The notes under the pieces were generated by a model. It did no database searches and was not told where the DNA came from. It saw only the letters and a list, made by a program, of their open reading frames with translations. The position numbers and the translations under genes were made by a program. Of a DNA stretch of 64,000 bases, positions 1-64,000 are shown piece after piece; within the stretch, counting starts at the first letter, position 1; every line of letters starts with the position of its first letter. This stretch comes from Yersinia massiliensis CCUG 53443 (lineage in GTDB: Bacteria > Pseudomonadota > Gammaproteobacteria > Enterobacterales > Enterobacteriaceae), in contig NZ_HE997645.1 of the NCBI RefSeq assembly GCF_000312485.1, forward strand, positions 248,001 to 312,000. The letters are read 5' to 3'.

Positions 1-1
1 T

Positions 2-130
2 GTGAATACCTATGGCAAGAAGACTGCGCTGGTGTCCGGTATGGAAATTGATGCTGATGTCTATCTAGAAACCAGAAGACTCTATGAATGGGTTCTGGAC
101 CCTCTTTACAGTATTACAGGTAGAATTTAA
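2..130 (+). CDS. C-terminal end of a HlyD-family type I secretion adaptor (partial)
   Basis: An open frame runs in from the left edge and stops with TAA at 128-130. The 42 visible codons end with residues LDPLYSITGRI, which fits the C-terminus of periplasmic adaptor (membrane fusion) proteins of the HlyD/CvaA type. Its stop overlaps the start of the next gene (TAATG), so the two are translationally coupled. In known systems the adaptor bridges the inner-membrane ABC exporter to TolC. The assignment rests mainly on this coupling to a C39 ABC exporter, because the diagnostic part of the protein lies outside the window. Confidence 0.6.
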   Translation: MNTYGKKTALVSGMEIDADVYLETRRLYEWVLDPLYSITGRI

Positions 131-2310
131 TGAACCCCTCTTCGCTATTGAATTTTAAGTTTTCTCACAAACTGCCGGTAATACTACAGAATGAAAATTC
201 TGAATGCGCACTAGCCTGCCTCGCCATGGTGGCCAATTATCACCGTCATGTTATTGACCTTAACAGTTTACGCCAACGTTATCCGGCGTCGCTTAAAGGG
301 ATGACGCTGGCCAGCCTGCTCAATATTGCACAAAAACTGAATTTCTCCTCCCGTCCGGTTCGCCTAGAACTGGAAGAATTGGGTGAGTTGAAAACCCCCT
401 GTATCCTGCACTGGGAAATGAATCACTTTGTCGTGCTTAAGTCGGTTAAAAATAATACGATAGTGATTCATGATCCGGCAGTAGGTGAAAGGGTATTAAG
501 CTTTAAAGACGTCAATAACAAATTCACTGGTGTGGCCGTTGAGCTATGGCCAGATAATAATTTCACCGTCAAAGATGAAAGCCGAAAAGTTACCTTTGGC
601 TTATTGCTAGGCAAGTTGAACGGATTCTTTTCGTTCTCCAGCAAAATCATCGTAGTAGCAATGTGTATTGAAGTATTGGTGTTGTTATCGCCTTTCTATT
701 TGCAATGGACCATCGACAATGTGATTGTGTCGGGAGATAAAAACTTATTACTGACACTGGCACTCGGCTTCGCCATGCTGGCGATATTACAATCGGCTCT
801 CACTGCGGCGCGATCTTACGCACTGATTTATATGAATACGTCGATCAGTATCCAATGGCTAAATAATATTTTTTCTCATTTGATTAATTTGCCAGTGCAA
901 TATTTTGAAAGCCGTCATGTCGGTGATGTGGTTTCACGCTTTGATTCAGTCAACGAGATACAAAGAACCCTCACCTCTTCATTGATGACAGCAGTCATCG
1001 ATGGCGTGATGACACTAGTTATTATTGTCGTGATGTATGTTTATAATCCCTTGTTGGCACTGGTTTCCGTTGTCACCATGCTGATTTATTGCATCACGCG
1101 GGTTTTACTCTTCCGCACACTAAAACATGCGACTGAAGAGCAGATAATCTTTCAGGCCAAACAGAAAAGTCACCTGCTGGAAAGTATCCGTGGGGCCAAA
1201 ACGATAAAGCTGTTTCAAAATCAAGAAATACGCCGCAGGAACTGGTTAACACTACTGGTTGAGCAAATTAATGCCGGTTTGAAGGTCCAAAAGATCCAAC
1301 TCTCTTATCAAACTGCCAACAGCCTTTTTTTCAGTGTCGAAAATATCATTATTATTTATCTTGGAGCCTCTGCGGTGCTGGGCGGTGTGTTTTCAGTCGG
1401 CGCATTAATGGCCTTTATATCGTATAAATCCACCTTTGGCTCACGCATTACCAAATTAATTGACTGTTACTTTGAAATAAAAATTATGCGAGTACAAATG
1501 GATCGCTTATCTGACATTGTGCTGGCTCAGCCGGAAGAGAAAGTCGAGGAATTAGCGGAGGAAAATCACCCGCCGCTGCAATCTATCTCGTTAAGAAATG
1601 TGAATTATCGTTATGCCGAGGGTGAACCTTGGGTATTGCAACAGCTTAACTTGGATATTACCGCGGGAGAGTCTGTTGCCATCGTCGGTGCTTCAGGCTG
1701 CGGTAAGACCACATTGTTTAATATTTTACTGGGTATTTTACCTATCAATTCCGGTGAGATAACCATCAACAATCAACCAGCCAACGGCCAAACGTTAATT
1801 AGAATGCGTAAGCGCAGTGGTGTCGTCACTCAAAGCGACCACCTATTTACTGGCTCTATTTTGGATAATATCTCATTCTTCGCCACTGAATGTGACCGGC
1901 TTCATGCAATGAATTGCGCAAACGTTGCAGCCGTTCATCAGGACATTATCAAAATGCCAATGCAATACGAAACTCTGGTCGGTGATATGGGGTCAGCTTT
2001 ATCCGGCGGGCAACAGCAAAGGATTTTGCTCGCCAGAGCTTTGTACCGCCGCCCAGAAATACTTTTTATGGATGAGGCGACGAGCAGCTTGGATGTACAT
2101 GTTGAGCGACAGGTCAGTACCACCCTTAAAAGTTTAAACATCACTAAAGTATTTATCGCCCATCGTCCAGAAACCATTTATAGCGCCAGTCGGGTAATAG
2201 TGCTGAAAGAAGGTAAGGTATTTATGGATTTACGTACCGATAATCTGAGTGCAGATCAATACAAGACACTGTTAAGCGACTATTTTGCTAACTCCACTGC
2301 TACCGCGTAA
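130..2310 (+). CDS. Peptidase-containing ABC exporter (C39 family, bacteriocin/microcin type)
   Basis: A 726-residue inner-membrane exporter that should cleave a double-glycine leader from a small peptide and pump it out. The N-terminal C39 cysteine-protease domain has Q20, catalytic C26 in SECALAC, H99 and D115, so the protease looks active. A membrane domain of about six helices spans roughly residues 165-450. The C-terminal nucleotide-binding domain has Walker A GASGCGKTT near 520, signature LSGGQQQR, Walker B ILFMDEATSSLD and an H-loop AHR. The length matches CvaB/microcin exporters. It is coupled to the adaptor upstream. No double-glycine precursor gene is visible in the window, so the substrate is unknown; it probably lies upstream of position 1. 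Confidence 0.9.
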   Translation: MNPSSLLNFKFSHKLPVILQNENSECALACLAMVANYHRHVIDLNSLRQRYPASLKGMTLASLLNIAQKLNFSSRPVRLELEELGELKTPCILHWEMNHFVVLKSVKNNTIVIHDPAVGERVLSFKDVNNKFTGVAVELWPDNNFTVKDESRKVTFGLLLGKLNGFFSFSSKIIVVAMCIEVLVLLSPFYLQWTIDNVIVSGDKNLLLTLALGFAMLAILQSALTAARSYALIYMNTSISIQWLNNIFSHLINLPVQYFESRHVGDVVSRFDSVNEIQRTLTSSLMTAVIDGVMTLVIIVVMYVYNPLLALVSVVTMLIYCITRVLLFRTLKHATEEQIIFQAKQKSHLLESIRGAKTIKLFQNQEIRRRNWLTLLVEQINAGLKVQKIQLSYQTANSLFFSVENIIIIYLGASAVLGGVFSVGALMAFISYKSTFGSRITKLIDCYFEIKIMRVQMDRLSDIVLAQPEEKVEELAEENHPPLQSISLRNVNYRYAEGEPWVLQQLNLDITAGESVAIVGASGCGKTTLFNILLGILPINSGEITINNQPANGQTLIRMRKRSGVVTQSDHLFTGSILDNISFFATECDRLHAMNCANVAAVHQDIIKMPMQYETLVGDMGSALSGGQQQRILLARALYRRPEILFMDEATSSLDVHVERQVSTTLKSLNITKVFIAHRPETIYSASRVIVLKEGKVFMDLRTDNLSADQYKTLLSDYFANSTATA

Positions 2311-2334
2311 ATTTTCCTTTCTTGATAATAAAAA

Positions 2335-2356
2335 AACCCACCGTCAGCGGTGGGTT
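2335..2356. terminator. Rho-independent terminator, likely bidirectional
   Basis: A perfect 9-bp stem (AACCCACCG / CGGTGGGTT) with loop TCAG follows the exporter stop by 24 bases. The A-run just left of it (2329-2336) gives a U-tract for transcripts on the minus strand, so it should stop the T6SS operon well. On the plus strand the downstream T-run is weaker. The rest of 2311-2565 holds no gene I can support. Confidence 0.85.
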
Positions 2357-2565
2357 ATGACTTTTATTTGTTACTGTCCATGACTGATAATTTTCCTAGC
2401 CTTCCAAATTTAGCGATATTTGATAACAATAAAACTGTTTTTCATGTCTGCACTACCCAATCGATGTTATCGCGCAGTGGATTGATGTTTATCATGCCAC
2501 TTTGCAATAAGGAATAAGGCAGAAATATAATACTATTTCGTTTGCAGTGGATATGTTGAATACAA

Positions 2566-3948
2566 TCAATTTGTCGACTTCTGTTCCGTCACCTGTACTG
2601 GGCAAGCAGAGTCCAAATGGTCAGAACTGATACAAGGTAGCAGTGACACATAGCGGGCGATTAATGCACTCAGACTTTGTTCAATCTGTTTTACCAACGC
2701 CGGGCTAATCGCCTCCCCTGCTGTGGCATGCTGTTCCAGCTTACCCAGCAAAGCTTCGGCCGGTAAACCGCCACTGTATAGATCTCTACGCAATTGATAT
2801 ACCGCCGTTTTTAACTCAGAAACCGTCATGAACTGATTACGGTTTTTTTCTGAGTTCAGGAGCCTTTGTTCCAAGTGATCAATATCTGCATTTAGTTTTA
2901 GCCAACGGCCCAGTGGCAATGCATCCCCGGTTTTCTCTTGCATCCTGCGCTGCCAAAGTTGCGATGCCGGATTATCGGGATAAACTTTATTTAATTGGCG
3001 GGAAATTTGCTCTCCCTGCTCCCAAGGAAATTGAGGTGGTAGCGCTGACAACCAATTAAGCTGTTGTTCCGCATTGCTAATAATTGATAGCTGCTCTTTA
3101 TTCCACTGTGCAGCGGTGGCTGTCGGCCACCCTTCCGTAGTAAATGATGCATACTGGCGCAGTGCCCCGATGGGGGCGACGAGCTGGTTTGTCAGAGAAG
3201 GAGAGCGGTAAAGATATCCCCCGACCACGGCCAGTGTCAGGACGACCCCTAGTAACAGGCCGGTTAATGCCGATGGCATGTAGTGCCACCATAGTCCTGC
3301 CGGTGTTTTCAAACTCGCGCCCTGTCGTGGCGCTTCATTAGTAAGAGGCGCTACAGCTGCCTTTGCCTGCGGTGTTTCACTTTGTGCTTCTGGCAAGCGT
3401 GATGTTGCCATCGGCATATGGTTCATGGTGCGACTGCGAACTTGCAAAAAATAGCGTAAGTTATTTAATGGGTCCTGTATTCGCGACTGTAATAGATTGG
3501 CCTGTTGGCATAATAGTGCCATAGCGACCTCAACCCGCTGCATCAACGGAATATATTCGATACCCTGAGGTAGAATGTAAATTAAGCTACCCACATAGGC
3601 GTTAAACCATTCAAGTATTCCCCTACGCTGATGTTCCGCACTGGCTGCTGGCCAGCAACGAACCCCTGTGGGGCCAAATGCTTCGGCTAATAAATCAACA
3701 GCTTGTGCCAACCCCTGCCATCCATGCTGTTTGGTGTTAATAAGGCAAAACCACACTCCACTTTGCAAGTCATAGCCGTCTTGTTGAAAGATCTGATGGC
3801 ACCGATTTTCCAGTGCCGCCCAATCCAGATTGACCGTATTACTGCTATTCAGTTTGTTCAACTCGCTACTTAATAACAGAAAACTTTTGCTATATCGCGG
3901 GTCATGGTAGTTAATTTTTAATGCAGCCAGATTGATCGTACTTTTCAT
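2566..3948 (-). CDS. tagA: T6SS TagA/VasL-like protein (long, membrane-anchored TssA family)
   Basis: A 460-residue protein with an ImpA-type N-terminal region, one clear hydrophobic segment (about residues 230-252, near SALTGLLLGVVLTLAVVGGY) and a C-terminal VasL-type helical region. In the studied enteroaggregative E. coli system the related TagA sits at the far membrane and caps the growing sheath; that role is inferred here. I chose the ATG at 3948 over the one at 3966 because a good ribosome site (GGAGAAGG) lies just before it. It is the last gene of the minus-strand T6SS operon, 79 bases after tssM. A separate TssA is encoded upstream, so the two TssA-family proteins probably divide initiation and capping. 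Confidence 0.75.
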   Translation of the reverse strand: MKSTINLAALKINYHDPRYSKSFLLLSSELNKLNSSNTVNLDWAALENRCHQIFQQDGYDLQSGVWFCLINTKQHGWQGLAQAVDLLAEAFGPTGVRCWPAASAEHQRRGILEWFNAYVGSLIYILPQGIEYIPLMQRVEVAMALLCQQANLLQSRIQDPLNNLRYFLQVRSRTMNHMPMATSRLPEAQSETPQAKAAVAPLTNEAPRQGASLKTPAGLWWHYMPSALTGLLLGVVLTLAVVGGYLYRSPSLTNQLVAPIGALRQYASFTTEGWPTATAAQWNKEQLSIISNAEQQLNWLSALPPQFPWEQGEQISRQLNKVYPDNPASQLWQRRMQEKTGDALPLGRWLKLNADIDHLEQRLLNSEKNRNQFMTVSELKTAVYQLRRDLYSGGLPAEALLGKLEQHATAGEAISPALVKQIEQSLSALIARYVSLLPCISSDHLDSACPVQVTEQKSTN

Positions 3949-4027
3949 TTCACCTTCTCCGCGCATAGATTTCAGGCTGAGTTAACAGCGGCTAGCCGTA
4001 ATGTTCCAACCTAGGCCACAGACCGGC

Positions 4028-7000
4028 TTAATAACACACAGCCACTTTCGCTGGTAACTGTGAGATTTTGCCTCTCAATGAGGTTGGCAATTGCTGTTCC
4101 GACTGTTTCCCCTCCAGCTGTCGCCGTTGCAGCTCCAGTTCATTCTGCTGATGACTCAATACATTCCATTGTCGCCAACTGTGTTGGATCTCACTCTGAT
4201 CGCCCGTTTCATAGCGCACCATAATGCCCTTAATGCCTAAATCAGCGAGTTTCGGAAGGTCCTCTGGGAAATCATTCGGCTGAAAAACGTGTTCACCCTG
4301 AGAGAAATCCTCCAGAAAATCAGGCCACGCACCTTCGCCACTGTACTTATGCCGAATATCGAAACCTGGGAACTTAATGACCAGATCCACCTGATGGCAA
4401 AGTGACGGCTGCCAGCTAAATTCAGCGCTATCACTAAAATTCATGCTATCTAACGTTTTACTATTACCGTTGCAAGTTAACGTCACGCTGCTACCCGTCG
4501 GCATTAAACGTGCCCCTCCGGGTATAGTGGCAGGCTGACTGGATAAGCGAATATTCAATGACTGAGCCTTGAGCGCCTCAAACTGCTCATCGACTATTTT
4601 CTGTTGTGCCTCCAGTTTGGCCAGTTGATCCTGAACAAGAGTAACTTTACGCTCAGGCATCACCAGCACATCATCCGGCCGTAGTTCGTGGTTAACGAGC
4701 CGCAAAAATGCCGGAGTGAGGGCAATTGTTTGACCTTGATACTCACCAGCTCGCGCGCCCTTACTGCCAATGACCAGCAGACTTTGCGCAGAACTCTTAA
4801 CAAAATCGGCCAGATATTGGCTGGCAAGTGTTTGTTGCTGGTCATAGCTTTGTTGCCTATTTTTATCCATCGGCCACAATACTTGGGACTGCCACTGATC
4901 CTGAAGCCAACAACTGGAATAGGCCAATGCATGTCTGATCAACAAACGCCCCTCATTTTGATACAAAGCCCAAACGGCATTAACCGCAAAATCGTTATCC
5001 ACTGGACTCATGCTTTTCTGCAAAGATGAAAAGCGACTATCTACTTGTAGCAACGGGTTATTCCCGCCGTTGTCTGCTGGGGTAAATAAACCACGGGTCA
5101 ATAAATTGCTGCTATCAGGAACGGCCATAGCATCGGCAACAGCGGCACTTAGGCTATCGCGCCATGCCAGCCAATTGGCAATCTGATAGTCAGTCATCGC
5201 CAAAACCTGTATCTGTTCATCTAACCCCAGCAACGTATTGAGTTTGTCCTGCAAAAACTGGCTTAACTGGCTGACTTGCTGAACAACCAACGCGGCCTCC
5301 GCTAATTCACGCAACGCTATCAGACGCCGCAGTTCCTGTAGCCAAGGCTGGGCATATTCTTCGTCAATATTGTCCAGCTCGTCATGTATCCGTTGAACCA
5401 ATTGCATCGCCGGACTGTTACCTTGGGCGATGGACTGTAATAATTTTTGCCAACTATCACTGGTTAGATCGCCAAAATCCTCTTTCCCTGCAGCTAACAT
5501 AAAACGTAACCATGCACTCTGCCGTTGGTTTATCCAGTAGGAGTGGAAGCCAGTCAATGCAGCGTCAATACTCTTTTTATCAATAGCTTGCGTTATTATC
5601 GCGATATCCGCATTAATCGCATGATCCCCCACACGGGTCCATATTCCCTCAACCCGCTCATTACTTTTGCCGTTGTTAGGCCAAAAATCGCCTATTGCCA
5701 CCGGCGTCAAAGTCGCGTCGGGGGCCAACAACCAATGTAGCTGGCTACTATTAACCAATTGCACTAGCAACTCCCGCTGCTCAGCTATCTGGCTGGCACC
5801 AAGGGGCTGTTGAAGTAGCGCCCGTTGCAGAGCAATACTCTGTTCATAAGGTAATGACGGTTGTGCTCCACTCATATTTAACAGCGGGGACACCGGCGGA
5901 TAAGCGAATAACTCGACCAACGGCTGTCCATCCAACATCGCTTGTTTTTGCCGGATACTCTGCACTAAATGACGGATTAGCTCGCGTTGGCCTATCGGGT
6001 CAGCCTGATAGAAACGTTCACGATAGTCTGCCAGGACGATTTTTAGATCTATCGGTTGCCGAGGAATATGCTGTAATAATTGCGCATTCAACTGTTTATG
6101 GCGAACATCCAATAGTGGTATGAAAGGAAAATAAACCCAATTATTTTCATAGCGTTGCTCATTACGCTGTAACTCAGCCACCCATTGGACTGGTGTGGTT
6201 TGCGCCGTTGGTGAGCTAATCAATTCAGCACTTTTCCAGCCGCTGCCCCCTAGCAATAGCAAAACAACGACATAAATGCCTGGTCTTCCATAGCGTTGAA
6301 AATAACGACGCCAAAGTCCCACGGCTTCAACTGGGCGATTACGGCCAATGGTTGGCAGATGCTGGGTTATCAAGTCATGCAGAAAGAGTGTTTGTCGCTT
6401 AATACTGTTTTTACTGACTGGCTCACTAGCGGTAAACCATACCGCCCCCAAAGCCCCTTGTTCAAAATAAGCATCAGGTTCGCATAATGCAGCCACATAC
6501 CCCTGCAATGCAGGCTGTAAGCCGGCGATTTGTTCAGGGAAATCCAACAGCGGCAATAGCTCTGCCGTCGGTGCATTTCTTGCCAACATACTAATCCGAA
6601 CAAGGCCTAGCCCCTCTTTCAGCAGCGCAAACATAGGATCCAGCAATGCAGGGTCGCTGCCGTCAATGACTGGTGAAGTTGGCCAATAATACCCTAGCGC
6701 TTGCTGCCTTTGCTGTGGCGAAAGCACCTGCACCCATTGGCTAAATCCGGGGATCTCATCACAGCAGGTGATCATCACATACAGCGGCAATCGCTGTTTG
6801 ACCTCTTTTACCAATGGTTCTATTTGTGTCCTAATCTTCCGAGCATCCAAGTGTAGGGCAACACTATCCTGCTGTAGCAAGTCGCTGACTGAAACACAAA
6901 TGATGACCCCTGAAGGGGCTGGTAACCGCCTACACCAGCGGGTGAGTCTTAGCCACGCACGGCCAAAAGCTGGGGATTTATCGAGAAAATGGCTAGAGAC

Positions 7001-7462
7001 ATCCAGAACAGCCAGAGAGCGGTAAAACCACCAGCGTAGGGTTCGAGTGGGGACGACTAGCGCATTTTCCGGTTCATGGGAGAACATTGGCAACCCAGCG
7101 CCCGCCAACAACGTACTTTTCCCACAGCGTTTCCCCGTTAGGATATACCAAGGCAATGGATGCTTTCGTCGGTGGATTCGCCTAATCACTGCAGCACCGG
7201 CTTTCCAATGTTGCAATAGAATATATTCCATTCTGGACAAACGGAAACGACCAAACAGACGTGCTATGTTTCCATTTTTATGACTTTGGAATAAATATGT
7301 TCCGGCCAACCGCAATAGAATAATAATAATGACAATGGCGAATAAAAGTATAAATGCGATTGGTGCTGGCCAATTCTGCCATAAAGTGATTGCCAGACAA
7401 AAAACCAGCAACAGACAGAGCGAGACTGACCATAAAGTAAAAACAAGTAATTTTTTTAACAT
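4028..7462 (-). CDS. tssM: T6SS membrane-complex protein TssM (IcmF/VasK)
   Basis: A 1144-residue inner-membrane protein of the TssJLM trans-envelope complex. It has two N-terminal membrane helices (within the first ~50 residues), a cytoplasmic GTPase-like domain, a third membrane helix (near residues 410-425) and a long periplasmic part that binds TssJ. The P-loop region reads TGKRCGKST: the GKST is kept, but the first glycine of a strict Walker A (GxxxxGKS/T) is replaced by T. The frame is open further upstream to 7543, but the ATG at 7462 lies 9 bases after the tssL stop and is followed directly by the first membrane helix, so I take it as the start. Confidence 0.92.
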   Translation of the reverse strand: MLKKLLVFTLWSVSLCLLLVFCLAITLWQNWPAPIAFILLFAIVIIIILLRLAGTYLFQSHKNGNIARLFGRFRLSRMEYILLQHWKAGAAVIRRIHRRKHPLPWYILTGKRCGKSTLLAGAGLPMFSHEPENALVVPTRTLRWWFYRSLAVLDVSSHFLDKSPAFGRAWLRLTRWCRRLPAPSGVIICVSVSDLLQQDSVALHLDARKIRTQIEPLVKEVKQRLPLYVMITCCDEIPGFSQWVQVLSPQQRQQALGYYWPTSPVIDGSDPALLDPMFALLKEGLGLVRISMLARNAPTAELLPLLDFPEQIAGLQPALQGYVAALCEPDAYFEQGALGAVWFTASEPVSKNSIKRQTLFLHDLITQHLPTIGRNRPVEAVGLWRRYFQRYGRPGIYVVVLLLLGGSGWKSAELISSPTAQTTPVQWVAELQRNEQRYENNWVYFPFIPLLDVRHKQLNAQLLQHIPRQPIDLKIVLADYRERFYQADPIGQRELIRHLVQSIRQKQAMLDGQPLVELFAYPPVSPLLNMSGAQPSLPYEQSIALQRALLQQPLGASQIAEQRELLVQLVNSSQLHWLLAPDATLTPVAIGDFWPNNGKSNERVEGIWTRVGDHAINADIAIITQAIDKKSIDAALTGFHSYWINQRQSAWLRFMLAAGKEDFGDLTSDSWQKLLQSIAQGNSPAMQLVQRIHDELDNIDEEYAQPWLQELRRLIALRELAEAALVVQQVSQLSQFLQDKLNTLLGLDEQIQVLAMTDYQIANWLAWRDSLSAAVADAMAVPDSSNLLTRGLFTPADNGGNNPLLQVDSRFSSLQKSMSPVDNDFAVNAVWALYQNEGRLLIRHALAYSSCWLQDQWQSQVLWPMDKNRQQSYDQQQTLASQYLADFVKSSAQSLLVIGSKGARAGEYQGQTIALTPAFLRLVNHELRPDDVLVMPERKVTLVQDQLAKLEAQQKIVDEQFEALKAQSLNIRLSSQPATIPGGARLMPTGSSVTLTCNGNSKTLDSMNFSDSAEFSWQPSLCHQVDLVIKFPGFDIRHKYSGEGAWPDFLEDFSQGEHVFQPNDFPEDLPKLADLGIKGIMVRYETGDQSEIQHSWRQWNVLSHQQNELELQRRQLEGKQSEQQLPTSLRGKISQLPAKVAVCY

Positions 7463-7470
7463 AGAATAAA

Positions 7471-8094
7471 TTAGGTCAGGTAGACCATCCCTGCGGTAAA
7501 CATAGCGGCATAAATAGCAATCACACCCAAAATGGCAGTCCATCTATTGCCAACAAAGCGTTTCAGCGAAGAAGGTTGAACCCTTGCACTGCCTAAAGTC
7601 ATCGGTGTTAGTAATGCCTGATTGGGCCAAACTTGCCACTCTACTGGCAAACACCCCCTTTCCTGCTCTACCCGCTTTACTAATAATCCATTATCTGTCT
7701 GAGTATATTTGCCATTAAAACCCATTAACAAACAGAATAAATAAACCAACCGCAAAGGATGGTTATCTTTATCAATACTGTCTAAGCGGTTAAAAAAAAC
7801 CTCACCACCAATAGAGGTTTGGAATAATTGGCCTTGTAATAAGGCACTGCGCCATCGCTTAACCCAAGGTAGTGATGAACAAAGCACCCGCTCATCAAAC
7901 CAAACGACAACAGCGAACAGGGCATGCTCACAGTCTTCAGTCTCATTTTGTTGCTCAGCCGCTAAAGCGGCCTGCTCGAATAAATTGATACTCTGCTGGC
8001 GAAATTTTTCGTAATCGCTGTAATTTTCAGGGAAGAGATAAAACTCTGTCGCAAATCGCCATATTGGCAAATAACACTCGATTAGCCTCATCAT
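7471..8094 (-). CDS. tssL: T6SS membrane-complex protein TssL (DotU)
   Basis: A 207-residue DotU-type protein with a helical cytoplasmic domain and a single C-terminal membrane anchor (last ~25 residues, AILGVIAIYAAMFTAGMVYL). It has no peptidoglycan-binding extension, so wall anchoring must come from elsewhere. It binds TssM and TssK. The open frame extends upstream to 8148, but the start at 8094 makes a typical ATGA overlap with the tssK stop; translation probably begins there (MMRLIECYLP). Confidence 0.92.
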   Translation of the reverse strand: MMRLIECYLPIWRFATEFYLFPENYSDYEKFRQQSINLFEQAALAAEQQNETEDCEHALFAVVVWFDERVLCSSLPWVKRWRSALLQGQLFQTSIGGEVFFNRLDSIDKDNHPLRLVYLFCLLMGFNGKYTQTDNGLLVKRVEQERGCLPVEWQVWPNQALLTPMTLGSARVQPSSLKRFVGNRWTAILGVIAIYAAMFTAGMVYLT

Positions 8095-9485
8095 GAGGCC
8101 ACCATAAATATTATTTGTACCTGAAGATCTTCTGGTGCATCGGCCCAATAAAATGCCACACTTTTATGCTGTTCTATTTTTTGCCACAACTCGCCGTCAC
8201 GCTGGATGCTGAAATAATATGAATCACTGCGATTAGGGACACCACGGGGAACCTGAGGACAAATATTTGCACTAACGCCAGGTAATGCATGTTGAATTAA
8301 CGACTCTATACTTTCTCGCGAGGCCAGCTTAATACTACGACTATTCGCTAGCAGCTGTTTATCTTCAACAAATACTTGCGAGCGTAATAACAGTAATACC
8401 GAGTTAGATTGGCGGTTTTGGGTAGTATCAAATGCAGCAGAAAATATACCACTCTGGTCGTTTTCCAGCGTGATATAAATATTATCTTCTAATATTAAGC
8501 TATTAAGCAGTGCCACCAGCGTTTGACGTAAACTATCAAAGCACGGAATCAATTGATGATGATCGTAATCCAGTACGGCATTCCCACCATGACGCCACTC
8601 GCCCAAAAATGAACACTCATCATTAAATGACGACAGATCACCGACCAATTGGCGCAATACGCAATACATTTGCCAAGGATGAACTTGACGCGCCTGACAA
8701 TAATTATATAAAAGTGGCAATACACGATTTAGTGAGCGCATGACCAATAATTGCATCATTTGATCACTGCGTTCATTATCGCTAACCAGTCGTTCAGGCC
8801 GCTTATATTCTTCCAACTTACGGGCCCGGTTACTTAACTCGAAATAGATGGCATCTATCAAGCGGCCAAGCATCGGCGTGCTGTACAGGGTCAGCGCGGG
8901 AGGAGAAAAGTGGTTATCCAGCACGACACTACCGTTGTCAAAACGCAAACGGGCCAATGGGATACATTCACAATCAACGGCATCATCACGTTCGATGTCC
9001 CATAACACACGGACGTTGTAGCAAATATGCGGTACCGCAGCCTCCGGGCCATTATCATAAATATCCTTCATAATCATTTCATCACCGGCAGTGATCCAAC
9101 GAGTCACGGCACGATCATTATCGCGAGCCAATACAGCGACATTGTTATGGCTGGGATCAAGCCTGCGCAAAGCCAACCAAAGGGTAAAAGGCTGGTCTCG
9201 TTGTTTCCATGCGTCACGAAAATTGCGCTTTTCAATCTGACAATTTCCGGGAAAAACCAGGTAATTCCCCCCCGGCATCACAAGGCGAAGAGTTTCAATA
9301 TTAACGGTAAAATCAGTCAATGCTTCTTGATTCATCCCCCACGCTAACACGCCGTAATTATACGGCTGAGCCATGCTTAGCTGTTGGGTCTGCAACCACT
9401 CGTGATGCAAATCTAACGACTGCAAATGTTGTGGCTGTAAATAAAGTCCGGAATACCAATGAATCTGTTGCTGCTCTAAGTACAT
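8091..9485 (-). CDS. tssK: T6SS baseplate protein TssK
   Basis: A 464-residue protein starting MYLEQQQIHWYSGLYLQPQH, which matches the conserved TssK N-terminus (W-x-G-L-x-L-x-PQH). TssK links the baseplate (TssEFG/VgrG) to the TssJLM membrane complex. Full family length. It begins 1 base after the tssJ stop and overlaps tssL by 4 bases, in the usual J-K-L-M order. Confidence 0.95.
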   Translation of the reverse strand: MYLEQQQIHWYSGLYLQPQHLQSLDLHHEWLQTQQLSMAQPYNYGVLAWGMNQEALTDFTVNIETLRLVMPGGNYLVFPGNCQIEKRNFRDAWKQRDQPFTLWLALRRLDPSHNNVAVLARDNDRAVTRWITAGDEMIMKDIYDNGPEAAVPHICYNVRVLWDIERDDAVDCECIPLARLRFDNGSVVLDNHFSPPALTLYSTPMLGRLIDAIYFELSNRARKLEEYKRPERLVSDNERSDQMMQLLVMRSLNRVLPLLYNYCQARQVHPWQMYCVLRQLVGDLSSFNDECSFLGEWRHGGNAVLDYDHHQLIPCFDSLRQTLVALLNSLILEDNIYITLENDQSGIFSAAFDTTQNRQSNSVLLLLRSQVFVEDKQLLANSRSIKLASRESIESLIQHALPGVSANICPQVPRGVPNRSDSYYFSIQRDGELWQKIEQHKSVAFYWADAPEDLQVQIIFMVAS

Positions 9486-9486
9486 G

Positions 9487-10059
9487 TTATTTCACATCCT
9501 GTAAGATGGGCTGGTCCTGCTTCTGGGCTACGATGCTTTCTTGACCCAGCGTCACATAAGCATTCAGTGGCACCAACTTAGCCGTCCATATTTTGTTTTG
9601 CCAACCGTGAGTCTTGAGGGTCATGGGAATGGTAAAACGGGCGATATGCCTGCTGTCGGGGAAAGGGAAATAGCCAGCCACTACCGCGATATAGCGGGTA
9701 TTTTCAGCACGATCGATATGCAAGGTATTTTGTTGGCCTGGCATGGCCACGTAGCGATCTGTCTGCAAGATATCCCCTTCACTGCCAGTACCGGCAAACA
9801 TGGCTTTCAGCAGCACCGGATTGCTTAATAATTTATCCAAAGCGGCTGTATTCTGGGACTGGATAACCAAGATTGAACTGCTGTTAGCCAAACCATTCCA
9901 CATATTCAAATTGGGTTGTGCGTTCAACTGGATGGTGATGGCGTTTTTAGCAAATGGCTGGGTTACACCATCAATCGCCTGTTGACGTAACTTGGGATCC
10001 TGATGGCTACACCCCGTCAACATCAGTACCAAAATGACGATTCTGATAATAGATTTCAT
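9487..10059 (-). CDS. tssJ: T6SS outer-membrane lipoprotein TssJ
   Basis: A 190-residue lipoprotein with a signal peptide and lipobox LMLTGCSH (Cys at about residue 17). TssJ anchors the T6SS membrane complex at the outer membrane by binding the periplasmic part of TssM. Its start overlaps the tssA stop by 4 bases (ATGA), and tssK follows directly. Length and context fit the SciN/TssJ family. Confidence 0.9.
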   Translation of the reverse strand: MKSIIRIVILVLMLTGCSHQDPKLRQQAIDGVTQPFAKNAITIQLNAQPNLNMWNGLANSSSILVIQSQNTAALDKLLSNPVLLKAMFAGTGSEGDILQTDRYVAMPGQQNTLHIDRAENTRYIAVVAGYFPFPDSRHIARFTIPMTLKTHGWQNKIWTAKLVPLNAYVTLGQESIVAQKQDQPILQDVK

Positions 10060-11129
10060 TGCTGTCCCGGCCCTTTCAGGATCTTATTGATCTCCTGCAA
10101 ACTGCTGTCATCACGTAACATCTCTTCTAACCATTCCGTCAACGTCATTCCAGCCCAACGAGCCGCTCGCTCCATTAAAAATGGCACTGGGCTGGAGGGT
10201 TCACTTTGACGGAAAAAATGCGCAATAGTCAGCATTTGGCTAATCGCCAAATCCCGTGACATCTCTTGCTTTTTGGCATCGCTAAATAAGAGGTCAGCAG
10301 ATAGTTCAGGATTCTCCTCACTAAGATGCAGGACGTTTAGCGACATAATATCTTCATAATTAGGCATAATTCGGTCACCGATGCGCTTTAAAAATTCGTC
10401 AAGCTCGTTGATCATCTGGTGCGTTGAGCTAAAAGGCGGACTGTTCGTGTCCGTCTGCAACCCCATATAGCATTGCGTAAATTTGATCAATTCGACCAAG
10501 CAGCGCGCCAACACATCCATCGCTTTAGCAAGTTGCATGGTGGGAACCGTTTGAGCCCAGCGACTAAACGCTTCCATTGAAAATTCGCTGCTTTGTGGTG
10601 TGACGCCACGCCCGTCCATATCCACAGCGAGCTGATGCTCAAAAGCCAGTACTTTTTGCCAGTGTTCGAAACGGCTTTCAGCTTGGCCCAACAGGGGTAG
10701 ACGGCTAAGAATCTGACTCAGTTGTCGGTCTAACCAATCAATTTTGCTCTGTCGGATCCTAGCCCCGTCATCATCCAACGCAGGCCAACAAGTGCTCCAA
10801 TAGCGGCTCACGAATTGGTTGAGAAAACGTAGCCCTGTATGTAGGCCTTCGGTGCCATACTGCTGGGCCAGCGCTTCAGTTAACCAACAAGCGACCTGAA
10901 GATCTTTACTGTGCTGGCTTAGCAACGCTTCACTCAGCCCGATAACCTTTAGCCAATCGGCTTTGCGCATCGCGCTGGCCCACTCATCTTGCGGTAAGTA
11001 ATCAGGATCACTTTCTCGCGCTTGACGTATCTCGTCATACACCGCTTCGTATTCCATATTATTGCCAGCTGGGTGATGAGGACTGATAGGCGCCAGCAAC
11101 GCTTCTAGGTTTAGTTTTATTTCTGACAT
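10056..11129 (-). CDS. tssA: T6SS protein TssA (ImpA N-terminal domain)
   Basis: A 357-residue cytoplasmic protein with the ImpA-type N-terminal domain (LLAPISPHHPAGNNMEYEAVYD region and the following SDWLKV-like DWLKVIGLSEALL). TssA coordinates baseplate docking and tail-tube/sheath polymerisation. The open frame reaches 11189, but the ATG at 11129 has a good ribosome site (AGGAAAT) and lies just after the PAAR stop, and the family begins near this point. It ends in an overlap with tssJ. Confidence 0.9.
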   Translation of the reverse strand: MSEIKLNLEALLAPISPHHPAGNNMEYEAVYDEIRQARESDPDYLPQDEWASAMRKADWLKVIGLSEALLSQHSKDLQVACWLTEALAQQYGTEGLHTGLRFLNQFVSRYWSTCWPALDDDGARIRQSKIDWLDRQLSQILSRLPLLGQAESRFEHWQKVLAFEHQLAVDMDGRGVTPQSSEFSMEAFSRWAQTVPTMQLAKAMDVLARCLVELIKFTQCYMGLQTDTNSPPFSSTHQMINELDEFLKRIGDRIMPNYEDIMSLNVLHLSEENPELSADLLFSDAKKQEMSRDLAISQMLTIAHFFRQSEPSSPVPFLMERAARWAGMTLTEWLEEMLRDDSSLQEINKILKGPGQQ

Positions 11130-11134
11130 ATTTC

Positions 11135-11434
11135 CTACGCAATCAAGACGGTGGGACAGCCGATGACAATGGTGCCGCCATGAGCGCAACTATCACCCAT
11201 TCTCGCGGCAGGTTTGCCATCAATCAGGACAGTTAAACTCCCGCCGACTACAGTATCCGGTGGCCCTACACAAAGTGCCATTGACCCTAATGTCGCTGCT
11301 GGCATCCCCCCAATTAATACTTTAGGGCTACCCGGTGTGGTGATGGGTCCACCAACATGAGGAATCGGCGGTACAGCCGGCGTAGCCATCGGGCATACGT
11401 GCATATCGCCCAATCGGGCTGCTGGTAAGGCCAT
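11135..11434 (-). CDS. PAAR-domain spike-tip protein
   Basis: A 99-residue protein made almost only of the PAAR fold: MALPAARLGD at the start, repeated glycine-rich turns, and the conserved CAHGG near the end. PAAR proteins cap the VgrG spike and may carry effectors. This one has no C-terminal extension, so it is a plain tip protein. It abuts the upstream DUF gene (stop and start adjacent at 11434/11435) and sits between vgrG and tssA. Confidence 0.92.
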   Translation of the reverse strand: MALPAARLGDMHVCPMATPAVPPIPHVGGPITTPGSPKVLIGGMPAATLGSMALCVGPPDTVVGGSLTVLIDGKPAARMGDSCAHGGTIVIGCPTVLIA

Positions 11435-11947
11435 TTATGCCACCTCGCTTTTCTGCAATTGAGTCATTAAAATTCTGGCGCCCACCGACGGTGCTTCTTC
11501 AAGCGCCAGCATCAGACAGCTTGATTTTAGTGAACACAACAGCATCGCCGGCGATAGATCAGGCTCGGGATACACTGCATCCAGTCCTGTCGGCGTCATA
11601 CTTCCTTGCGACCAAAACAGAGATAAAGCCAAAGCCCCTAATGGGGTAGAAAACCCCAGTAAATTACCCTGCTGAAAAATACGCCAACGCAGCGCCTCAT
11701 CAGGTTCGCGCAGCCATTGAGCAATATCAGCATGGCAGCGCTGCCAGATAGAATCATCGGACGCATCAGATAAACAGGCGTGAGTCTTATAGAGCGCACG
11801 ATGATAAGGCTGTTGTTCCAGCCACAAAATCAGCATTGCTTCCCATTCACCCTGTACCAATAAAATCTCTGCATTTTCAGGCCAAGATCGTTGCGGACGC
11901 AGAAAAGCACGAATCTCGGCACTTACCTGTTGTGATAGCTTATTCAT
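11435..11947 (-). CDS. VgrG-linked T6SS accessory protein (DUF6931-like)
   Basis: A 170-residue soluble protein, rich in W, Q and L and mostly helical by eye, with no signal peptide or membrane segment. It lies between vgrG and the PAAR gene. By position and length it resembles the DUF6931 family found next to T6SS spike genes, but I recognise it from context more than from a motif. Likely roles are a chaperone/adaptor for the VgrG-PAAR spike or its cargo; a direct toxin role is less likely because no catalytic motif is visible. Confidence 0.55.
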   Translation of the reverse strand: MNKLSQQVSAEIRAFLRPQRSWPENAEILLVQGEWEAMLILWLEQQPYHRALYKTHACLSDASDDSIWQRCHADIAQWLREPDEALRWRIFQQGNLLGFSTPLGALALSLFWSQGSMTPTGLDAVYPEPDLSPAMLLCSLKSSCLMLALEEAPSVGARILMTQLQKSEVA

Positions 11948-11955
11948 ATTCGTCC

Positions 11956-13890
11956 TTAGCCAATCATGACTACGCCGCCCTTCACTTGAGTCATCCCGCT
12001 CCCCTGAACCGTCACCATTGCTGCTTTCAATTCCGCCGTAGCAGAGCTTTCAATTTTGATAGTAGTGGCGGTTAAGGTAATACCGACGGGTGTGATGGAA
12101 ATCTTGCTATTACCCACTTTTAGCTCAATGCCCTGAGTGGACTCCAGCAAGCAGCTTTTATCTGCACTCAACTCGCTGCCGCCACCGGAAACTTTCAGTT
12201 GATGATCGCCCCCCTGAAGTTGGGTCGTTAGATCGCCTTTGATCGTTAGCTGGTAATTCCCTTGATCTAACGTTGTCGAATGATCGCCCTGCTTTAATAT
12301 CAGGGAATCATTTCCTTTGGTTATCTCGGTGGCACGATCGGCACCAATAGTGGTGTTTACTGCGTGCTGAATGTCGGTGGTAATGTCATTTTTGACCGTG
12401 AGCAGTAGGTCTTTTTGCGAAGTAATCGACAATTTTTCTGCATCTTTGCTATCGTCAAAACTCAGAATATGCCCTTGTTCTACCGTGCCGTTCTGACTGC
12501 TGCGTGAGGTAAAACCCGTCACGTGTTTTTGTTCTGGCAAGGTAAAAGGCGGTTTGTTTTCACCGTTGAATACCGCGCCGGTCACCAATGGGTAATCCAC
12601 ATCTCCCTGCACAAAGCTGACAATAACCTCACTGCCGACACGGGGAAGAAATAGAGCACCAAAACGCCCGCCAGTCCAAGGTTGGGATACCCTCACCCAG
12701 CATGAACTGCTGTCGTCTTTTTGATTTTCCCGATCCCAATGAAACTGGATCTTGATGCGCCCATATTCATCAGTATGAATTTCCTCTGAGTTCGGCCCGA
12801 CCACTTTGGCGGTCATAATTCCGGACACGATAGGGATGGGGGTACAGGATTCAGCCCGGTATTTTTTATCGCCATCCATGGCGATAATTGAGCAACCATA
12901 ATCCGCCTGATCACCATTCACATTACTGCTCACCCGTAGTGATAATGATTTAATACGATAATTACCACGACAAGAAGGGTGTTCGCTCAGGCTGAATATC
13001 TCGCCGCAATTGAGCCAATAGCTTTTTATTTCCCCCCTGAACAATTGAGTGCCAGCTTCCAATTGCTCTATTTTTACCTGCGCCGTCGTACTGAGAAGAT
13101 CGCGTTTCTCATAGCCTAAAAAATCAACATAACTGACTGAATCCACTGCCTGATCATGGTTATTACTGCGGGTTTCGCTCTCAATAGACTGAGCTTGCAA
13201 AATATTGAAACCGAGCAATTTAACGCTGGATGCGGCCAAAGTACGATGAATCTCCCAACGATGTACCCCCATGTTGCCCTGCTCACTCAGTTGTGGGTAA
13301 AACGGCAATTCACGTGGCTTTGCAACGGGGTGACTGGCTGAATGATCGGCTAGCACTAAAGTATGCTTATCTGCCTTGTGCAGGAAGAAGTAGTAAATAC
13401 CTTCCTGTTCCAGTAGACGGCTGATGAAGTTGAAATCGGATTCACGGTATTGCAGGCAATACTCACGTTTTTGATATTCCGAGCGCAAACGTACATCAAT
13501 ATCCTTGATGTTATGTTCACGTAATAATTGACATACCAAATCAGGGACATTCAGGTTTTGGAATACGCGTAAATTGCATCCCAAACGCAGTAATGCCATA
13601 CGCGGCTCGATAACAGCCGTGTAGTGACTAACACCCTGGCTATCATTGTCCTCTTGCATCGCGGTGAGAACACCATGCACATAGCGTCCTCGATCACTGT
13701 CGCCAATCTGGCAGGACACGTCTTGTCCCAAATAATGATTAAGCTGGGCAGAGGTCAGCGAGGAACTGAAATGAGCATGATATCGATAAGGCTGGGAAAT
13801 AGACTCTTCGCCAGTCAGTTCGAGTAGCAGCATGTCATCCGCCATATTACCCACCCAGCGAATAAAACGTTTATCTTGTCCTACTGACAT
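11956..13890 (-). CDS. vgrG: T6SS spike protein VgrG (TssI)
   Basis: A 644-residue VgrG with the gp27-like N-terminal part (about 1-330), the gp5-like OB-fold (EEIHTDEYGRIKIQFHWDRE around residue 370, then SCWVRVSQPWTGGRFG) and a C-terminal beta-helix of short repeats. It stops after the needle without an added effector domain, so it is a structural rather than evolved VgrG. It forms the trimeric puncturing spike on the Hcp tube. It lies directly after tssG (9-base gap) and before the DUF/PAAR pair. Confidence 0.95.
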   Translation of the reverse strand: MSVGQDKRFIRWVGNMADDMLLLELTGEESISQPYRYHAHFSSSLTSAQLNHYLGQDVSCQIGDSDRGRYVHGVLTAMQEDNDSQGVSHYTAVIEPRMALLRLGCNLRVFQNLNVPDLVCQLLREHNIKDIDVRLRSEYQKREYCLQYRESDFNFISRLLEQEGIYYFFLHKADKHTLVLADHSASHPVAKPRELPFYPQLSEQGNMGVHRWEIHRTLAASSVKLLGFNILQAQSIESETRSNNHDQAVDSVSYVDFLGYEKRDLLSTTAQVKIEQLEAGTQLFRGEIKSYWLNCGEIFSLSEHPSCRGNYRIKSLSLRVSSNVNGDQADYGCSIIAMDGDKKYRAESCTPIPIVSGIMTAKVVGPNSEEIHTDEYGRIKIQFHWDRENQKDDSSSCWVRVSQPWTGGRFGALFLPRVGSEVIVSFVQGDVDYPLVTGAVFNGENKPPFTLPEQKHVTGFTSRSSQNGTVEQGHILSFDDSKDAEKLSITSQKDLLLTVKNDITTDIQHAVNTTIGADRATEITKGNDSLILKQGDHSTTLDQGNYQLTIKGDLTTQLQGGDHQLKVSGGGSELSADKSCLLESTQGIELKVGNSKISITPVGITLTATTIKIESSATAELKAAMVTVQGSGMTQVKGGVVMIG

Positions 13891-13899
13891 AGTGTTACC

Positions 13900-14841
13900 T
13901 TAACGATTAAATACGGGTAAACGGACTTTATGGCAGACAGCGGGGTAACGCTGCGCCAGACATATATCCAACCCGAGGATACCCAGCCCTAAAACAGCGG
14001 TAGTGCTTTGTGCATTATCGATGAGCAGGTCGATTTCAAAATCGAGCCCGATGCCGACATAATCTCGGATTTGTTGCCAAAGCTGGTTGTAATAGCGGCC
14101 TTCGGGAAGAAATAGACTCGCGTCATCATGCTTGACCGGCCCCAAAGTCAGATTAAAATTGCTCTGGATATCACGGTATACCGATCCCAACATCGGTGCG
14201 GCTCCCAGACTCTGCTGTGGGTCACCTAGTCGGCAACATAGCGTCCTGTCAACCCTCTTCCAACTCCCCGTAAAGGGGATAATACGAGCCGGAACCGCAA
14301 AGTGCTGCTGTAACCAGATTTCAAGATTCACCAGTGAACGAACCGGATGAACCAGTAAACCGGCAAACTTTTCCTGCTGAAATACGGTTGATTGCTGTAG
14401 CACGCCAGCCAATGCGCGGATCGCCTGACTTAATGGCGGGCTACCCGTAAATTCACCTGCCGCATAGTAGTGATACTTCTGCCACGACAGGAAACGCAGG
14501 CTATGTAAACGGTGATTAAAAATATCCAGAAATGCCTTGCCAGCAGTGTCGCCGTAACGGTAATACCGACCAATTAGCCATTCCGTATAGGCGGTGGGTA
14601 GCGCCCCCATCGCGCCGGTCAAACCAGAGGCAAACACTTCAACCTGCCATTGCTGATCTTGGGTAAGGCAAATTTCACCTATCTCACCCTCCCCCGCATT
14701 CAGCGACAGCGGGGAGATAAACCGTAGATGGTCTTCCAGTATCTGTTCTGGCGGCAGCTTTTTTTGCCGGGAGAGTTTTTGTAACATCACCCTCACCTGC
14801 TGGAAAAAAATGTGCCGACTATAGTGGGGTTTTAAATCCAT
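13900..14841 (-). CDS. tssG: T6SS baseplate protein TssG
   Basis: A 313-residue baseplate-wedge protein with the DUF1305/VasB-like features (FISPLSLNAGEGEIGEI near the N-terminus and the FTGSWKRV / LGDPQQSLG region mid-protein). TssG forms the TssE-F-G wedge. The ATG at 14841 overlaps the tssF 3' end by 10 bases; the frame runs to 14868 but the earlier start would overlap more and lacks a clear ribosome site. Confidence 0.9.
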   Translation of the reverse strand: MDLKPHYSRHIFFQQVRVMLQKLSRQKKLPPEQILEDHLRFISPLSLNAGEGEIGEICLTQDQQWQVEVFASGLTGAMGALPTAYTEWLIGRYYRYGDTAGKAFLDIFNHRLHSLRFLSWQKYHYYAAGEFTGSPPLSQAIRALAGVLQQSTVFQQEKFAGLLVHPVRSLVNLEIWLQQHFAVPARIIPFTGSWKRVDRTLCCRLGDPQQSLGAAPMLGSVYRDIQSNFNLTLGPVKHDDASLFLPEGRYYNQLWQQIRDYVGIGLDFEIDLLIDNAQSTTAVLGLGILGLDICLAQRYPAVCHKVRLPVFNR

Positions 14842-16634
14842 GCCAGCCGCCCTGCCCGTATTGGCCATTGACGTAAGGACTCCTCCTGCGCACCAATGCG
14901 GGTGACAACACGAGAAAAACTATTCACCGGTGCATAGAGCGCTAAAAAGTGATCCAGAAAACGGCACAACAAGAAATGGCCAGGTTCATCGTTAGCTTCG
15001 TCAGTAAAAGTAATATTGATCTGCACCCCGCGCGCCATAGAACGCGGATCATTAGCAACCAGACGGGCAATAATCGGTGTGACCTCAATTTGAGCGATGA
15101 GGTTAATTAGCCTTTCATTTATCGGGCTGTTACTAAAGTTGTAGAGCGCCAGTGTTTCTTTTAATACTCGACAGCCTTGAGCCCCGTTCAGCAGCATATG
15201 ATTCAGGGACAACTGAGAGATTAATCGCCAGCGTGCCGCCTGTTTCATCGGTGGGCGCAGTGGTGCACTTGGCCGAGTCAATGCCTTGATTTTCACACCT
15301 GATATCGGGAGTTCTGATTCAAAATCTCCCGCAGGATCGCCATTGAGTAGCTGAGTCGCTAAATCTCGATTCGTGCACGTCAGTGAAATACTGACCATGT
15401 CACTTTCCGGCCCTAGTGGTTGCTCGCCACAATCGGAAAAGGCAATGAACCAGCCTTGGGTAGTATCCTGCTCATCAATCCATTTGCGCTGCATACATTG
15501 CCAGTAAATTCCGCTCTCCCCGTCACTAGCCGAATGATCAAGACCAAACAACGGATAAATGGGGCGCGATACGATGTCATTTCCCTGAACTCGTAAAGCG
15601 CAAACGCGGTCTACGGACCAGACTTCCATCGACGATTTATAGCGGACATCAGGTGTAATAGGGTATTCGGCCATATTGGCATGAGGAGTGATGGGTTCCG
15701 CCCGCTGTTCAAACAAATTAATTGCCGGTGTACAGTTAAGACGAAAGACATCTCGATCGATGATACTGGCGATACTTTCCAACCGACGTGCAGTTCGGCA
15801 GTGGTTAAAGACAAACCTAAAGGTAAACTCGCGGTGACTTCCTGCAATAAAGTTTTCCGGTAAGGGCAGATCGATAAAGTGAAATTTTTGTGGAAAGAAA
15901 AAGTAATCTTGCAACAATGTATGAGCAGGAGAAATCAGAGAGTCACTATCCAGCAACCCTTCATCAGCACCAAAACCAACAGCGCCAATATCTTCGGGTT
16001 TAAGTTGATGCCAAGCCCCCCCTTCACCGAAGGAAAGCGATTTCAGCTCGCCGCATAACAAGTTATACAGCACGTTGACAATAGATGCAGAACCGTTCAG
16101 ATATAAGCGAATCCGATCAGTCGCGAGTTCTGCTCCCGGCCAAACTGAAAAAACCAACTCCAGCCGCCAGCTCATATCATCCTCATTGAAAGCCAGAAGC
16201 GACTTCTGCAATGTTATTGGCAGCAACGTGACAGGGTATACCGTACGGAAACGGCAAACCTGATTATTAATAGGTTTAGAAAATAGCTCTACGCCACTTT
16301 TTATTAAATTCTTAGCTGTCATAGCACTAGATTTGATATCAGGTAACATCTGCACAATACAAACAGAGGGAAATTGTCGTAACAGATGTGGAGCTAATAC
16401 CGTTAATAGCGCATCAGTGACCTCCGGAATATCCTCATCAAGGCGCTGCTGAATTTGTGCTGTTAATAGCGCAAAAGATTCAATGATACGCTCTACATGG
16501 GGATCTTCAGATAACCCATCTGACATACCAAGACGACGAGCAACTTTGGGGAATTGGCGAGAAAAAGCCGCACCATATTTTTTTAGGTGCGTCAGTTCTT
16601 TTTGGTAATAAGAGAGAAGTTTATTTTCAAACAT
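14832..16634 (-). CDS. tssF: T6SS baseplate protein TssF
   Basis: A 600-residue protein with the highly conserved TssF N-terminus (MFENKLLSYYQKELTHLKKY, then FAKQFP-like FSRQFPKVARRLG and DPHVERIIESFALL). TssF is the major baseplate-wedge subunit. Full family length. It follows tssE by 8 bases and overlaps tssG, the usual E-F-G order. Confidence 0.95.
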   Translation of the reverse strand: MFENKLLSYYQKELTHLKKYGAAFSRQFPKVARRLGMSDGLSEDPHVERIIESFALLTAQIQQRLDEDIPEVTDALLTVLAPHLLRQFPSVCIVQMLPDIKSSAMTAKNLIKSGVELFSKPINNQVCRFRTVYPVTLLPITLQKSLLAFNEDDMSWRLELVFSVWPGAELATDRIRLYLNGSASIVNVLYNLLCGELKSLSFGEGGAWHQLKPEDIGAVGFGADEGLLDSDSLISPAHTLLQDYFFFPQKFHFIDLPLPENFIAGSHREFTFRFVFNHCRTARRLESIASIIDRDVFRLNCTPAINLFEQRAEPITPHANMAEYPITPDVRYKSSMEVWSVDRVCALRVQGNDIVSRPIYPLFGLDHSASDGESGIYWQCMQRKWIDEQDTTQGWFIAFSDCGEQPLGPESDMVSISLTCTNRDLATQLLNGDPAGDFESELPISGVKIKALTRPSAPLRPPMKQAARWRLISQLSLNHMLLNGAQGCRVLKETLALYNFSNSPINERLINLIAQIEVTPIIARLVANDPRSMARGVQINITFTDEANDEPGHFLLCRFLDHFLALYAPVNSFSRVVTRIGAQEESLRQWPIRAGRLAWI

Positions 16635-16642
16635 AATTGTCG

Positions 16643-17065
16643 CTATTCACTCAAATAAAACCGATTTATCGCATCATCCCAAATTAATTTGTAATGCACT
16701 GGCCTATTCTGATAATAGGCATTAACAAAAAAGAGAATACCCGTGGCGCCTTGATTTACCGTGGTAAAAGAGACATCCTTTAAGCGTGGTTCAAACCGTT
16801 GAATAGCCATTTCAAGACGCGCCTGCAAAATAGACTTACGTTCTCCTATGGGCATATCGCTGGTGAAATTCTCATTGATGCCATAATTAAGAATTGAACC
16901 GTTGAGTACAGGTATATGCTCTACCTCAGAAAAGCGAGGGCGGGAAGATAACAGCATCATAATCTCTTCTTCAAGGTAGCCGTCCGCAGACTCGATGAGT
17001 TCGTCCTGCTGTTTAGGATTATTATCTGATAAACGTTGCAGCAATGAAGTCATGCTAGCGACCAT
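16643..17065 (-). CDS. tssE: T6SS baseplate protein TssE (gp25-like)
   Basis: A 140-residue gp25/lysozyme-like baseplate protein (first gene of the minus-strand T6SS operon). Conserved features include LLQRL near the start, an arginine-rich stretch with ERK, and the E-P-R-L-x-D-V motif (FEPRLKDVSF) near residue 93. The start may be 17065 or an ATG at 17053 (MTSLLQRL); I keep the longer form without strong evidence. It faces tssB across a 523-base divergent promoter region. Confidence 0.88.
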   Translation of the reverse strand: MVASMTSLLQRLSDNNPKQQDELIESADGYLEEEIMMLLSSRPRFSEVEHIPVLNGSILNYGINENFTSDMPIGERKSILQARLEMAIQRFEPRLKDVSFTTVNQGATGILFFVNAYYQNRPVHYKLIWDDAINRFYLSE

Positions 17066-17588
17066 CCGTTAAAAAACGATAGCGACATTTCGTTCATACC
17101 CGATAAAAATATATAATCCATGCCATCCTCACTTTTTCGATCGTCACAAAAAGTCAATGACTAACAAGCTAACGTAGATATTACATTTTTATAAATCCCA
17201 CATATGTAGGCAAAGTCGCATTTAAGTGTGGGTAGTTTCACAAACCAAAAGCGAAAATGACACATTATAAAAATAATAAGTAATACAAATTAAAAAATAG
17301 AAATATAGTCATCAAATCTTGTATTTTTTGGTTGTGGCTGCTATTTCTCATTATACTGGCAGTTAGCACTTTACGATTAACCTAAACGTTTTTTAAACAC
17401 GTTAAAAAGAAAAGAGTCACCCACTCAAGATAGCTATTTATACGTAATAAGTACAAAACACCTGATATATAAAACTTAATCTGGTAGCAATTGCAGAGAT
17501 TAGGCACTGACATTTGTAGCGAGTGTCAATGCACTAATTTCTGCAATCAGTACAGTTTATTTAGTAATGATTATAGTGAGAAACATCG
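17066..17588. promoter_or_regulatory. Divergent T6SS promoter region
   Basis: This 523-base AT-rich stretch separates the two divergent T6SS operons and must contain the promoters for both. I see no ORF worth calling. It contains many A/T runs, which suggests H-NS-type silencing (inference), and the long hairpin described separately at 17490-17547. I did not find a convincing sigma-54 site. Confidence 0.6.
17490..17547 (+). promoter_or_regulatory. Long imperfect inverted repeat 41 bases upstream of tssB
   Basis: The arms 17490-17512 and 17524-17547 are nearly complementary: ATTGCAGAGATTAG pairs with CTAATTTCTGCAAT, and GCACTGACA with TGTCAATGC, with one bulge, two mismatches and an 11-base loop. 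It could be an operator for a dimeric regulator or an RNA hairpin in the tssB leader. No U-tract follows, so it is not a classical terminator. Confidence 0.55.
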
Positions 17589-18077
17589 ATGAGTAATACA
17601 CAACGAAAATTAGATAAAGCACGGCCACCACGGGTACAAATCACCTACGACGTTGAGATCGGCGGAGCACAAAGTCAAAAAGAGCTACCATTGGTTATTG
17701 GTGTGATTGGTGATTTTGCTCAGGATGAAAAACCGTTACGAGCCAGGCAGTTTACCCATGTAAATAAAGATAATTTCAACGACGTGATGTCTGGGATGCA
17801 ACCCTCAGTTGAATTATTGGTTGAAAGCGCACTACCAGGAAAAGAAGGCCAAATGTCGGTCACTTTATCCTTTAGTTCTATGAATGATTTTTCCCCAGAA
17901 AGCATTGCGCTTCAGGTCGATCCCTTGCGTGCACTACTGGAGTTGCGCGAGCAACTCAGTGATTTACGTAGCCGAACCGCCAGCAATGAGCGACTAAAAG
18001 AGCGACTGCTTGAATTACTGGAGAGTAAACAGGCAGAGGATGCCGTACTCATTGCCCCAGAGGAGAAACCGCAATGA
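17589..18077 (+). CDS. tssB: T6SS contractile sheath small subunit TssB (VipA)
   Basis: A 162-residue protein with the TssB hallmark N-terminus (RPPRVQITYDVEIGG), KELPLVIGVIGDF and a charged C-terminal helix that includes LLELREQLSDLRSR. With TssC it forms the contractile sheath around the Hcp tube. It overlaps tssC by 4 bases (ATGA) and heads the plus-strand operon. Confidence 0.96.
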   Translation: MSNTQRKLDKARPPRVQITYDVEIGGAQSQKELPLVIGVIGDFAQDEKPLRARQFTHVNKDNFNDVMSGMQPSVELLVESALPGKEGQMSVTLSFSSMNDFSPESIALQVDPLRALLELREQLSDLRSRTASNERLKERLLELLESKQAEDAVLIAPEEKPQ

Positions 18078-19555
18078 AAGAAATAAAGACGCTGAATGCT
18101 TCGGCGGGTACTTCCTTGCCAGCAGATTTTCTGGACCAGATTATCAATGAAACTCAAGCAATTCGTCGCGAATCTGATCGTAGTAAAATTAAAAGCCAAT
18201 TGGATAGTTTGCTGCTAGAAGCAGCGTCCGGTGCCATGGTCATATCCAGTGATTTAGTTGGCAGTATTGAAAAACGTATCGCCGCGATTGATGCCATATT
18301 ATCCGCGCAAATTAGTAAAATTTTACAAGAACCTGAATTTCAGCGCATCGAAGCATCTTGGCTCGGCTTGCATAAGTTAGTGCAAAGTAGTGTGACCGAA
18401 AATACTAAAATCAGAGTTTTCAATTGCACCAAAAAGGAACTCATCAAAGACTTTAAGTCGGCTTCTGATTTTGACCAATCTATCTTATTCAAATCCATAT
18501 ATGAGAATGAATACGGTACATTTGGTGGTGAACCTTATTCGGCTTTTGTTGGCGATTTCGAATTTGATGCTTTGCCTGAAGATGTCCAATTGCTGGAACA
18601 AATTTCTCATGTTGCTGCGGCTGCCCACTCACCTTTCCTGAGTGCTGCAAGTGCGGGCATGTTTGCCTTGGGACGATTCTCTGAACTACACCGCCCACGT
18701 GATTTAGCCAAACTTTTTGACACTTCGGACTATGCCCGTTGGAAATCCTTTCGCCAGACCGATGATGCTCGCTATGTAGGATTAACACTGCCACGTGTGA
18801 TTGGCCGCCTGCCCTATGGCGCTAAAACCATACCAATAGAAAAATTCAATTTTGAAGAACAGATTGATGAGAATAACGGTGAGGCTAGCTATGTTTGGGT
18901 CAATGCGGCATATGAACTCGCCGGGCGTCTGGTCGATGCCTTTGAAGAGTACGGTTGGTGCGCAGCGATTCGCGGTGTTGAAGGCGGAGGATTGGTGAAA
19001 TCGTTGCCGACATATAATTATGTTTCGCAAACGGGTGAGAAAGTGATGCAGTGCCCGACAGAGGTGACAATCTCTGACCGCCGTGAAAAAGAACTGGCTG
19101 AATTAGGATTTATTCCTTTGGTTCACTGTAAGGGAACAGATTATGCCGCGTTTTTTGCCGTTCAGTCGCTGAGTAAAGCACGCAAATATGACTCAGAGTT
19201 AGCCAATGCTAATGCCAAATTATCCGGCCAATTGCAATACATTATTACCACATCTCGTTTTGCTCATTACCTCAAAGTTATTGTGCGCGATAAAGTCGGG
19301 AGTTTTATGTCGCGAACTGACTGCCAGAATTTCCTACAAAACTGGATCAATCAATATGTTGTGGGCTCAGATAATGTCGGCCAGCAAATCAAAGCCAGTC
19401 ACCCACTTCGAGAGGCCAGAATAGAGGTTATTGATATACCCGGCAGCCCTGGACATTACCGCGCTATCGCCTATCTCAAACCTCATTTCCAATTAGAAGG
19501 TTTAAGTATGTCGCTGCGTTTGGTAGCGGAATTACCTGCATCTACTGGTGCCTAA
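18074..19555 (+). CDS. tssC: T6SS contractile sheath large subunit TssC (VipB)
   Basis: A 493-residue sheath protein with typical TssC signatures: EFQRIEASWLGLHKLV, LFKSIYENEYGTFGGEP, the DYARWKSFR region and FCNCKGTDYA-like LVHCKGTDYAAFF. It pairs with TssB to form the sheath, which contracts to drive the spike out. Overlaps tssB and is followed 27 bases later by hcp. Confidence 0.96.
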   Translation: MKEIKTLNASAGTSLPADFLDQIINETQAIRRESDRSKIKSQLDSLLLEAASGAMVISSDLVGSIEKRIAAIDAILSAQISKILQEPEFQRIEASWLGLHKLVQSSVTENTKIRVFNCTKKELIKDFKSASDFDQSILFKSIYENEYGTFGGEPYSAFVGDFEFDALPEDVQLLEQISHVAAAAHSPFLSAASAGMFALGRFSELHRPRDLAKLFDTSDYARWKSFRQTDDARYVGLTLPRVIGRLPYGAKTIPIEKFNFEEQIDENNGEASYVWVNAAYELAGRLVDAFEEYGWCAAIRGVEGGGLVKSLPTYNYVSQTGEKVMQCPTEVTISDRREKELAELGFIPLVHCKGTDYAAFFAVQSLSKARKYDSELANANAKLSGQLQYIITTSRFAHYLKVIVRDKVGSFMSRTDCQNFLQNWINQYVVGSDNVGQQIKASHPLREARIEVIDIPGSPGHYRAIAYLKPHFQLEGLSMSLRLVAELPASTGA

Positions 19556-19582
19556 TAGTACAACTTAGAGGGAATAAAATTA

Positions 19583-20077
19583 ATGGCTCAAACAAATACG
19601 CTGTTTATGAAAATTAGCGACATTAAAGGCACAGTGACTGATTCAGCTTACAAAGACTGGATTGCAATTAACCACCTAGATCAAGGCATTTACAGTTCTG
19701 TCGGGATCAGTAATAGTGAATCTTTACTAAAAAGTGGCAATGCTGGATTCGATGACGTTTCTTTTACCAAAGAAATGGACTCAACATCAGGTGCCCTGCT
19801 AATTAATGTTGCTGAAGGCACTGCTGTGAAAGAAATCATCGTCGCATTGACAGCTAAAAAAGCAGGGAAAGATTATGAAATGGTGCGCTGGATTTACGAA
19901 AACTGCATTATTAACCGTTTGCATGTTTCCGCGGCCAATGCTGGCGATGTTCCAATCGAACACCTCAGTTTCGCCTTTAGTACTGTTAAAGTAGAAATCA
20001 ATACCATACAGTCATCGGGTGGTACCCAAAAACATGGCCCGAATGGCTGGGATATCATCAAAAACTGTAAACTGTAA
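19583..20077 (+). CDS. hcp: T6SS tube protein Hcp (TssD)
   Basis: A 164-residue Hcp-family protein (MKISDIKGTVTDSAYKDWI; later SGALLINVAEGTAVKEIIV and the conserved C-terminal NG-W). Hcp hexamers stack into the inner tube. It has a GA-rich ribosome site (AGAGGGAA) and is the last gene of the tssB-C-hcp operon. A clpV gene commonly follows this group, but here the next gene is the AHL synthase. Confidence 0.95.
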   Translation: MAQTNTLFMKISDIKGTVTDSAYKDWIAINHLDQGIYSSVGISNSESLLKSGNAGFDDVSFTKEMDSTSGALLINVAEGTAVKEIIVALTAKKAGKDYEMVRWIYENCIINRLHVSAANAGDVPIEHLSFAFSTVKVEINTIQSSGGTQKHGPNGWDIIKNCKL

Positions 20078-20091
20078 TCTTTTTATCTATG

Positions 20092-20122
20092 CAAGCAATG
20101 CGATCGCAGACTGCATTGCTTG
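20092..20122 (+). terminator. Hairpin after hcp (probable terminator or attenuator)
   Basis: A perfect 10-bp stem (CAAGCAATGC / GCATTGCTTG) with an 11-base loop lies 15 bases after the hcp stop. The T-run that should follow is poor (ataactgactttg), so termination may be partial and could allow read-through toward the AHL synthase. Confidence 0.55.
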
Positions 20123-20288
20123 ATAACTGACTTTGACCTATTGCTGACTCTATTAAACCACAGAGAGGTAATGTCATAGCATCATCGATACTATTCTTAA
20201 CTTCCTATTTAGCAAAAAAAATCTACAACACAGACTAACCGCTCATATATATTTTGAACGCTTTTTCTATATTTTTACGGAAGGGAAA

Positions 20289-20939
20289 ATGTTAAATATT
20301 TTTGATCTAAACTATAAATCGTTATCTGAAAAGAATTCAACTGAGCTATTTTCTCTCAGGAAAGATACTTTTAAAGATCGCTTAAATTGGGCGGTGAATT
20401 GTACAAATGGTATGGAGTTCGATCAGTATGATACGCAAAACACCCATTATTTATTCGGTGTTGCTAGTGATAGAATCATTTGCAGTGTTCGTTTTATAGA
20501 AACAAAATACCCAAACATGATCACTGGAACCTTCGCTTCTTACTTCAATAAAATTGAGGTACCGGAGGGAAACTATATCGAATCTAGCCGTTTCTTCGTA
20601 GACAAGAACAGAGCAAGGGATATATTGAAAGGTAAATACCCAGTTACTAATATATTATTTTTAGCTATGATTAATTATGCCATAGCATATCGCTACACCG
20701 GAATATACACGATTGTCAGTCACCCTATGTTGACCATTCTTAAACGTTCCGGTTGGCAAATATCTGTAGTAGAGCAAGGCATATCGGAAAAAGGAAAGTA
20801 TATATATTTGGTTTATTTACCGACTGACATTGAAAACCAGAGCCTCCTAATCAATAGAGTAAACGAGACTAACGATTTCCCTGAAAGGGCCTTAAGACAC
20901 TGGCCAATGTCGATCCCTCTTATTGCAAAACAGGTTTGA
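20289..20939 (+). CDS. Acyl-homoserine-lactone synthase (LuxI family, YenI/YpsI/YtbI-like)
   Basis: A 216-residue LuxI-type enzyme that makes an N-acyl-homoserine lactone from SAM and an acyl-ACP. The invariant residues are in place: R and F in LRKDTFKDRLNW, E43/D46-region GMEFDQYD, the CSVRF motif, and ESSRFFVDK. The length is normal. It reads toward, and overlaps by 20 bases, the convergent luxR homologue, the arrangement seen for Yersinia yenI/yenR and ypsI/ypsR. Ribosome site GGAAGGG precedes the ATG. The lactone made cannot be told from sequence. It stands directly downstream of the T6SS sheath/tube operon. Confidence 0.95.
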   Translation: MLNIFDLNYKSLSEKNSTELFSLRKDTFKDRLNWAVNCTNGMEFDQYDTQNTHYLFGVASDRIICSVRFIETKYPNMITGTFASYFNKIEVPEGNYIESSRFFVDKNRARDILKGKYPVTNILFLAMINYAIAYRYTGIYTIVSHPMLTILKRSGWQISVVEQGISEKGKYIYLVYLPTDIENQSLLINRVNETNDFPERALRHWPMSIPLIAKQV

Positions 20940-21654
20940 TCAGTTGCAATTCGACACCAAGCTTGATGGCATGCTTAGCGTTAAGAACGCCTAGCTTTTT
21001 CACAACATTTCCAATATGGAATTTTACTGTCCCCATTTTTATGCCCAGAATAAGCGATATCTCCTGATAAGTCTTACCATTGCTTGCCCAATAAAGAATT
21101 TCATTCTCTCTTTGAGAAAAAATATCTTTGCTTTTCGATATATTATTATTTGTTCTAATCACCTCTCTGTATAGGGAGGTGCGTTTTTCATGAGCACTAA
21201 TAAGTAACATTTGTAACTCTGACATGTTCACTTCGATCATATGTTCTAATTTATGGCAGGTAAATTCATCCATCATAATAGACAACATAACCAAATTATT
21301 GCAGTTATCGTGCAATACAAAAGTAAAACCATTTACCACATTGTATTTTTTGGAAAAATTAAATATTTGTGAAAATTTCAAACCATAACTAATCACAAGA
21401 CTTTCGTCCCATGAGAAAGGAGACACTCTATTTAACGCAGTAATAACGACAGGATCAATACTCTGGTAATTATTACCTTTATAAATATTCACCCACTCTT
21501 CTGGATAGTTAGACACGATATCCATCTCTGAAGGATTTTTCTTATTCAAGATAAAGTATGAATATTTTAAGTCACCATAGATACTTATTTTTCTATCTAA
21601 AAAACCTCTTATTGTATCGTTTATAATCTTGTTATCATAAGATAGAACAGACAT
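20920..21654 (-). CDS. LuxR-family AHL-responsive regulator (YenR/YpsR-like)
   Basis: A 244-residue LuxR-type protein. The N-terminal autoinducer domain keeps the conserved W, Y, D and P residues (PEEWVNIYKGNNYQSIDP, then FSWDE). The C-terminal GerE-type helix-turn-helix spans about residues 175-235 (SQRENEILYWASNGKTYQEI, TVKFHIGNVVKKLGV). Yersinia proteins of this group often bind DNA without AHL and are released or altered by it; that mode is family knowledge, not seen here. Its 3' end overlaps the synthase gene tail to tail, so antisense interference between the two transcripts is possible. A nested palindrome lies just upstream. Confidence 0.93.
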   Translation of the reverse strand: MSVLSYDNKIINDTIRGFLDRKISIYGDLKYSYFILNKKNPSEMDIVSNYPEEWVNIYKGNNYQSIDPVVITALNRVSPFSWDESLVISYGLKFSQIFNFSKKYNVVNGFTFVLHDNCNNLVMLSIMMDEFTCHKLEHMIEVNMSELQMLLISAHEKRTSLYREVIRTNNNISKSKDIFSQRENEILYWASNGKTYQEISLILGIKMGTVKFHIGNVVKKLGVLNAKHAIKLGVELQLIKPVLQ

Positions 21655-21679
21655 CTAATTATCTCCTAATAGATTACTG

Positions 21680-21742
21680 CGATTTTGTTAAAATAAAAGT
21701 GCAGTGCAGAACTAGACCTAGGTGTAACTATTAACAAAATCG
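21680..21742. promoter_or_regulatory. Nested inverted repeats upstream of luxR, with lux-box-like core
   Basis: A perfect 12-bp inverted repeat (CGATTTTGTTAA at 21680-21691, TTAACAAAATCG at 21731-21742) encloses a second, 20-bp imperfect palindrome at 21710-21729 (AACTAGACCTAGGTGTAACT; 14 of 20 positions self-complementary, core ACCTAGGT). Its size and symmetry fit a LuxR-type operator. It lies 26-88 bases upstream of the luxR start, where autoregulation would act. Confidence 0.5.
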
Positions 21743-22651
21743 GAAAATAAATATAATTATCTACGTAGTCAAGACGTAAGAAAAATACCTGATCCACAAT
21801 TAGATCAGGCTGCCATTTGGCAAACACCAGGGAAATTTAACCATTACCAGATGGTTGAGTAAATAAGTCAACCTCTCTTGTGCTATCGTGGATGGTACAC
21901 AAGAGAGTGCGACTCTATTAATAGTGATGAGCGTAACTTAAGCCACTAGGAAAATCACTGATGAGCAATATTATATGCCTATCACTTTCACGTCCTAGAC
22001 ACTGTACCGAGCGAAACGATAATATCAATTCCAATACAGATTTGTCCGTAGGAAATGGTAATACTTCGGCAAGAAAATTCATTATCACACCACAAGCCCG
22101 ATGCCCTTCTTGCGCTGATCATCATCAGCACGTCTGTTGACCACCTATTGCTAAGATCCGCCACGAAATCTTCCCACTTATTGATGATGACAGGATTTGG
22201 CGTAGGCATGCTGCTGGTCGCTCCTTTCTACATTTAGCTAGAGCCGGCAGTCGTGATTATTCTATTTCACGGTTTTTCATTGACCTCACTGTTATTGATT
22301 GGGATTGGATTGCACTATCAGCGCAAGTATTAAAGTGTCGAACTAGGCACTAATACTCATCAAATTAAAAATTATAAAGGAGGATAACAAACAGAATTCA
22401 ATACAAATTTATTTATCCCAGTAAAAGAATACTAAATTCCCATCAAGCTTATTCCACCGAATAAATGGAAATTTCCTACAACAAAAACACACTTGGACTA
22501 CATACTCAACTGAGTGAAAAAACTACTCTCTTGGCTGCTTTTTTAATTAAGCAAATTCCTCGTATACAAAGAAAATAGAGCCATTGATATTCTAATTTCT
22601 TTGTGTCTGCACCAAAGGCCAACCGCCTCTTCGTCTTTAAGGTAGTTAATA
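21743..22651. other. Intergenic region between luxR and the pilus operon
   Basis: About 900 bases with no intact gene. The last ~250 bases are AT-rich and must include the pilus promoter. From about 22100 to 22341 one plus-strand frame reads as hydrophobic, membrane-protein-like sequence interrupted by a stop at 22237 (GFGVGMLLVAPFYI, stop, LEPAVVIILFHGFSLTSLLL), ending at a second stop. This may be the decayed tail of a transporter gene, but I cannot name the parent. Confidence 0.35.
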
Positions 22652-23215
22652 ATGAAATTGATTAATGGTTTGAACAAATTCAGCGTCAAAAAAGCTCAAC
22701 AAGGTTTAACCTTAATTGAAGCATCAATGGTATTGGCACTTTCCGCCGTAGTGATTGCAGGCGCAGTCATGTATTACAACAGTGCCTCCGAAAGTAACAA
22801 AATTCAGCGCGCTCAGGGTTTGCTGGGATCTGTTCAATCCGCTGTTCAATCAATTTATGCTACACGCCCTAGTTTTTCGGGACTAAGCAGCCAAGAGCTG
22901 ACAATGACAGCAGCGATTCCGCGATCATTTATCAACGGCTCAGGTACCACTGCCACGATAATTAACCCATGGGGGGGGAATGTATTAGTTGCAGCTGCTA
23001 CACCAGCAACCAATTACACCATTACTTTTGAGGCATTATCGCTCTCCGCCTGTACTGCCATGGCTAGCGTGGATCTTGGCAATTCGCTTATCGGTCTGAC
23101 AGTCGGTTCTACCAGCCTAAAGTTAGGCTCATTTACCGGTCTGGAAGTAGCGCAAGCTTGCGAAGCTGGTGGTTCGGCAGCCCGTTCGGTTGATATTGCT
23201 TGGACATTTAAGTAA
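22652..23215 (+). CDS. pilS: Type IVb major prepilin (PilS-like)
   Basis: A 187-residue prepilin with a class-B leader: a ~20-residue charged leader ending in QQG, then the cleaved, methylated N-terminus LTLIEASMVLALSAVVIAG, with Glu at +5. Two cysteines near the C-terminus (SAC and AQAC) can form the D-region disulphide of type IVb pilins. It stands first in the operon, separated from the rest by a hairpin, which fits the need for excess pilin. It contains a run of eight G residues at 22971-22978. In R64 the major pilin gene lies inside the pil operon rather than at its head. Ribosome site AAGG lies 9 bases before the ATG. Confidence 0.88.
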   Translation: MKLINGLNKFSVKKAQQGLTLIEASMVLALSAVVIAGAVMYYNSASESNKIQRAQGLLGSVQSAVQSIYATRPSFSGLSSQELTMTAAIPRSFINGSGTTATIINPWGGNVLVAAATPATNYTITFEALSLSACTAMASVDLGNSLIGLTVGSTSLKLGSFTGLEVAQACEAGGSAARSVDIAWTFK

Positions 23216-23234
23216 TCAATAAAAATGAATCACT

Positions 23235-23264
23235 TTCCGTAACTTGTATTCATTTGTTACGGAA
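23235..23264 (+). terminator. Intergenic hairpin after the pilin gene (attenuator)
   Basis: A perfect 9-bp stem (TTCCGTAAC / GTTACGGAA) with a 12-base loop, followed by a pyrimidine-rich tail (tagcctttctttcc). Partial termination or mRNA stabilisation here would raise pilin over the assembly proteins. Confidence 0.6.
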
Positions 23265-23290
23265 TAGCCTTTCTTTCCAATGGACGTTAT

Positions 23291-23806
23291 ATGCAATATA
23301 AAAACTATACCTTGCTGGCATTATCGTTATGCCTAAGCTTGGTTGGCGTGGCACAGGCTCAACCGGTTAATACCAGCGCTCAGCCTGATACCAATACGCG
23401 CTTTTTACAGCCAGAGAAAAAAACATCATCTATGCTCGGCAAAACAAATATGCCGTCACAACCACAGATGATTCAACCTAAGCCGGTATTCCAACAAAAA
23501 CAGCCCACACCTAATACCGCCAAGGCCAGCACTTATACTTATACTGCACCGGAAAAAACCTGGCAGATTATTCGCGGCACTGATCTACGTGCACAACTTG
23601 ATAGCTGGAGTACCGCAGCAGGCTGGTCATTAGTATGGGATTCAGAATACAGCTATTTAATTCAGGCTAATGCCAGTTTTAAAGGTGATTATATTTCTGC
23701 CGTAAAGCAATTATTTACTGCACTGGGTGATGATGTTAATCCCAATTTATATCCTGAACTTTACCAAGGTAATTTCGTTTTAAAAGTCAGTAATCAAGCC
23801 CGATAG
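23291..23806 (+). CDS. pilL: Type IVb pilus protein, PilL/TcpQ-like
   Basis: A 171-residue exported protein: signal peptide (LLALSLCLSLVGVAQA), a Q/P/T-rich linker, then a C-terminal TcpQ-type domain (TWQIIRGTDLRAQLDSWSTA ... WSLVWDSEY). Such proteins help the secretin assemble or localise in the outer membrane. It is shorter than R64 PilL, keeping only the C-terminal domain. It lies just before the secretin gene. Confidence 0.8.
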   Translation: MQYKNYTLLALSLCLSLVGVAQAQPVNTSAQPDTNTRFLQPEKKTSSMLGKTNMPSQPQMIQPKPVFQQKQPTPNTAKASTYTYTAPEKTWQIIRGTDLRAQLDSWSTAAGWSLVWDSEYSYLIQANASFKGDYISAVKQLFTALGDDVNPNLYPELYQGNFVLKVSNQAR

Positions 23807-23865
23807 CCATTACTGACACCAGGCTATTGATAGAAAATTTATAATAAGTAACGAGAAATAATAAA

Positions 23866-25572
23866 ATGTTGAACACAAAAATGACTGTTTTGCTCTCGTG
23901 CATGACACTAGCAGGTTGTAGTAGTAGCACGTACAACAGTGCGACTGACCAAAATAAAGATACTCTACAACGTACTGAAAAACTGACAAAAATGGCCGAA
24001 CGGCCGATGCCTAAAGCAGATACCAGTGTAGTTCCCGTCCGTTCGGGGGTTTATCTGGGTGCAACGTCGATGAAACGCCAAAGTGGACAAGTTCTTCCGG
24101 CATCCGTGGAGCGCGATGGTATTCGTTTAGCCACGCCGGATGCACAGAGTTTGATGGCTATTGGTGATTTGATTTTTGAAACCACAGGTATTCCAGTGTC
24201 ATTCTCCAGTGATATTTATGCCGTCAAAAACGTCCCCGTGGCTGCACCAACTGCACCAACCACAGCAACATCGACCGAAGCCGGCGCCATCGCCGCCGCA
24301 CTCGATGCCGCTTTGCCTAAAGCCATCAATGCACCACAAGATGCTCAAGTACCAACCGTATTTGCCGGTAAAGTACCCAACATTAGCCGAGATAAGATGC
24401 GGGTTAATTACAACGGTTCGTTGTCCGGCTTCCTAAATACCACCGCTGCTTACTATGACATTGGCTGGAGCTATCACGACGGCCGCATTCAGTTTTCCCG
24501 TAATATTACTCGCACCTTTAAGCTGGCCTCGATGCCAACCGTCCTGGACTCCAGTGCCAGTATGACCGGTGGCTTGACGGGTAAAGAGAGCGATAAAGGC
24601 AGTTCGATGAATGCAGGTTCCACGCAAACTTCATCAATTAAAGTTCAGTTGGATTTTTGGAAAGAACTTGAAGCTAATCTGAAAAATTCCATTGGTGATA
24701 ACGGTACCTTTACTGTATCCCCAACAAATACCTCTATTACCGTCACCGCTCCAGCATCAGTAGTTGATCGAGTGGGTAGACAGATTCAAGAAGCTAACAA
24801 GCAGTTATTACGCCAAGTCGCCATCAAAGTTGACGTTTATCGCTTCAATGTTGCCCGAGATTCTAATTGGCAGTTTGATTTAACCGCTCAATTTAAAACG
24901 GGAGTGGCCAAATACGGGTTAGGCTCCACTGCGCTAATGCCTGATGGGCAAAATCTGGTTGGCTCAGTCACGGCCAGTGTGACCGGTGGCCGTTTTGAGG
25001 GCAGTAAAGCAGTACTGGATATGTTAGAAGAAAACGGCGATGTCAGCGTGGTCACAACCGCCAATGTCACCACCATGTCGGGCCAACCAGTTCCTGTTCA
25101 GGTGTCTAATTCCCGTGGTTATGTTTCCGCTATCAAAGTCGAAATGAATGACAACAAAACCACCACAACTGCAGAGTCCAGCATGGTCACCGCTGGCTTC
25201 TCGATGAATATCCTGCCAAACGTGATGGATGATGGGAAAGTGTTGATGCAATACAACATGAATATCTCAACATTAGTCGGCAAGGACAATGGTTTTGAGA
25301 CAGTGGTTATCGATAACAATGGAACAAAAATGCAATTGCCAAACGTTGACCAACGTTCGTTTATTCAATCTGGCATGGTCAACAATGGGTCTACCTTAGT
25401 CATGGCGGGCTTTGAGCAAGTACTGAATAACACCTCTGACCGTGGTCAGGGATCAGCCAACTTCAAATTACTGGGTGGCAAGCGAGCTGGCCAGCAGAGC
25501 CGTGAAATTCTGGTCATCTGCATTACACCGGTCGTGCTTGATCATACTGCTGAACTAGCCTCATTAAACTAG
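23866..25572 (+). CDS. pilN: Type IVb pilus secretin, lipoprotein PilN
   Basis: A 568-residue outer-membrane secretin of the PilN/BfpB type. It has a lipoprotein signal with LAGC (Cys near residue 18), periplasmic N-domains (up to about residue 310) and a C-terminal secretin domain ending with the conserved block that contains ILVICITPVVL. Length matches R64 PilN. It forms the ring through which the pilus leaves the cell. Followed 8 bases later by pilO. Confidence 0.9.
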   Translation: MLNTKMTVLLSCMTLAGCSSSTYNSATDQNKDTLQRTEKLTKMAERPMPKADTSVVPVRSGVYLGATSMKRQSGQVLPASVERDGIRLATPDAQSLMAIGDLIFETTGIPVSFSSDIYAVKNVPVAAPTAPTTATSTEAGAIAAALDAALPKAINAPQDAQVPTVFAGKVPNISRDKMRVNYNGSLSGFLNTTAAYYDIGWSYHDGRIQFSRNITRTFKLASMPTVLDSSASMTGGLTGKESDKGSSMNAGSTQTSSIKVQLDFWKELEANLKNSIGDNGTFTVSPTNTSITVTAPASVVDRVGRQIQEANKQLLRQVAIKVDVYRFNVARDSNWQFDLTAQFKTGVAKYGLGSTALMPDGQNLVGSVTASVTGGRFEGSKAVLDMLEENGDVSVVTTANVTTMSGQPVPVQVSNSRGYVSAIKVEMNDNKTTTTAESSMVTAGFSMNILPNVMDDGKVLMQYNMNISTLVGKDNGFETVVIDNNGTKMQLPNVDQRSFIQSGMVNNGSTLVMAGFEQVLNNTSDRGQGSANFKLLGGKRAGQQSREILVICITPVVLDHTAELASLN

Positions 25573-25580
25573 AGGTAATT

Positions 25581-26879
25581 ATGGATCAGCAATCGAATAC
25601 ATTCCCATCACAGCAGGGTATGGCCCTGTTGCATGGTGTCGTGCCTTTAGGACGTCGCAAGTATGCCGTTAGCTTACTGTGGAATATGGCTGAAGGTAAC
25701 GAAAAGTTACTTCAGGAAGCCAGGATTGCCGCAGAGCGAATGGGAAGTACCCTATTGGCACTGCGTCCAGGACATGGCGTATGGAATGATCAATTTGCTA
25801 TCGGGGACGCTCAATTAGGTCATACCCCTAAACTGCCTTCTCTTGCGGCAGCCTTGGCAGAGCAGCTTAATGGCTCGCTGTTGGGGGTGTGGCAACTCAA
25901 TGATCAAGTCTGGTGGCTGGTTGGCGTGCGGTCTGATGGTTCCATTGTTTATGACCGAGCAGTAGCAGATGTTGATGAAATCCGTACCGAGTTTGATAAC
26001 GCCCGGGTCAGTGATCTGTGGGAAGAAGTTATTTGTCCGGCCGATTTTTATGTCGAAAACGCTAAAGTGGGTAACCCACTAGATGAATTAATCGGTACCA
26101 GTAAAGTCCGTTTACGCCCGTTGAAACAAAACCCGACACTGGTGATCGCAACAGCGTTAGTGTTTTCTATACTCGCAGGCGGCGGTTTATATGCTTATCA
26201 GCAATATCAAGAACATCTGGCTGAACTGGAAAGACTAAAAATACGCTCTAGTGGTACCCCGCAAATGGGCGATGAAATCATCGTCCCCCCCATGCCGTGG
26301 GCAGGTAAAGCACAAGGCGGTGCGACACTATCAGCCTGTGTGAAAGGATTACTGTTCTATGCCAATGAGGCGAACAAAATCCCAGGCTGGTCTCAAGGTA
26401 TAGGGCGATGTGATGGCAAACAGATCACCTATAGCCTCAAGCGCTCAGGGGGGACCAATAGTTGGTTGCAAACGATGGCAACGCGTTTAGCCAGTCAACC
26501 GACCGTTGCGGAAGGCGACAAAGAATCATCATTAATTTGGCCGCTGAGCAATCTGCCCCTTTATCCGTCTGATAGCCCTGGTGTATCGGTTCAAAAAGCG
26601 CAGCGCTACTTACAAACAGAATTCGACGAGCTGTTTACCACGATTCAGTTTACTCCCGGCAAGAAAGAACTTTACTGGACCAGTATCCGCTATGCGCTGA
26701 AAGACACACCGAACCCAAGTGTTTATCTCCCGTTGTTCGGGAAAATTCCTGCCTCATTGGTTCAGGAAGTGACCTTTGATCCACAGACCAACTACTGGTC
26801 ATTAAGTGGTGAAATTTATGAGCGCCGGCAACCAACAGCACAAGAATTAGAAAATTTAAAGAACTCACGAGGACACTAA
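25581..26879 (+). CDS. pilO: Type IVb pilus assembly protein PilO
   Basis: A 432-residue inner-membrane protein: cytoplasmic actin-like/PilO N-terminal half, one membrane helix at about residues 188-208 (TLVIATALVFSILAGGGLYAY) and a periplasmic C-terminal half. This matches PilO of the R64 family (PilO2 type), which links the secretin to the inner-membrane platform. Only 1 base separates it from pilP. Confidence 0.85.
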   Translation: MDQQSNTFPSQQGMALLHGVVPLGRRKYAVSLLWNMAEGNEKLLQEARIAAERMGSTLLALRPGHGVWNDQFAIGDAQLGHTPKLPSLAAALAEQLNGSLLGVWQLNDQVWWLVGVRSDGSIVYDRAVADVDEIRTEFDNARVSDLWEEVICPADFYVENAKVGNPLDELIGTSKVRLRPLKQNPTLVIATALVFSILAGGGLYAYQQYQEHLAELERLKIRSSGTPQMGDEIIVPPMPWAGKAQGGATLSACVKGLLFYANEANKIPGWSQGIGRCDGKQITYSLKRSGGTNSWLQTMATRLASQPTVAEGDKESSLIWPLSNLPLYPSDSPGVSVQKAQRYLQTEFDELFTTIQFTPGKKELYWTSIRYALKDTPNPSVYLPLFGKIPASLVQEVTFDPQTNYWSLSGEIYERRQPTAQELENLKNSRGH

Positions 26880-26880
26880 A

Positions 26881-27420
26881 GTGACAGCAACTTCTGCTAA
26901 ATTTCAACATTTTCGTACCCCACTCCATGCACTCATTATCAGCATGGCATTAATCAGTTCGCCCATGGTGAATGCACTGAGTACCGATGCAAATTCCCCC
27001 CCTCCGGCTGCAACAACAGGTGCTCCTCATCAACCAATGAATGCGCCGTTGAACGCAGACGATGCAGTGCCTGACCAAGCGGACATCTCTTCTTATATCA
27101 ATGAGCTGGAAAGTATGAAGCGTAACCAGCGTGAAGCCTTAGAGATGAAACAAGAGCTGGAAACCATGAAGTTGCGGGCCGAATTAATGGCCTTACGTGG
27201 TGGCGCTCAGCGCGAAGGTGCCAGCCCTTACATTATGGCGCTGATGGGCGTTAGCAAAAATCGTCAGGCACGTATTATGGTCCCGGGTTACGGTGAAATG
27301 ACTGTACGTAAAGGGAATGTTTTGCCGGGTAACTGGCACATCATCAATGTCACCAATCAAACTGTGATTGCGCGTCAAGGTGATAACGAACAAGTGCAAC
27401 TGCCATTCTTTGCACATTAA
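26881..27420 (+). CDS. pilP: Type IVb pilus biogenesis protein PilP
   Basis: A 179-residue exported protein starting at GTG 26881. It has a signal peptide (ALIISMALISSPMVNA), a proline-rich linker, a coiled-coil stretch (about residues 75-105, ELESMKRNQREALEMKQELE) and a C-terminal beta domain with VPGYGEMTVRKG. This is the layout of the PilP family of R64-like pili and of related T2SS/T4P alignment proteins. Confidence 0.82.
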   Translation: MTATSAKFQHFRTPLHALIISMALISSPMVNALSTDANSPPPAATTGAPHQPMNAPLNADDAVPDQADISSYINELESMKRNQREALEMKQELETMKLRAELMALRGGAQREGASPYIMALMGVSKNRQARIMVPGYGEMTVRKGNVLPGNWHIINVTNQTVIARQGDNEQVQLPFFAH

Positions 27421-27438
27421 TAGATGAGTTGAAATACC

Positions 27439-29052
27439 ATGAAGACCCAACCTCCTCATACACGTGACACATCCACTGCAAACCTGCAAACCTGGTTTAA
27501 TAATGTGGATACTATTGTGTCAGTGCCAGGCGGTAAGCTTGAACTATCCGACAGTCAGCGCCGAGTGGCGCTGCTTTTTGCTGATGGTACCTTGTTAATT
27601 GACCTCGAAAATCAGACCAATCCTCAAATCTTGTTAGTGCGTGAATTAGCCCGCCGTAAGGGTATTGCCATTACGACGATAAAACCGGTAGCAATCGAAA
27701 TTATTCGTCAGCTCTACGGCGAGGCAGAAAAACAGTTTGGCGACCCGACAACACGCACAGATCAAGTCACGCCGATGCAGCGGGATTGGCTTATGTTGCT
27801 CAAAGAAGCCTCAGAACGGGCAGTCAGTGATATACACATTTATATCAACTCCTTTGAAGCTGATATCAAATTCCGTGCCCATGGTGAAATGCACAATATC
27901 CGGCAAGTCGAAGCTGCTTACGCGCACGAACTGGTGGCCTCTGCCTACAATATGGCAGATGCATCGGATTCGACTTATCGCCTATATGACTATCAGGCTG
28001 CACGTATTTCAACGACCAGCACCCCATTACCCAAAGGGCTACAAGCGGTACGCTTGCAGCTAAACCCAATGGGCAATGGTGGGCGCTATATGATCGCCCG
28101 TTTGTTGTACGCAGAGAATAGCTGGGACAGGGAAAATCAAATGTCTCTCGACTCTATGGGCTTACATCCACAGCAATTGCGCTGCCTGGCTAATATGCGT
28201 TTGGTGCCGGAAGGTATTAACATTATTTCCGGTCCGACCGGTTCGGGGAAATCGACCACCCTAAAATTGGTGCTAGAGCTGTTGTATCGTGAACGGCGAC
28301 AGATGATTAATATCCTGACCATTGAAGATCCGCCTGAATATGAAATCTATGGTGCAGCCCAGCTACCGGTCACGAATGTAGACAACGAAGAAGAACGAGG
28401 AATGGCCTACCGCAAAGCCATTACCGCAGCCCTACGCTCTGACCCTGATGTCATCATGCCAGGTGAAGCGCGTGACCGCGAAGTGATCAATCTGGTATTC
28501 ACCGCAGCAATGACCGGCCATCAGGTATGGACTTCACTGCACGCCAATAGCGCCATGTCTATCTTTGATCGTTTAAGGGATCAGGGAGTCGATCGTTATA
28601 AGCTCACCGACCCCACGCTGCTGTGTGGTTTAACCGCCCAGCGCCTCATTAAAAAACTCTGCTCCTCGTGCAGCCAGCCCATTGATAGCAATGAGTTGAC
28701 AACCCTAGTGCAAAATCTGTCTGGATTTGCCGATGCTAGTGACGGTTACATCGAACACATTAGGCAAGCCAATCCAGCAGGTTGCTCAAAATGTTCAGGT
28801 GGCTATGCAGGCCGAACCATTCTGGCTGAAGCCATTTGCCCGGATCAAGAATTTCTCACTCTGATGGACGCCGGCGATCGCGGAGCCGCTCTGCGCCATT
28901 GGCAAGAACATCTTGGTGGGATCACCATGATGGAGCACGGTTGGTTACACATGATAAACGGTGACGTTGCGCCCCGTGATGTCGTCGACCTCCTTGGCCC
29001 CTTCCGTGGCCTTACGCCCCTAAGACGCACTGCGTTAATTAATCTGAAGTGA
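27439..29052 (+). CDS. pilQ: Type IVb pilus extension ATPase PilQ
   Basis: A 537-residue GspE/PilB-family ATPase, the likely assembly motor. It has Walker A GPTGSGKST (about residues 275-283), an aspartate-box region with TIEDPPEYE, a Walker B-like VIMPGEARDRE and a C-terminal tetracysteine zinc site (CSSC ... CSKC in GCSKCSGGYAGR). The VIMPGEAR form departs slightly from the usual xGExRD. It overlaps pilR by 4 bases if pilR starts at GTG 29049. Confidence 0.9.
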   Translation: MKTQPPHTRDTSTANLQTWFNNVDTIVSVPGGKLELSDSQRRVALLFADGTLLIDLENQTNPQILLVRELARRKGIAITTIKPVAIEIIRQLYGEAEKQFGDPTTRTDQVTPMQRDWLMLLKEASERAVSDIHIYINSFEADIKFRAHGEMHNIRQVEAAYAHELVASAYNMADASDSTYRLYDYQAARISTTSTPLPKGLQAVRLQLNPMGNGGRYMIARLLYAENSWDRENQMSLDSMGLHPQQLRCLANMRLVPEGINIISGPTGSGKSTTLKLVLELLYRERRQMINILTIEDPPEYEIYGAAQLPVTNVDNEEERGMAYRKAITAALRSDPDVIMPGEARDREVINLVFTAAMTGHQVWTSLHANSAMSIFDRLRDQGVDRYKLTDPTLLCGLTAQRLIKKLCSSCSQPIDSNELTTLVQNLSGFADASDGYIEHIRQANPAGCSKCSGGYAGRTILAEAICPDQEFLTLMDAGDRGAALRHWQEHLGGITMMEHGWLHMINGDVAPRDVVDLLGPFRGLTPLRRTALINLK

Positions 29053-30188
29053 TAAATATGTTTGACTTCTTACGCCGCAAGGCCGCGCCACGTAAAGCAA
29101 CATTGAAAACCAGCAACAAACTCAGTGGGTTTGAGCTGCGTTTTGCCAAATGGAGTATGGACGCGAAAACACGCATGGGTATTTATGAAAAGCTGGGCAA
29201 ATTTATTGCCAACGGCGTTCCGATCACCCAAGCATTAGCTGAAATCCATTTGCATCTTTCCATCGACGGTACCAAGCCCAACAATCCGAAGGCGCAAGCA
29301 GTTGAGCAATGGCGCAGAACTGTCCTGAATGGGCAATCTTTTGCACGAGCATTACAGGGCTGGGCACCCAAGAATGAAATCTCACTGCTGGAAGCCGGTG
29401 AAATTTCCGGCAGATTTGATCAGGCGGTGCAAGATGTACTTTTTGTTTATAAGGCGGGTAAGCGTATTCGCTCAGCGCTAGCGGGGCTGGTTTACCCACT
29501 GTTCCTGATGTGTACTACCGGCCTATATATGTACATTTTTGGCACTCAGGTAATACCGGCGTTTGATGCCATCTTGCCCAAAGAGCGCTGGCAAGGCACG
29601 GGGCACACGATGGCATTGATGGCTGAATTTGTTCAGACTGGATTGCTGCCTTTAGTCATCTTCCTAACAATAATGGTTATTTTCATCCTCAGTACTATGG
29701 CTATTTGGACTGGTCGGGTAAGACGCGTATTTGATCGTTTCCCGCCTTGGAGCATTTACCGATTAGTGATTGGTTCTAATTTTCTTATTTCGTTTAGCGC
29801 ATTATTAAATGCCGGTATTTCGGTGCCTGATGCATTGCAAATATTGGCGCGTAATGCGTCACCTTGGTATCGAGAAAGATTATTAGCTACCCGCCTGCAA
29901 ATGCTAAATGGCGCACGTAATATTGGTGATGCTTTGCATCGTACCGGGTTAAATTTCCCCAGTTGGGAAATGATTATCGACATTCGCTCATATTCTGCAT
30001 TAGCCGGTTTTGATGACATGCTCAATAAACTTTCCCGCGAATGGTTGGATGATGCCGTAGTGGGTATTAATCGACAACTGGATGTATTCCGTAATATCGC
30101 CATCGTGGTTATGGGGTTGATATTTATGTGGCTTGCTGCGGGGATGTTTGAGTTACAGCAGCAATTAAGCGATGCAGCAACACGCTAA
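29049..30188 (+). CDS. pilR: Type IVb pilus inner-membrane platform protein PilR (GspF family)
   Basis: A 379-residue GspF/PilC-type polytopic protein with two repeated cytoplasmic helical domains and three membrane helices (about 145-170, 195-225 and the C-terminal 350-370). It includes the typical LLEAGEISGRF motif of the family's first repeat. It anchors the ATPase and feeds pilin subunits. The start may be GTG 29049 (GTGA overlap with pilQ) or ATG 29058; I cannot decide. Confidence 0.9.
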   Translation: MINMFDFLRRKAAPRKATLKTSNKLSGFELRFAKWSMDAKTRMGIYEKLGKFIANGVPITQALAEIHLHLSIDGTKPNNPKAQAVEQWRRTVLNGQSFARALQGWAPKNEISLLEAGEISGRFDQAVQDVLFVYKAGKRIRSALAGLVYPLFLMCTTGLYMYIFGTQVIPAFDAILPKERWQGTGHTMALMAEFVQTGLLPLVIFLTIMVIFILSTMAIWTGRVRRVFDRFPPWSIYRLVIGSNFLISFSALLNAGISVPDALQILARNASPWYRERLLATRLQMLNGARNIGDALHRTGLNFPSWEMIIDIRSYSALAGFDDMLNKLSREWLDDAVVGINRQLDVFRNIAIVVMGLIFMWLAAGMFELQQQLSDAATR

Positions 30189-30232
30189 TAACCTAAATTA
30201 ACTACGCTATATTACGGAGCAATGTATTTATT

Positions 30233-31363
30233 ATGTCTTTCTTTAAATCATCCAAACCAAAAAGTCAGTTCGGCTCGCAACCAGAAACAGGGTTACAGGT
30301 GCCTTGTATCAACGAGATGCCACTCCACCAATATCAACCGCCTCCAACGCCTATGGTGCAGGCTGTCATCGCCGACGCCGACCATTCTCAGGTGGTGAAT
30401 GGAAAACTACGCGATTTAAGTTTTTCCGACCTCATGCTATGGCCAGATGGTCGCGGATTTCTGCGTCATGTGGTCGGCTATAAAGGGCCAATTATCGCCG
30501 TACCAAAAGGTTTTCAAGGTGATATTGCCGCCATCATCGCGGCTATCAACAGTGAAACGCGCGATAAGGAATTCTTTTTCCGCCACGACGACGTGCCCTA
30601 CCGTGTGGCGCGCATCGATACTATTGACGGCTCTGGATATTTCATGCGTCGCCCTAAGTATCCGATTCCGGAATTGAATTCATTAGGGCTACCTACGGCG
30701 ATGGCGGAAACCTTGCTGAAGCTGGGTAAAACCTCCGGGCTGGTGCTGATTGCCGGTGCCACCGGCTCTGGTAAAAGCACCACGATGTATTCGTTGCTAA
30801 ACCAGTTAGTGACGATAAATGGTGATATCGCCGTTGCCGTGGAAGACCCACCTGAAATTCCGGTACAGGGAATTTATGGCGATAAAGGTCAGGGACTCTG
30901 GTACCAGATTGATGCCCACACGGCGGGCGGGTTCGAAACGGCGATGATTGCGGCCATGCGCTACAACCCACGCTATATCATGCTGGGAGAAATTCGTGCA
31001 CCTAAAGTGGCAAATGAAGCTATTCGTGCGGCAGTTAATGGCCACTTAGTGCTAGCGACTATTCACGGCAGTTCTATTCCTGGTGCCATCATGGCTTTGC
31101 AACAGATTGCAGCGGCCAGCTCCGGCTCGCAAGAACTCGCGCGTTCGATTCTGGCGGATGGTTTGGCGGCAGTAATACAGCAAGAGTTAACCGCTGATCC
31201 AGAAAATCCAGGCCAGCGTAAACTGCAAGCTGAAATGCTCTGTTTTGGCAACGAGCACGGCCTACGCGCCAAAATTCGTGGTGGAAAACTCGAACATCTC
31301 AGTTCCGACATTGAGGCCCAACGGATGCGAATTCAACGTGGTCAATTACCGGTTGATATTTGA
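30233..31363 (+). CDS. Second pilus ATPase, PilT/DotB-like
   Basis: A 376-residue secretion/twitching ATPase. Walker A is GATGSGKST (about residues 177-185), followed by VEDPPE, a Walker B YIMLGEIRAPK and a histidine box VLATIHGSS. It lacks the tetracysteine motif of PilQ and is shorter at the N-terminus, so it is of the PilT/DotB/TraJ type. R64 pil has only PilQ, with a DotB-like TraJ coded elsewhere; here the second ATPase is inside the pilus operon and may drive retraction. Biochemical role is inference. Confidence 0.8.
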   Translation: MSFFKSSKPKSQFGSQPETGLQVPCINEMPLHQYQPPPTPMVQAVIADADHSQVVNGKLRDLSFSDLMLWPDGRGFLRHVVGYKGPIIAVPKGFQGDIAAIIAAINSETRDKEFFFRHDDVPYRVARIDTIDGSGYFMRRPKYPIPELNSLGLPTAMAETLLKLGKTSGLVLIAGATGSGKSTTMYSLLNQLVTINGDIAVAVEDPPEIPVQGIYGDKGQGLWYQIDAHTAGGFETAMIAAMRYNPRYIMLGEIRAPKVANEAIRAAVNGHLVLATIHGSSIPGAIMALQQIAAASSGSQELARSILADGLAAVIQQELTADPENPGQRKLQAEMLCFGNEHGLRAKIRGGKLEHLSSDIEAQRMRIQRGQLPVDI

Positions 31364-31373
31364 GTAATCACCT

Positions 31374-31907
31374 ATGTGGATAATTGTTTTACCTATGTTC
31401 ATATTACTGGCGATCACACCGCTATTGTTGCTCAGTGAAGATTTACTGAATGAAAGCCAACAACAATCGGCGGATCAAATAGCCAGAATAGTGCAAATTC
31501 AGCATCGGGCGGTGGTGGAATATTGTCGAGATAACCCAGCTAGCTGCAACACAGATACTAATATCCGTTACGTTGCATTCAAAAGTTATTTAGACGAAAA
31601 CAATCGTACGGGGGAGCTATTTAGCACTGGCTCAGGAATGAGCTCCTTCGTCAGTAATAATGGCAAATTAATTTTTACTGTGCTGTCCAATGAACGCGCA
31701 GTGAACCAAATGCGCTTGCCGCCAATTAGCATGATTCAGTATGCATGGGCGGAGCAGAATATTGTGGGGGCCGGTGTATACAATGCACAGTCGAGTAAAG
31801 TGATGGATGGCAATGGCAGCCAATTTTCTGTTCCGCTCGAATCCAGTGACAGCAATGTTCCGGTACTGGTGTGCGACAAAGAAAGTCAACAGCCGTCGGC
31901 ATGCTGA
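31374..31907 (+). CDS. Type IVb pilus protein, PilM-like
   Basis: A 177-residue protein with one N-terminal membrane helix (MWIIVLPMFILLAITPLLLL) and a soluble, probably periplasmic remainder with two cysteine pairs (YCRDNPASC near residue 52; the last residue is also Cys). Size and topology match PilM of the R64 family, an inner-membrane pilus protein of unclear function that is unrelated to the actin-like PilM of type IVa pili. The assignment leans on gene context. Confidence 0.55.
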   Translation: MWIIVLPMFILLAITPLLLLSEDLLNESQQQSADQIARIVQIQHRAVVEYCRDNPASCNTDTNIRYVAFKSYLDENNRTGELFSTGSGMSSFVSNNGKLIFTVLSNERAVNQMRLPPISMIQYAWAEQNIVGAGVYNAQSSKVMDGNGSQFSVPLESSDSNVPVLVCDKESQQPSAC

Positions 31908-31925
31908 AATGAGAAATCGCTAATC

Positions 31926-32726
31926 ATGATGTTATTTGAACTGACTCTATTGCCAACTGGCTGGCTATTATCATTTGCAGCATTGTTAGGTGCGATTTTA
32001 ACCAGTTTTGGTCGTTTGGCGGTGTACCGTTTACCGCACCAAATGGGCTGGCGCGAGCAACCCATTAGCGGGCTAACCCTTTGTTCACCGGCTTCCCGAT
32101 GTGATAGTTGTGGGCAACGTATTGATTTCATCAATTTACTGCCCATCATCGGCTGGTTGCTAGCCAAAGGGCGCTGCCCAGATTGTGGTATTCGGATCTC
32201 AGTTAGCCACCCATTGATAGAAGCTATTGGCGCATTGGGCTGGGTCATTGCATTGAGTTGGTTTGGCCCGACTGCCGAAGGATTGGCCGCTTGTATTTTG
32301 TGGCAGGTGCTGCTGTTTTTGGCTGAAATTGATTGGCGTGAGACTTGGCTGCCAGCGGTGGTGACTCTGCCATTATTTTGGGCCGGATTGCTGTTATCAC
32401 CCTTTGAGCCCTCCATAGCTGAACGAGCATTAGGCGGCTTCGCCGGTTTCAGTCTGATGTGGTTTTGTATGGCTGTTGTCGGGCGCTGGCGCCAGTTGGA
32501 TGTATTGGCTGGTGGTGATATTGCCCTAGCTGCAGCAGCAGGGGCTTGGCTAGGGTTTGCAAAAATACCGCAGTTTTTGTTTATCGCCGCCGCTCTTTTT
32601 ATTTTGATCGCACTCCCCGCAAGATTGCGTGGCCAATTGATGGTGCCAATGGGACCGGCTCTTGCTGCCAGCTTCCTGCTATGCCTCGGGTTACCTGACC
32701 TGCTGAACGAACTCATTATTAAGTAA
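31926..32726 (+). CDS. pilU: Prepilin peptidase/N-methyltransferase (PilU/PilD type)
   Basis: A 266-residue polytopic aspartic protease that cleaves and methylates prepilins. The cytoplasmic loop has two CxxC pairs (CDSC and CPDC), as in bifunctional PilD-type enzymes. The catalytic aspartates are in EIDWRETWLP and in the GxGD-like motif AGGDIALA. Six to eight membrane segments are evident. It should process the two prepilins coded at either end of this operon. Confidence 0.9.
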   Translation: MMLFELTLLPTGWLLSFAALLGAILTSFGRLAVYRLPHQMGWREQPISGLTLCSPASRCDSCGQRIDFINLLPIIGWLLAKGRCPDCGIRISVSHPLIEAIGALGWVIALSWFGPTAEGLAACILWQVLLFLAEIDWRETWLPAVVTLPLFWAGLLLSPFEPSIAERALGGFAGFSLMWFCMAVVGRWRQLDVLAGGDIALAAAAGAWLGFAKIPQFLFIAAALFILIALPARLRGQLMVPMGPALAASFLLCLGLPDLLNELIIK

Positions 32727-32739
32727 GGTTGATGTTGTT

Positions 32740-33150
32740 ATGTCTACATTAAGTTCCGTACTCGCAGCCTGTGTGATGCAGGCCGCCAGTGTTCATCAAT
32801 TACCACCGGAATTATTGGTTTCAGTAATAAAAGTTGAAGGTGGAGCCCCTGGTGTTGCAGCCAAAAATCGCAACCGTACCGAGGATCTTGGGGTCATGCA
32901 AATCAATACCGGTGCGTGGTTAGATCTGGTTGCTCGTGCCCATTTTGCAGGTGATCGCGATCAGGCATATATCAAATTACGCGATGACCCCTGCTATAAC
33001 GTACAAGTCGGTGCTTGGATTTTACAACGCTCAATTAAGCAATCTAATGGCGACCTTTGGCACGGAATTGGCCGTTATCACTCTGCGACGCCCGTTCATA
33101 ACCAGCGTTATCAAGCGCTAGTACAAAAAGCTTGGGTCAGTCTGTTTTAA
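32740..33150 (+). CDS. pilT: Lytic transglycosylase-like protein (PilT of R64 type)
   Basis: A 136-residue SLT-domain protein: ESxxN-like KVEGG with the catalytic-type Glu near residue 31, DLGVMQIN (the conserved GLMQ motif) and NVQVGAWIL plus a final AxYN-like IGRYHS. It should open peptidoglycan locally for pilus assembly. The R64 name PilT denotes this enzyme, not the retraction ATPase. No clear signal peptide is present, as the N-terminus (SSVLAACVMQAASVHQ) is only weakly hydrophobic. Confidence 0.8.
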   Translation: MSTLSSVLAACVMQAASVHQLPPELLVSVIKVEGGAPGVAAKNRNRTEDLGVMQINTGAWLDLVARAHFAGDRDQAYIKLRDDPCYNVQVGAWILQRSIKQSNGDLWHGIGRYHSATPVHNQRYQALVQKAWVSLF

Positions 33151-33186
33151 ATCTATCTTTTCGTCATCGGCGTATAGAAAATAACT

Positions 33187-34101
33187 ATGAATCAGAAACA
33201 AAGAATGGAACGGGGTATAACCCTGATAGAACTGGCGATCGCATTAATGCTGGTTGCCGTGGTGGTGGCCGGAGTTGTCACTTGGATGTCCGGCATCAAC
33301 CAACAATTACAATTACGTGGTGATGCCAAACACTTTAGTAGTGTAGCCAAAGCGGCACAGCTTTATTTAAAAGGCGAACGGGGTGAGCTGATTAAAGAGT
33401 ATAACGCCGGTACCACCACTAAATTGGTCACCATTAAAGACCTACAGGATACCGGATATTTAGCGACAGAAATTCAAAGTACGCTGGGTAGAAAACAACA
33501 AAATATAACGATGTTAATCAAACTTAGCAAACCAGCGCATAGTGTTGAAATACGCAGCCTGTTAATTACCAGCGGAGGGATTACCAGCACGCCAGATTAT
33601 ACCAATAGTGAGCTGGGCACTATGGTCAATATGGCCGGAACATCAGCAGGTTTTATGGCCAAGGCCGGAGAGCCGATTCAAGGTATCAGTGGCAGTTGGG
33701 AAGTAAAAGCCACCGATTGGAGCTTTGGCCCTGAAATTAAGCCCGGCCATCTGGTGGCATTACTGACTGATACGTTGACACTTTACTCGAATCAAATCAA
33801 AAAACCTTATTATGAAAATAATCTCCATATAAACAGTAACATACCCAACAATACGGGAAAGTATCTACAAATCAATATAAGGGTGCACTGTGATACTGCC
33901 ATTTGGTGGGCTTGGGGAGTGATAAGTGCCACAGTTGATGGGCTCAACATAGCGGAAGTAAGAATTAAAGGAGGTGGCAAGTATTATTCTCAGGGATTGT
34001 CATTTATTGTCCCTCCGGGTTCAGTTTGGCGAATTATTAAGGAAAGTGACATGTGCTACCCATCCGATGGCAATCAATATCTTGTCACTGAACTTAATTA
34101 A
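33187..34101 (+). CDS. pilV: PilV-like minor prepilin
   Basis: A 304-residue prepilin-like protein with a short leader ending RG, mature N-terminus ITLIELAIALMLVAVVVAGV (Glu +5) and a long C-terminal region. Length and place at the end of the operon match PilV, the tip adhesin of R64-like pili. In R64 the 3' end is switched by a shufflon; here the gene has a single fixed C-terminus and neither inverted segment repeats nor an rci-type recombinase follow. The last ~110 residues are more AT-rich than the start, as expected of a variable adhesin tip. Confidence 0.78.
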   Translation: MNQKQRMERGITLIELAIALMLVAVVVAGVVTWMSGINQQLQLRGDAKHFSSVAKAAQLYLKGERGELIKEYNAGTTTKLVTIKDLQDTGYLATEIQSTLGRKQQNITMLIKLSKPAHSVEIRSLLITSGGITSTPDYTNSELGTMVNMAGTSAGFMAKAGEPIQGISGSWEVKATDWSFGPEIKPGHLVALLTDTLTLYSNQIKKPYYENNLHINSNIPNNTGKYLQINIRVHCDTAIWWAWGVISATVDGLNIAEVRIKGGGKYYSQGLSFIVPPGSVWRIIKESDMCYPSDGNQYLVTELN

Positions 34102-34161
34102 GCATTAATATTTCATTGCGTTTCAGTCACTATTTCTCTGCTAGAGAATCAGGCTATATGG

Positions 34162-34197
34162 CTTTACGCCAGACTAACTTATAGGTTTGGCGTAAAG
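34162..34197 (+). terminator. Hairpin after the pilus operon
   Basis: A 10-bp perfect stem (CTTTACGCCA / TGGCGTAAAG) about 60 bases after the last pilus gene. No U-tract follows, so termination may be inefficient or Rho-assisted. Just downstream, at about 34234-34260, three copies of a 9-base TTTACTTTG-like unit occur. Confidence 0.5.
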
Positions 34198-34300
34198 TAA
34201 AGAATTCGCTGTCACTAATTAAAAATTTTATGATCTTACTTTGTTTACTTTGTTTACTCTGTTCAAGTTATAAATATTGAGTGATTGCATTTTCTGGCAA

Positions 34301-34330
34301 TGGGAGCTAAAAACAGTTTTATAGCTCCCA
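34301..34330 (-). terminator. Hairpin after the lipase-like gene
   Basis: A perfect 9-bp stem (TGGGAGCTA / TAGCTCCCA) with an A/T-rich loop that can pair further (AAAAC/GTTTT). It lies 17 bases past the stop of the minus-strand lipase-like gene. The U-tract is weak. Confidence 0.6.
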
Positions 34331-34347
34331 CAACCTCAATCCACAGC

Positions 34348-35571
34348 TTATTTTCCATCTTTATCAAACATGATCTTCCATTGCGGCACCGCAGTCGCAA
34401 AAGTGCCGCGATGGGTTGTTTGGCCGGTAGAAATCGCCTGCACCTGCGGGTTACCATTCCCCATAGCCTGTTGATAGGTCATTGGCAATTTGCCCAACCC
34501 AATACTGATGGCTTCATCAGCTTCACCATAATAATTCCTGACTGGCGTTTTAATCACCCAACGATAAGCTTGAGTATCGGCTATCAAACGACCATAGGCT
34601 GAGGTGGCAAAAAATTGTGGATCAAAATATTCCGGCCGTACCAGTTTATGTAAATCGGTGGGAATATCAGCGGCGTTAAATGGTTTTTTCTCATAGGCCT
34701 TGCGCGCGACCTCATAATAATCATCATTGATTACCGAACGCGCCAAACCGGGGACACCGTAATAATGCTCGAAAGAGAATGCGGACAGGATAAATAATGT
34801 CGGTACCCAATCGGCATCATTTTTACGCGGGAAATTGAGGAAACCATTTAATGTCATGAAAATATCGGTCGGCGCACTGGCCGTTACCGCTGCCACTACA
34901 GGCACTTTAATTTGTTCTAACTTTTCCAAGAAAGCCATCGTAACAAAGCCCCCCTGTGACCAACCAGCAATAAACAGTTTTGGCGTGGTTATATGCATCT
35001 GCTGTAGTACTACCCTGCTCGCCTGCAACATATCATAACTAGCCTGCTGATGGCTGCCTTTCACCATATAACCTTCCGGCTCAGTAGATTCCCCCATACC
35101 GAAATAATCTGCACCAATGACCACATACCCTTGCCCAGCAAACTGAGCAATCATCAATGCGCTCTCAAGAGACTGCTCAGGGAACGAGGGTACCTGTTGC
35201 TTGCCATACACGGTGCCATGCTGATATGAAACCAAGGGGAAAGTCGCGGATTTGGTGTCAGGGATAGCCAGCAGTCCGCTGGCCGTTGTCGGTTGATTGC
35301 CCCGCTCCGGTATTACTGATGGATAAGTGATGCGATAAAGCTTCACTCCATTGGTCGCCGGCGAGTATTTTACTGTTACACCAGCAAATTCAGGAATCTC
35401 CTGCTGGAGAACTTTATTAAGCCGTGTCTGATCCCAGTAACCAATTAACTCATATTTCACCCCAGATGGCGCTTCAACCACTTGGGTATTCTCTGCAACA
35501 GCAGGGTTGATAGCGAGAGAAATGAAGAATGGAACGAAGAAAACGGCAACTATCTTGCGAAGGTAGGACAT
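34348..35571 (-). CDS. Secreted alpha/beta-hydrolase, lipase/esterase-like
   Basis: A 407-residue exported hydrolase. A signal peptide (cut near INPAVA-E, residue 26) precedes an alpha/beta-hydrolase domain. The nucleophile elbow is GWSQG with Ser205; likely partners are the Asp in YYGEADEAIS (about 350) and the His in TTHRGTF (about 388). An oxyanion-type YQHGT lies at 116-120. It resembles secretory-lipase-type proteins, but the substrate cannot be told. It stands alone, reading against the pilus operon. Confidence 0.75.
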   Translation of the reverse strand: MSYLRKIVAVFFVPFFISLAINPAVAENTQVVEAPSGVKYELIGYWDQTRLNKVLQQEIPEFAGVTVKYSPATNGVKLYRITYPSVIPERGNQPTTASGLLAIPDTKSATFPLVSYQHGTVYGKQQVPSFPEQSLESALMIAQFAGQGYVVIGADYFGMGESTEPEGYMVKGSHQQASYDMLQASRVVLQQMHITTPKLFIAGWSQGGFVTMAFLEKLEQIKVPVVAAVTASAPTDIFMTLNGFLNFPRKNDADWVPTLFILSAFSFEHYYGVPGLARSVINDDYYEVARKAYEKKPFNAADIPTDLHKLVRPEYFDPQFFATSAYGRLIADTQAYRWVIKTPVRNYYGEADEAISIGLGKLPMTYQQAMGNGNPQVQAISTGQTTHRGTFATAVPQWKIMFDKDGK

Positions 35572-36148
35572 GTTGTTTCCTTTTTATTCTGACGAAAAAT
35601 GAGCCACTCCAAAAGTAACAGATCCAGACTAACTTTCCTTATTTAACTGGCCCTAAAAGCTAAACCAAATTATTACTTTCAGTCAGGTTAGCCAAAGATT
35701 AACTCACCATCAATACTTCAATTAAGGAAAATAGTCTGTAGGATAACGCCATTTATCATGTGGTTACGTTAGTTAATTTGCGAAAAAAAAATACAAACTC
35801 GGACGAAAACTAAAATATCACTATATTTATCAACACATAAAAAACATGCCAATATTTTAAAATCCAAGCGTCAAAAACTAAAGCATAGGTATCAACCAGA
35901 CCTAAGTATAGCTTTAAATTATTTAAAAAAGACTTATCGTTATTAAAAGGTAAAGATGAAAAATAAACATTACAATTAAACCGACTAAGCAGAGGGTATT
36001 ATTAATACGTCATCAAGATTATAGTATTGGTAAAAAATTCAAGTCAGATAAAAATCACATTTAGAATTGCAAGAACTCTGAAATTTAATTTTCATGCTTA
36101 ATGAACAATTAGGAACAGCTGGAAATTTTACAATTAAGGATAAAGTTT
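35572..36148. other. AT-rich intergenic region between divergent genes, with lux-box-like site
   Basis: 577 very AT-rich bases with no ORF I can support; it must hold promoters for the lipase-like gene and for the gene at 36149. The only notable sequence is 35894-35913, which matches the palindrome upstream of luxR at 16 of 20 positions (listed separately). Confidence 0.6.
35894..35913. promoter_or_regulatory. Lux-box-like site (second copy)
   Basis: AACCAGACCTAAGTATAGCT agrees at 16 of 20 positions with the imperfect palindrome upstream of luxR (21710-21729). It lies 236 bases before the start of the unknown gene at 36149. Self-symmetry is modest (12 of 20). Recognition by the LuxR protein is a guess. 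Confidence 0.3.
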
Positions 36149-36949
36149 ATGAATAAAAAAGTAAGTTCTATAAACTTAGATGAAACAGCAATTAAATCAA
36201 TGCCGAAATTTTTGATTGAACAATTAGACAACAAATCTGTTATCTGGAAAAAACACGCTTCAGGCATGGACAAAGCTTTATATGTTAATTTGATTGATCC
36301 TCATGGTGTAATGTTTTGCAAGCCGCATGTAAAGAGAAGTGAACGACAAAATCATAATAACTTATTCTGTGCTTTCAAAAAATTTCTTCCCGAGCTAATA
36401 GATATAATACCGGAAAACAATGGTAAGTTCATTGAAAAACCATCTAAAACAAACCTAATATATAATAATCAAGCCTTAAAAGATTTCTATGATAAGTTAA
36501 ATGAAAATAACAAAGAACAATTGAGAGAATATGAACCCGCATATAAAATAAAGGTAATTGATTTCATTACCCAAATTAAGCCCCTTATGCAGCGCTTTGG
36601 TGTACAAACAACAATTTTACGTGCCATAGATAAAGTCACAGATAAGCGGTCTCTATATGAAAAAATTGAAACCATACAAGATAATCTAGGTAAGATCTGC
36701 CTGCATGTTGGCGAATTGACTTTTGTCATTGAGAAAAACACACACAATATTAAATTAATTGATCTTGCTACTGGTTCGAATGGAGCATCAGCAAAAGTAA
36801 ACCAGCGCCAAATTTCATTGGGACTAAATAACATTCAGAAATACATTAAATCAAATTACCTAAACAACAGAAACAATGTTGATACAGAGTACTCACGCCG
36901 CCCCAAAAATAACACCACCACTTATGGTTCCAATTATAAAAAACCATAG
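36149..36949 (+). CDS. Unrecognised 266-residue protein (possible effector)
   Basis: A soluble, lysine- and asparagine-rich protein without signal peptide or membrane segment, in markedly AT-rich DNA, so probably acquired. I do not recognise the family. One region (about residues 180-208, LHVGELTFVIEK ... IKLIDLAT) resembles the catalytic-loop/DFG area of small kinase-fold effectors, where H-G-D and I-K-L-I-D-F/L occur; the usual catalytic Asp and Asn are not at the expected places. The tail (last ~30 residues) is rich in N, R, T and Y and looks disordered. It lies alone between two divergent promoters and the autotransporter esterase. Confidence 0.5.
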   Translation: MNKKVSSINLDETAIKSMPKFLIEQLDNKSVIWKKHASGMDKALYVNLIDPHGVMFCKPHVKRSERQNHNNLFCAFKKFLPELIDIIPENNGKFIEKPSKTNLIYNNQALKDFYDKLNENNKEQLREYEPAYKIKVIDFITQIKPLMQRFGVQTTILRAIDKVTDKRSLYEKIETIQDNLGKICLHVGELTFVIEKNTHNIKLIDLATGSNGASAKVNQRQISLGLNNIQKYIKSNYLNNRNNVDTEYSRRPKNNTTTYGSNYKKP

Positions 36950-37170
36950 AATGAGAAATTATATAAAATTAAGCCATTGACAAAGAGTGTATTGTAACCC
37001 ATGGTTTGTCAACTATTCTGAATAGTATGATTAATCCTCATCAAGCTACACATATTAAATAAGCAAACTAAAAGACATACTGTGATAAAAATGACTAATA
37101 TTTATTGTGACCATATCATAAATAACTATCTAGCATTATTCATTATTTTAAAATTCAATGGAGTTGATTA

Positions 37171-39162
37171 ATGTCTTCAAGAACATCGTATGCAGCACGA
37201 ATGGCTACACTCGCCGCCACTTTATCGTTTTGTGTCATTCCTTTGTCATTCGCATATGACCAACTTTATGTATTTGGCGATAGTCTGAGTGATACCGGTA
37301 ATAATGGTAAATTCACCTACGATAGCAGTACCCACCTTCTGTATGACGAAGTGTTAGCACAACATATCGGTACCAACTTGCTCCCATCCAGTCATGGTGG
37401 CTTCAATTATGCGACCAGTGGCGCTGTAGCAAATCCGGCACTGAATGCCACTCACAACACCCAAGATCAAGTGCAAAATTATTTGAATCGGGTAAACGGC
37501 AAGGCGGATAGCAACGGTCTGTATATCCATTGGATCGGTGGTAATGATCTCGCCGCGGCTGCAACACTCAATCCCGCCGCGTCACAGACAGTGGCTTATA
37601 CCAGTGCGGTGGCTGCCGCCATGCAGGTAAATTCATTACTAAACGCGGGTGCTGGCACGGTGATAGTGCCGACGGTACCTAACATCGGTTCTACGCCAAT
37701 GCTAATGGAGCTAGTTATCCAGCAAGGGCTGAGCGCAGTGCAAAATGCTGCAGTGCAAGCGGCCTATACCACACTAAACTCGCTAGCCACACCCGATAAT
37801 ACCAGCCATCAGCAAGCAATCCATCAGGCACTTACCGCTGCCGCCGAGCAGGCAAGCATTGTCCCATCAGTCCAACATGCGATCGCCGCTCAGCTTATCG
37901 ATGCCTACGACAAATTAAGCACGCAGGCAGAAAAGCTTACCGAGTTCTTCAATAGCAGCGAAGACCACCAGTTAGCACAAAATGGGGGCAATATCGTCAG
38001 AGCTGATGTGAACCGATTATTTGCCGAAGTTATCGCCAATCCACGTCAGTTCGGCTTTACCAATACGGTAGGGATGCCCTGCCCGCCAGGCGTATCGTCA
38101 GCAGTTTGTAGCGCCACGCAAGTCGGTTTTAATGACAGTCAGTCGTATCTGTTTGCCGATAATTTTCACCCAAGTCCGCAAGCCCATTTGCTCGTAGCCG
38201 ATTATATGCAGGCGGTGCTTGACGGGCCAACACAAGTTGTCGCGCTGACCCAAGCTACGGCAGCAATTGCCCGAGACACCCGCGCCACACTCGATAGCCG
38301 TTTCCAACAATTGCGTACCGGTAAAAATCCACCGAATGCCTTGGGGATTTTTGGCGGTTATGCTGGGCAGCGTTACGACTATTCGGCCAATTTGACCGCC
38401 GGAAATGGTCATGCCACTACACATAATTTGAGTGTAGGCGTTGACTATCAACTGACTAACCGCTGGCTTATTGGAGCATTGATTTCAGGTTCGAATGACA
38501 ATCAAAAACCTTCCACCCGCTATGATTATAGCGCACGTGGTTTCTTGTTCTCCGCATTTACCGCCTTGGATATACTTGATCACGGCTGGGTAAATGCCGA
38601 TTTGCACTACGCAACCATGAATTACGATGATATCCAACGCAGTATGCAACTCGGGCCACTGACCCGTACTGAAAACGGTGATACCCATGGTAAACAATGG
38701 GGAGCCAGGTTGACCGCAGGTTATGACATCCCGATCACTCCCTATCTGACAACCGGCCCGATAACACAATTTTCTCTGGACTACAGTAATGTGTCTGGCT
38801 ATAGCGAGCAAAGTAACAGTAGCACTGCGATGCATTTCAACGATCAAACCTATCATTCACAGATTGGTGCAATCGGCTGGCGATTGAGTGGACAATTCAG
38901 CCATTTCTCTCCTTACGCCGAAGTGCTCTATCAGCACCAGTTTGGTGATGATGTCTACCGAGCAGGTGGCGGGTTGAAATCGACTCAAACCCAATTTGTG
39001 CGTAACACCGCCAAACAAGATAACAACTGGCTGGATATGACTCTCGGAGCCAGCCTACCATTGACCGACCAATTAACCGCATTTGCCTCTATATCTCAAA
39101 CCGGCAATCTGAGTAGTGGTGAACAATTTCGCTATAACATCGGTTTCAGCGCCCTCTTCTAG
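37171..39162 (+). CDS. GDSL autotransporter esterase/lipase (EstA/ApeE-like)
   Basis: A 663-residue surface esterase. The signal peptide ends near SFA-YDQ (residue 28/29). The GDSL passenger has block I FGDSLSDTGN with Ser38, block III IGGNDL near 127 and block V DNFHPS with D330 and H333. From about residue 390 a C-terminal autotransporter beta-barrel follows and ends with the typical aromatic YNIGFSALF. Length matches EstA/ApeE (about 650). It should hydrolyse short-chain or lipid esters at the cell surface. A 10-bp hairpin follows the stop. Confidence 0.92.
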   Translation: MSSRTSYAARMATLAATLSFCVIPLSFAYDQLYVFGDSLSDTGNNGKFTYDSSTHLLYDEVLAQHIGTNLLPSSHGGFNYATSGAVANPALNATHNTQDQVQNYLNRVNGKADSNGLYIHWIGGNDLAAAATLNPAASQTVAYTSAVAAAMQVNSLLNAGAGTVIVPTVPNIGSTPMLMELVIQQGLSAVQNAAVQAAYTTLNSLATPDNTSHQQAIHQALTAAAEQASIVPSVQHAIAAQLIDAYDKLSTQAEKLTEFFNSSEDHQLAQNGGNIVRADVNRLFAEVIANPRQFGFTNTVGMPCPPGVSSAVCSATQVGFNDSQSYLFADNFHPSPQAHLLVADYMQAVLDGPTQVVALTQATAAIARDTRATLDSRFQQLRTGKNPPNALGIFGGYAGQRYDYSANLTAGNGHATTHNLSVGVDYQLTNRWLIGALISGSNDNQKPSTRYDYSARGFLFSAFTALDILDHGWVNADLHYATMNYDDIQRSMQLGPLTRTENGDTHGKQWGARLTAGYDIPITPYLTTGPITQFSLDYSNVSGYSEQSNSSTAMHFNDQTYHSQIGAIGWRLSGQFSHFSPYAEVLYQHQFGDDVYRAGGGLKSTQTQFVRNTAKQDNNWLDMTLGASLPLTDQLTAFASISQTGNLSSGEQFRYNIGFSALF

Positions 39163-39172
39163 TACCAGAACT

Positions 39173-39204
39173 GTCAATCTAATCAGGCAACTGGTTAGAT
39201 TGAC
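39173..39204 (+). terminator. Hairpin after the autotransporter gene
   Basis: A 10-bp perfect stem (GTCAATCTAA / TTAGATTGAC) whose 12-base loop can itself pair (CAG/CTG). It starts 10 bases after the stop. The downstream tail is only moderately U-rich. Confidence 0.6.
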
Positions 39205-39663
39205 TTAAACGAATAATAAAACAATACCAGTAGGCTAAAGTATATTTTTGCTGAAAAACGTGCTCCCCTAGTTTTCCTTATCGCATATCGTAGGACATTT
39301 CTATTTAACCTGTAATCCATCGCCATTTATTATAAATAAAAACACCTAAAAACCCTAAAGCCGACTTTAATTAAAAGCATGGAATATATTTCATAATATT
39401 TATATTTGTAATTATTTATTGAATTAAAAAATCGTAAAAAAATGACTAATAACACTGATGCTAGGCCGGAATCTCTGCATTAGAGCTGCATTTACCCTGA
39501 TGATTCGCTACTTATCTCGGTTAGCACCATGAAAAGGCCAATGATTGTATTTATAAAAAGGATGCGTTAATAATCGGTTAACCATTTGTAAATCCCTCAG
39601 CAATTATAAATGGTCGATATCTTTGTACTATAAAATCCAAATTAAAATTATAAGGAATATACA
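39205..39663. other. Intergenic region before the TerB-like gene
   Basis: 459 AT-rich bases with no supported ORF or repeat. A promoter for the TerB-like gene must lie here; I could not single one out. Confidence 0.5.
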
Positions 39664-40152
39664 TTGAAAAAGCTTGATCGTAATGCAGCTTTAGCAAGTT
39701 GGTTTTTCTACCAAACCTATGGTGTTGATAAAAAAGTCAGCACCCCGCAAAAATTACACTATCTAAGCCTTCTGCTTGCTTGCGCTAAAGCAGATGGTGA
39801 CGTCTCTCAAAAAGAAATGGATTATTTCATCGGCGCAGCATTTGCTCGCGGCTGTACCGAAGAAATGGTCGAAGCATTAATAGAAAGTGAAACTACTATC
39901 GACCTCTCTACAGAAGTCGTTAACTTTATTGAAGTCAATCCGAATGCAAAAAAATCGGATGTTCTTTCATTACTTTACAGTGCGATGCAAGTCTGCGCCG
40001 CAGATGGAACATATAGCACTGAGGAAGTTAACGCCATCAGAAAAATCAGTTCTCTACTCGGTATTTCTAAAGAAGAGTTACAAAAAGTTGAAGATTTCTT
40101 TGCCAAAGAGCTGTCTCTAAAACAAGAAGCACGAGTACTGTTCGTCGGTTGA
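39664..40152 (+). CDS. TerB-like (tellurite-resistance TerB family) helical protein
   Basis: A 162-residue helical protein beginning at TTG 39664, with ribosome site AAGGA eight bases before. The TerB-type signature is visible: two repeats with acidic patches (LLACAKADGDVSQKEMDYF and VCAADGTYSTEEVNAIRK). In the family these acidic residues bind metal ions, often calcium. No other ter genes are present, so tellurite resistance is unlikely; it may be a sensor or scaffold. It is separated from the next gene by terminator-like hairpins. Confidence 0.75.
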   Translation: MKKLDRNAALASWFFYQTYGVDKKVSTPQKLHYLSLLLACAKADGDVSQKEMDYFIGAAFARGCTEEMVEALIESETTIDLSTEVVNFIEVNPNAKKSDVLSLLYSAMQVCAADGTYSTEEVNAIRKISSLLGISKEELQKVEDFFAKELSLKQEARVLFVG

Positions 40153-40186
40153 TAAGCTGTAAATCATCTAGATCTAGAAAATAATA

Positions 40187-40254
40187 CTGTGCCAATCATA
40201 TATCCTACGGTTGGCACAGACTAATGTGCGAAAAATCATATTTTTCGTTTTTTT
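40187..40254 (+). terminator. Two tandem hairpins with a T-run (terminator)
   Basis: First stem CTGTGCCAA / TTGGCACAG (40187-40195, 40211-40219); second CGAAAAAT / ATTTTTCG (40229-40247) followed directly by seven T residues. The second is a classical Rho-independent terminator shape and ends the TerB-like transcript. Confidence 0.75.
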
Positions 40255-40279
40255 AATGAATGACTAATAAAAAATCGCC

Positions 40280-41689
40280 ATGAAAAAAAAACTAAGAATT
40301 GCCGTAATTGGTTCAAGCTTTAGTGGTTCAATCTTCACCAGACAACTTGAACGTTATTTGAAAAATCCCGAGGTTATTATTTTCGAGAAAAACGTTAATT
40401 CCGATGTTTCTCCACATTGGGCTCAACCATCAAAAGGGGCTGCCATATTTATTAATCCAAATGGTATGTCCACCATCAAGCACTATGATAATGAGCTTTA
40501 TCACCAACTACGGAAGATAACCACCCCACGCGTTTCGATGGAAATTGATTCTATAAGCATGAGCCATAATAGTCTTTGTAAAATTAAAGATATTATAGAA
40601 AGCGGCTTGGCTGATGACTATGGTGCAACAATCAGGTGGGATAATATTAATCATTTATTACGTAATCTCTTAGATAAATCTAGAATTGTCTATGGCATGC
40701 AATTATCTTCTTACAAATACGATTCTTCCACACATAAAATATCACTGTTATTTCATGAAGACAGTATCTACGCCAATGAAGACTTTGGTGAGTTTGACCT
40801 ATTAGTTGCCGCAGATGGCCGTTACTCTGCCGTAAGAAACACAGAGGAAAAGATTAATTCAGGAGATTCTGATACTACAACCTATTATAGTATTTCAAAC
40901 TTCAGATTATTAGTACCAAATACATCCGAACCTATCGTTGACGATTTAAAGCTAATCTATAATATCCCAGACAAAATAGGGCACCCCCATTACCAAGATT
41001 TGCCCCCATTTAATTCATTATGTCGTGTTGGCTTATCTCATTGTCAAGCTAATGAGCAAAATCCAGCAGGTTCAACTTATCTGTTCGGAAATTTTTCTCT
41101 TGGTAATAACACTGAAATATCGCCAATAATGAAAAGTTCTGATTTTTTAAAAGCACTCTTTATGCCAGCAGGTGGGGCAGCAAATTTGAGTAAACAAGGT
41201 AAATGGCTCATGAGTGTATTGGAAAATGAAAATGCGAATATACACTGGTCAAGATTTCAATCAATCCCAATTAAGTTTACCCCAACAATACATACGAGTA
41301 CGGAAGCTTTGCCTATTCTTTATCTTGGCGATGCCGCCCATGCCTTTCCACCATCATTAGGACAAGGTGCGACAACTGCGATTGAAGATGCTTACTATTC
41401 ATCTGAAGTATTTATTGATGCCATTATTGAAAATCAATATTTCGAAAATAAAGATAGTTACCCCTATATCATTACATTGCTGCAAAAAATCAATGCTCAG
41501 AGAAAACCAAGAATTGAGCTAATAAAAAATGCCAGTATTTCTGCGGGTAAACATTTAACATCAGAAAACATGAATGAAGAACTTCAACAAGAGGCTGAAT
41601 TATGGGCCAATAACTGTCAGTGGCGAAGTATTATCCGCACTATATGGAAAGGGTATTCTCGACCAAAAGACGAACTGTGTTGGCGATAG
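40280..41689 (+). CDS. FAD-dependent monooxygenase (PHBH-like)
   Basis: A 469-residue flavoprotein of the aromatic-hydroxylase group. The N-terminal FAD-binding strand-turn reads IAVIGSSFSG (a variant GxGxxG), the DG motif is VAADGRYSAVR (about residue 180) and the GD motif is YLGDAAHAFPPSLGQG (about residue 352). Such enzymes hydroxylate or epoxidise phenolic and other natural-product intermediates with NAD(P)H. It lies upstream of a type III PKS cluster, so it may tailor its product, but it has its own promoter region and could act independently. Confidence 0.85.
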   Translation: MKKKLRIAVIGSSFSGSIFTRQLERYLKNPEVIIFEKNVNSDVSPHWAQPSKGAAIFINPNGMSTIKHYDNELYHQLRKITTPRVSMEIDSISMSHNSLCKIKDIIESGLADDYGATIRWDNINHLLRNLLDKSRIVYGMQLSSYKYDSSTHKISLLFHEDSIYANEDFGEFDLLVAADGRYSAVRNTEEKINSGDSDTTTYYSISNFRLLVPNTSEPIVDDLKLIYNIPDKIGHPHYQDLPPFNSLCRVGLSHCQANEQNPAGSTYLFGNFSLGNNTEISPIMKSSDFLKALFMPAGGAANLSKQGKWLMSVLENENANIHWSRFQSIPIKFTPTIHTSTEALPILYLGDAAHAFPPSLGQGATTAIEDAYYSSEVFIDAIIENQYFENKDSYPYIITLLQKINAQRKPRIELIKNASISAGKHLTSENMNEELQQEAELWANNCQWRSIIRTIWKGYSRPKDELCWR

Positions 41690-41819
41690 CACATAGATAC
41701 CGTACTTCCACATAGTTATTAAATTTTCACATTACTATTTAGTAGACATATCAGGACTAAGCGCATAAACATTCATTTTCAATCACACACTCACATTTTT
41801 TACTCAAAACGGAAATTAT

Positions 41820-43739
41820 ATGAACCTATTTAAAAAAGCACTTCTTTATCATTTAGACAATTTCATGGCCAAAGGTACGGGAGCCTTTTTAATTGCCATC
41901 TTAATATTAACATTTATAATATCAGCTATTTCTGCGCTTTTTTTAATCAATGTTGAACCCAGTGGCGAAAACCAAAATTTCCTAAGTGTTTTAAGCAGCA
42001 ACATGCAAAATGCTTTGCGAATAACACTAAAAGGGGGAACGACGTCTTCTATTATCGGCGGTATTATAATTGGGATTGGTGGGTTATTTATGGCTGCTAT
42101 GCTTGGCAGCGTATTAAACTATTCCCTTTTCCAAAAAATCCACGATCTTCGCCGTGGCCGCTCAATGATTTTTGCCCAAAAGCATGTCGTAATATTGGGT
42201 TGGTCTATGCAGGCTCATTATATTATTGGTGAAATCATCCTCGCTAATCAAAGTAATGGTGGCGTTAAAATAGTTATCATGGGTGAAGAAGACAAGCTTA
42301 CGATGGAAGAAACTATTCGTGAAAAATTAACTTCTTTATTTGAATTTAAACACTATTATGGCTCAAAAATTGTGTGCCGCAGCGGTAATACTTGCGAACG
42401 AGAAGACATTGATATTCTTAGCCTTGATACGGCCCGGGCAATTATTGTATTAGGCCCAGACAATCGCCAACATGACATTAAAGTAGTTAAAACATTACTC
42501 GCTATTACTAATGCGCTTAACCCACCGTCAACCATATGCACTATAACCGCAGCAGTGAAAAGTGAAGATTACTACCAAGCTGCACTGGTCGCGTCCAATG
42601 GCCGAGCAGCTTTAGTCGTCAGCGATCCATTAATAGCAAAAATCAGTGCTCAAAGCTGCCATCAACCAGGGCTAGCCATGATATATGGAGAGCTACTTTC
42701 ATTCAACGGTGATGAGATTTACTTCAGTAATTCAGCTAGTCTGGTCGGCAGAAAATTTAGCGATGTTATGTTGCAATATTCTGAATCCACCGTCATTGGT
42801 ATTAGAACAAAAAATGGGATAAATAAATTAGTGCCGAATATAGATCACGTATTTGAGGTTGGTGAATCAGTCATATTGATTTCTGAAGATGATAGCCTTA
42901 TTGGTGAAATATCGACTACAAATGAAAAGTTTCATGACCAAATTAATTATATGGCAATATTAAACAAGCCGAAATTTACCGCAGCTAACAATCGCAATGT
43001 CAATACGTTAATATTAGGCTGGAATTCCCGCGCAGAACTTCTGATACGTGAAATGGATAGCTATATTGGCGCAGGGTCGCATACCACAGTCATTTATCAA
43101 CCCAGTGACGCAAGAGATAAAATATGTGATGCCATGAATAGTATCGTGTTAGAAAATCAAGAAATAGAGTTTATACAAAGAGATATTACGAAGTACAAAA
43201 ATATCATAGACGCTAATATTGAAAACTATTCAAGCGTTCTTGTATTATCTCCCGATAACGTAGATGTGAACGATGTTGACTCTACAACTCTAATGATACT
43301 GATGTATTTGCGCGGTATAGTAAAAAGAACAAATAAGCATTGTTCAATAATTAGTGAAATACAAGACCCCAATAACCGAGAGTTAGCCCATTCAGCTTAT
43401 CCTGATGATTTTATTATCAGTTCAAAAATAGTCAGTGTCATACTAGCCCAATACTCAGAGAATATAAATTTGAAATCTATTTATGATGATATATTTGATT
43501 CTGATGGCGCTGAAATTTACCTAAAAGGTGTGACTAACTATTTAAATATTAGCAGTCCAGTTAATTTCTATACCGTAATAGCAGCAGCCTCTACTCAAGA
43601 CCATATTGCTATCGGTTATAGAAAAATGAAATACAAACACGACAAAGAACATAATTATGGCATTGTCATTAATCCGACGAAAAGTGATGAAATCACTTTC
43701 CAAGAGGAAGATAAGCTTATTGTTCTCGCCGAAAATTAA
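41820..43739 (+). CDS. CASTOR/POLLUX-type ion channel with RCK domains
   Basis: A 639-residue membrane protein. Two membrane helices flank a short pore-like region (about residues 20-43 and 80-105), followed by two TrkA-N/RCK Rossmann domains: HVVILGWSMQAHYIIGE near 125 and LILGWNSRAELL near 400. This layout and the GW motifs match the bacterial relatives of plant CASTOR/POLLUX, cation channels of symbiotic calcium signalling. RCK gating rings usually respond to calcium or nucleotides. It sits between the FAD monooxygenase and the PKS operon, two genes before an EF-hand protein. Ion selectivity cannot be told from sequence. Confidence 0.82.
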   Translation: MNLFKKALLYHLDNFMAKGTGAFLIAILILTFIISAISALFLINVEPSGENQNFLSVLSSNMQNALRITLKGGTTSSIIGGIIIGIGGLFMAAMLGSVLNYSLFQKIHDLRRGRSMIFAQKHVVILGWSMQAHYIIGEIILANQSNGGVKIVIMGEEDKLTMEETIREKLTSLFEFKHYYGSKIVCRSGNTCEREDIDILSLDTARAIIVLGPDNRQHDIKVVKTLLAITNALNPPSTICTITAAVKSEDYYQAALVASNGRAALVVSDPLIAKISAQSCHQPGLAMIYGELLSFNGDEIYFSNSASLVGRKFSDVMLQYSESTVIGIRTKNGINKLVPNIDHVFEVGESVILISEDDSLIGEISTTNEKFHDQINYMAILNKPKFTAANNRNVNTLILGWNSRAELLIREMDSYIGAGSHTTVIYQPSDARDKICDAMNSIVLENQEIEFIQRDITKYKNIIDANIENYSSVLVLSPDNVDVNDVDSTTLMILMYLRGIVKRTNKHCSIISEIQDPNNRELAHSAYPDDFIISSKIVSVILAQYSENINLKSIYDDIFDSDGAEIYLKGVTNYLNISSPVNFYTVIAAASTQDHIAIGYRKMKYKHDKEHNYGIVINPTKSDEITFQEEDKLIVLAEN

Positions 43740-43765
43740 TCTCTTTGGCTATTATGCCATGTTTT

Positions 43766-43785
43766 CCTCGCCTAATTGGGCGAGG
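43766..43785. terminator. Hairpin after the channel gene
   Basis: A 7-bp G/C-rich stem (CCTCGCC / GGCGAGG) with a 6-base loop, 27 bases after the stop. No U-tract follows on the plus strand, so its strength is uncertain. It separates the channel from the downstream operon. Confidence 0.45.
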
Positions 43786-44002
43786 ATTACCCCCTAATCA
43801 AAAAATGAATAATCTTACATACATTAGCCTTATAGCTTACATACCCACTTTCAAACCTTATCTATCATATAAAGATAAGTGATTGCTTGGTGGTTTTATA
43901 TTTTGTGTGAAATCCCATATGGCAACTAACTCACGTAACTATTAATTTCATTGCATCGGATGCTAGCTAAATTATTTTATATTTGTTGATAATTTAGGCT
44001 GA

Positions 44003-45235
44003 GTGTTAAATATGGATAGAAACATAAAGATGAAACCAGCAATTGTCACGTCAACGCCGCAACAAGATATGATAGTAAAAGCTCGTGAACTGACACAATA
44101 CCTGCGTAGCCATGCTCGTAGCGTCGAAGAGTCCAGACGAATATCAGAAGAAACAATGCAGCAGTTCCATAATGCTGGATTTTTCAAGCTATTGCAGCCA
44201 ATACGTTATAGCGGGTATGAATATAATCTTACAACGTTTATTGAGGTCATGGCTGAGTTGGGCCGAGGATGTGTATCCTCGGCCTGGTGTTGTTCCATTT
44301 GCTCTATACATCAGTGGCTAGTGAGCATTTTCCCCGCTCAAGCGCAGCAAGATGTTTGGGGATCCCATCCTGAAGCTATCGTGTGCGGTTCCTATGCTCC
44401 GGCAACTATTGCTTCCCCTGTTGAGGGAGGCTATATCGTCCAAGGTCGTTGGAAGTTTGCATCTAACGTCGATAATGCTCAATGGGCCTTACTGGGTGTG
44501 AAGTTTAATACTGGAAGTCAAAACGATACAGGAATGGGTGGATTTGTACTTATATCTAAAAATGAATGGGTTATTGAGGATGACTGGTTTGTTTTTGGGC
44601 AACAAGGTACGGGTTCTAAAACAATAGTCATAGATAAAACGGTATTTGTTCCATCGCACAGGTGTCTTACATTTATAGATGCTTCTTCTGGTTCGCCTCC
44701 AGGCAGTTCCGTTAATCATAATAGCATATACAGAATACCTTTTTTATCTGTAGTCCCTTTAGGTTTAGTCTCACCATTACTAGGTGCTGCTCAAGGAATA
44801 CTAGATATTTTTATTCAACAATGTGGCTCAAGAATAACTCGCGGGGCAGTCGCGGGTGATGGAAACAAAATAAGTCAGTTCTTTCCAATTCAATCTCATT
44901 TGGCAGAAGCATCTGCATTAATAGATGCTGCCAAACTTTTACTCATGAGAGATATATCAGACTGCGAAAAAAAAGTAGCTAATAAAGAGATGATTAACAT
45001 AGATAGTCGTATTCGTAATCGAAGAGACCATGCATTCTCTGCGCAATTGTTGCATAAAGCTATTACGATCTTATTTACACACACCGGTGGTACTGGTCTA
45101 TCACTAGACCAACCAATGCAACGAATCTGGCGAGACTCTAATGCGATTATGCAACATATCGCTTTGAATTGGGATGCAACATCATCAATGGTAGGACAGC
45201 ATCTCATCGGCATAGAGCCTAATGGACAATATTAA
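44003..45235 (+). CDS. Flavin-dependent monooxygenase of the acyl-CoA dehydrogenase fold
   Basis: A 410-residue protein with the acyl-CoA dehydrogenase-like fold of two-component aromatic hydroxylases (HsaA, HpaH-C2, pigment-hydroxylase type): an N-terminal helical part, the mid beta-domain (GRWKFASNVDNAQW near 150, the usual W-x-F-x-SG position) and a C-terminal four-helix part with HTGGTGLSLDQPMQRIWRD. These enzymes use reduced flavin from a separate reductase, which I do not see here. Likely role: ring hydroxylation of the phenolic polyketide made next door (inference). Start may be GTG 44003 or ATG 44012. Confidence 0.82.
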   Translation: MLNMDRNIKMKPAIVTSTPQQDMIVKARELTQYLRSHARSVEESRRISEETMQQFHNAGFFKLLQPIRYSGYEYNLTTFIEVMAELGRGCVSSAWCCSICSIHQWLVSIFPAQAQQDVWGSHPEAIVCGSYAPATIASPVEGGYIVQGRWKFASNVDNAQWALLGVKFNTGSQNDTGMGGFVLISKNEWVIEDDWFVFGQQGTGSKTIVIDKTVFVPSHRCLTFIDASSGSPPGSSVNHNSIYRIPFLSVVPLGLVSPLLGAAQGILDIFIQQCGSRITRGAVAGDGNKISQFFPIQSHLAEASALIDAAKLLLMRDISDCEKKVANKEMINIDSRIRNRRDHAFSAQLLHKAITILFTHTGGTGLSLDQPMQRIWRDSNAIMQHIALNWDATSSMVGQHLIGIEPNGQY

Positions 45236-45359
45236 TATTTTTATTCTCTCAGTAATATTCAAGCTAAGGAATAAAAAGTAACTTTATAGAGCGTTTATAA
45301 AGAATAAAAATCAGAATATTGATTATCGTAAAACATTTTACATTAAGGATTTAATTTTC

Positions 45360-45923
45360 ATGCTAACACAATTTCAGATAAAGAAGCTTACTAAAATATT
45401 CAATTGCTATGATTTTGATAATAGTGGTTTCTTAGAGAAATATGACTTTACTCGCCGTTCAGAACGACGTTATGAAATCGCTGGTTGGGACCCAAATTCA
45501 GCTCAAGCTAAAGAACTAGAATCGCTTAATATGCAACATTGGGAGGCTTTCAGTCATTATGCCGACAGCAATAGTGATGGTAAAATCACCCTAAAAGAGT
45601 GGCTTGCGGTATTTGATAGCCAGATTTCAGGAAAACCTGTCGCCTTCGATAGTTTTCCTCTCCACTTGCAACACTTCTTTGAGGCAATACTAAAGTCTCT
45701 AGATGCTGATGGCAGCGGTGACTATTCTTATTTTGAATATGCACAACTTCTGAAAAATTTTGGTACGTATGATGATGCTACCGTCAAATCTCTGTTTGAT
45801 AAAATGGATATCAATGGAGACGGTGAGTTTTCCTTAGATGAAATGAAACATGCATTTGCAGAGTTTTATATGAGTGACGATCTGAACGCGCCAGGAAACT
45901 TGGTCTTTGGCCCATTAGAATAA
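45360..45923 (+). CDS. Four-EF-hand calcium-binding protein (calerythrin-like)
   Basis: A 187-residue soluble protein with four EF-hands. Loops 2-4 are canonical 12-residue calcium loops: DSNSDGKITLKE (about 76-87), DADGSGDYSYFE and DINGDGEFSLDE. Loop 1, DFDNSGFLEKYD, ends in Asp rather than Glu and may bind weakly. The layout matches bacterial calerythrin and sarcoplasmic calcium-binding proteins, which are known mostly from actinomycetes. It lies inside the candidate polyketide operon and near a CASTOR/POLLUX channel, suggesting calcium buffering or sensing tied to product formation (inference). Confidence 0.9.
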   Translation: MLTQFQIKKLTKIFNCYDFDNSGFLEKYDFTRRSERRYEIAGWDPNSAQAKELESLNMQHWEAFSHYADSNSDGKITLKEWLAVFDSQISGKPVAFDSFPLHLQHFFEAILKSLDADGSGDYSYFEYAQLLKNFGTYDDATVKSLFDKMDINGDGEFSLDEMKHAFAEFYMSDDLNAPGNLVFGPLE

Positions 45924-45934
45924 TGGTGTTAGTC

Positions 45935-45954
45935 GTCTAGACATAGGTTTATCT
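45935..45954. promoter_or_regulatory. Lux-box-like site upstream of the type III PKS
   Basis: GTCTAGACATAGGTTTATCT agrees at 15 of 20 positions with the palindrome upstream of luxR (21710-21729). It lies 84 bases before the PKS start and 11 bases after the EF-hand stop. Self-symmetry is weak. A real site would put the PKS under AHL control. Confidence 0.3.
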
Positions 45955-46037
45955 TTTCCCGCTCACGACTCATGGGCGGGTATTTATAAAACACATCAAG
46001 CTCATCTCTAATTTAAGCATTAAATAAGGCGTCTTAA

Positions 46038-47099
46038 TTGATTCAGATATCTACACCAACAATATGTAAACCAGCCGTTATCCTTCCGAAATACAGCGTT
46101 ACTCAAAAGGAAATAATTGAATTTATTAAGGTCAACTTTTCCGATACTGAAGAATTACCAAAAGCAATTGAGATGATTAGTAACAACCAAGTTTTAAAAA
46201 GACATTTTATACGACCACTTGAGGAAATTATATTTGATTGTGGATTAGAGAAGAGGAATTCACTCTATATAAAATATGCGCGTCAACTCGCAAAAGAAGC
46301 TGCACTACAAGCCATTAAAAATTCCGGTCTAGCCCTATCGGAGATTAATATGGTTATCGCAACATCATGTACCGGTATTTCGATGCCATCATTAACGACC
46401 ATGTTGATTAATGATCTCGAACTTTCCGCAACAACACGCCAACTGCCCATTTCTCAGTTGGGCTGCTCCGCAGGAACGGCAGCGGTCAATCTGGCAGTCG
46501 ACTACTGCAATGCTCACCCTGGCAACAATGTGCTCATTGTGAATGTCGAACTGTGTTCATTGTTATTCCATCCAGAAGATACTTTATTATCCTCTCTAAT
46601 TTCCGCCTCTCTTTTTGGCGATGCGGCTACCGCAAGTGTCGTTCGTGGAGAAGGAGGTAAAGGTTTTGCAATTACAGCAACACATTCATTTTTGCTAAGC
46701 AACTCAGAAGATTATATCTATTATAAGATAAAAGATGCAGGGTTTTACTTTAGATTAAATAAGAAAGTCATGTCATCAATTAAATTAGTCATCCCTGAAA
46801 TAAATGATTTTTTAAAAAAAACCACTCAGAAAGAACCACATGAAATGGATTTCTATGTCTTTCATACCGGCGGAAAGCGAATTTTAGATGAACTTGTTAA
46901 AGGACTTTTTCTTCAAGAAGAGGACATATTAAATAGTAGAAACTCCTTATCAGAGAACGGTAACCTATCAAGTGCTGCCGTATTCGATGTATTAAACAGA
47001 CTATTTGAAAATGAGCCACCATTACCGGGCCAAAAAGGGTTAATGGTGGCATTTGGTCCGGGGTTTAGTACAGAAATAAGCACAGGGTTTTGGGTATGA
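46038..47099 (+). CDS. Type III polyketide synthase (RppA/chalcone-synthase family)
   Basis: A 353-residue homodimeric-type ketosynthase that condenses malonyl-CoA. The catalytic triad is visible: Cys143 in QLGCSAG, His276 in VFHTGG and Asn309 in ENGNLSSA. The family GFGPG motif appears as AFGPG (338-342). Overall it resembles bacterial RppA (tetrahydroxynaphthalene synthase) over its length, including SCTGxxMPSLT and ELCSLLFHP. I take TTG 46038 as start because the family begins here and the next ATG is inside the fold. The product could be tetrahydroxynaphthalene/flaviolin-like or a resorcylate; the neighbours favour a phenolic acid. Such genes are unusual in Yersinia as far as I know. Confidence 0.92.
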   Translation: MIQISTPTICKPAVILPKYSVTQKEIIEFIKVNFSDTEELPKAIEMISNNQVLKRHFIRPLEEIIFDCGLEKRNSLYIKYARQLAKEAALQAIKNSGLALSEINMVIATSCTGISMPSLTTMLINDLELSATTRQLPISQLGCSAGTAAVNLAVDYCNAHPGNNVLIVNVELCSLLFHPEDTLLSSLISASLFGDAATASVVRGEGGKGFAITATHSFLLSNSEDYIYYKIKDAGFYFRLNKKVMSSIKLVIPEINDFLKKTTQKEPHEMDFYVFHTGGKRILDELVKGLFLQEEDILNSRNSLSENGNLSSAAVFDVLNRLFENEPPLPGQKGLMVAFGPGFSTEISTGFWV

Positions 47100-47138
47100 A
47101 TCCAATCTTAATCCACATTCATCAAATATGGTAGTAGT

Positions 47139-48146
47139 ATGAAAAACAGAATAATAGCGGTAGAAGAAGCATTTATTACTCCCTGCATTGTCGCTGAGTG
47201 GGACAACTATTTAAGCAAAGATGATGTAGAACCAGGCTTCCGTATAATGGGACAAACCTACCTTAAAGCAACACCTAGCACCAAAATAGTACAAGATAGG
47301 CTACTCAACCTTGGTGTAGAACGAATTGCAGATATGGATGCCGCAGGCATTGACCTACAAATACTGTCACTATGTTCGCCAGGCGTGCAGGTTTTTGAAC
47401 CCGCAATGGGCGTTCGACTTGCACATCAAGCGAATGAGATATTAAGTGATGCTATCAAGTCCTTTCCGGGGCGATTCGCTGGGTTAGCGACCATCGCCCC
47501 TCAAGATCCCAAAGCGGCAGTAAAAGAGTTGAAGCGCTGTAAATATCTAGGCATGAAGGGAGTGATAATTAATTCCCACACTATGGGGGAATATTTAGAC
47601 TCAGAGAAGTATTTTGCAATATTAGAAAGCAGTGAATCACTGAAGTTGCCGATTTATCTTCACCCAAGAGAGCCGTCCCCCAGTATGATTGCTCCATATC
47701 TTAATTATGGATTATATTTTGCCGGATGGGGTTTTGCCGCAGAAACAGGGCTACATGCATTACGATTAATCATGAGTGGTGTGTTTGATAAATTACCTAA
47801 CCTTAAATTTATATTGGGCCATTTAGGTGAAGGTATACCATACTGGTTACAGCGTATTGATAATCGCTATAAACTTCAGGTCAGTATTGGTGCTGTGCGG
47901 CAAATGAAAAAGCTCCCAAGTGAATATTTTCGAGAACATTTCGTCATTACAACGAGTGGGATGTATTCTGATGCAGCCTTACAACTTTGCCTAGCCGAAT
48001 TAGGAGCAGATTCCATTCTCTTTGCTGCCGATTACCCCCATGAATCAGCGCAGGAAGCAGTGGCATTTATGGATTCCGCACCTATCTCAGATGAGAATAG
48101 AAATAAAATTTACTGGAAGAACTCCACTAGAGTTTTTGATCTCTGA
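47139..48146 (+). CDS. Amidohydrolase-2 family protein, resorcylate/dihydroxybenzoate decarboxylase-like
   Basis: A 335-residue TIM-barrel metal enzyme of the ACMSD/gamma-resorcylate decarboxylase group. The N-terminal metal motif is EEAF (E-x-A variant), followed by IYLHPR (metal His), LGHLGE (active-site His) and the C-terminal ADYPHE with its Asp. These features point to non-oxidative decarboxylation of a phenolic acid rather than hydrolysis. It starts 39 bases after the PKS stop, so both are likely co-transcribed, and it could remove the carboxylate from a PKS product (inference). Confidence 0.85.
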   Translation: MKNRIIAVEEAFITPCIVAEWDNYLSKDDVEPGFRIMGQTYLKATPSTKIVQDRLLNLGVERIADMDAAGIDLQILSLCSPGVQVFEPAMGVRLAHQANEILSDAIKSFPGRFAGLATIAPQDPKAAVKELKRCKYLGMKGVIINSHTMGEYLDSEKYFAILESSESLKLPIYLHPREPSPSMIAPYLNYGLYFAGWGFAAETGLHALRLIMSGVFDKLPNLKFILGHLGEGIPYWLQRIDNRYKLQVSIGAVRQMKKLPSEYFREHFVITTSGMYSDAALQLCLAELGADSILFAADYPHESAQEAVAFMDSAPISDENRNKIYWKNSTRVFDL

Positions 48147-48185
48147 TTTCCGATAAATTTCGTTTTAAAAAATATGATAATACTA

Positions 48186-48246
48186 TTGATGTTTAGGCTA
48201 TAAGCACCCCATTTATAATGTGTGATACATAAAGCCTAAACATCAA
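48186..48246. repeat. 14-bp perfect inverted repeat downstream of the PKS operon
   Basis: TTGATGTTTAGGCT (48186-48199) and AGCCTAAACATCAA (48233-48246) flank a 33-base loop. It lies 39 bases past the decarboxylase-like gene. It may act as a terminator-type hairpin or be a small mobile repeat; no U-run follows. Confidence 0.6.
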
Positions 48247-48376
48247 CAGTGACACTTCTCACACTTAAAAGTAAATTACCCTACATAATATTATCACTCC
48301 CCCTACAAAAATAGATTATTAAAGCGATTATTTTAAACGGGATATAAACAAGCCTAGTTTCAGTCAAAATTTGAGA

Positions 48377-48404
48377 TGGAGAGAAAGTATGACTCCGCTA
48401 TAAT
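48377..48404 (+). promoter_or_regulatory. Candidate sigma-70 promoter of the metallo-beta-lactamase
   Basis: A perfect -10 box TATAAT (48399-48404) lies 38 bases before the start codon. A weak -35 (TGGAGA, 48377-48382, four of six consensus bases) stands 16 bases upstream of it. This gives the lactamase its own promoter, apart from the PKS operon. Confidence 0.5.
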
Positions 48405-48418
48405 CTCCACAAATTTAA

Positions 48419-49186
<768 letters not shown>

Positions 49187-49240
49187 AATGACTTATCGAA
49201 AAGACTAGTTTCCCCTGCAGAACCATCAATTGAGAAACTC

Positions 49241-49259
49241 GACACCGCTTCGCGGTGTC
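49241..49259 (+). terminator. Hairpin after the beta-lactamase gene
   Basis: A perfect 8-bp stem GACACCGC / GCGGTGTC with loop TTC, 54 bases past the stop; strong stem, but no U-run. The rest of 49187-49539 shows no gene I can support. Confidence 0.5.
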
Positions 49260-49539
49260 ATCAACGTCCCGATATTATCGTTTCGCTCATGCCGACACTG
49301 CCATTTCTACCAAACCCCTAAGCCACGCGCAAACAGGCGAATCCCCTCAAAACTAAGTAAAGCGCCTTAAGCAAGAGCATCGGACTAAAGTACACCTCCA
49401 TGAATCAAATGCTGTCTTTTTATAGTGCAACACCTTCTTGACGGTATAATTTACTCAAACCAACAAAAAATTATTGTAATGCGATAATTTTTTCAACATA
49501 CTCTGCAGGAAATTTCATTTTATTAAGGACGATTTAAGC

Positions 49540-50127
49540 ATGAAACAACCTATAACCGACCAAAAGCAACATTCCTCGACTCGCCTTAGCTTGGTGGGCA
49601 AAGGCACGGCGATACTTGCTTGGGGGTTAGGCATCGTTTATACCGTCGGCGAGCTCTATATGTGGTTCAACCATGGGACCGTTATGCTACAAGGGATTTT
49701 GCAAGCGTTTTCAGACAGTCAACCTCTCCTGGCCGAGCCGAGCTTTCAACTTTCCAAGATGGCAATCGCGCTGCTTTTTATTCTCAATTTCTTGCCGATT
49801 ATCGTCACCTCTGCAGTTTGGTTGCTAGCAGGGCTTTTCTTCCTACGTTTATCCAGAAATGAGTTGTGGACTGCCCGTAACTTCAAACTTCTATGGGCTG
49901 CAGGTATATTGAACATACTCAGTCCTTTCTTGTATCAACTGAGCTGGACAGGACAAAGCTTGGCGATCTCATTGGATTTACCACCGGGGGAAAGAATATT
50001 TGTATTTTCCTTAGGGCTATCAACCAACAGTGTTTATGATGTTGTCGTCGGTATCATACTTTGTGCATTCGCTTGGATGATTCGAGAATCTACTAAAATT
50101 CATCAAGAGAATGAGCTCTATATATAA
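49540..50127 (+). CDS. DUF2975-type membrane protein
   Basis: A 195-residue integral membrane protein with four membrane segments (about residues 22-45, 75-105, 118-140 and 160-185). The family is DUF2975, found together with small Cro/CI-type regulators. That pairing is seen here: the next gene starts 9 bases downstream. Function unknown; the pair resembles membrane-protein/anti-regulator modules. Confidence 0.75.
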   Translation: MKQPITDQKQHSSTRLSLVGKGTAILAWGLGIVYTVGELYMWFNHGTVMLQGILQAFSDSQPLLAEPSFQLSKMAIALLFILNFLPIIVTSAVWLLAGLFFLRLSRNELWTARNFKLLWAAGILNILSPFLYQLSWTGQSLAISLDLPPGERIFVFSLGLSTNSVYDVVVGIILCAFAWMIRESTKIHQENELYI

Positions 50128-50136
50128 GGTCTTTAG

Positions 50137-50355
50137 GTGGCAATTATAATTACACTTGATGTCATGATGGCCAAAAGAAAAATTCGCTCAAAGCAACTTG
50201 CTGCAGCGGTCGGTATAACTGAAGCCAATTTGTCGTTAATGAAGAATGGAAAAATAAAGGGCATTAAGCTTAATACTGTCGAGCGACTGTGTAAGGCGCT
50301 GGAATGCCAGCCCGGCGATTTATTTTGCTATGAGGAAGACGCCGATCATGAATAA
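50137..50355 (+). CDS. Small Cro/CI-type helix-turn-helix regulator (YozG-like)
   Basis: A 72-residue XRE-type DNA-binding protein starting at GTG 50137, with ribosome site AAGG seven bases before. The helix-turn-helix is clear (KQLAAAVGITEANLSLMKNG, then VERLCKALECQPGDLF). It forms a tight operon with the DUF2975 membrane protein and probably autoregulates it. Confidence 0.88.
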   Translation: MAIIITLDVMMAKRKIRSKQLAAAVGITEANLSLMKNGKIKGIKLNTVERLCKALECQPGDLFCYEEDADHE

Positions 50356-50622
50356 CGTTTTTTAGTCACCTTCAGTCGTTGTGGCTGCTGAGCGGTTGTC
50401 CTTCATCGTGGGAGAAACCATGGAGGTTAATCGCTGAGGATGGTCACGGCAGTGGCTCTCGCAAGCTAATTTTTTAGCGCGCGCTCATACAAGTTTGAAT
50501 AATAGTAACGCGTTATATTACCTATCTTTTCGGGGGTTTCCCCTGCCCGAAATTCGTGAGCAATGGCATTCTTAACACATTTTTTGGAAAATACTTTTAA
50601 TTGTTATTTATGGAGAAATATC

Positions 50623-50949
50623 ATGCCTAACTTATTAATGCTTATTGCTTTACTACGCAAATTAATAAAATTCATTGTTTCGTTCTTTCTGATATCCACC
50701 CCGTTGATGGCTGTGGAGCCTTTGGTATTAAAGGATAGTGACTCGACGTTTACCTATAAAGACAACAGGGCATGTATTAACAAGATCTGTTTGGAGTCCA
50801 AAAACAATAACAAAATGCCGGATATGTTCGAGAAACCTGATCGGTTTAGCCAGCGGGAGCGAACCGATCCATGGTCTACTTATGATTTTGATCATTCTAG
50901 CAATTTTGATAATTCCAGCAATAGCGTACGTCTTAGCATAGACCTTTAG
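50623..50949 (+). CDS. Small exported protein of unknown function
   Basis: A 108-residue protein, start taken at ATG 50623 because a GGAG ribosome site lies seven bases before; the frame also opens upstream at 50563 without one. A signal peptide ends near STPLMA. The mature part is polar, rich in D, N and S, with two cysteines (ACINKIC). I do not recognise a family. Confidence 0.5.
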   Translation: MPNLLMLIALLRKLIKFIVSFFLISTPLMAVEPLVLKDSDSTFTYKDNRACINKICLESKNNNKMPDMFEKPDRFSQRERTDPWSTYDFDHSSNFDNSSNSVRLSIDL

Positions 50950-51143
50950 CCGGGAGGTTAAATCCCCCACCAGCATAGCAACCTTGATGAAGGTGCTTTA
51001 GGGTTTGTTTATGCGGGTTCAGGCAAGGTTATAGTCGAGGGTAACGGCAGCGTATTATTTATCACGTAGGTTTTCTAAAATTCGTTACTTTTGTTTTTTT
51101 TAGGCGCAATTAAGCGGCAACTATTTCAACAAGAGATGACAAT

Positions 51144-51926
51144 ATGAAGAAGTTACTTAATATGAAATTAGTCATAAAATTCACTGTTGTTGCACTCTTT
51201 ATTTTTTCAGCTCCTGCTTTCTCATTGAATCAGGAAACGAGTCACTTTGAAAAAGCATTGCTCGGTCCAGAACAAATCAAAGAAGCCATTATCTATCAGA
51301 AGGAAGCAGATAAAAATCAGGATGTTCAACCGAGAGAGGGGGAAAAGTGGTTCGACGTTATCTTAGGGCAGGAGCCTATTATCATCAGTGCGCCACATGC
51401 GACTCAACCATTCCGAGATGGAAAGTATCGTTTCTCTGACGGTGGAGGGACAGCAGCTCTGGCAATCATGTTGGGAAAACTGACGAATTCGACTGTCATT
51501 TTCACCACAAAAGCCTCCCCGTCCGATCCCAACTACTACGATGATAATGATTATAAAGTGCAGCTAGCCGAATTAATCAAATCTCAAAAACCGAAACTCA
51601 TTATTGATATTCACGGCAGCCACCCTTTTCGGCCCTATGATGTCGATATTGGAACGATGAATGGAGAATCGCTATTGGGTAAAGACGAACTGCTCACTAA
51701 ACTCATCGCCTCATTACGAAATGAAGGTATTTCCAATTATTCAAATAACTATTTTGCTGCCTCCAAGAACGAAACCATTACCAAGTTCGGTGCAGCACAT
51801 GGCGTGCCAACGATCCAATTGGAGTTCAGCAGTATTTGGATGGTGCCAAGTGACGGTAATTATGAATCACATCGGTTTGCACAACTGCTTCAAGGCATGG
51901 TTCGTTACGTCAATAGCGTAAAATAA
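51144..51926 (+). CDS. Exported N-formylglutamate-amidohydrolase-like protein
   Basis: A 260-residue protein with a signal peptide (about residues 10-27, ending PAFS). The mature domain resembles the N-formylglutamate amidohydrolase fold: ISAPHA near residue 79 (first metal His), IIDIHGSHPF near 154 (DxHG motif) and a late QLEFSS with Glu. Zn-dependent members cleave N-formylglutamate or related amides, but those are cytosolic; an exported version suggests another substrate. It stands alone. Confidence 0.65.
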   Translation: MKKLLNMKLVIKFTVVALFIFSAPAFSLNQETSHFEKALLGPEQIKEAIIYQKEADKNQDVQPREGEKWFDVILGQEPIIISAPHATQPFRDGKYRFSDGGGTAALAIMLGKLTNSTVIFTTKASPSDPNYYDDNDYKVQLAELIKSQKPKLIIDIHGSHPFRPYDVDIGTMNGESLLGKDELLTKLIASLRNEGISNYSNNYFAASKNETITKFGAAHGVPTIQLEFSSIWMVPSDGNYESHRFAQLLQGMVRYVNSVK

Positions 51927-52041
51927 TGCCCCCTTAAAACATGGCCGCCGTAAGGCGGCATAAAAAGTCGGGGGAAAGCGCCATTGGCTGCGGCGGCAAT
52001 CCCCTATCGCAATACCAAGACGATTTGCCGATTTTAAGACC

Positions 52042-53010
52042 TTACACTGTCATCCAATCATCCCAAGCGGGTGTCGCAGATATCTTTTCCACAATAAAAT
52101 CAATAAAACTTCTCACTTTGGGGTCCTGATAATGGCCAGGGTGGTAGAGAGCAAAAAGGCTGTACTCGTGCTCTTTCACATCATGATCGAGCAGAACAGG
52201 AATCAACTCACCATTAGCAATATGATCCCCCAGCAGATAAGTTGGCAAATTGACGATCCCCTGATGATGAAGGGCCGCCTCAAGTAACCCCAATGTGCTG
52301 TTCACTTCAACGATATTATTGGTTTTTAATGCCTGTGAATGACCGTCGTCATCTATAAATTGCCAGCTATCGGACACATTTGGATTGATTAGGCAATCGT
52401 GTGACTTTAAGTCCGCTTGCGTTTTAGGCAGTCCACGTTGTTCTAAATAGCGCTTACTCGCGCAATACACCCAGTTGATCTTACATATTTTTCGTAAAGC
52501 AAAGTTGGTCGGCGGGTGCGCCGTAATACGCAGAGCAATATCAATATTCTCTTCATTCAAATTGATATTCTGATCGTTAAGATCAACCGACAGCCGGACA
52601 TCCGGATTGATATTTCGATACTCACTGTACAAACGCATCAGATGACAGACACCAAAGGCAATTGAACAGGTAATTTTAAGCTGGCCCTGCGGGTGACTGC
52701 GGAAACTGGAGGTATTAACCAACGAATCATCAAGATCCATCAACAGATGCTGCGCACGAAACAATAGATATTTGCCGGGTTCGGTTAAAATAAGGTTGCG
52801 TGTCGTCCTCTTTAGCAAAACGACACCAAGGTGTTCTTCCAGCTGAGAAATACTGCGACTCACCGAAGAGGGCGTCAGATTCAATTTCTGCGCCGCGGCT
52901 GAAAAGCTATTACATTCCACAACCTTAATAAAAATCTCTAACTGCCGGAAAATAGCGTAGTTATCAATTTTTGCCTTAAATAAAACTGAAGATTTGTTTG
53001 AAGACATCAT
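52042..53010 (-). CDS. LysR-family transcriptional regulator
   Basis: A 322-residue LTTR with a normal N-terminal helix-turn-helix (FSAAAQKLNLTPSSVSRSIS, QLEEHLGVVLLKR) and a type-2 periplasmic-binding-like effector domain. It is divergent from the permease/cystathionine-lyase pair and probably controls it. Start is ATG 53010 or 53007. Confidence 0.93.
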   Translation of the reverse strand: MMSSNKSSVLFKAKIDNYAIFRQLEIFIKVVECNSFSAAAQKLNLTPSSVSRSISQLEEHLGVVLLKRTTRNLILTEPGKYLLFRAQHLLMDLDDSLVNTSSFRSHPQGQLKITCSIAFGVCHLMRLYSEYRNINPDVRLSVDLNDQNINLNEENIDIALRITAHPPTNFALRKICKINWVYCASKRYLEQRGLPKTQADLKSHDCLINPNVSDSWQFIDDDGHSQALKTNNIVEVNSTLGLLEAALHHQGIVNLPTYLLGDHIANGELIPVLLDHDVKEHEYSLFALYHPGHYQDPKVRSFIDFIVEKISATPAWDDWMTV

Positions 53011-53373
53011 CTGCCAATACCCCTTTTATGAGTTTATGCTGGCGGGCGAATCTGGCAACGGAGTATCCACAATACTCTAGATTAGTGAAATTCCCATTAT
53101 CTTACAGTAAGCTATATTCTTTGGAATGGGATGCTATCTGCATTTTTTATCCTATTTCTATCAAAACACCCTAGAAATAAGACAGGCATCAACTTTTGCG
53201 TTTTATGCACAAGTCTTTTCATTTAATAGCACCGCCAACGACTGTTAGTTTAGCTTCCCTGTACGTACTATGCCTGTATATCAGTATGTTTGTTTGGCAT
53301 ACATGATGTTTTAAAAAAACATCTCATTTCGTGAGAATACTAATTCTAATTATCTTGCGACAGGAAGAAAACG
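53011..53373. promoter_or_regulatory. Divergent promoter region with a TCTCA-N5-TGAGA palindrome
   Basis: 363 bases between the LysR gene and the permease. The perfect palindrome TCTCATTTCGTGAGA at 53322-53336 lies 37 bases before the permease start and is a candidate LysR-type or other operator. No ORF is supported here. Confidence 0.5.
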
Positions 53374-54660
53374 ATGAATAGCATAATAAACGCAGATACA
53401 AAATCAAAAACCGCTTATAATAACGTTCCTTTTACTCGATATGACTTCGGCTGGGTTATTCTCTGTATTGGTATGGCGATTGGCTCCGGTATTGTGTTTA
53501 TGCCGGTACAAGTGGGCATTAAAGGTATTTGGGTCTTTATTGCCTCTGTTATCATTTCATATCCCGCCATTTATTTGTTGCAAAGTCTTTATCTTAAAAC
53601 ACTGTCAGAAAGTGAGAACTGTGAAGATTATACCAACGTCATCACACAATATTTGGGCCGAAACTGGGGCTTCTGGCTAGGTATTGCCTATTTCCTGATG
53701 CTATTGCACGGAATGTTTTCATACTCTCTCGCCGTCACCTTTGACAGTGCCTCCTACATCCAAACCTTTGGGCTGACCGAAGGGCTACTATCAAACTCTA
53801 TCTGGTATGGATTGGCGGTTCTGGTGGTATTGGTTAGCATTGCCGCTCAAGGCGAACGCTTACTATTCAAGATATCCGGCCCGATGGTTTGCATAAAATT
53901 CGGTATCATTGTTGTATTAGGCATTGTGATGGTCCCGCATTGGAACTTTAATAATATTACCGCCTTCCCTGCGCTATTGCCGTTTATGCGCGACGTGTTT
54001 TTAACATTGCCCTTTACCCTGTTTTCTATTTTATTCGTTCAAATACTTAGCCCGATGAATATTGCCTATCGTAAAATTGAATCAGATAAGCGTATTGCCA
54101 CTTATCGAGCGATTCGCGCTAACCGTGTCGCTTATATTATCCTTGCGGTTGCCGTATTGTTCTTTGCCTTCTCATTCACCTTTGCCATTAGCCATGAACA
54201 AGCCGTTTCCGCTTTTGAGCAAAATATCTCCGCACTTGCCATTGCAGCACAGGTTATTCCTGGATCAGTTGTTAGAGTCATGAGTGCGTTATTGAACATT
54301 TTTGCCATATTAACGGCATTCTTGGGTATTTATCTCGGTTTCCAAGAGGCAATAAAAGGGATTGTAACCAATATTATTTGTCGCTTTATTCCAGAGGAAA
54401 AGATAAATCAGAAAGTACTTCATATTGCGATTAGCGTTGGCGTTGTATTAGGCTTATGGGCTTGGATTTCAACCCGCTTCTCTATCCTGTTCTTTATGCA
54501 GCTCGGGAGCCCTTTGTTTGGTCTGGTATCATGCTTAATTCCTTGCTACCTCGTTTATAAAGTCGAAACACTGCATAAATTTAAGGGACCAGCAGTTTGG
54601 TTTATCACTTTCTTTGGCATATTACTTTGCTTATCACCCTTCTTTAAATTTTTCGAATAA
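53374..54660 (+). CDS. Amino-acid permease of the HAAAP/SdaC-TdcC family
   Basis: A 428-residue transporter with about 11 membrane helices. The first helix carries the family-like [10 protein letters not shown] stretch (near residue 35), as in serine/threonine permeases SdaC/TdcC and STP-group HAAAP members. Substrate likely a hydroxy- or sulphur-containing amino acid, given the cystathionine lyase gene directly downstream, but that is inference. Confidence 0.85.
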
Positions 54661-54700
54661 ATGATGATTGTCGATATTGCTCTATTCAATGAGGTTAGCA

Positions 54701-55882
54701 ATGAGTAAAAAACCAAACTCGGATTTCAGCATGAGTACCCGTATTACACAGGTCGGCAGAGATCCCGCGAAACAAGCCGGTTTTGTTAACGCAGCCGTTT
54801 ATCGAGGTTCGACGGTTATTTTCCCTACCGTTAGCGATATTGAACATAATCGAGCCGAATTTAATTACGGAACGATGGGGACACCGACAATCGCCAATCT
54901 TGAAAATGCCTGGAGCGAGCTGGCGGGTGCCGCAGGAACCGTGCTGTCACCCTCAGGACTGGGTGCCATTGCGCTGGCATTACTGACAACACTGAAAGCC
55001 GGTGACCACCTGCTCATGCCAGATAGTGTGTACAAACCCACTCGCCTATTTTGTGCTGGGATGTTGGGCAAAATGGGCATCGAGACCACTTACTATGACC
55101 CCTTAATTGGCGCTGACATAAAAACCTTGTTCCGCCCGAATACTTCCACCCTATTTTTAGAATCGCCTGGCTCTCAAAGTTTTGAAATTCAAGATATCCC
55201 AACGATGACAGCACTAGCGAAAAAACAGGGGATCGCGACCATTATTGATAATACTTGGGCCACACCGATATTTTTCCGCGCCCATGAACATGGCTGTGAT
55301 ATTTCCGTTGAGGCCGGCACGAAATATTTAGGAGGACATTCCGATTTACTCATGGGGGTGGTTTCTGCCAATGAGGACTGGTGGCCTAAATTACGGGAAA
55401 CCTATGATCTGATGGCCATGTTGCCAGGTGCAGAAGACTGTTTCCTCGCACTGCGGGGGTTACGGACGATGTACTTGCGATTGAAAGAGGCCGAAAAGCG
55501 CGGTCTGGAGATGGCTCACTGGCTTAAATCCCGTCCGGAGGTATTAAAAGTTCTGCATCCTGCGCTGCCTGATTGCCCAGGACATGAATTTTGGCAACGA
55601 GATTTTAAAGGCTCGTCTGGTCTTTTCTCTCTTATTTTACAACCGGAATACACCAAAGCCGGCGTTGATAATATGTTAGATAACATGTCTATTTTCGCCA
55701 TGGGCTACTCTTGGGGAGGTTTTGAAAGCCTCGTCATTCCTTTTAATTGCGCTGAATATCGTACCGTAACGCAGTGGCAACCCGGCGGTCGGGCACTGCG
55801 TTTGCAGATTGGTTTGGAAGATATGGATGAACTGAAAGCCGATCTGGCACAAGGGTTTGAGCGCTTAAAACAAGCTGTCTAG
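54701..55882 (+). CDS. metC: Cystathionine beta-lyase-type PLP enzyme (MetC-like)
   Basis: A 393-residue Cys/Met-metabolism PLP enzyme. The PLP lysine is in EAGTKYLGGHSDL, preceded by the cofactor-binding TIIDNTWATP. It resembles MetC, which splits cystathionine to homocysteine, pyruvate and ammonia, and may also act as a cysteine desulphhydrase. I chose ATG 54701 because GAGG lies six bases before; the frame opens earlier at 54668. It follows the permease by 40 bases, probably in one operon. Because a housekeeping metC would normally lie elsewhere, it may be a second, catabolic copy. Confidence 0.85.
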   Translation: MSKKPNSDFSMSTRITQVGRDPAKQAGFVNAAVYRGSTVIFPTVSDIEHNRAEFNYGTMGTPTIANLENAWSELAGAAGTVLSPSGLGAIALALLTTLKAGDHLLMPDSVYKPTRLFCAGMLGKMGIETTYYDPLIGADIKTLFRPNTSTLFLESPGSQSFEIQDIPTMTALAKKQGIATIIDNTWATPIFFRAHEHGCDISVEAGTKYLGGHSDLLMGVVSANEDWWPKLRETYDLMAMLPGAEDCFLALRGLRTMYLRLKEAEKRGLEMAHWLKSRPEVLKVLHPALPDCPGHEFWQRDFKGSSGLFSLILQPEYTKAGVDNMLDNMSIFAMGYSWGGFESLVIPFNCAEYRTVTQWQPGGRALRLQIGLEDMDELKADLAQGFERLKQAV

Positions 55883-55898
55883 AACGTCATTTCCATCA

Positions 55899-55924
55899 AG
55901 GTGATCGACGACGCTCGGTCACCT
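55899..55924. terminator. Terminator between convergent genes
   Basis: A 10-bp stem AGGTGATCGA / TCGGTCACCT (one wobble pair) with a 6-base loop, followed by a pyrimidine-rich tail. It lies between the convergent cystathionine-lyase and isomerase genes and can serve both. Confidence 0.65.
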
Positions 55925-55933
55925 ACTCTTCCC

Positions 55934-56767
55934 CTACTTTTTCCCTAATGCTAATTGGCGCAATCGTCGAATAAATGGCCCTGATTCATCGATAACAACC
56001 TGCGACGATGGCTGGTTGAGGCATTCCAATGAGATAGCACCTTGATAGCCGGAAAACTGGAGTTGCCGATAGATATCATCAAAGGAAAGATGGCCATACC
56101 CCGGAAACGCACGATTAGAATCGGCAAAGTGCACGTGCCGTAACCGAGTCCCCATCAGTTGGATCGCCTGTGCAAAATGTTGATCCTCAATATTCGCATG
56201 AAACACATCCCATAGAATGCCAACATGAGACGGTGAGCCAATGAAATCGAGGAAAGACACCATCTCGGCTGCGCTATTGATATGTTCCATCTCATAGCGA
56301 TTTAGCGCTTCGATGATGAGGGTGACACCACTGCGCTGCGCATAATCGAGACAAGGGCTTAATCCTTCGGCCAGTAAATGGCAGTAATTATCGGCACTGA
56401 GTGAGTATCCGGACGCGCGCAATGAACCAATGGTGACATAGGAGCCCAGTGTTGCTGCTGCATCGATATGACGACAAATACGTTGTTGAGTACGCTGTAA
56501 TACGGCGGGATCTTGCGCCAATAATGATAGCCCGTCTCGCTTACGGGCCTGCCCACTGGCAATCGTCGTACACTTCAGATCATGCGCTGCTAATGCCTTG
56601 GCTATAGTCTTAATATCGATATCGTTATAATCAGAAATACACAGCTCAGCCGCATCAAAGCCGCTCTCTTGCAACCAAGCGAGTCCCTGATAAAAATCCG
56701 CAGCGCGAAAAGGGGAAAAAATGGCATCATACTGACAGGTGAGCGTCGCACTAAATTTAATCATCAT
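55934..56767 (-). CDS. Sugar phosphate isomerase/epimerase-type TIM barrel
   Basis: A 277-residue AP-endonuclease-2/xylose-isomerase-like TIM barrel. Metal-ligand positions are visible as IIEALNRYE (Glu), GILWDVFHA (Asp and His), RHVHFADSNR and SLECL (final Glu). It is the last gene of the minus-strand operon with Ogl, so it probably handles a uronate or keto-sugar intermediate. Exact reaction unknown. Confidence 0.8.
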   Translation of the reverse strand: MMIKFSATLTCQYDAIFSPFRAADFYQGLAWLQESGFDAAELCISDYNDIDIKTIAKALAAHDLKCTTIASGQARKRDGLSLLAQDPAVLQRTQQRICRHIDAAATLGSYVTIGSLRASGYSLSADNYCHLLAEGLSPCLDYAQRSGVTLIIEALNRYEMEHINSAAEMVSFLDFIGSPSHVGILWDVFHANIEDQHFAQAIQLMGTRLRHVHFADSNRAFPGYGHLSFDDIYRQLQFSGYQGAISLECLNQPSSQVVIDESGPFIRRLRQLALGKK

Positions 56768-56845
56768 CTCATTCCATGTATAAATAACTAAGCCTTGCTC
56801 CCCGATGCAATAGCACGGGGGAGCTTATATTGAGGGCGGTGCAGG

Positions 56846-58129
56846 TTATTTCATGGCGCGCTTTAGGATACGTTCGGCATTTTTGGCAAAGAAAGAAGCC
56901 GCCTCTTTCACGGTGAAATCACCTTGGTCTATTTTCTGAATTGTTTCATGGTAAAGAGAGACAAACTGCGGGTAATCGAAATAAGGTGACGTGGGAATAT
57001 TGTGGGGCAGAGCCATAAATGATTTCAGCCCCGCCACAGCAATACTGCTCTCCTGAATCGTGCCATCCTGCAATAGCTGTTGATAGGCTTTGTCGCTGAT
57101 CGGTACGCCTCTCTCCAGCCCCATCGCTTTGATGCCTTCAGGTTCGTTCATCAGGAAGTTAACCAATAAAGCGGCTTCTTCCGGATGCTTCGTCGTGCGG
57201 CCAATGCTGAACATCATGGTAGGTTTAAAGAATAAGCCCGCGTCTTTTGCTCCTGGCAACATGAAAAACGGCCCCAATTCAAGCTTGTTATAGGGCGGCT
57301 GTAAGCTATTTTCATACATGGTGGCGTTGGTATTCCACATATAAACGCCCCCCCATGCGCCATTAATCCATGGCTTCATTTCCCACGTATTCGCTTTACC
57401 ATAAGAGGCTAATACACGCTTAGAAGGGAATACATGGCTATCGACCAGATCCTTATAAAGTTGGAAAAACTCTTCCCACTGCGCGGCGGTGTAATTGAAT
57501 TTTCCTGTTTTTTCATCAATAGCGGGAATGTTGTATTTCTGCGCCATATAAGAGTGCAATAGAGTCAGTGATTCCATGTAGTCCAGAACCAATGGATAGC
57601 TATTGTTATTTTTGGCTTTAAACGCGATTCCGGCGGCTTTCAGCTCATCCCAACTTTGCGGATAAGCAACTCCCATCTCTTCCCAGAGTTTTTTATTGTA
57701 ATAGAAACTACGGGCAGTCATGGCGACCGGAATACCGTTAAGTTTGTTATTTACCGTCACACTATTGAGCGATTCTGGGTCATATTGCGTCAGATCGAGT
57801 GTCTTAGCGACCTGACGCAAATCATAAAATCCAGAGCCATTTTTAGAGAATATTGGCAGCCAGTTCCAGTTGGTTTGAATAACATCAGGTTCTTTACCAC
57901 CGGCGATTTGAGTGGTAAAGCGTGATAAATAGCCCTCCCAACCCGCATACTCAGCCTGAACTTTGATATTGGGATACTGCTGCTCAAATGCTTTTATTGC
58001 CTGAAGTGTCGCTTGATGGCGGCTATTTCCCCCCCACCATGAAAATCTTAACTCTACGTTTTCCGCCTGCGCCATACCGGATGTGGCCAGCAACAAGATT
58101 GAGGCAATAATTCCTGGTGTCTTAAACAT
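56846..58129 (-). CDS. ABC-type oligosaccharide solute-binding protein (family 1)
   Basis: A 427-residue periplasmic protein with a signal peptide ending at GMAQA (residue 22). The body matches MalE/TogB-type proteins (LRFSWWGGNSRHQATLQAIK, FEQQYPNIKVQ). By context it binds oligogalacturonides (TogB-like). No permease or ATPase genes lie near, so it must use components coded elsewhere. It sits between ogl and the isomerase-like gene. Confidence 0.85.
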   Translation of the reverse strand: MFKTPGIIASILLLATSGMAQAENVELRFSWWGGNSRHQATLQAIKAFEQQYPNIKVQAEYAGWEGYLSRFTTQIAGGKEPDVIQTNWNWLPIFSKNGSGFYDLRQVAKTLDLTQYDPESLNSVTVNNKLNGIPVAMTARSFYYNKKLWEEMGVAYPQSWDELKAAGIAFKAKNNNSYPLVLDYMESLTLLHSYMAQKYNIPAIDEKTGKFNYTAAQWEEFFQLYKDLVDSHVFPSKRVLASYGKANTWEMKPWINGAWGGVYMWNTNATMYENSLQPPYNKLELGPFFMLPGAKDAGLFFKPTMMFSIGRTTKHPEEAALLVNFLMNEPEGIKAMGLERGVPISDKAYQQLLQDGTIQESSIAVAGLKSFMALPHNIPTSPYFDYPQFVSLYHETIQKIDQGDFTVKEAASFFAKNAERILKRAMK

Positions 58130-58147
58130 AACTAAACCCTCTTATTA

Positions 58148-59323
58148 TTATTGAATACTGTCGAGAATTGAGGTTGGAATAGTGGCAAGGTACAACGCCG
58201 GCAGACCATCTTTATCCGAGGAGAAGAGCACACTCTTTTCATCGGGTGTAAAAGAAGGATGGGGATGAGTCACTTGACGATCGCCATCGAGTACCGCCCA
58301 CGAACTACTGTGCTTCGCTATCCTGTGGTTTTTTTGGTTCTTCAGATCGAAGAGATAGAGGTAGGGGTCAGTGGCATCGCCATACTTGTCATTATCGACG
58401 ATGTCGATAGGCTTGCCAGAGCCGTCACCAACCGCCAATTGTCCATTGTGATTGCTCATCACATGTGAACAAGGCGGCATTGCGACAATTTTTTCATCCA
58501 GACCCGTATCAGGGGAAACTCGGCATAAATAGCGCACGGGACTGTCTTTTACATAGGTGACGTACATCATGGCAGAGCCATCCGGCACCCAAAATTCATG
58601 GGTATAACTTTCCCCAGGTGCGGGCTGTTTAACCCGACGAATATGGCTTCCATCTTCATTCATCAGCCACATGCGGGTTTCTACCCGATCCAGCGGCCCC
58701 TCATGGCAAAACGCCACAGTATTATCATCATAAGGGCGGTATATCGGGTGACCTAACCATTGGTTTTCCTGTAGCAATGTCGTACGGTGCCCATTGTGTA
58801 AATCCACTCGAATCACTCGGCAAAGTGGCTGCTCTTCGTAAAACTGTTGGAATACAGTCCAGTCACTGACCGGCCGCCAGCTATCGCGATGGATCTCCAC
58901 GCCAACCAGTTTGGTGCAGTCGGAGTTAGCCACCCAAGTGCCATAGCCGACCCACTCATCCGCCACCTGATACACCGAGATCTCTGACAAGTCTTTCAAT
59001 GTCACGCGCATCAGGTTACGTTCACTTTTGACGTAATAGAGATACTGTTCATCAGGTGAGAGGAACCCGCCAAAGGTGTTATCCCCAGCCCCTTCGGTCA
59101 ATTGAGTCGCGATCCCGCTGGACAGCTCAAGCCGGTAATAATTGCGAAACCCGTCGAATTCTGCGGCGAAAATCAGTGAGCGCCCTTCGTCCAGAAAACA
59201 CTTTTGATAAAAGTAGTTACGATGACAAATCACATTGGTTGGTGTCAGCCTAGTGACCCGTGAGCCTGTATCTTCGTCGATATACTCATGATATTCGAGT
59301 GGATAAATATCGCCCTTTGCCAT
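58148..59323 (-). CDS. ogl: Oligogalacturonate lyase
   Basis: A 391-residue cytosolic beta-propeller lyase, which splits unsaturated digalacturonate into 5-keto-4-deoxyuronate. The N-terminus (PLEYHEYIDEDTGSRVTRLT) and the blocks FTPDEKSVLFSSDKDG and HEFWVPDGSAMMYVTYVK match Ogl of pectinolytic enterobacteria. Full family length (about 388). The product is the substrate of KduI, coded at 62735. It follows the oxidoreductase by 2 bases. Confidence 0.93.
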   Translation of the reverse strand: MAKGDIYPLEYHEYIDEDTGSRVTRLTPTNVICHRNYFYQKCFLDEGRSLIFAAEFDGFRNYYRLELSSGIATQLTEGAGDNTFGGFLSPDEQYLYYVKSERNLMRVTLKDLSEISVYQVADEWVGYGTWVANSDCTKLVGVEIHRDSWRPVSDWTVFQQFYEEQPLCRVIRVDLHNGHRTTLLQENQWLGHPIYRPYDDNTVAFCHEGPLDRVETRMWLMNEDGSHIRRVKQPAPGESYTHEFWVPDGSAMMYVTYVKDSPVRYLCRVSPDTGLDEKIVAMPPCSHVMSNHNGQLAVGDGSGKPIDIVDNDKYGDATDPYLYLFDLKNQKNHRIAKHSSSWAVLDGDRQVTHPHPSFTPDEKSVLFSSDKDGLPALYLATIPTSILDSIQ

Positions 59324-59325
59324 GG

Positions 59326-60636
59326 TTATTGCTCCCTGTTATGCCGCGACAACAGTTTTCTGCCGACGGGTAATTGATCGATAAAAATAGGTTGATTGTG
59401 TTGCATGGATAAATTGCCGCAGATCCCCGTCAGAATGGACATCGCGCCCGCATGACTATCTGCACGTCGTTTGAGTGGGTCTGGGCCGGGATTGCCAAAT
59501 AGCTCGGCTAATATCAAGGCATCACCGCCGCCATGCCCGCCTTGCCCGTATTCAACCGCAATACGCTCAGGCGCACCGAACATCGGATACCATGTAATTT
59601 CGCAGTCCATCAGGCTGCCTTCTTCTTTGCGTTCTCCCCCACCATTAACGTAGGAGTTCTCCACCAGCTTCATTTCCAGCCGACCTTTACTGCCGTTGAA
59701 GGCAATATTTAATCCCTCCCAAGGTTGATAAGCATTCAGGGAGTAAGTTAATAAGGTCTTGTTGCGGTACTTCACCATGACCGCCAAGGTGTCTTCGATA
59801 CTGATGCCATCACTAAAGACGCTTTGATCACGCAGGTAGCCATCTTCATGTTCTGCATCCAGATACAAACTCTTGAGCATGTCTCGCTCTGCCATATGCA
59901 GGGCAAAGGGGTCGTTGCGGGCATGTGGGGCGTTGTGACAGCGCGGATAGAAATCTGTCACGCCGCGATTCTCGGCATTTTCCTTGCCATAAAAACGCAG
60001 GTCACCCTGGGCAAAGACGAATTCGGGTACTGAGTCGAGCCAGAAGTTGACGAGATCGAAATGATGGGTGGATTTGTGCACCAGCAATCCGCCGCTGTTA
60101 CGTTTATCGCGATGCCAACGGCGGAAATAGTCGGCACCATGTTGAGTATTTAGCAGCCATTCAAAATGCACGGAAAAAATATCACCCACCGTGCCATTGA
60201 GGATTAGCTCGCGCAGCTTGCTGTGATGGGGTGCATAGCGATAGTTAAATGTGACGCGCAGATCGCGCCCCGTTTTTTCGACGGTCTCCACAATAGCAAG
60301 ACAGCGTTCGGCATCAATCGTCATGGGTTTTTCTGTAATAACGTCGCATCCCAATTCCATCGCACGGATGATGTAGCGGTCGTGTGTGCGATCCACACTG
60401 GTGACAATCACAATATCGGGCCGATGCTGGGTAATCATTTGTTCGAAATCGGCGGCTTTCCATGTTGTGACCGCTGGATGGCCCCATTTTTCGAGATTGC
60501 GATTGGCATAATCCATGCGCGTTTGATTCGAATCACACAGTGCGACCAGACGTGCTGTTTGTCGGTAGGTGGTCGCAATGGCTTCCAAATACATCCCCGA
60601 ACGCCCGCCAGTGCCGACCAGTGCATAGGTCTTCAT
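59326..60636 (-). CDS. Gfo/Idh/MocA-family oxidoreductase
   Basis: A 436-residue NAD(P)-dependent dehydrogenase. The Rossmann motif is ALVGTGGRSGMY at residues 4-15, followed by VTEKPMT (EKP catalytic motif, about residue 98) and the C-terminal substrate domain with HKSTHHFDLVNFW, the family's catalytic His region. I chose ATG 60636 because the nucleotide motif must be near the N-terminus and a purine-rich ribosome site precedes it. It is probably a uronate or keto-sugar oxidoreductase in the oligogalacturonide operon. Confidence 0.85.
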   Translation of the reverse strand: MKTYALVGTGGRSGMYLEAIATTYRQTARLVALCDSNQTRMDYANRNLEKWGHPAVTTWKAADFEQMITQHRPDIVIVTSVDRTHDRYIIRAMELGCDVITEKPMTIDAERCLAIVETVEKTGRDLRVTFNYRYAPHHSKLRELILNGTVGDIFSVHFEWLLNTQHGADYFRRWHRDKRNSGGLLVHKSTHHFDLVNFWLDSVPEFVFAQGDLRFYGKENAENRGVTDFYPRCHNAPHARNDPFALHMAERDMLKSLYLDAEHEDGYLRDQSVFSDGISIEDTLAVMVKYRNKTLLTYSLNAYQPWEGLNIAFNGSKGRLEMKLVENSYVNGGGERKEEGSLMDCEITWYPMFGAPERIAVEYGQGGHGGGDALILAELFGNPGPDPLKRRADSHAGAMSILTGICGNLSMQHNQPIFIDQLPVGRKLLSRHNREQ

Positions 60637-60753
60637 ATACTCGTTTCCCCTTCCTTTCGCTGATTCACAGGACTGCGATTGACTCACCACAACCCCCGTT
60701 CTACTATCCGTTCACTTGGATGACGTACCCACGCAGTTTGTAGGAGAACCACT

Positions 60754-62361
60754 ATGGGTAGCTCGACACCGCTGCTGTTTATTGAGATAAACACGCCCGC
60801 TATGTGGCAATGGGATGTGTTTCTCGACCTGATGCGTCATATCAAAAAACTCCCCTTTAATGGCCTGATCGTGCATCAGCAATCACTGCTGGCCCTATTA
60901 GCCAAACCTTCACCGCGATGCCCGAGATCCACGGTCGAGCACATGTTGTTGGCTCGAAATAACGCCCTGCAATATCTGCAAAAAGTGGGGCAATATTGCG
61001 AAGAAAATCATCTTCAGTTATGGCTGCAAGGTGAGGCGGCACCGGATAACCACGAGTTACGCCGTAAATTTCCTGAATATTTTCTTTCCACTGATTCCGA
61101 TAATGAGGCGGCATTTCTTAACCTCTTTTTTGGTGAAACATTGCCAGAAATATTGAGCCACCTGCCCACAGTACGCGGGTTGCGGCTATCCCTCTCAACC
61201 CCCACAGTCCACCGAACCGAGTGGGAAACCGCCCTTCAGTGCCTCTACCAGAACCTACGCCTTCAGGGCCGCCAATTAGTTTTGCGCGACTATCAGGACA
61301 AAGAGTGGCCCCGCCAGCAATTAAAGATGGCGTTAGATGCTTTACCTCATGATGTACGGGCTTCAATGAAAGCCACAGAATTGGACTATCGTCCTGGATT
61401 TGCTAACAACCTTAACTTGACCAGCCTAGCCGGCTATCGTAAGTGGGTGGAATTCGACCTTTGGGGCATCGAATATGGTTGGGCGCTGCTTCCGTGTTGC
61501 CTATTAGACGAACTGCAAAAGCGTCTGCACTGGGCCAGCCAAAATCTAGGCGATGAACTTGAGGCCATCACAGCGCGCATCAACTGGGAGTGGCTCCCGA
61601 ATAACCCACTCTTGGGGGCAGTCAATGAACTCAATTTGTTCGGCCTCTCGCGTTTAATCCGTACCCCTACCGTCTCGTCACAGGCTATTTTTACCGAGTG
61701 GTTAGCCCCCCATTGCGTGCACCCCCTGCCGCAACAGGAAATCGACGATCTGTTTGCCATTTACACCTCCAGTTATGACTGGATTTGCAAGACTTCCAGC
61801 TTGCTCGGCCGCTTATTACAGCGCCATAGCCAGCCACCTTTTGATTTTGAACAAGCGCTACAGTTGCTCCATATGGACACTCGCAGTGCCAACTGGTCGC
61901 AATCTTTCCAGCCGCTGATGCCCCCTGACGATGAAGTTGTTGGCGAGCAACAGATGCAACTTATCGCACTGGAAAAACAGAAGTCTCGTTTCTTGGCTGA
62001 ATATCTACGCACTCAAGTGAACAAGAAATTACCCGCCATGGCGCTCACCGATACCTTCAAACAGACCCTTATCGATACTTGGGAACGTGCTTTTTGGTAT
62101 ACACGCGCTTTTAGTCATATTACGGAGGCTTTTGCACTCCGCTTGTGGATCCACAAGTATGGCGAACACCCTGAACAGCGACAGAAGCTACTCATCTCAT
62201 TACAAAAGTTGAACCAGTTCATCACTGAACTTGAAGCCTGGTTTGCTACCACAGGGGAGCACCACCCTTACACATTTAAGCTGTTGATCGACCCGCAAAG
62301 AATTCGGCATTTGGCCATGAGTTTGTCGTGTGATGCTTCTGCCCCTCTACGCTTGAAATGA
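60754..62361 (+). CDS. Uncharacterised 535-residue protein, possible TIM-barrel glycosidase relative
   Basis: A soluble 535-residue protein, divergent from the oxidoreductase gene. The N-terminal half alternates strands and helices in the manner of a TIM barrel (LFIEINTP, FNGLIVHQ, LQLWLQGEA, VRGLRLSLS, RQLVLRDY, KWVEFDLWGIEYGW, INWEWLPN), resembling the layout of glucuronidase-type glycoside hydrolases with a helical C-terminal part. I see no certain catalytic pair and do not assign a family. Its place among uronate genes suggests a role in the same pathway. Followed by a strong terminator at 62605. Confidence 0.6.
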   Translation: MGSSTPLLFIEINTPAMWQWDVFLDLMRHIKKLPFNGLIVHQQSLLALLAKPSPRCPRSTVEHMLLARNNALQYLQKVGQYCEENHLQLWLQGEAAPDNHELRRKFPEYFLSTDSDNEAAFLNLFFGETLPEILSHLPTVRGLRLSLSTPTVHRTEWETALQCLYQNLRLQGRQLVLRDYQDKEWPRQQLKMALDALPHDVRASMKATELDYRPGFANNLNLTSLAGYRKWVEFDLWGIEYGWALLPCCLLDELQKRLHWASQNLGDELEAITARINWEWLPNNPLLGAVNELNLFGLSRLIRTPTVSSQAIFTEWLAPHCVHPLPQQEIDDLFAIYTSSYDWICKTSSLLGRLLQRHSQPPFDFEQALQLLHMDTRSANWSQSFQPLMPPDDEVVGEQQMQLIALEKQKSRFLAEYLRTQVNKKLPAMALTDTFKQTLIDTWERAFWYTRAFSHITEAFALRLWIHKYGEHPEQRQKLLISLQKLNQFITELEAWFATTGEHHPYTFKLLIDPQRIRHLAMSLSCDASAPLRLK

Positions 62362-62533
62362 GCATAAGCATTTCACCTGAGAAATAAACGGGGCGAGTGG
62401 TGGGAAGAGAGAGGGAAAGTGCGGTATTCGAGTAATATGTGAGCAATGCTACAGAACCCAAAAATTGTGCATGATGGCTGTCACAGAATGGCGGCGTTAA
62501 AGTGTGATATCGGTCATCCCGCTTTTTATCTTT

Positions 62534-62586
62534 CAGTTTATTTCCAACGACAAGTTTATTTCCAGCGGCAAGTTTATTTCGGACGG
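62534..62586. repeat. Three tandem ~18-base repeats
   Basis: Units CAGTTTATTTCCAACGA, CAAGTTTATTTCCAGCGG and CAAGTTTATTTCGGACGG stand in tandem at 62534-62550, 62551-62568 and 62569-62586. They lie between the unknown gene's stop and its terminator. The rest of 62362-62734 holds no supported gene. Confidence 0.7.
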
Positions 62587-62604
62587 CTTTGATATTGAGG
62601 CGGT

Positions 62605-62649
62605 ATACCATCAAGCCTGAAATATGACCTATTTCAGGCTTGATGGTAT
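62605..62649 (+). terminator. Strong Rho-independent terminator
   Basis: A perfect 20-bp stem (arms 62605-62624 and 62630-62649; ATACCATCAAGCC... / ...GGCTTGATGGTAT) with loop TGACC and a short T-run (TTTT) after it. It ends the plus-strand gene at 60754. Confidence 0.85.
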
Positions 62650-62734
62650 TTTCTGAATACACATTATCTTTTCGGTTTCAGCGCTAGAATGACGCTCTAA
62701 ACAGCGCCATTCATTCGTTGGGCGCTACTCATTT

Positions 62735-63571
62735 TTAGCGAAGATCACCCACTTTAATATGGTCCATGTCATCAAATACCTGATTCTCACCGACCATGCC
62801 CCAAATGAAAGCATAGGCACGAGTACCGACGCCTGAGTGAATCGACCAGCTTGGCGAAATCACCGCTTGTTCATTTTGCACAATAATATGGCGGGTTTCC
62901 TGAGGTTGCCCCATCATATGAAATACGCAGCTATCCTCTTCTAAACCAAAATAGAAATACACTTCCATACGTCGTTCATGTGTGTGGCATGGCATGGTAT
63001 TCCACAGATTACCTGGCGCTAATTCCGTTAACCCCATACTCAATTGGCAAGTTTCTAGCACGTCTGGAATAAAATACTTATTAATGGTGCGACGGTTGCT
63101 CGTGAGGTTATCACCCAACGTCACCTGAGAAGTTTCCGCTGGCGTCACGCGTTTAGTGGGATAGGCCATATGCGCAGGTGCACAATTATAATAAAAGCGT
63201 GCTGGTTGCTGGGCATCCGTACTGGCGAACACCACATCCTTAGCCCCTTTACCGACATAAAGTCCATCGCGCGGACCAATTTCGTAGCAGGTACCATCAA
63301 CAGTCACCGTTCCCGCCCCACCGATATTGATGATCCCCAGTTCACGACGCTCGAGAAAATAACTGACGCCAAGCTGTTTCCCAACGTCACACCCGATAGT
63401 GACAGACTGGGTGACCGGCATGACACCACCCACGATAATGCGGTCAATATGGCTGTAGGTCATCGTGAACTCATCTGTACTGAAAAGCGTCTCTATCAGA
63501 AACTCTTTGCGTAACCCTTGGGTATCAAGACTTTTAGCATGGTCGCTATGGATACTTTGACGAACATCCAT
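62735..63571 (-). CDS. kduI: 5-keto-4-deoxyuronate isomerase KduI
   Basis: A 278-residue cupin-type isomerase that converts 5-keto-4-deoxyuronate (DKI) to 3-deoxy-D-glycero-2,5-hexodiulosonate in pectin catabolism. The zinc-binding cupin motif is [13 protein letters not shown] (about residues 196-208), followed by a later His in [12 protein letters not shown]. Full length. A strong ribosome site (AAGGAG) precedes the ATG at 63571. It works directly after Ogl, coded 3.4 kb away. Confidence 0.96.
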
Positions 63572-64000
63572 TGTAGCTCCTTATCGTTTTGGTTTGAGGC
63601 TGCCGATAAATTTATACGCACCGATATAGCGGGCTCAAGAATGATAATCTTCGCTAAAAATAAGCCCGAGATTAATCAATAAAAACAGCCCGTTATCGTC
63701 CGATTTAATCAACTTTCAAATATAACAAAAAGCATATTATCAGTTCTTCGAAGCGTAAAATGTGACAACCAATAAAATAATATTCCATTTATAATGAACC
63801 TTAATTCCATTTAATCAACGGAATTAGATGAAGACGTGCAGTCTTGTCAGACCAAATAGGGAGCGGTACACATAAAATCAAATGAAGTAACGCTAAAATT
63901 GCAGAAAAAGTATGACGCGACGCAAAGTTATCACACCAAAATAATCAAGCTATTGGATCTCAACAACACTTACAATATAAATAACTCATACTTATCAAAT
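63572..64000. promoter_or_regulatory. kduI upstream region with a KdgR-box-like site
   Basis: 429 bases to the window edge without a supported gene. AATGAACCTTAATTCCATT at 63793-63811 fits the pectin-regulator KdgR consensus (AATRAAAYRYYRTTTYATT) at 15 of 19 positions. It is 221 bases before the kduI ATG, so it may serve kduI or a gene outside the window. Confidence 0.45.

Follow-up and report, generated by a model that had tools for sequence, protein, structure and literature searches.

A run of genes at positions 39664 to 49186 of the window, the 64,000-nucleotide stretch of Yersinia massiliensis DNA that was analyzed, most likely encodes a hydroxylated-phenol pathway, and gene linkage in two chromosomal contexts is evidence that a six-gene block within it travels horizontally as a unit. 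The original prediction had described seven genes in one orientation, and the open reading frame (ORF) list and Pfam confirmed all seven on the plus strand at 39664 to 48146. A subclass B2 metallo-beta-lactamase gene, outside that range at 48443 to 49186, also belongs to the block and is linked to it in the genome of a second Yersinia species, G015. The features are as follows.

39664..40152, + strand, TerB-domain protein (162 amino acids [aa], TTG start; Pfam TerB, 3.7e-15)
40280..41689, + strand, group-A-like FAD monooxygenase (469 aa; FAD_binding_3, 9.8e-7)
41820..43739, + strand, CASTOR/POLLUX-family membrane protein with RCK gating ring (639 aa; Castor_Poll_mid, 1.3e-27)
44003..45235, + strand, HsaA/p-hydroxyphenylacetate-hydroxylase-like reduced-flavin oxygenase (410 aa; Acyl-CoA_dh_2, 9.8e-28)
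45360..45923, + strand, four-EF-hand protein of the calexcitin/calerythrin type (187 aa; EF-hand_6, 1.5e-15)
45958..45980, + strand, terminator-like hairpin in the EF-hand-to-PKS gap (z -2.99)
46038..47099, + strand, type III polyketide synthase (PKS) (353 aa, TTG start; Chal_sti_synt_N, 1.6e-22)
47139..48146, + strand, LigW-like amidohydrolase (335 aa; Amidohydro_2, 2.1e-40)
48443..49186, + strand, subclass B2 metallo-beta-lactamase, YEM-like (247 aa; NF033087, 418.9 bits)
49427, no strand, island right edge (from here on collinear with its sister genome G024, 96% identical)

The spacers from the TerB gene to the lactamase gene measure 39 to 296 nucleotides (nt) and exceed 100 nt in six of seven cases; that between the PKS and amidohydrolase genes has nearly the same length in both genomes (39 nt here, 40 nt in G015). 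The EF-hand-to-PKS gap of G015 also contains a hairpin, of different sequence (z -3.50). With such spacers, and a hairpin 3' of the EF-hand gene in both genomes, one co-transcribed operon for the whole block is doubtful. No flavin reductase, regulator, exporter, or ring-cleavage gene was recognized by family matches in 39664 to 49186. Comparison with the second genome gave dN/dS values of 0.04 to 0.12 for the channel protein, the C-terminal piece of the oxygenase, the EF-hand protein, the PKS, and the amidohydrolase; the EF-hand dS of 2.14 was saturated and was left unused. These ratios rule out chance ORFs for the compared proteins, and the channel, EF-hand, PKS, and amidohydrolase genes are under purifying selection.

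The PKS, FAD enzyme, channel, and lactamase, which are the proteins covered by the counts across the genus, were each found in 2 of the 25 genomes, the same two every time, so that their co-occurrence rests on a small sample. In G015, the ancestral site retains the TerB and FAD genes next to a 127-bp remnant of the channel gene. The channel, oxygenase, EF-hand, PKS, amidohydrolase, and lactamase genes are found at a second site about 240 kb away, in the same order as in the window. The six-gene block is 74 to 77% identical between the two genomes at the nucleotide level. Four long stretches lying beyond the island are 83 to 87% identical, and the ancestral lipase-to-FAD site is 83% identical, with 86% for the channel remnant there. 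A displaced and more divergent copy of this kind is evidence for the block moving as a unit. The TerB protein is 85% identical in G015 and encoded at the ancestral site, and its gene is probably an upstream neighbor outside the moving block. The HsaA-like gene of G015 is split across two frames, which speaks against tight co-function of the genes unless it reflects a sequencing error.

Conservation of gene order, proposed as a check in the original prediction, was thus found elsewhere on the chromosome of a second Yersinia genome but did not extend to other PKS loci. By tblastn at 1e-3, the partner genes (TerB, FAD, channel, oxygenase, EF-hand, amidohydrolase, and lactamase) were found at none of 37 related PKS loci, which came from a scan with two short peptide patterns and in several cases had less than 10 kb of flank; the sole matches there were to the LysR family. 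Independent occurrence in relatives, which had been named as evidence to the contrary, is therefore partly seen, both at those loci and in the separation of the TerB and FAD genes in G015.

The PKS was correctly predicted to have an intact Cys/His/Asn triad. Cys143, His276, and Asn309 are invariant in a three-row alignment, and both PF00195 and PF02797 score above their cutoffs, as expected of a type III PKS. In a larger alignment, the sole departure from the triad is in a Sodalis symbiont sequence (L058), at Asn309. The TTG start is kept in G015. The predicted RppA identity was rejected, as the tree separates the PKS from 24 RppA-side sequences, including the Streptomyces enzyme 1u0m, with support of 100/98 (one incomplete sequence, L061, of 251 aa, was excluded). 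The enzyme shares its fold family and triad with 1u0m, a tetrahydroxynaphthalene synthase, but not its clade. It falls instead among the other 18 sequences, with PhlD-type and Paenibacillus enzymes to which it is 46 to 48% identical, and forms its own pair with the G015 PKS, to which the tree gives no firm position relative to PhlD. The related loci in Pseudomonas and Chromobacterium are presumably phl clusters, judging from species and gene order. These 2,4-diacetylphloroglucinol (DAPG) clusters, together with Paenibacillus, provide the nearest type III PKS group, and a small phenol route is likely. Unlike DAPG clusters, the region from 39664 to 49186 has no family match to PhlA, PhlB, or PhlC types and has oxygenases and a decarboxylase instead. 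Plasmid relatives of the PKS number 203 records, every one below 60% identity; the single locus examined, on a Photobacterium plasmid (40%), has no partner among its annotated genes.

The original prediction had likened the amidohydrolase to resorcylate decarboxylases. The superfamily was right, and the closer relative is LigW, a 5-carboxyvanillate decarboxylase, which gave the best structure match (4icm, 9.5e-77); among solved structures, none is nearer than those of LigW and the gamma-resorcylate decarboxylases. The protein has the motifs EEAF, YLHP, GHLGEG, and DYPHE, of which EEAF, YLHP, and DYPHE fit the metal-ligand motifs of 4icm, 4inf, and others, with EEAV as the first motif in 4icm. 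We take the Glu, His, and Asp of these motifs to be metal ligands. On this basis, the enzyme is a probable aromatic-acid decarboxylase and, unlike those relatives, it is encoded next to a PKS gene. Among 467 plasmid records with relatives, the two examined (Photobacterium, 47%, and Roseinatronobacter) have no annotated partner. The Photobacterium plasmid with the amidohydrolase relative differs from the one bearing a PKS and comes from another strain.

The reduced-flavin oxygenase matches the HsaA NCBIfam model at 6.9e-100 but with 334.5 bits against a cutoff of 450, which places it by homology in a branch of the HsaA superfamily and not as HsaA itself; 2rfq and 3afe are its relatives of solved structure. 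Its plasmid relatives number 328 records. The sole one examined, from Variovorax SRS16 (59.7%), has flavin reductase, amidohydrolase, and intradiol dioxygenase genes nearby. In the FAD enzyme, the best FAD_binding_3 stretch covers only residues 346 to 374, with a GD motif at residue 350, and no plasmid relatives were found.

The CASTOR/POLLUX assignment held for the gating ring but not for the calcium filter. The protein matches the CASTOR structure 6o6j at 6e-46 and shows Castor_Poll_mid and RCK homology together with the Ca(II) and Ca(III) ligand residues. Its A142, S145, E299, E356, D357, and D358 align with CASTOR A342, S345, E493, E552, D553, and D554, and the ring retains the cluster II Ca2+ ligand residues of CASTOR; like the EF-hand protein, it is likely to bind calcium. 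This gating-ring homology and these side-chain ligands are common to the Ca2+-regulated Ca2+ channels CASTOR and DMI1 (PMC6697748). The Yersinia protein differs from them in having Ser248 in place of D442, a short pore loop, and a filter motif (TLKG in the window, SLRG in G015) in which the acidic residue is replaced. In CASTOR, that residue is D265, and a D265N change gave no current (PMC6697748). Among 13 bacterial sequences, the motif is TDPG or TDSG in 8, and Asp occupies the filter position in 9. With the acidic filter residue missing, it is doubtful that the protein acts as a Ca2+ channel. Relatives occur in 10 of 369 genomes of the class, counting the window's own, and in 8 plasmid records, of which the one examined, a Deinococcus locus, shows no link to partner genes.

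The EF-hand protein has the four loops predicted for it, at residues 18, 69, 115, and 150, three ending in Glu and the first in Asp. Its best PDB matches are to an entry named juvenile hormone diol kinase, followed by calexcitin and calerythrin. In length, loop number, and sequence matches it resembles calerythrin, calexcitin, and sarcoplasmic calcium-binding proteins, and it is likely a calcium binder of the calerythrin type. Known bacterial types such as calerythrin have been called putative buffers and stabilizers (PMC4053335). Unlike them, the gene here sits in a polyketide block. At 1e-12, no relatives were found among the 369 class genomes beyond the protein's own genome. Fifteen of 17 plasmid records were examined, 12 of them annotated; in 5 of those 12 the relative has biosynthetic redox genes close by, a count that has no random-gene baseline. 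The five are from Crinalium, Planktothrix, Streptomyces tsukubensis, and Streptomyces strains NBC_01001 and NBC_01558, the last being the loosest case; the Crinalium homolog lies within a type I aromatic PKS cluster and adjoins a PF01494 hydroxylase. The other seven neighborhoods do not read as biosynthetic with redox enzymes; in three of them (SAT1, S. clavifer, and S. microflavus) a redox gene is present but no scaffold gene was recognized.

The lactamase scores 418.9 bits against the subclass B2 model NF033087 (cutoff 240), and 473.6 bits against the blaYEM profile, under its cutoff of 535. It thus shares subclass B2 with YEM-1 of Yersinia mollaretii, cited in PMC10740994, while falling below the blaYEM threshold.

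The original interpretation is partly supported. The linked PKS, decarboxylase, and oxygenase set holds, and calcium-ligand residues are found in both the EF-hand and the gating-ring proteins, but an RppA-type PKS and an intact Ca2+ filter are not supported. Production or export under calcium control, as first suggested, is a hypothesis. In the explanation that we favor, the moving block would comprise the channel, reduced-flavin oxygenase, EF-hand, PKS, decarboxylase, and B2 lactamase genes, with the FAD hydroxylase and TerB genes upstream. The PhlD-side PKS would build a resorcylic- or phloroglucinol-type ring by condensing malonyl units, and the LigW-like enzyme would strip a carboxyl group from that ring. 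Hydroxylation by the HsaA-like and FAD enzymes would then give a small polyhydroxylated phenol or quinone. The calerythrin-type protein and the CASTOR-like gating ring may sense calcium and tune pathway activity or membrane traffic. Taken jointly, these steps have, in our estimation, a little short of an even chance of being right; calcium control by itself we consider rather unlikely.

It is possible that the genes are instead island cargo and not a functional unit. A phenol pathway of two or three genes (for the PKS, the decarboxylase, and perhaps an oxygenase) would then lie by accident beside EF-hand, channel, TerB, and lactamase genes and be carried along with them. Positions 29500 to 49420 have no DNA match in the genomes G024, G019, and G008, and the interval in G024 is about 106 kb shorter, with 96% identity resuming beyond 49427. 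The GC content of each block gene is low, at 33 to 42% against 44% across the window, and the separation of TerB and FAD in G015, the hairpin after the EF-hand gene, and the 37 PKS loci without partners point the same way. Accident accords poorly with six genes keeping their order at a second place, at a divergence unlike that of stretches outside the island, and with purifying selection on the channel, EF-hand, PKS, and amidohydrolase genes.

LigW acts in the breakdown of lignin aromatics, and this, with the Variovorax neighborhood, would suit a catabolic or detoxifying role in which the oxygenases and decarboxylase degrade hydroxybenzoates and the PKS is unrelated. We judge that role improbable, as ring-cleavage and reductase genes were not recognized between 39664 and 49186 and the gap from PKS to amidohydrolase is so short in both genomes. 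An RppA-type tetrahydroxynaphthalene pigment cluster is very improbable given the tree and the identity to PhlD-type and Paenibacillus enzymes, even though 1u0m is the closest solved structure (39%) and Cys111 and Cys173 align with two of its cysteines.

Among the papers listed by literature searches, none describes this cluster, judged by titles and abstract openings, and to our knowledge there are few defined systems in which a natural-product pathway is controlled by calcium-binding proteins of bacteria. With this block, the question of such control can be put to a defined set of genes. The tie between a subclass B2 lactamase gene and a moving biosynthetic block hints at the native setting of these enzymes, and the CASTOR relative presents a natural split, with the calcium gating ring conserved and the calcium filter lost. 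A bolder and unlikely idea is a calcium-sensing polyketide module, in which a CASTOR-family protein, as a membrane calcium sensor or an altered pore, would switch or localize the PKS and flavin-oxygenase pathway together with the EF-hand protein, the EF-hand association being part of a wider habit. If so, a CASTOR-family protein would have kept its Ca2+ gating ring while giving up its Ca2+ filter, and the Yersinia EF-hand protein would exemplify an unrecognized habit, in which calerythrin-type proteins serve the redox tailoring enzymes of biosynthetic clusters.

The seven open reading frames from 39664 to 48146 all lie on the forward strand and, by ORF listing and family matches, encode the seven proteins of the original prediction: a TerB-like protein, a group-A-like FAD monooxygenase, a CASTOR/POLLUX-family channel protein, an HsaA-like oxygenase, a four-EF-hand protein, a type III PKS, and an amidohydrolase. 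The predicted range stopped short, however, of an eighth gene, located 296 nt past the amidohydrolase gene:

48443-49186, forward strand, subclass B2 metallo-beta-lactamase (family match)

The top-scoring family for the lactamase is blaYEM, with a score below the blaYEM cut-off; the family takes its name from Y. mollaretii (PMC10740994). From TerB to the lactamase, the spacers are 127, 130, 263, 124, 114, 39, and 296 nt. The TerB and PKS genes start with TTG, each with AAGG upstream, and the PKS gene of G015, the second genome of the genus with the block, starts at the same TTG.

A full type III PKS is present in 2 of 25 genomes of the genus, and the channel, FAD enzyme, and lactamase are each found in the same two; we read the weak PKS matches in most other genomes as FabH. 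A PKS-like stretch in the genome G050 (locus L005; query residues 4-124, 35%), which contains an internal stop, is perhaps a decayed relative. Both genomes have the lactamase gene linked to the PKS block (48443-49186 in the window; 9074-9814 in L021, the G015 locus holding the moved block), and the two lactamases share 81% amino acid identity. The 311-319 kb region of G015 is collinear with the window across the lipase, autotransporter, TerB, and FAD genes, the last of which is followed by a 127-bp channel remnant (86%). The channel gene (intact), the oxygenase gene (in two broken pieces), and the EF-hand, PKS, amidohydrolase, and lactamase genes lie at 559-566 kb, reversed, with their relative order kept. 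PPDK/PEP-utilizer proteins are encoded on both sides of the moved block (L021 3914-6217 and 17614-19800). A 390-aa protein at L021 2662-3834, which may resemble amidinotransferases, has no Pfam match.

Outside the island, G015 and the sister genome G024 are 83-87% identical in four long stretches, and the window is 96% identical to G024 beyond 49427. The ancestral site is in line with this level of divergence, whereas the block, at 74-77% identity, is out of line with it. Compared with their G015 counterparts, the lipase, autotransporter, TerB, and FAD genes give dS values of 0.40-0.91; the values rise to 1.26-1.37 for the channel, PKS, and amidohydrolase genes and the oxygenase piece. The simplest reading is that the ancestor held the whole set and that G015 dropped the native part and carries a separately acquired copy; that copy could also have arisen by duplication, then loss. 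This is evidence that the block travels as a unit. In G024, DNA matches are missing for 29.5-49.4 kb of the window and limited to four short ones (65-72%) for 9.6-29.5 kb; by coordinates the matching interval spans about 17.5 kb there, whereas the window's genome has about 124 kb. With this stretch unmatched and the interval so much shorter, the block sits at the margin of a large island.

The pilus region at 9.6-33.7 kb, likewise displaced in G015, shows intermediate identity (78-82%). A probable type IV pilus gene set (22652-34101), which G015 carries elsewhere at 78-82%, is almost without DNA match in G024. The family scan covered two of its proteins:

27439-29052, T2SSE ATPase (Pfam)
33187-34101, Shufflon_N/N_methyl pilin (Pfam)

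A 266-aa protein encoded at 36149-36949, 60% identical in G015, has no match in Pfam or NCBIfam; its dN/dS against G015 is 0.60, versus 0.07-0.24 for four other genes at that site. The non-coding stretches 39173-39417, upstream of TerB, and 43796-43859, between the channel and oxygenase genes, both match one short place in G015 (C1:1694933-1695309) and are perhaps a repeat element.

From the channel gene onward, the gene order proposed for comparison across bacteria recurs in G015. Partner genes were found at 0 of 37 related PKS loci. Hairpins lie past the EF-hand gene in both genomes, with differing sequences (z of -2.99 and -3.50); the PKS and amidohydrolase genes may therefore form a unit of their own or one that is attenuated. 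Overall, promoter and terminator scans gave sites no commoner than in shuffles. The spacers of 39-296 nt, the hairpins, and the partner-gene count make a single calcium-controlled operon doubtful, and calcium control of the block is a hypothesis.

The catalytic triad of the PKS is intact, as predicted (Cys143/His276/Asn309). A tree of 42 rows set 24 of them, among which is the solved Streptomyces enzyme 1u0m, apart from the other 18 with support of 100/98, and the window PKS, previously described as RppA-like, falls outside the side containing 1u0m. Its own side comprises the window, G015, three Paenibacillus rows, ten Pseudomonas and Chromobacterium rows that we take to be PhlD, a Photobacterium plasmid row, L059, and Pks11; the deeper branching order is unsure because of the long branches of Pks11, L059, and Photobacterium. 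The amidohydrolase has gamma-resorcylate decarboxylases among its closest relatives, in partial agreement with its earlier label, but its closest solved structure is LigW (9.5e-77). The oxygenase belongs to the HsaA/p-hydroxyphenylacetate hydroxylase group, scoring under the HsaA equivalog cut-off. The FAD protein is weakly matched (one solved structure, 3.4e-4) and has a GD motif.

The channel-like protein is alignable with the soluble domain of CASTOR. According to the CASTOR study, S345, E493, D553, and D554 provide the side-chain ligands of cluster II, and activity is much reduced in E493A and absent in E493Q; D442 belongs to cluster I, with D442A leaky when Ca2+ is low, and D265 is a suspected selectivity residue, with no current in D265N (PMC6697748). 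In the alignment, with backbone ligands counted, the cluster II positions of the window protein are A142, S145, E299, E356, D357, and D358, while D442 corresponds to S248 and D444 to D250. The G015 channel keeps the same residues apart from a His in place of Ser145; among 13 bacterial rows, 7 retain the Glu of E299 together with the two Asp of D357/D358. In the filter region, where the loop is shortened, the window protein has TLKG and the G015 protein SLRG, and 9 of the 13 bacterial rows have Asp at that place. The retained ring residues and the replaced filter Asp point to a likely calcium-binding gating ring and make a CASTOR-like calcium pore unlikely; the predicted channel type thus fits the alignment and cluster II but not the filter.

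All four predicted EF loops are also kept in G015. The best-scoring solved structure for the EF-hand protein is "juvenile hormone diol kinase" (3.7e-21), ahead of calexcitin (5.3e-14) and calerythrin (1.6e-13). Its nearest plasmid relative, from Crinalium (33%), is encoded within a plasmid aromatic type I PKS cluster (L077) with aromatase/cyclase and methyltransferases, and a PF01494 hydroxylase gene comes directly after the EF-hand gene. Neighborhoods of other relatives contain an FAD enzyme and terpene genes (Planktothrix), an NRPS and an FAD enzyme (Streptomyces NBC_01001), a cyclodipeptide synthase and a P450 (S. tsukubensis), or P450s and the acyl-CoA dehydrogenase family (NBC_01558). By our own reading of the annotations, made without a control set, 5 of 12 annotated plasmid neighborhoods have a Crinalium-like biosynthetic setting; the other 7 show no resemblance to it.

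Several labels of the original prediction have thus been corrected, and the block is real, conserved, and mobile. Type III PKS clusters are of a known kind; this gene combination was not found in the open-licence literature searched. The block likely encodes a polyhydroxyphenol pathway, and two proteins linked to it, the EF-hand and channel-like proteins, are probably calcium-binding.
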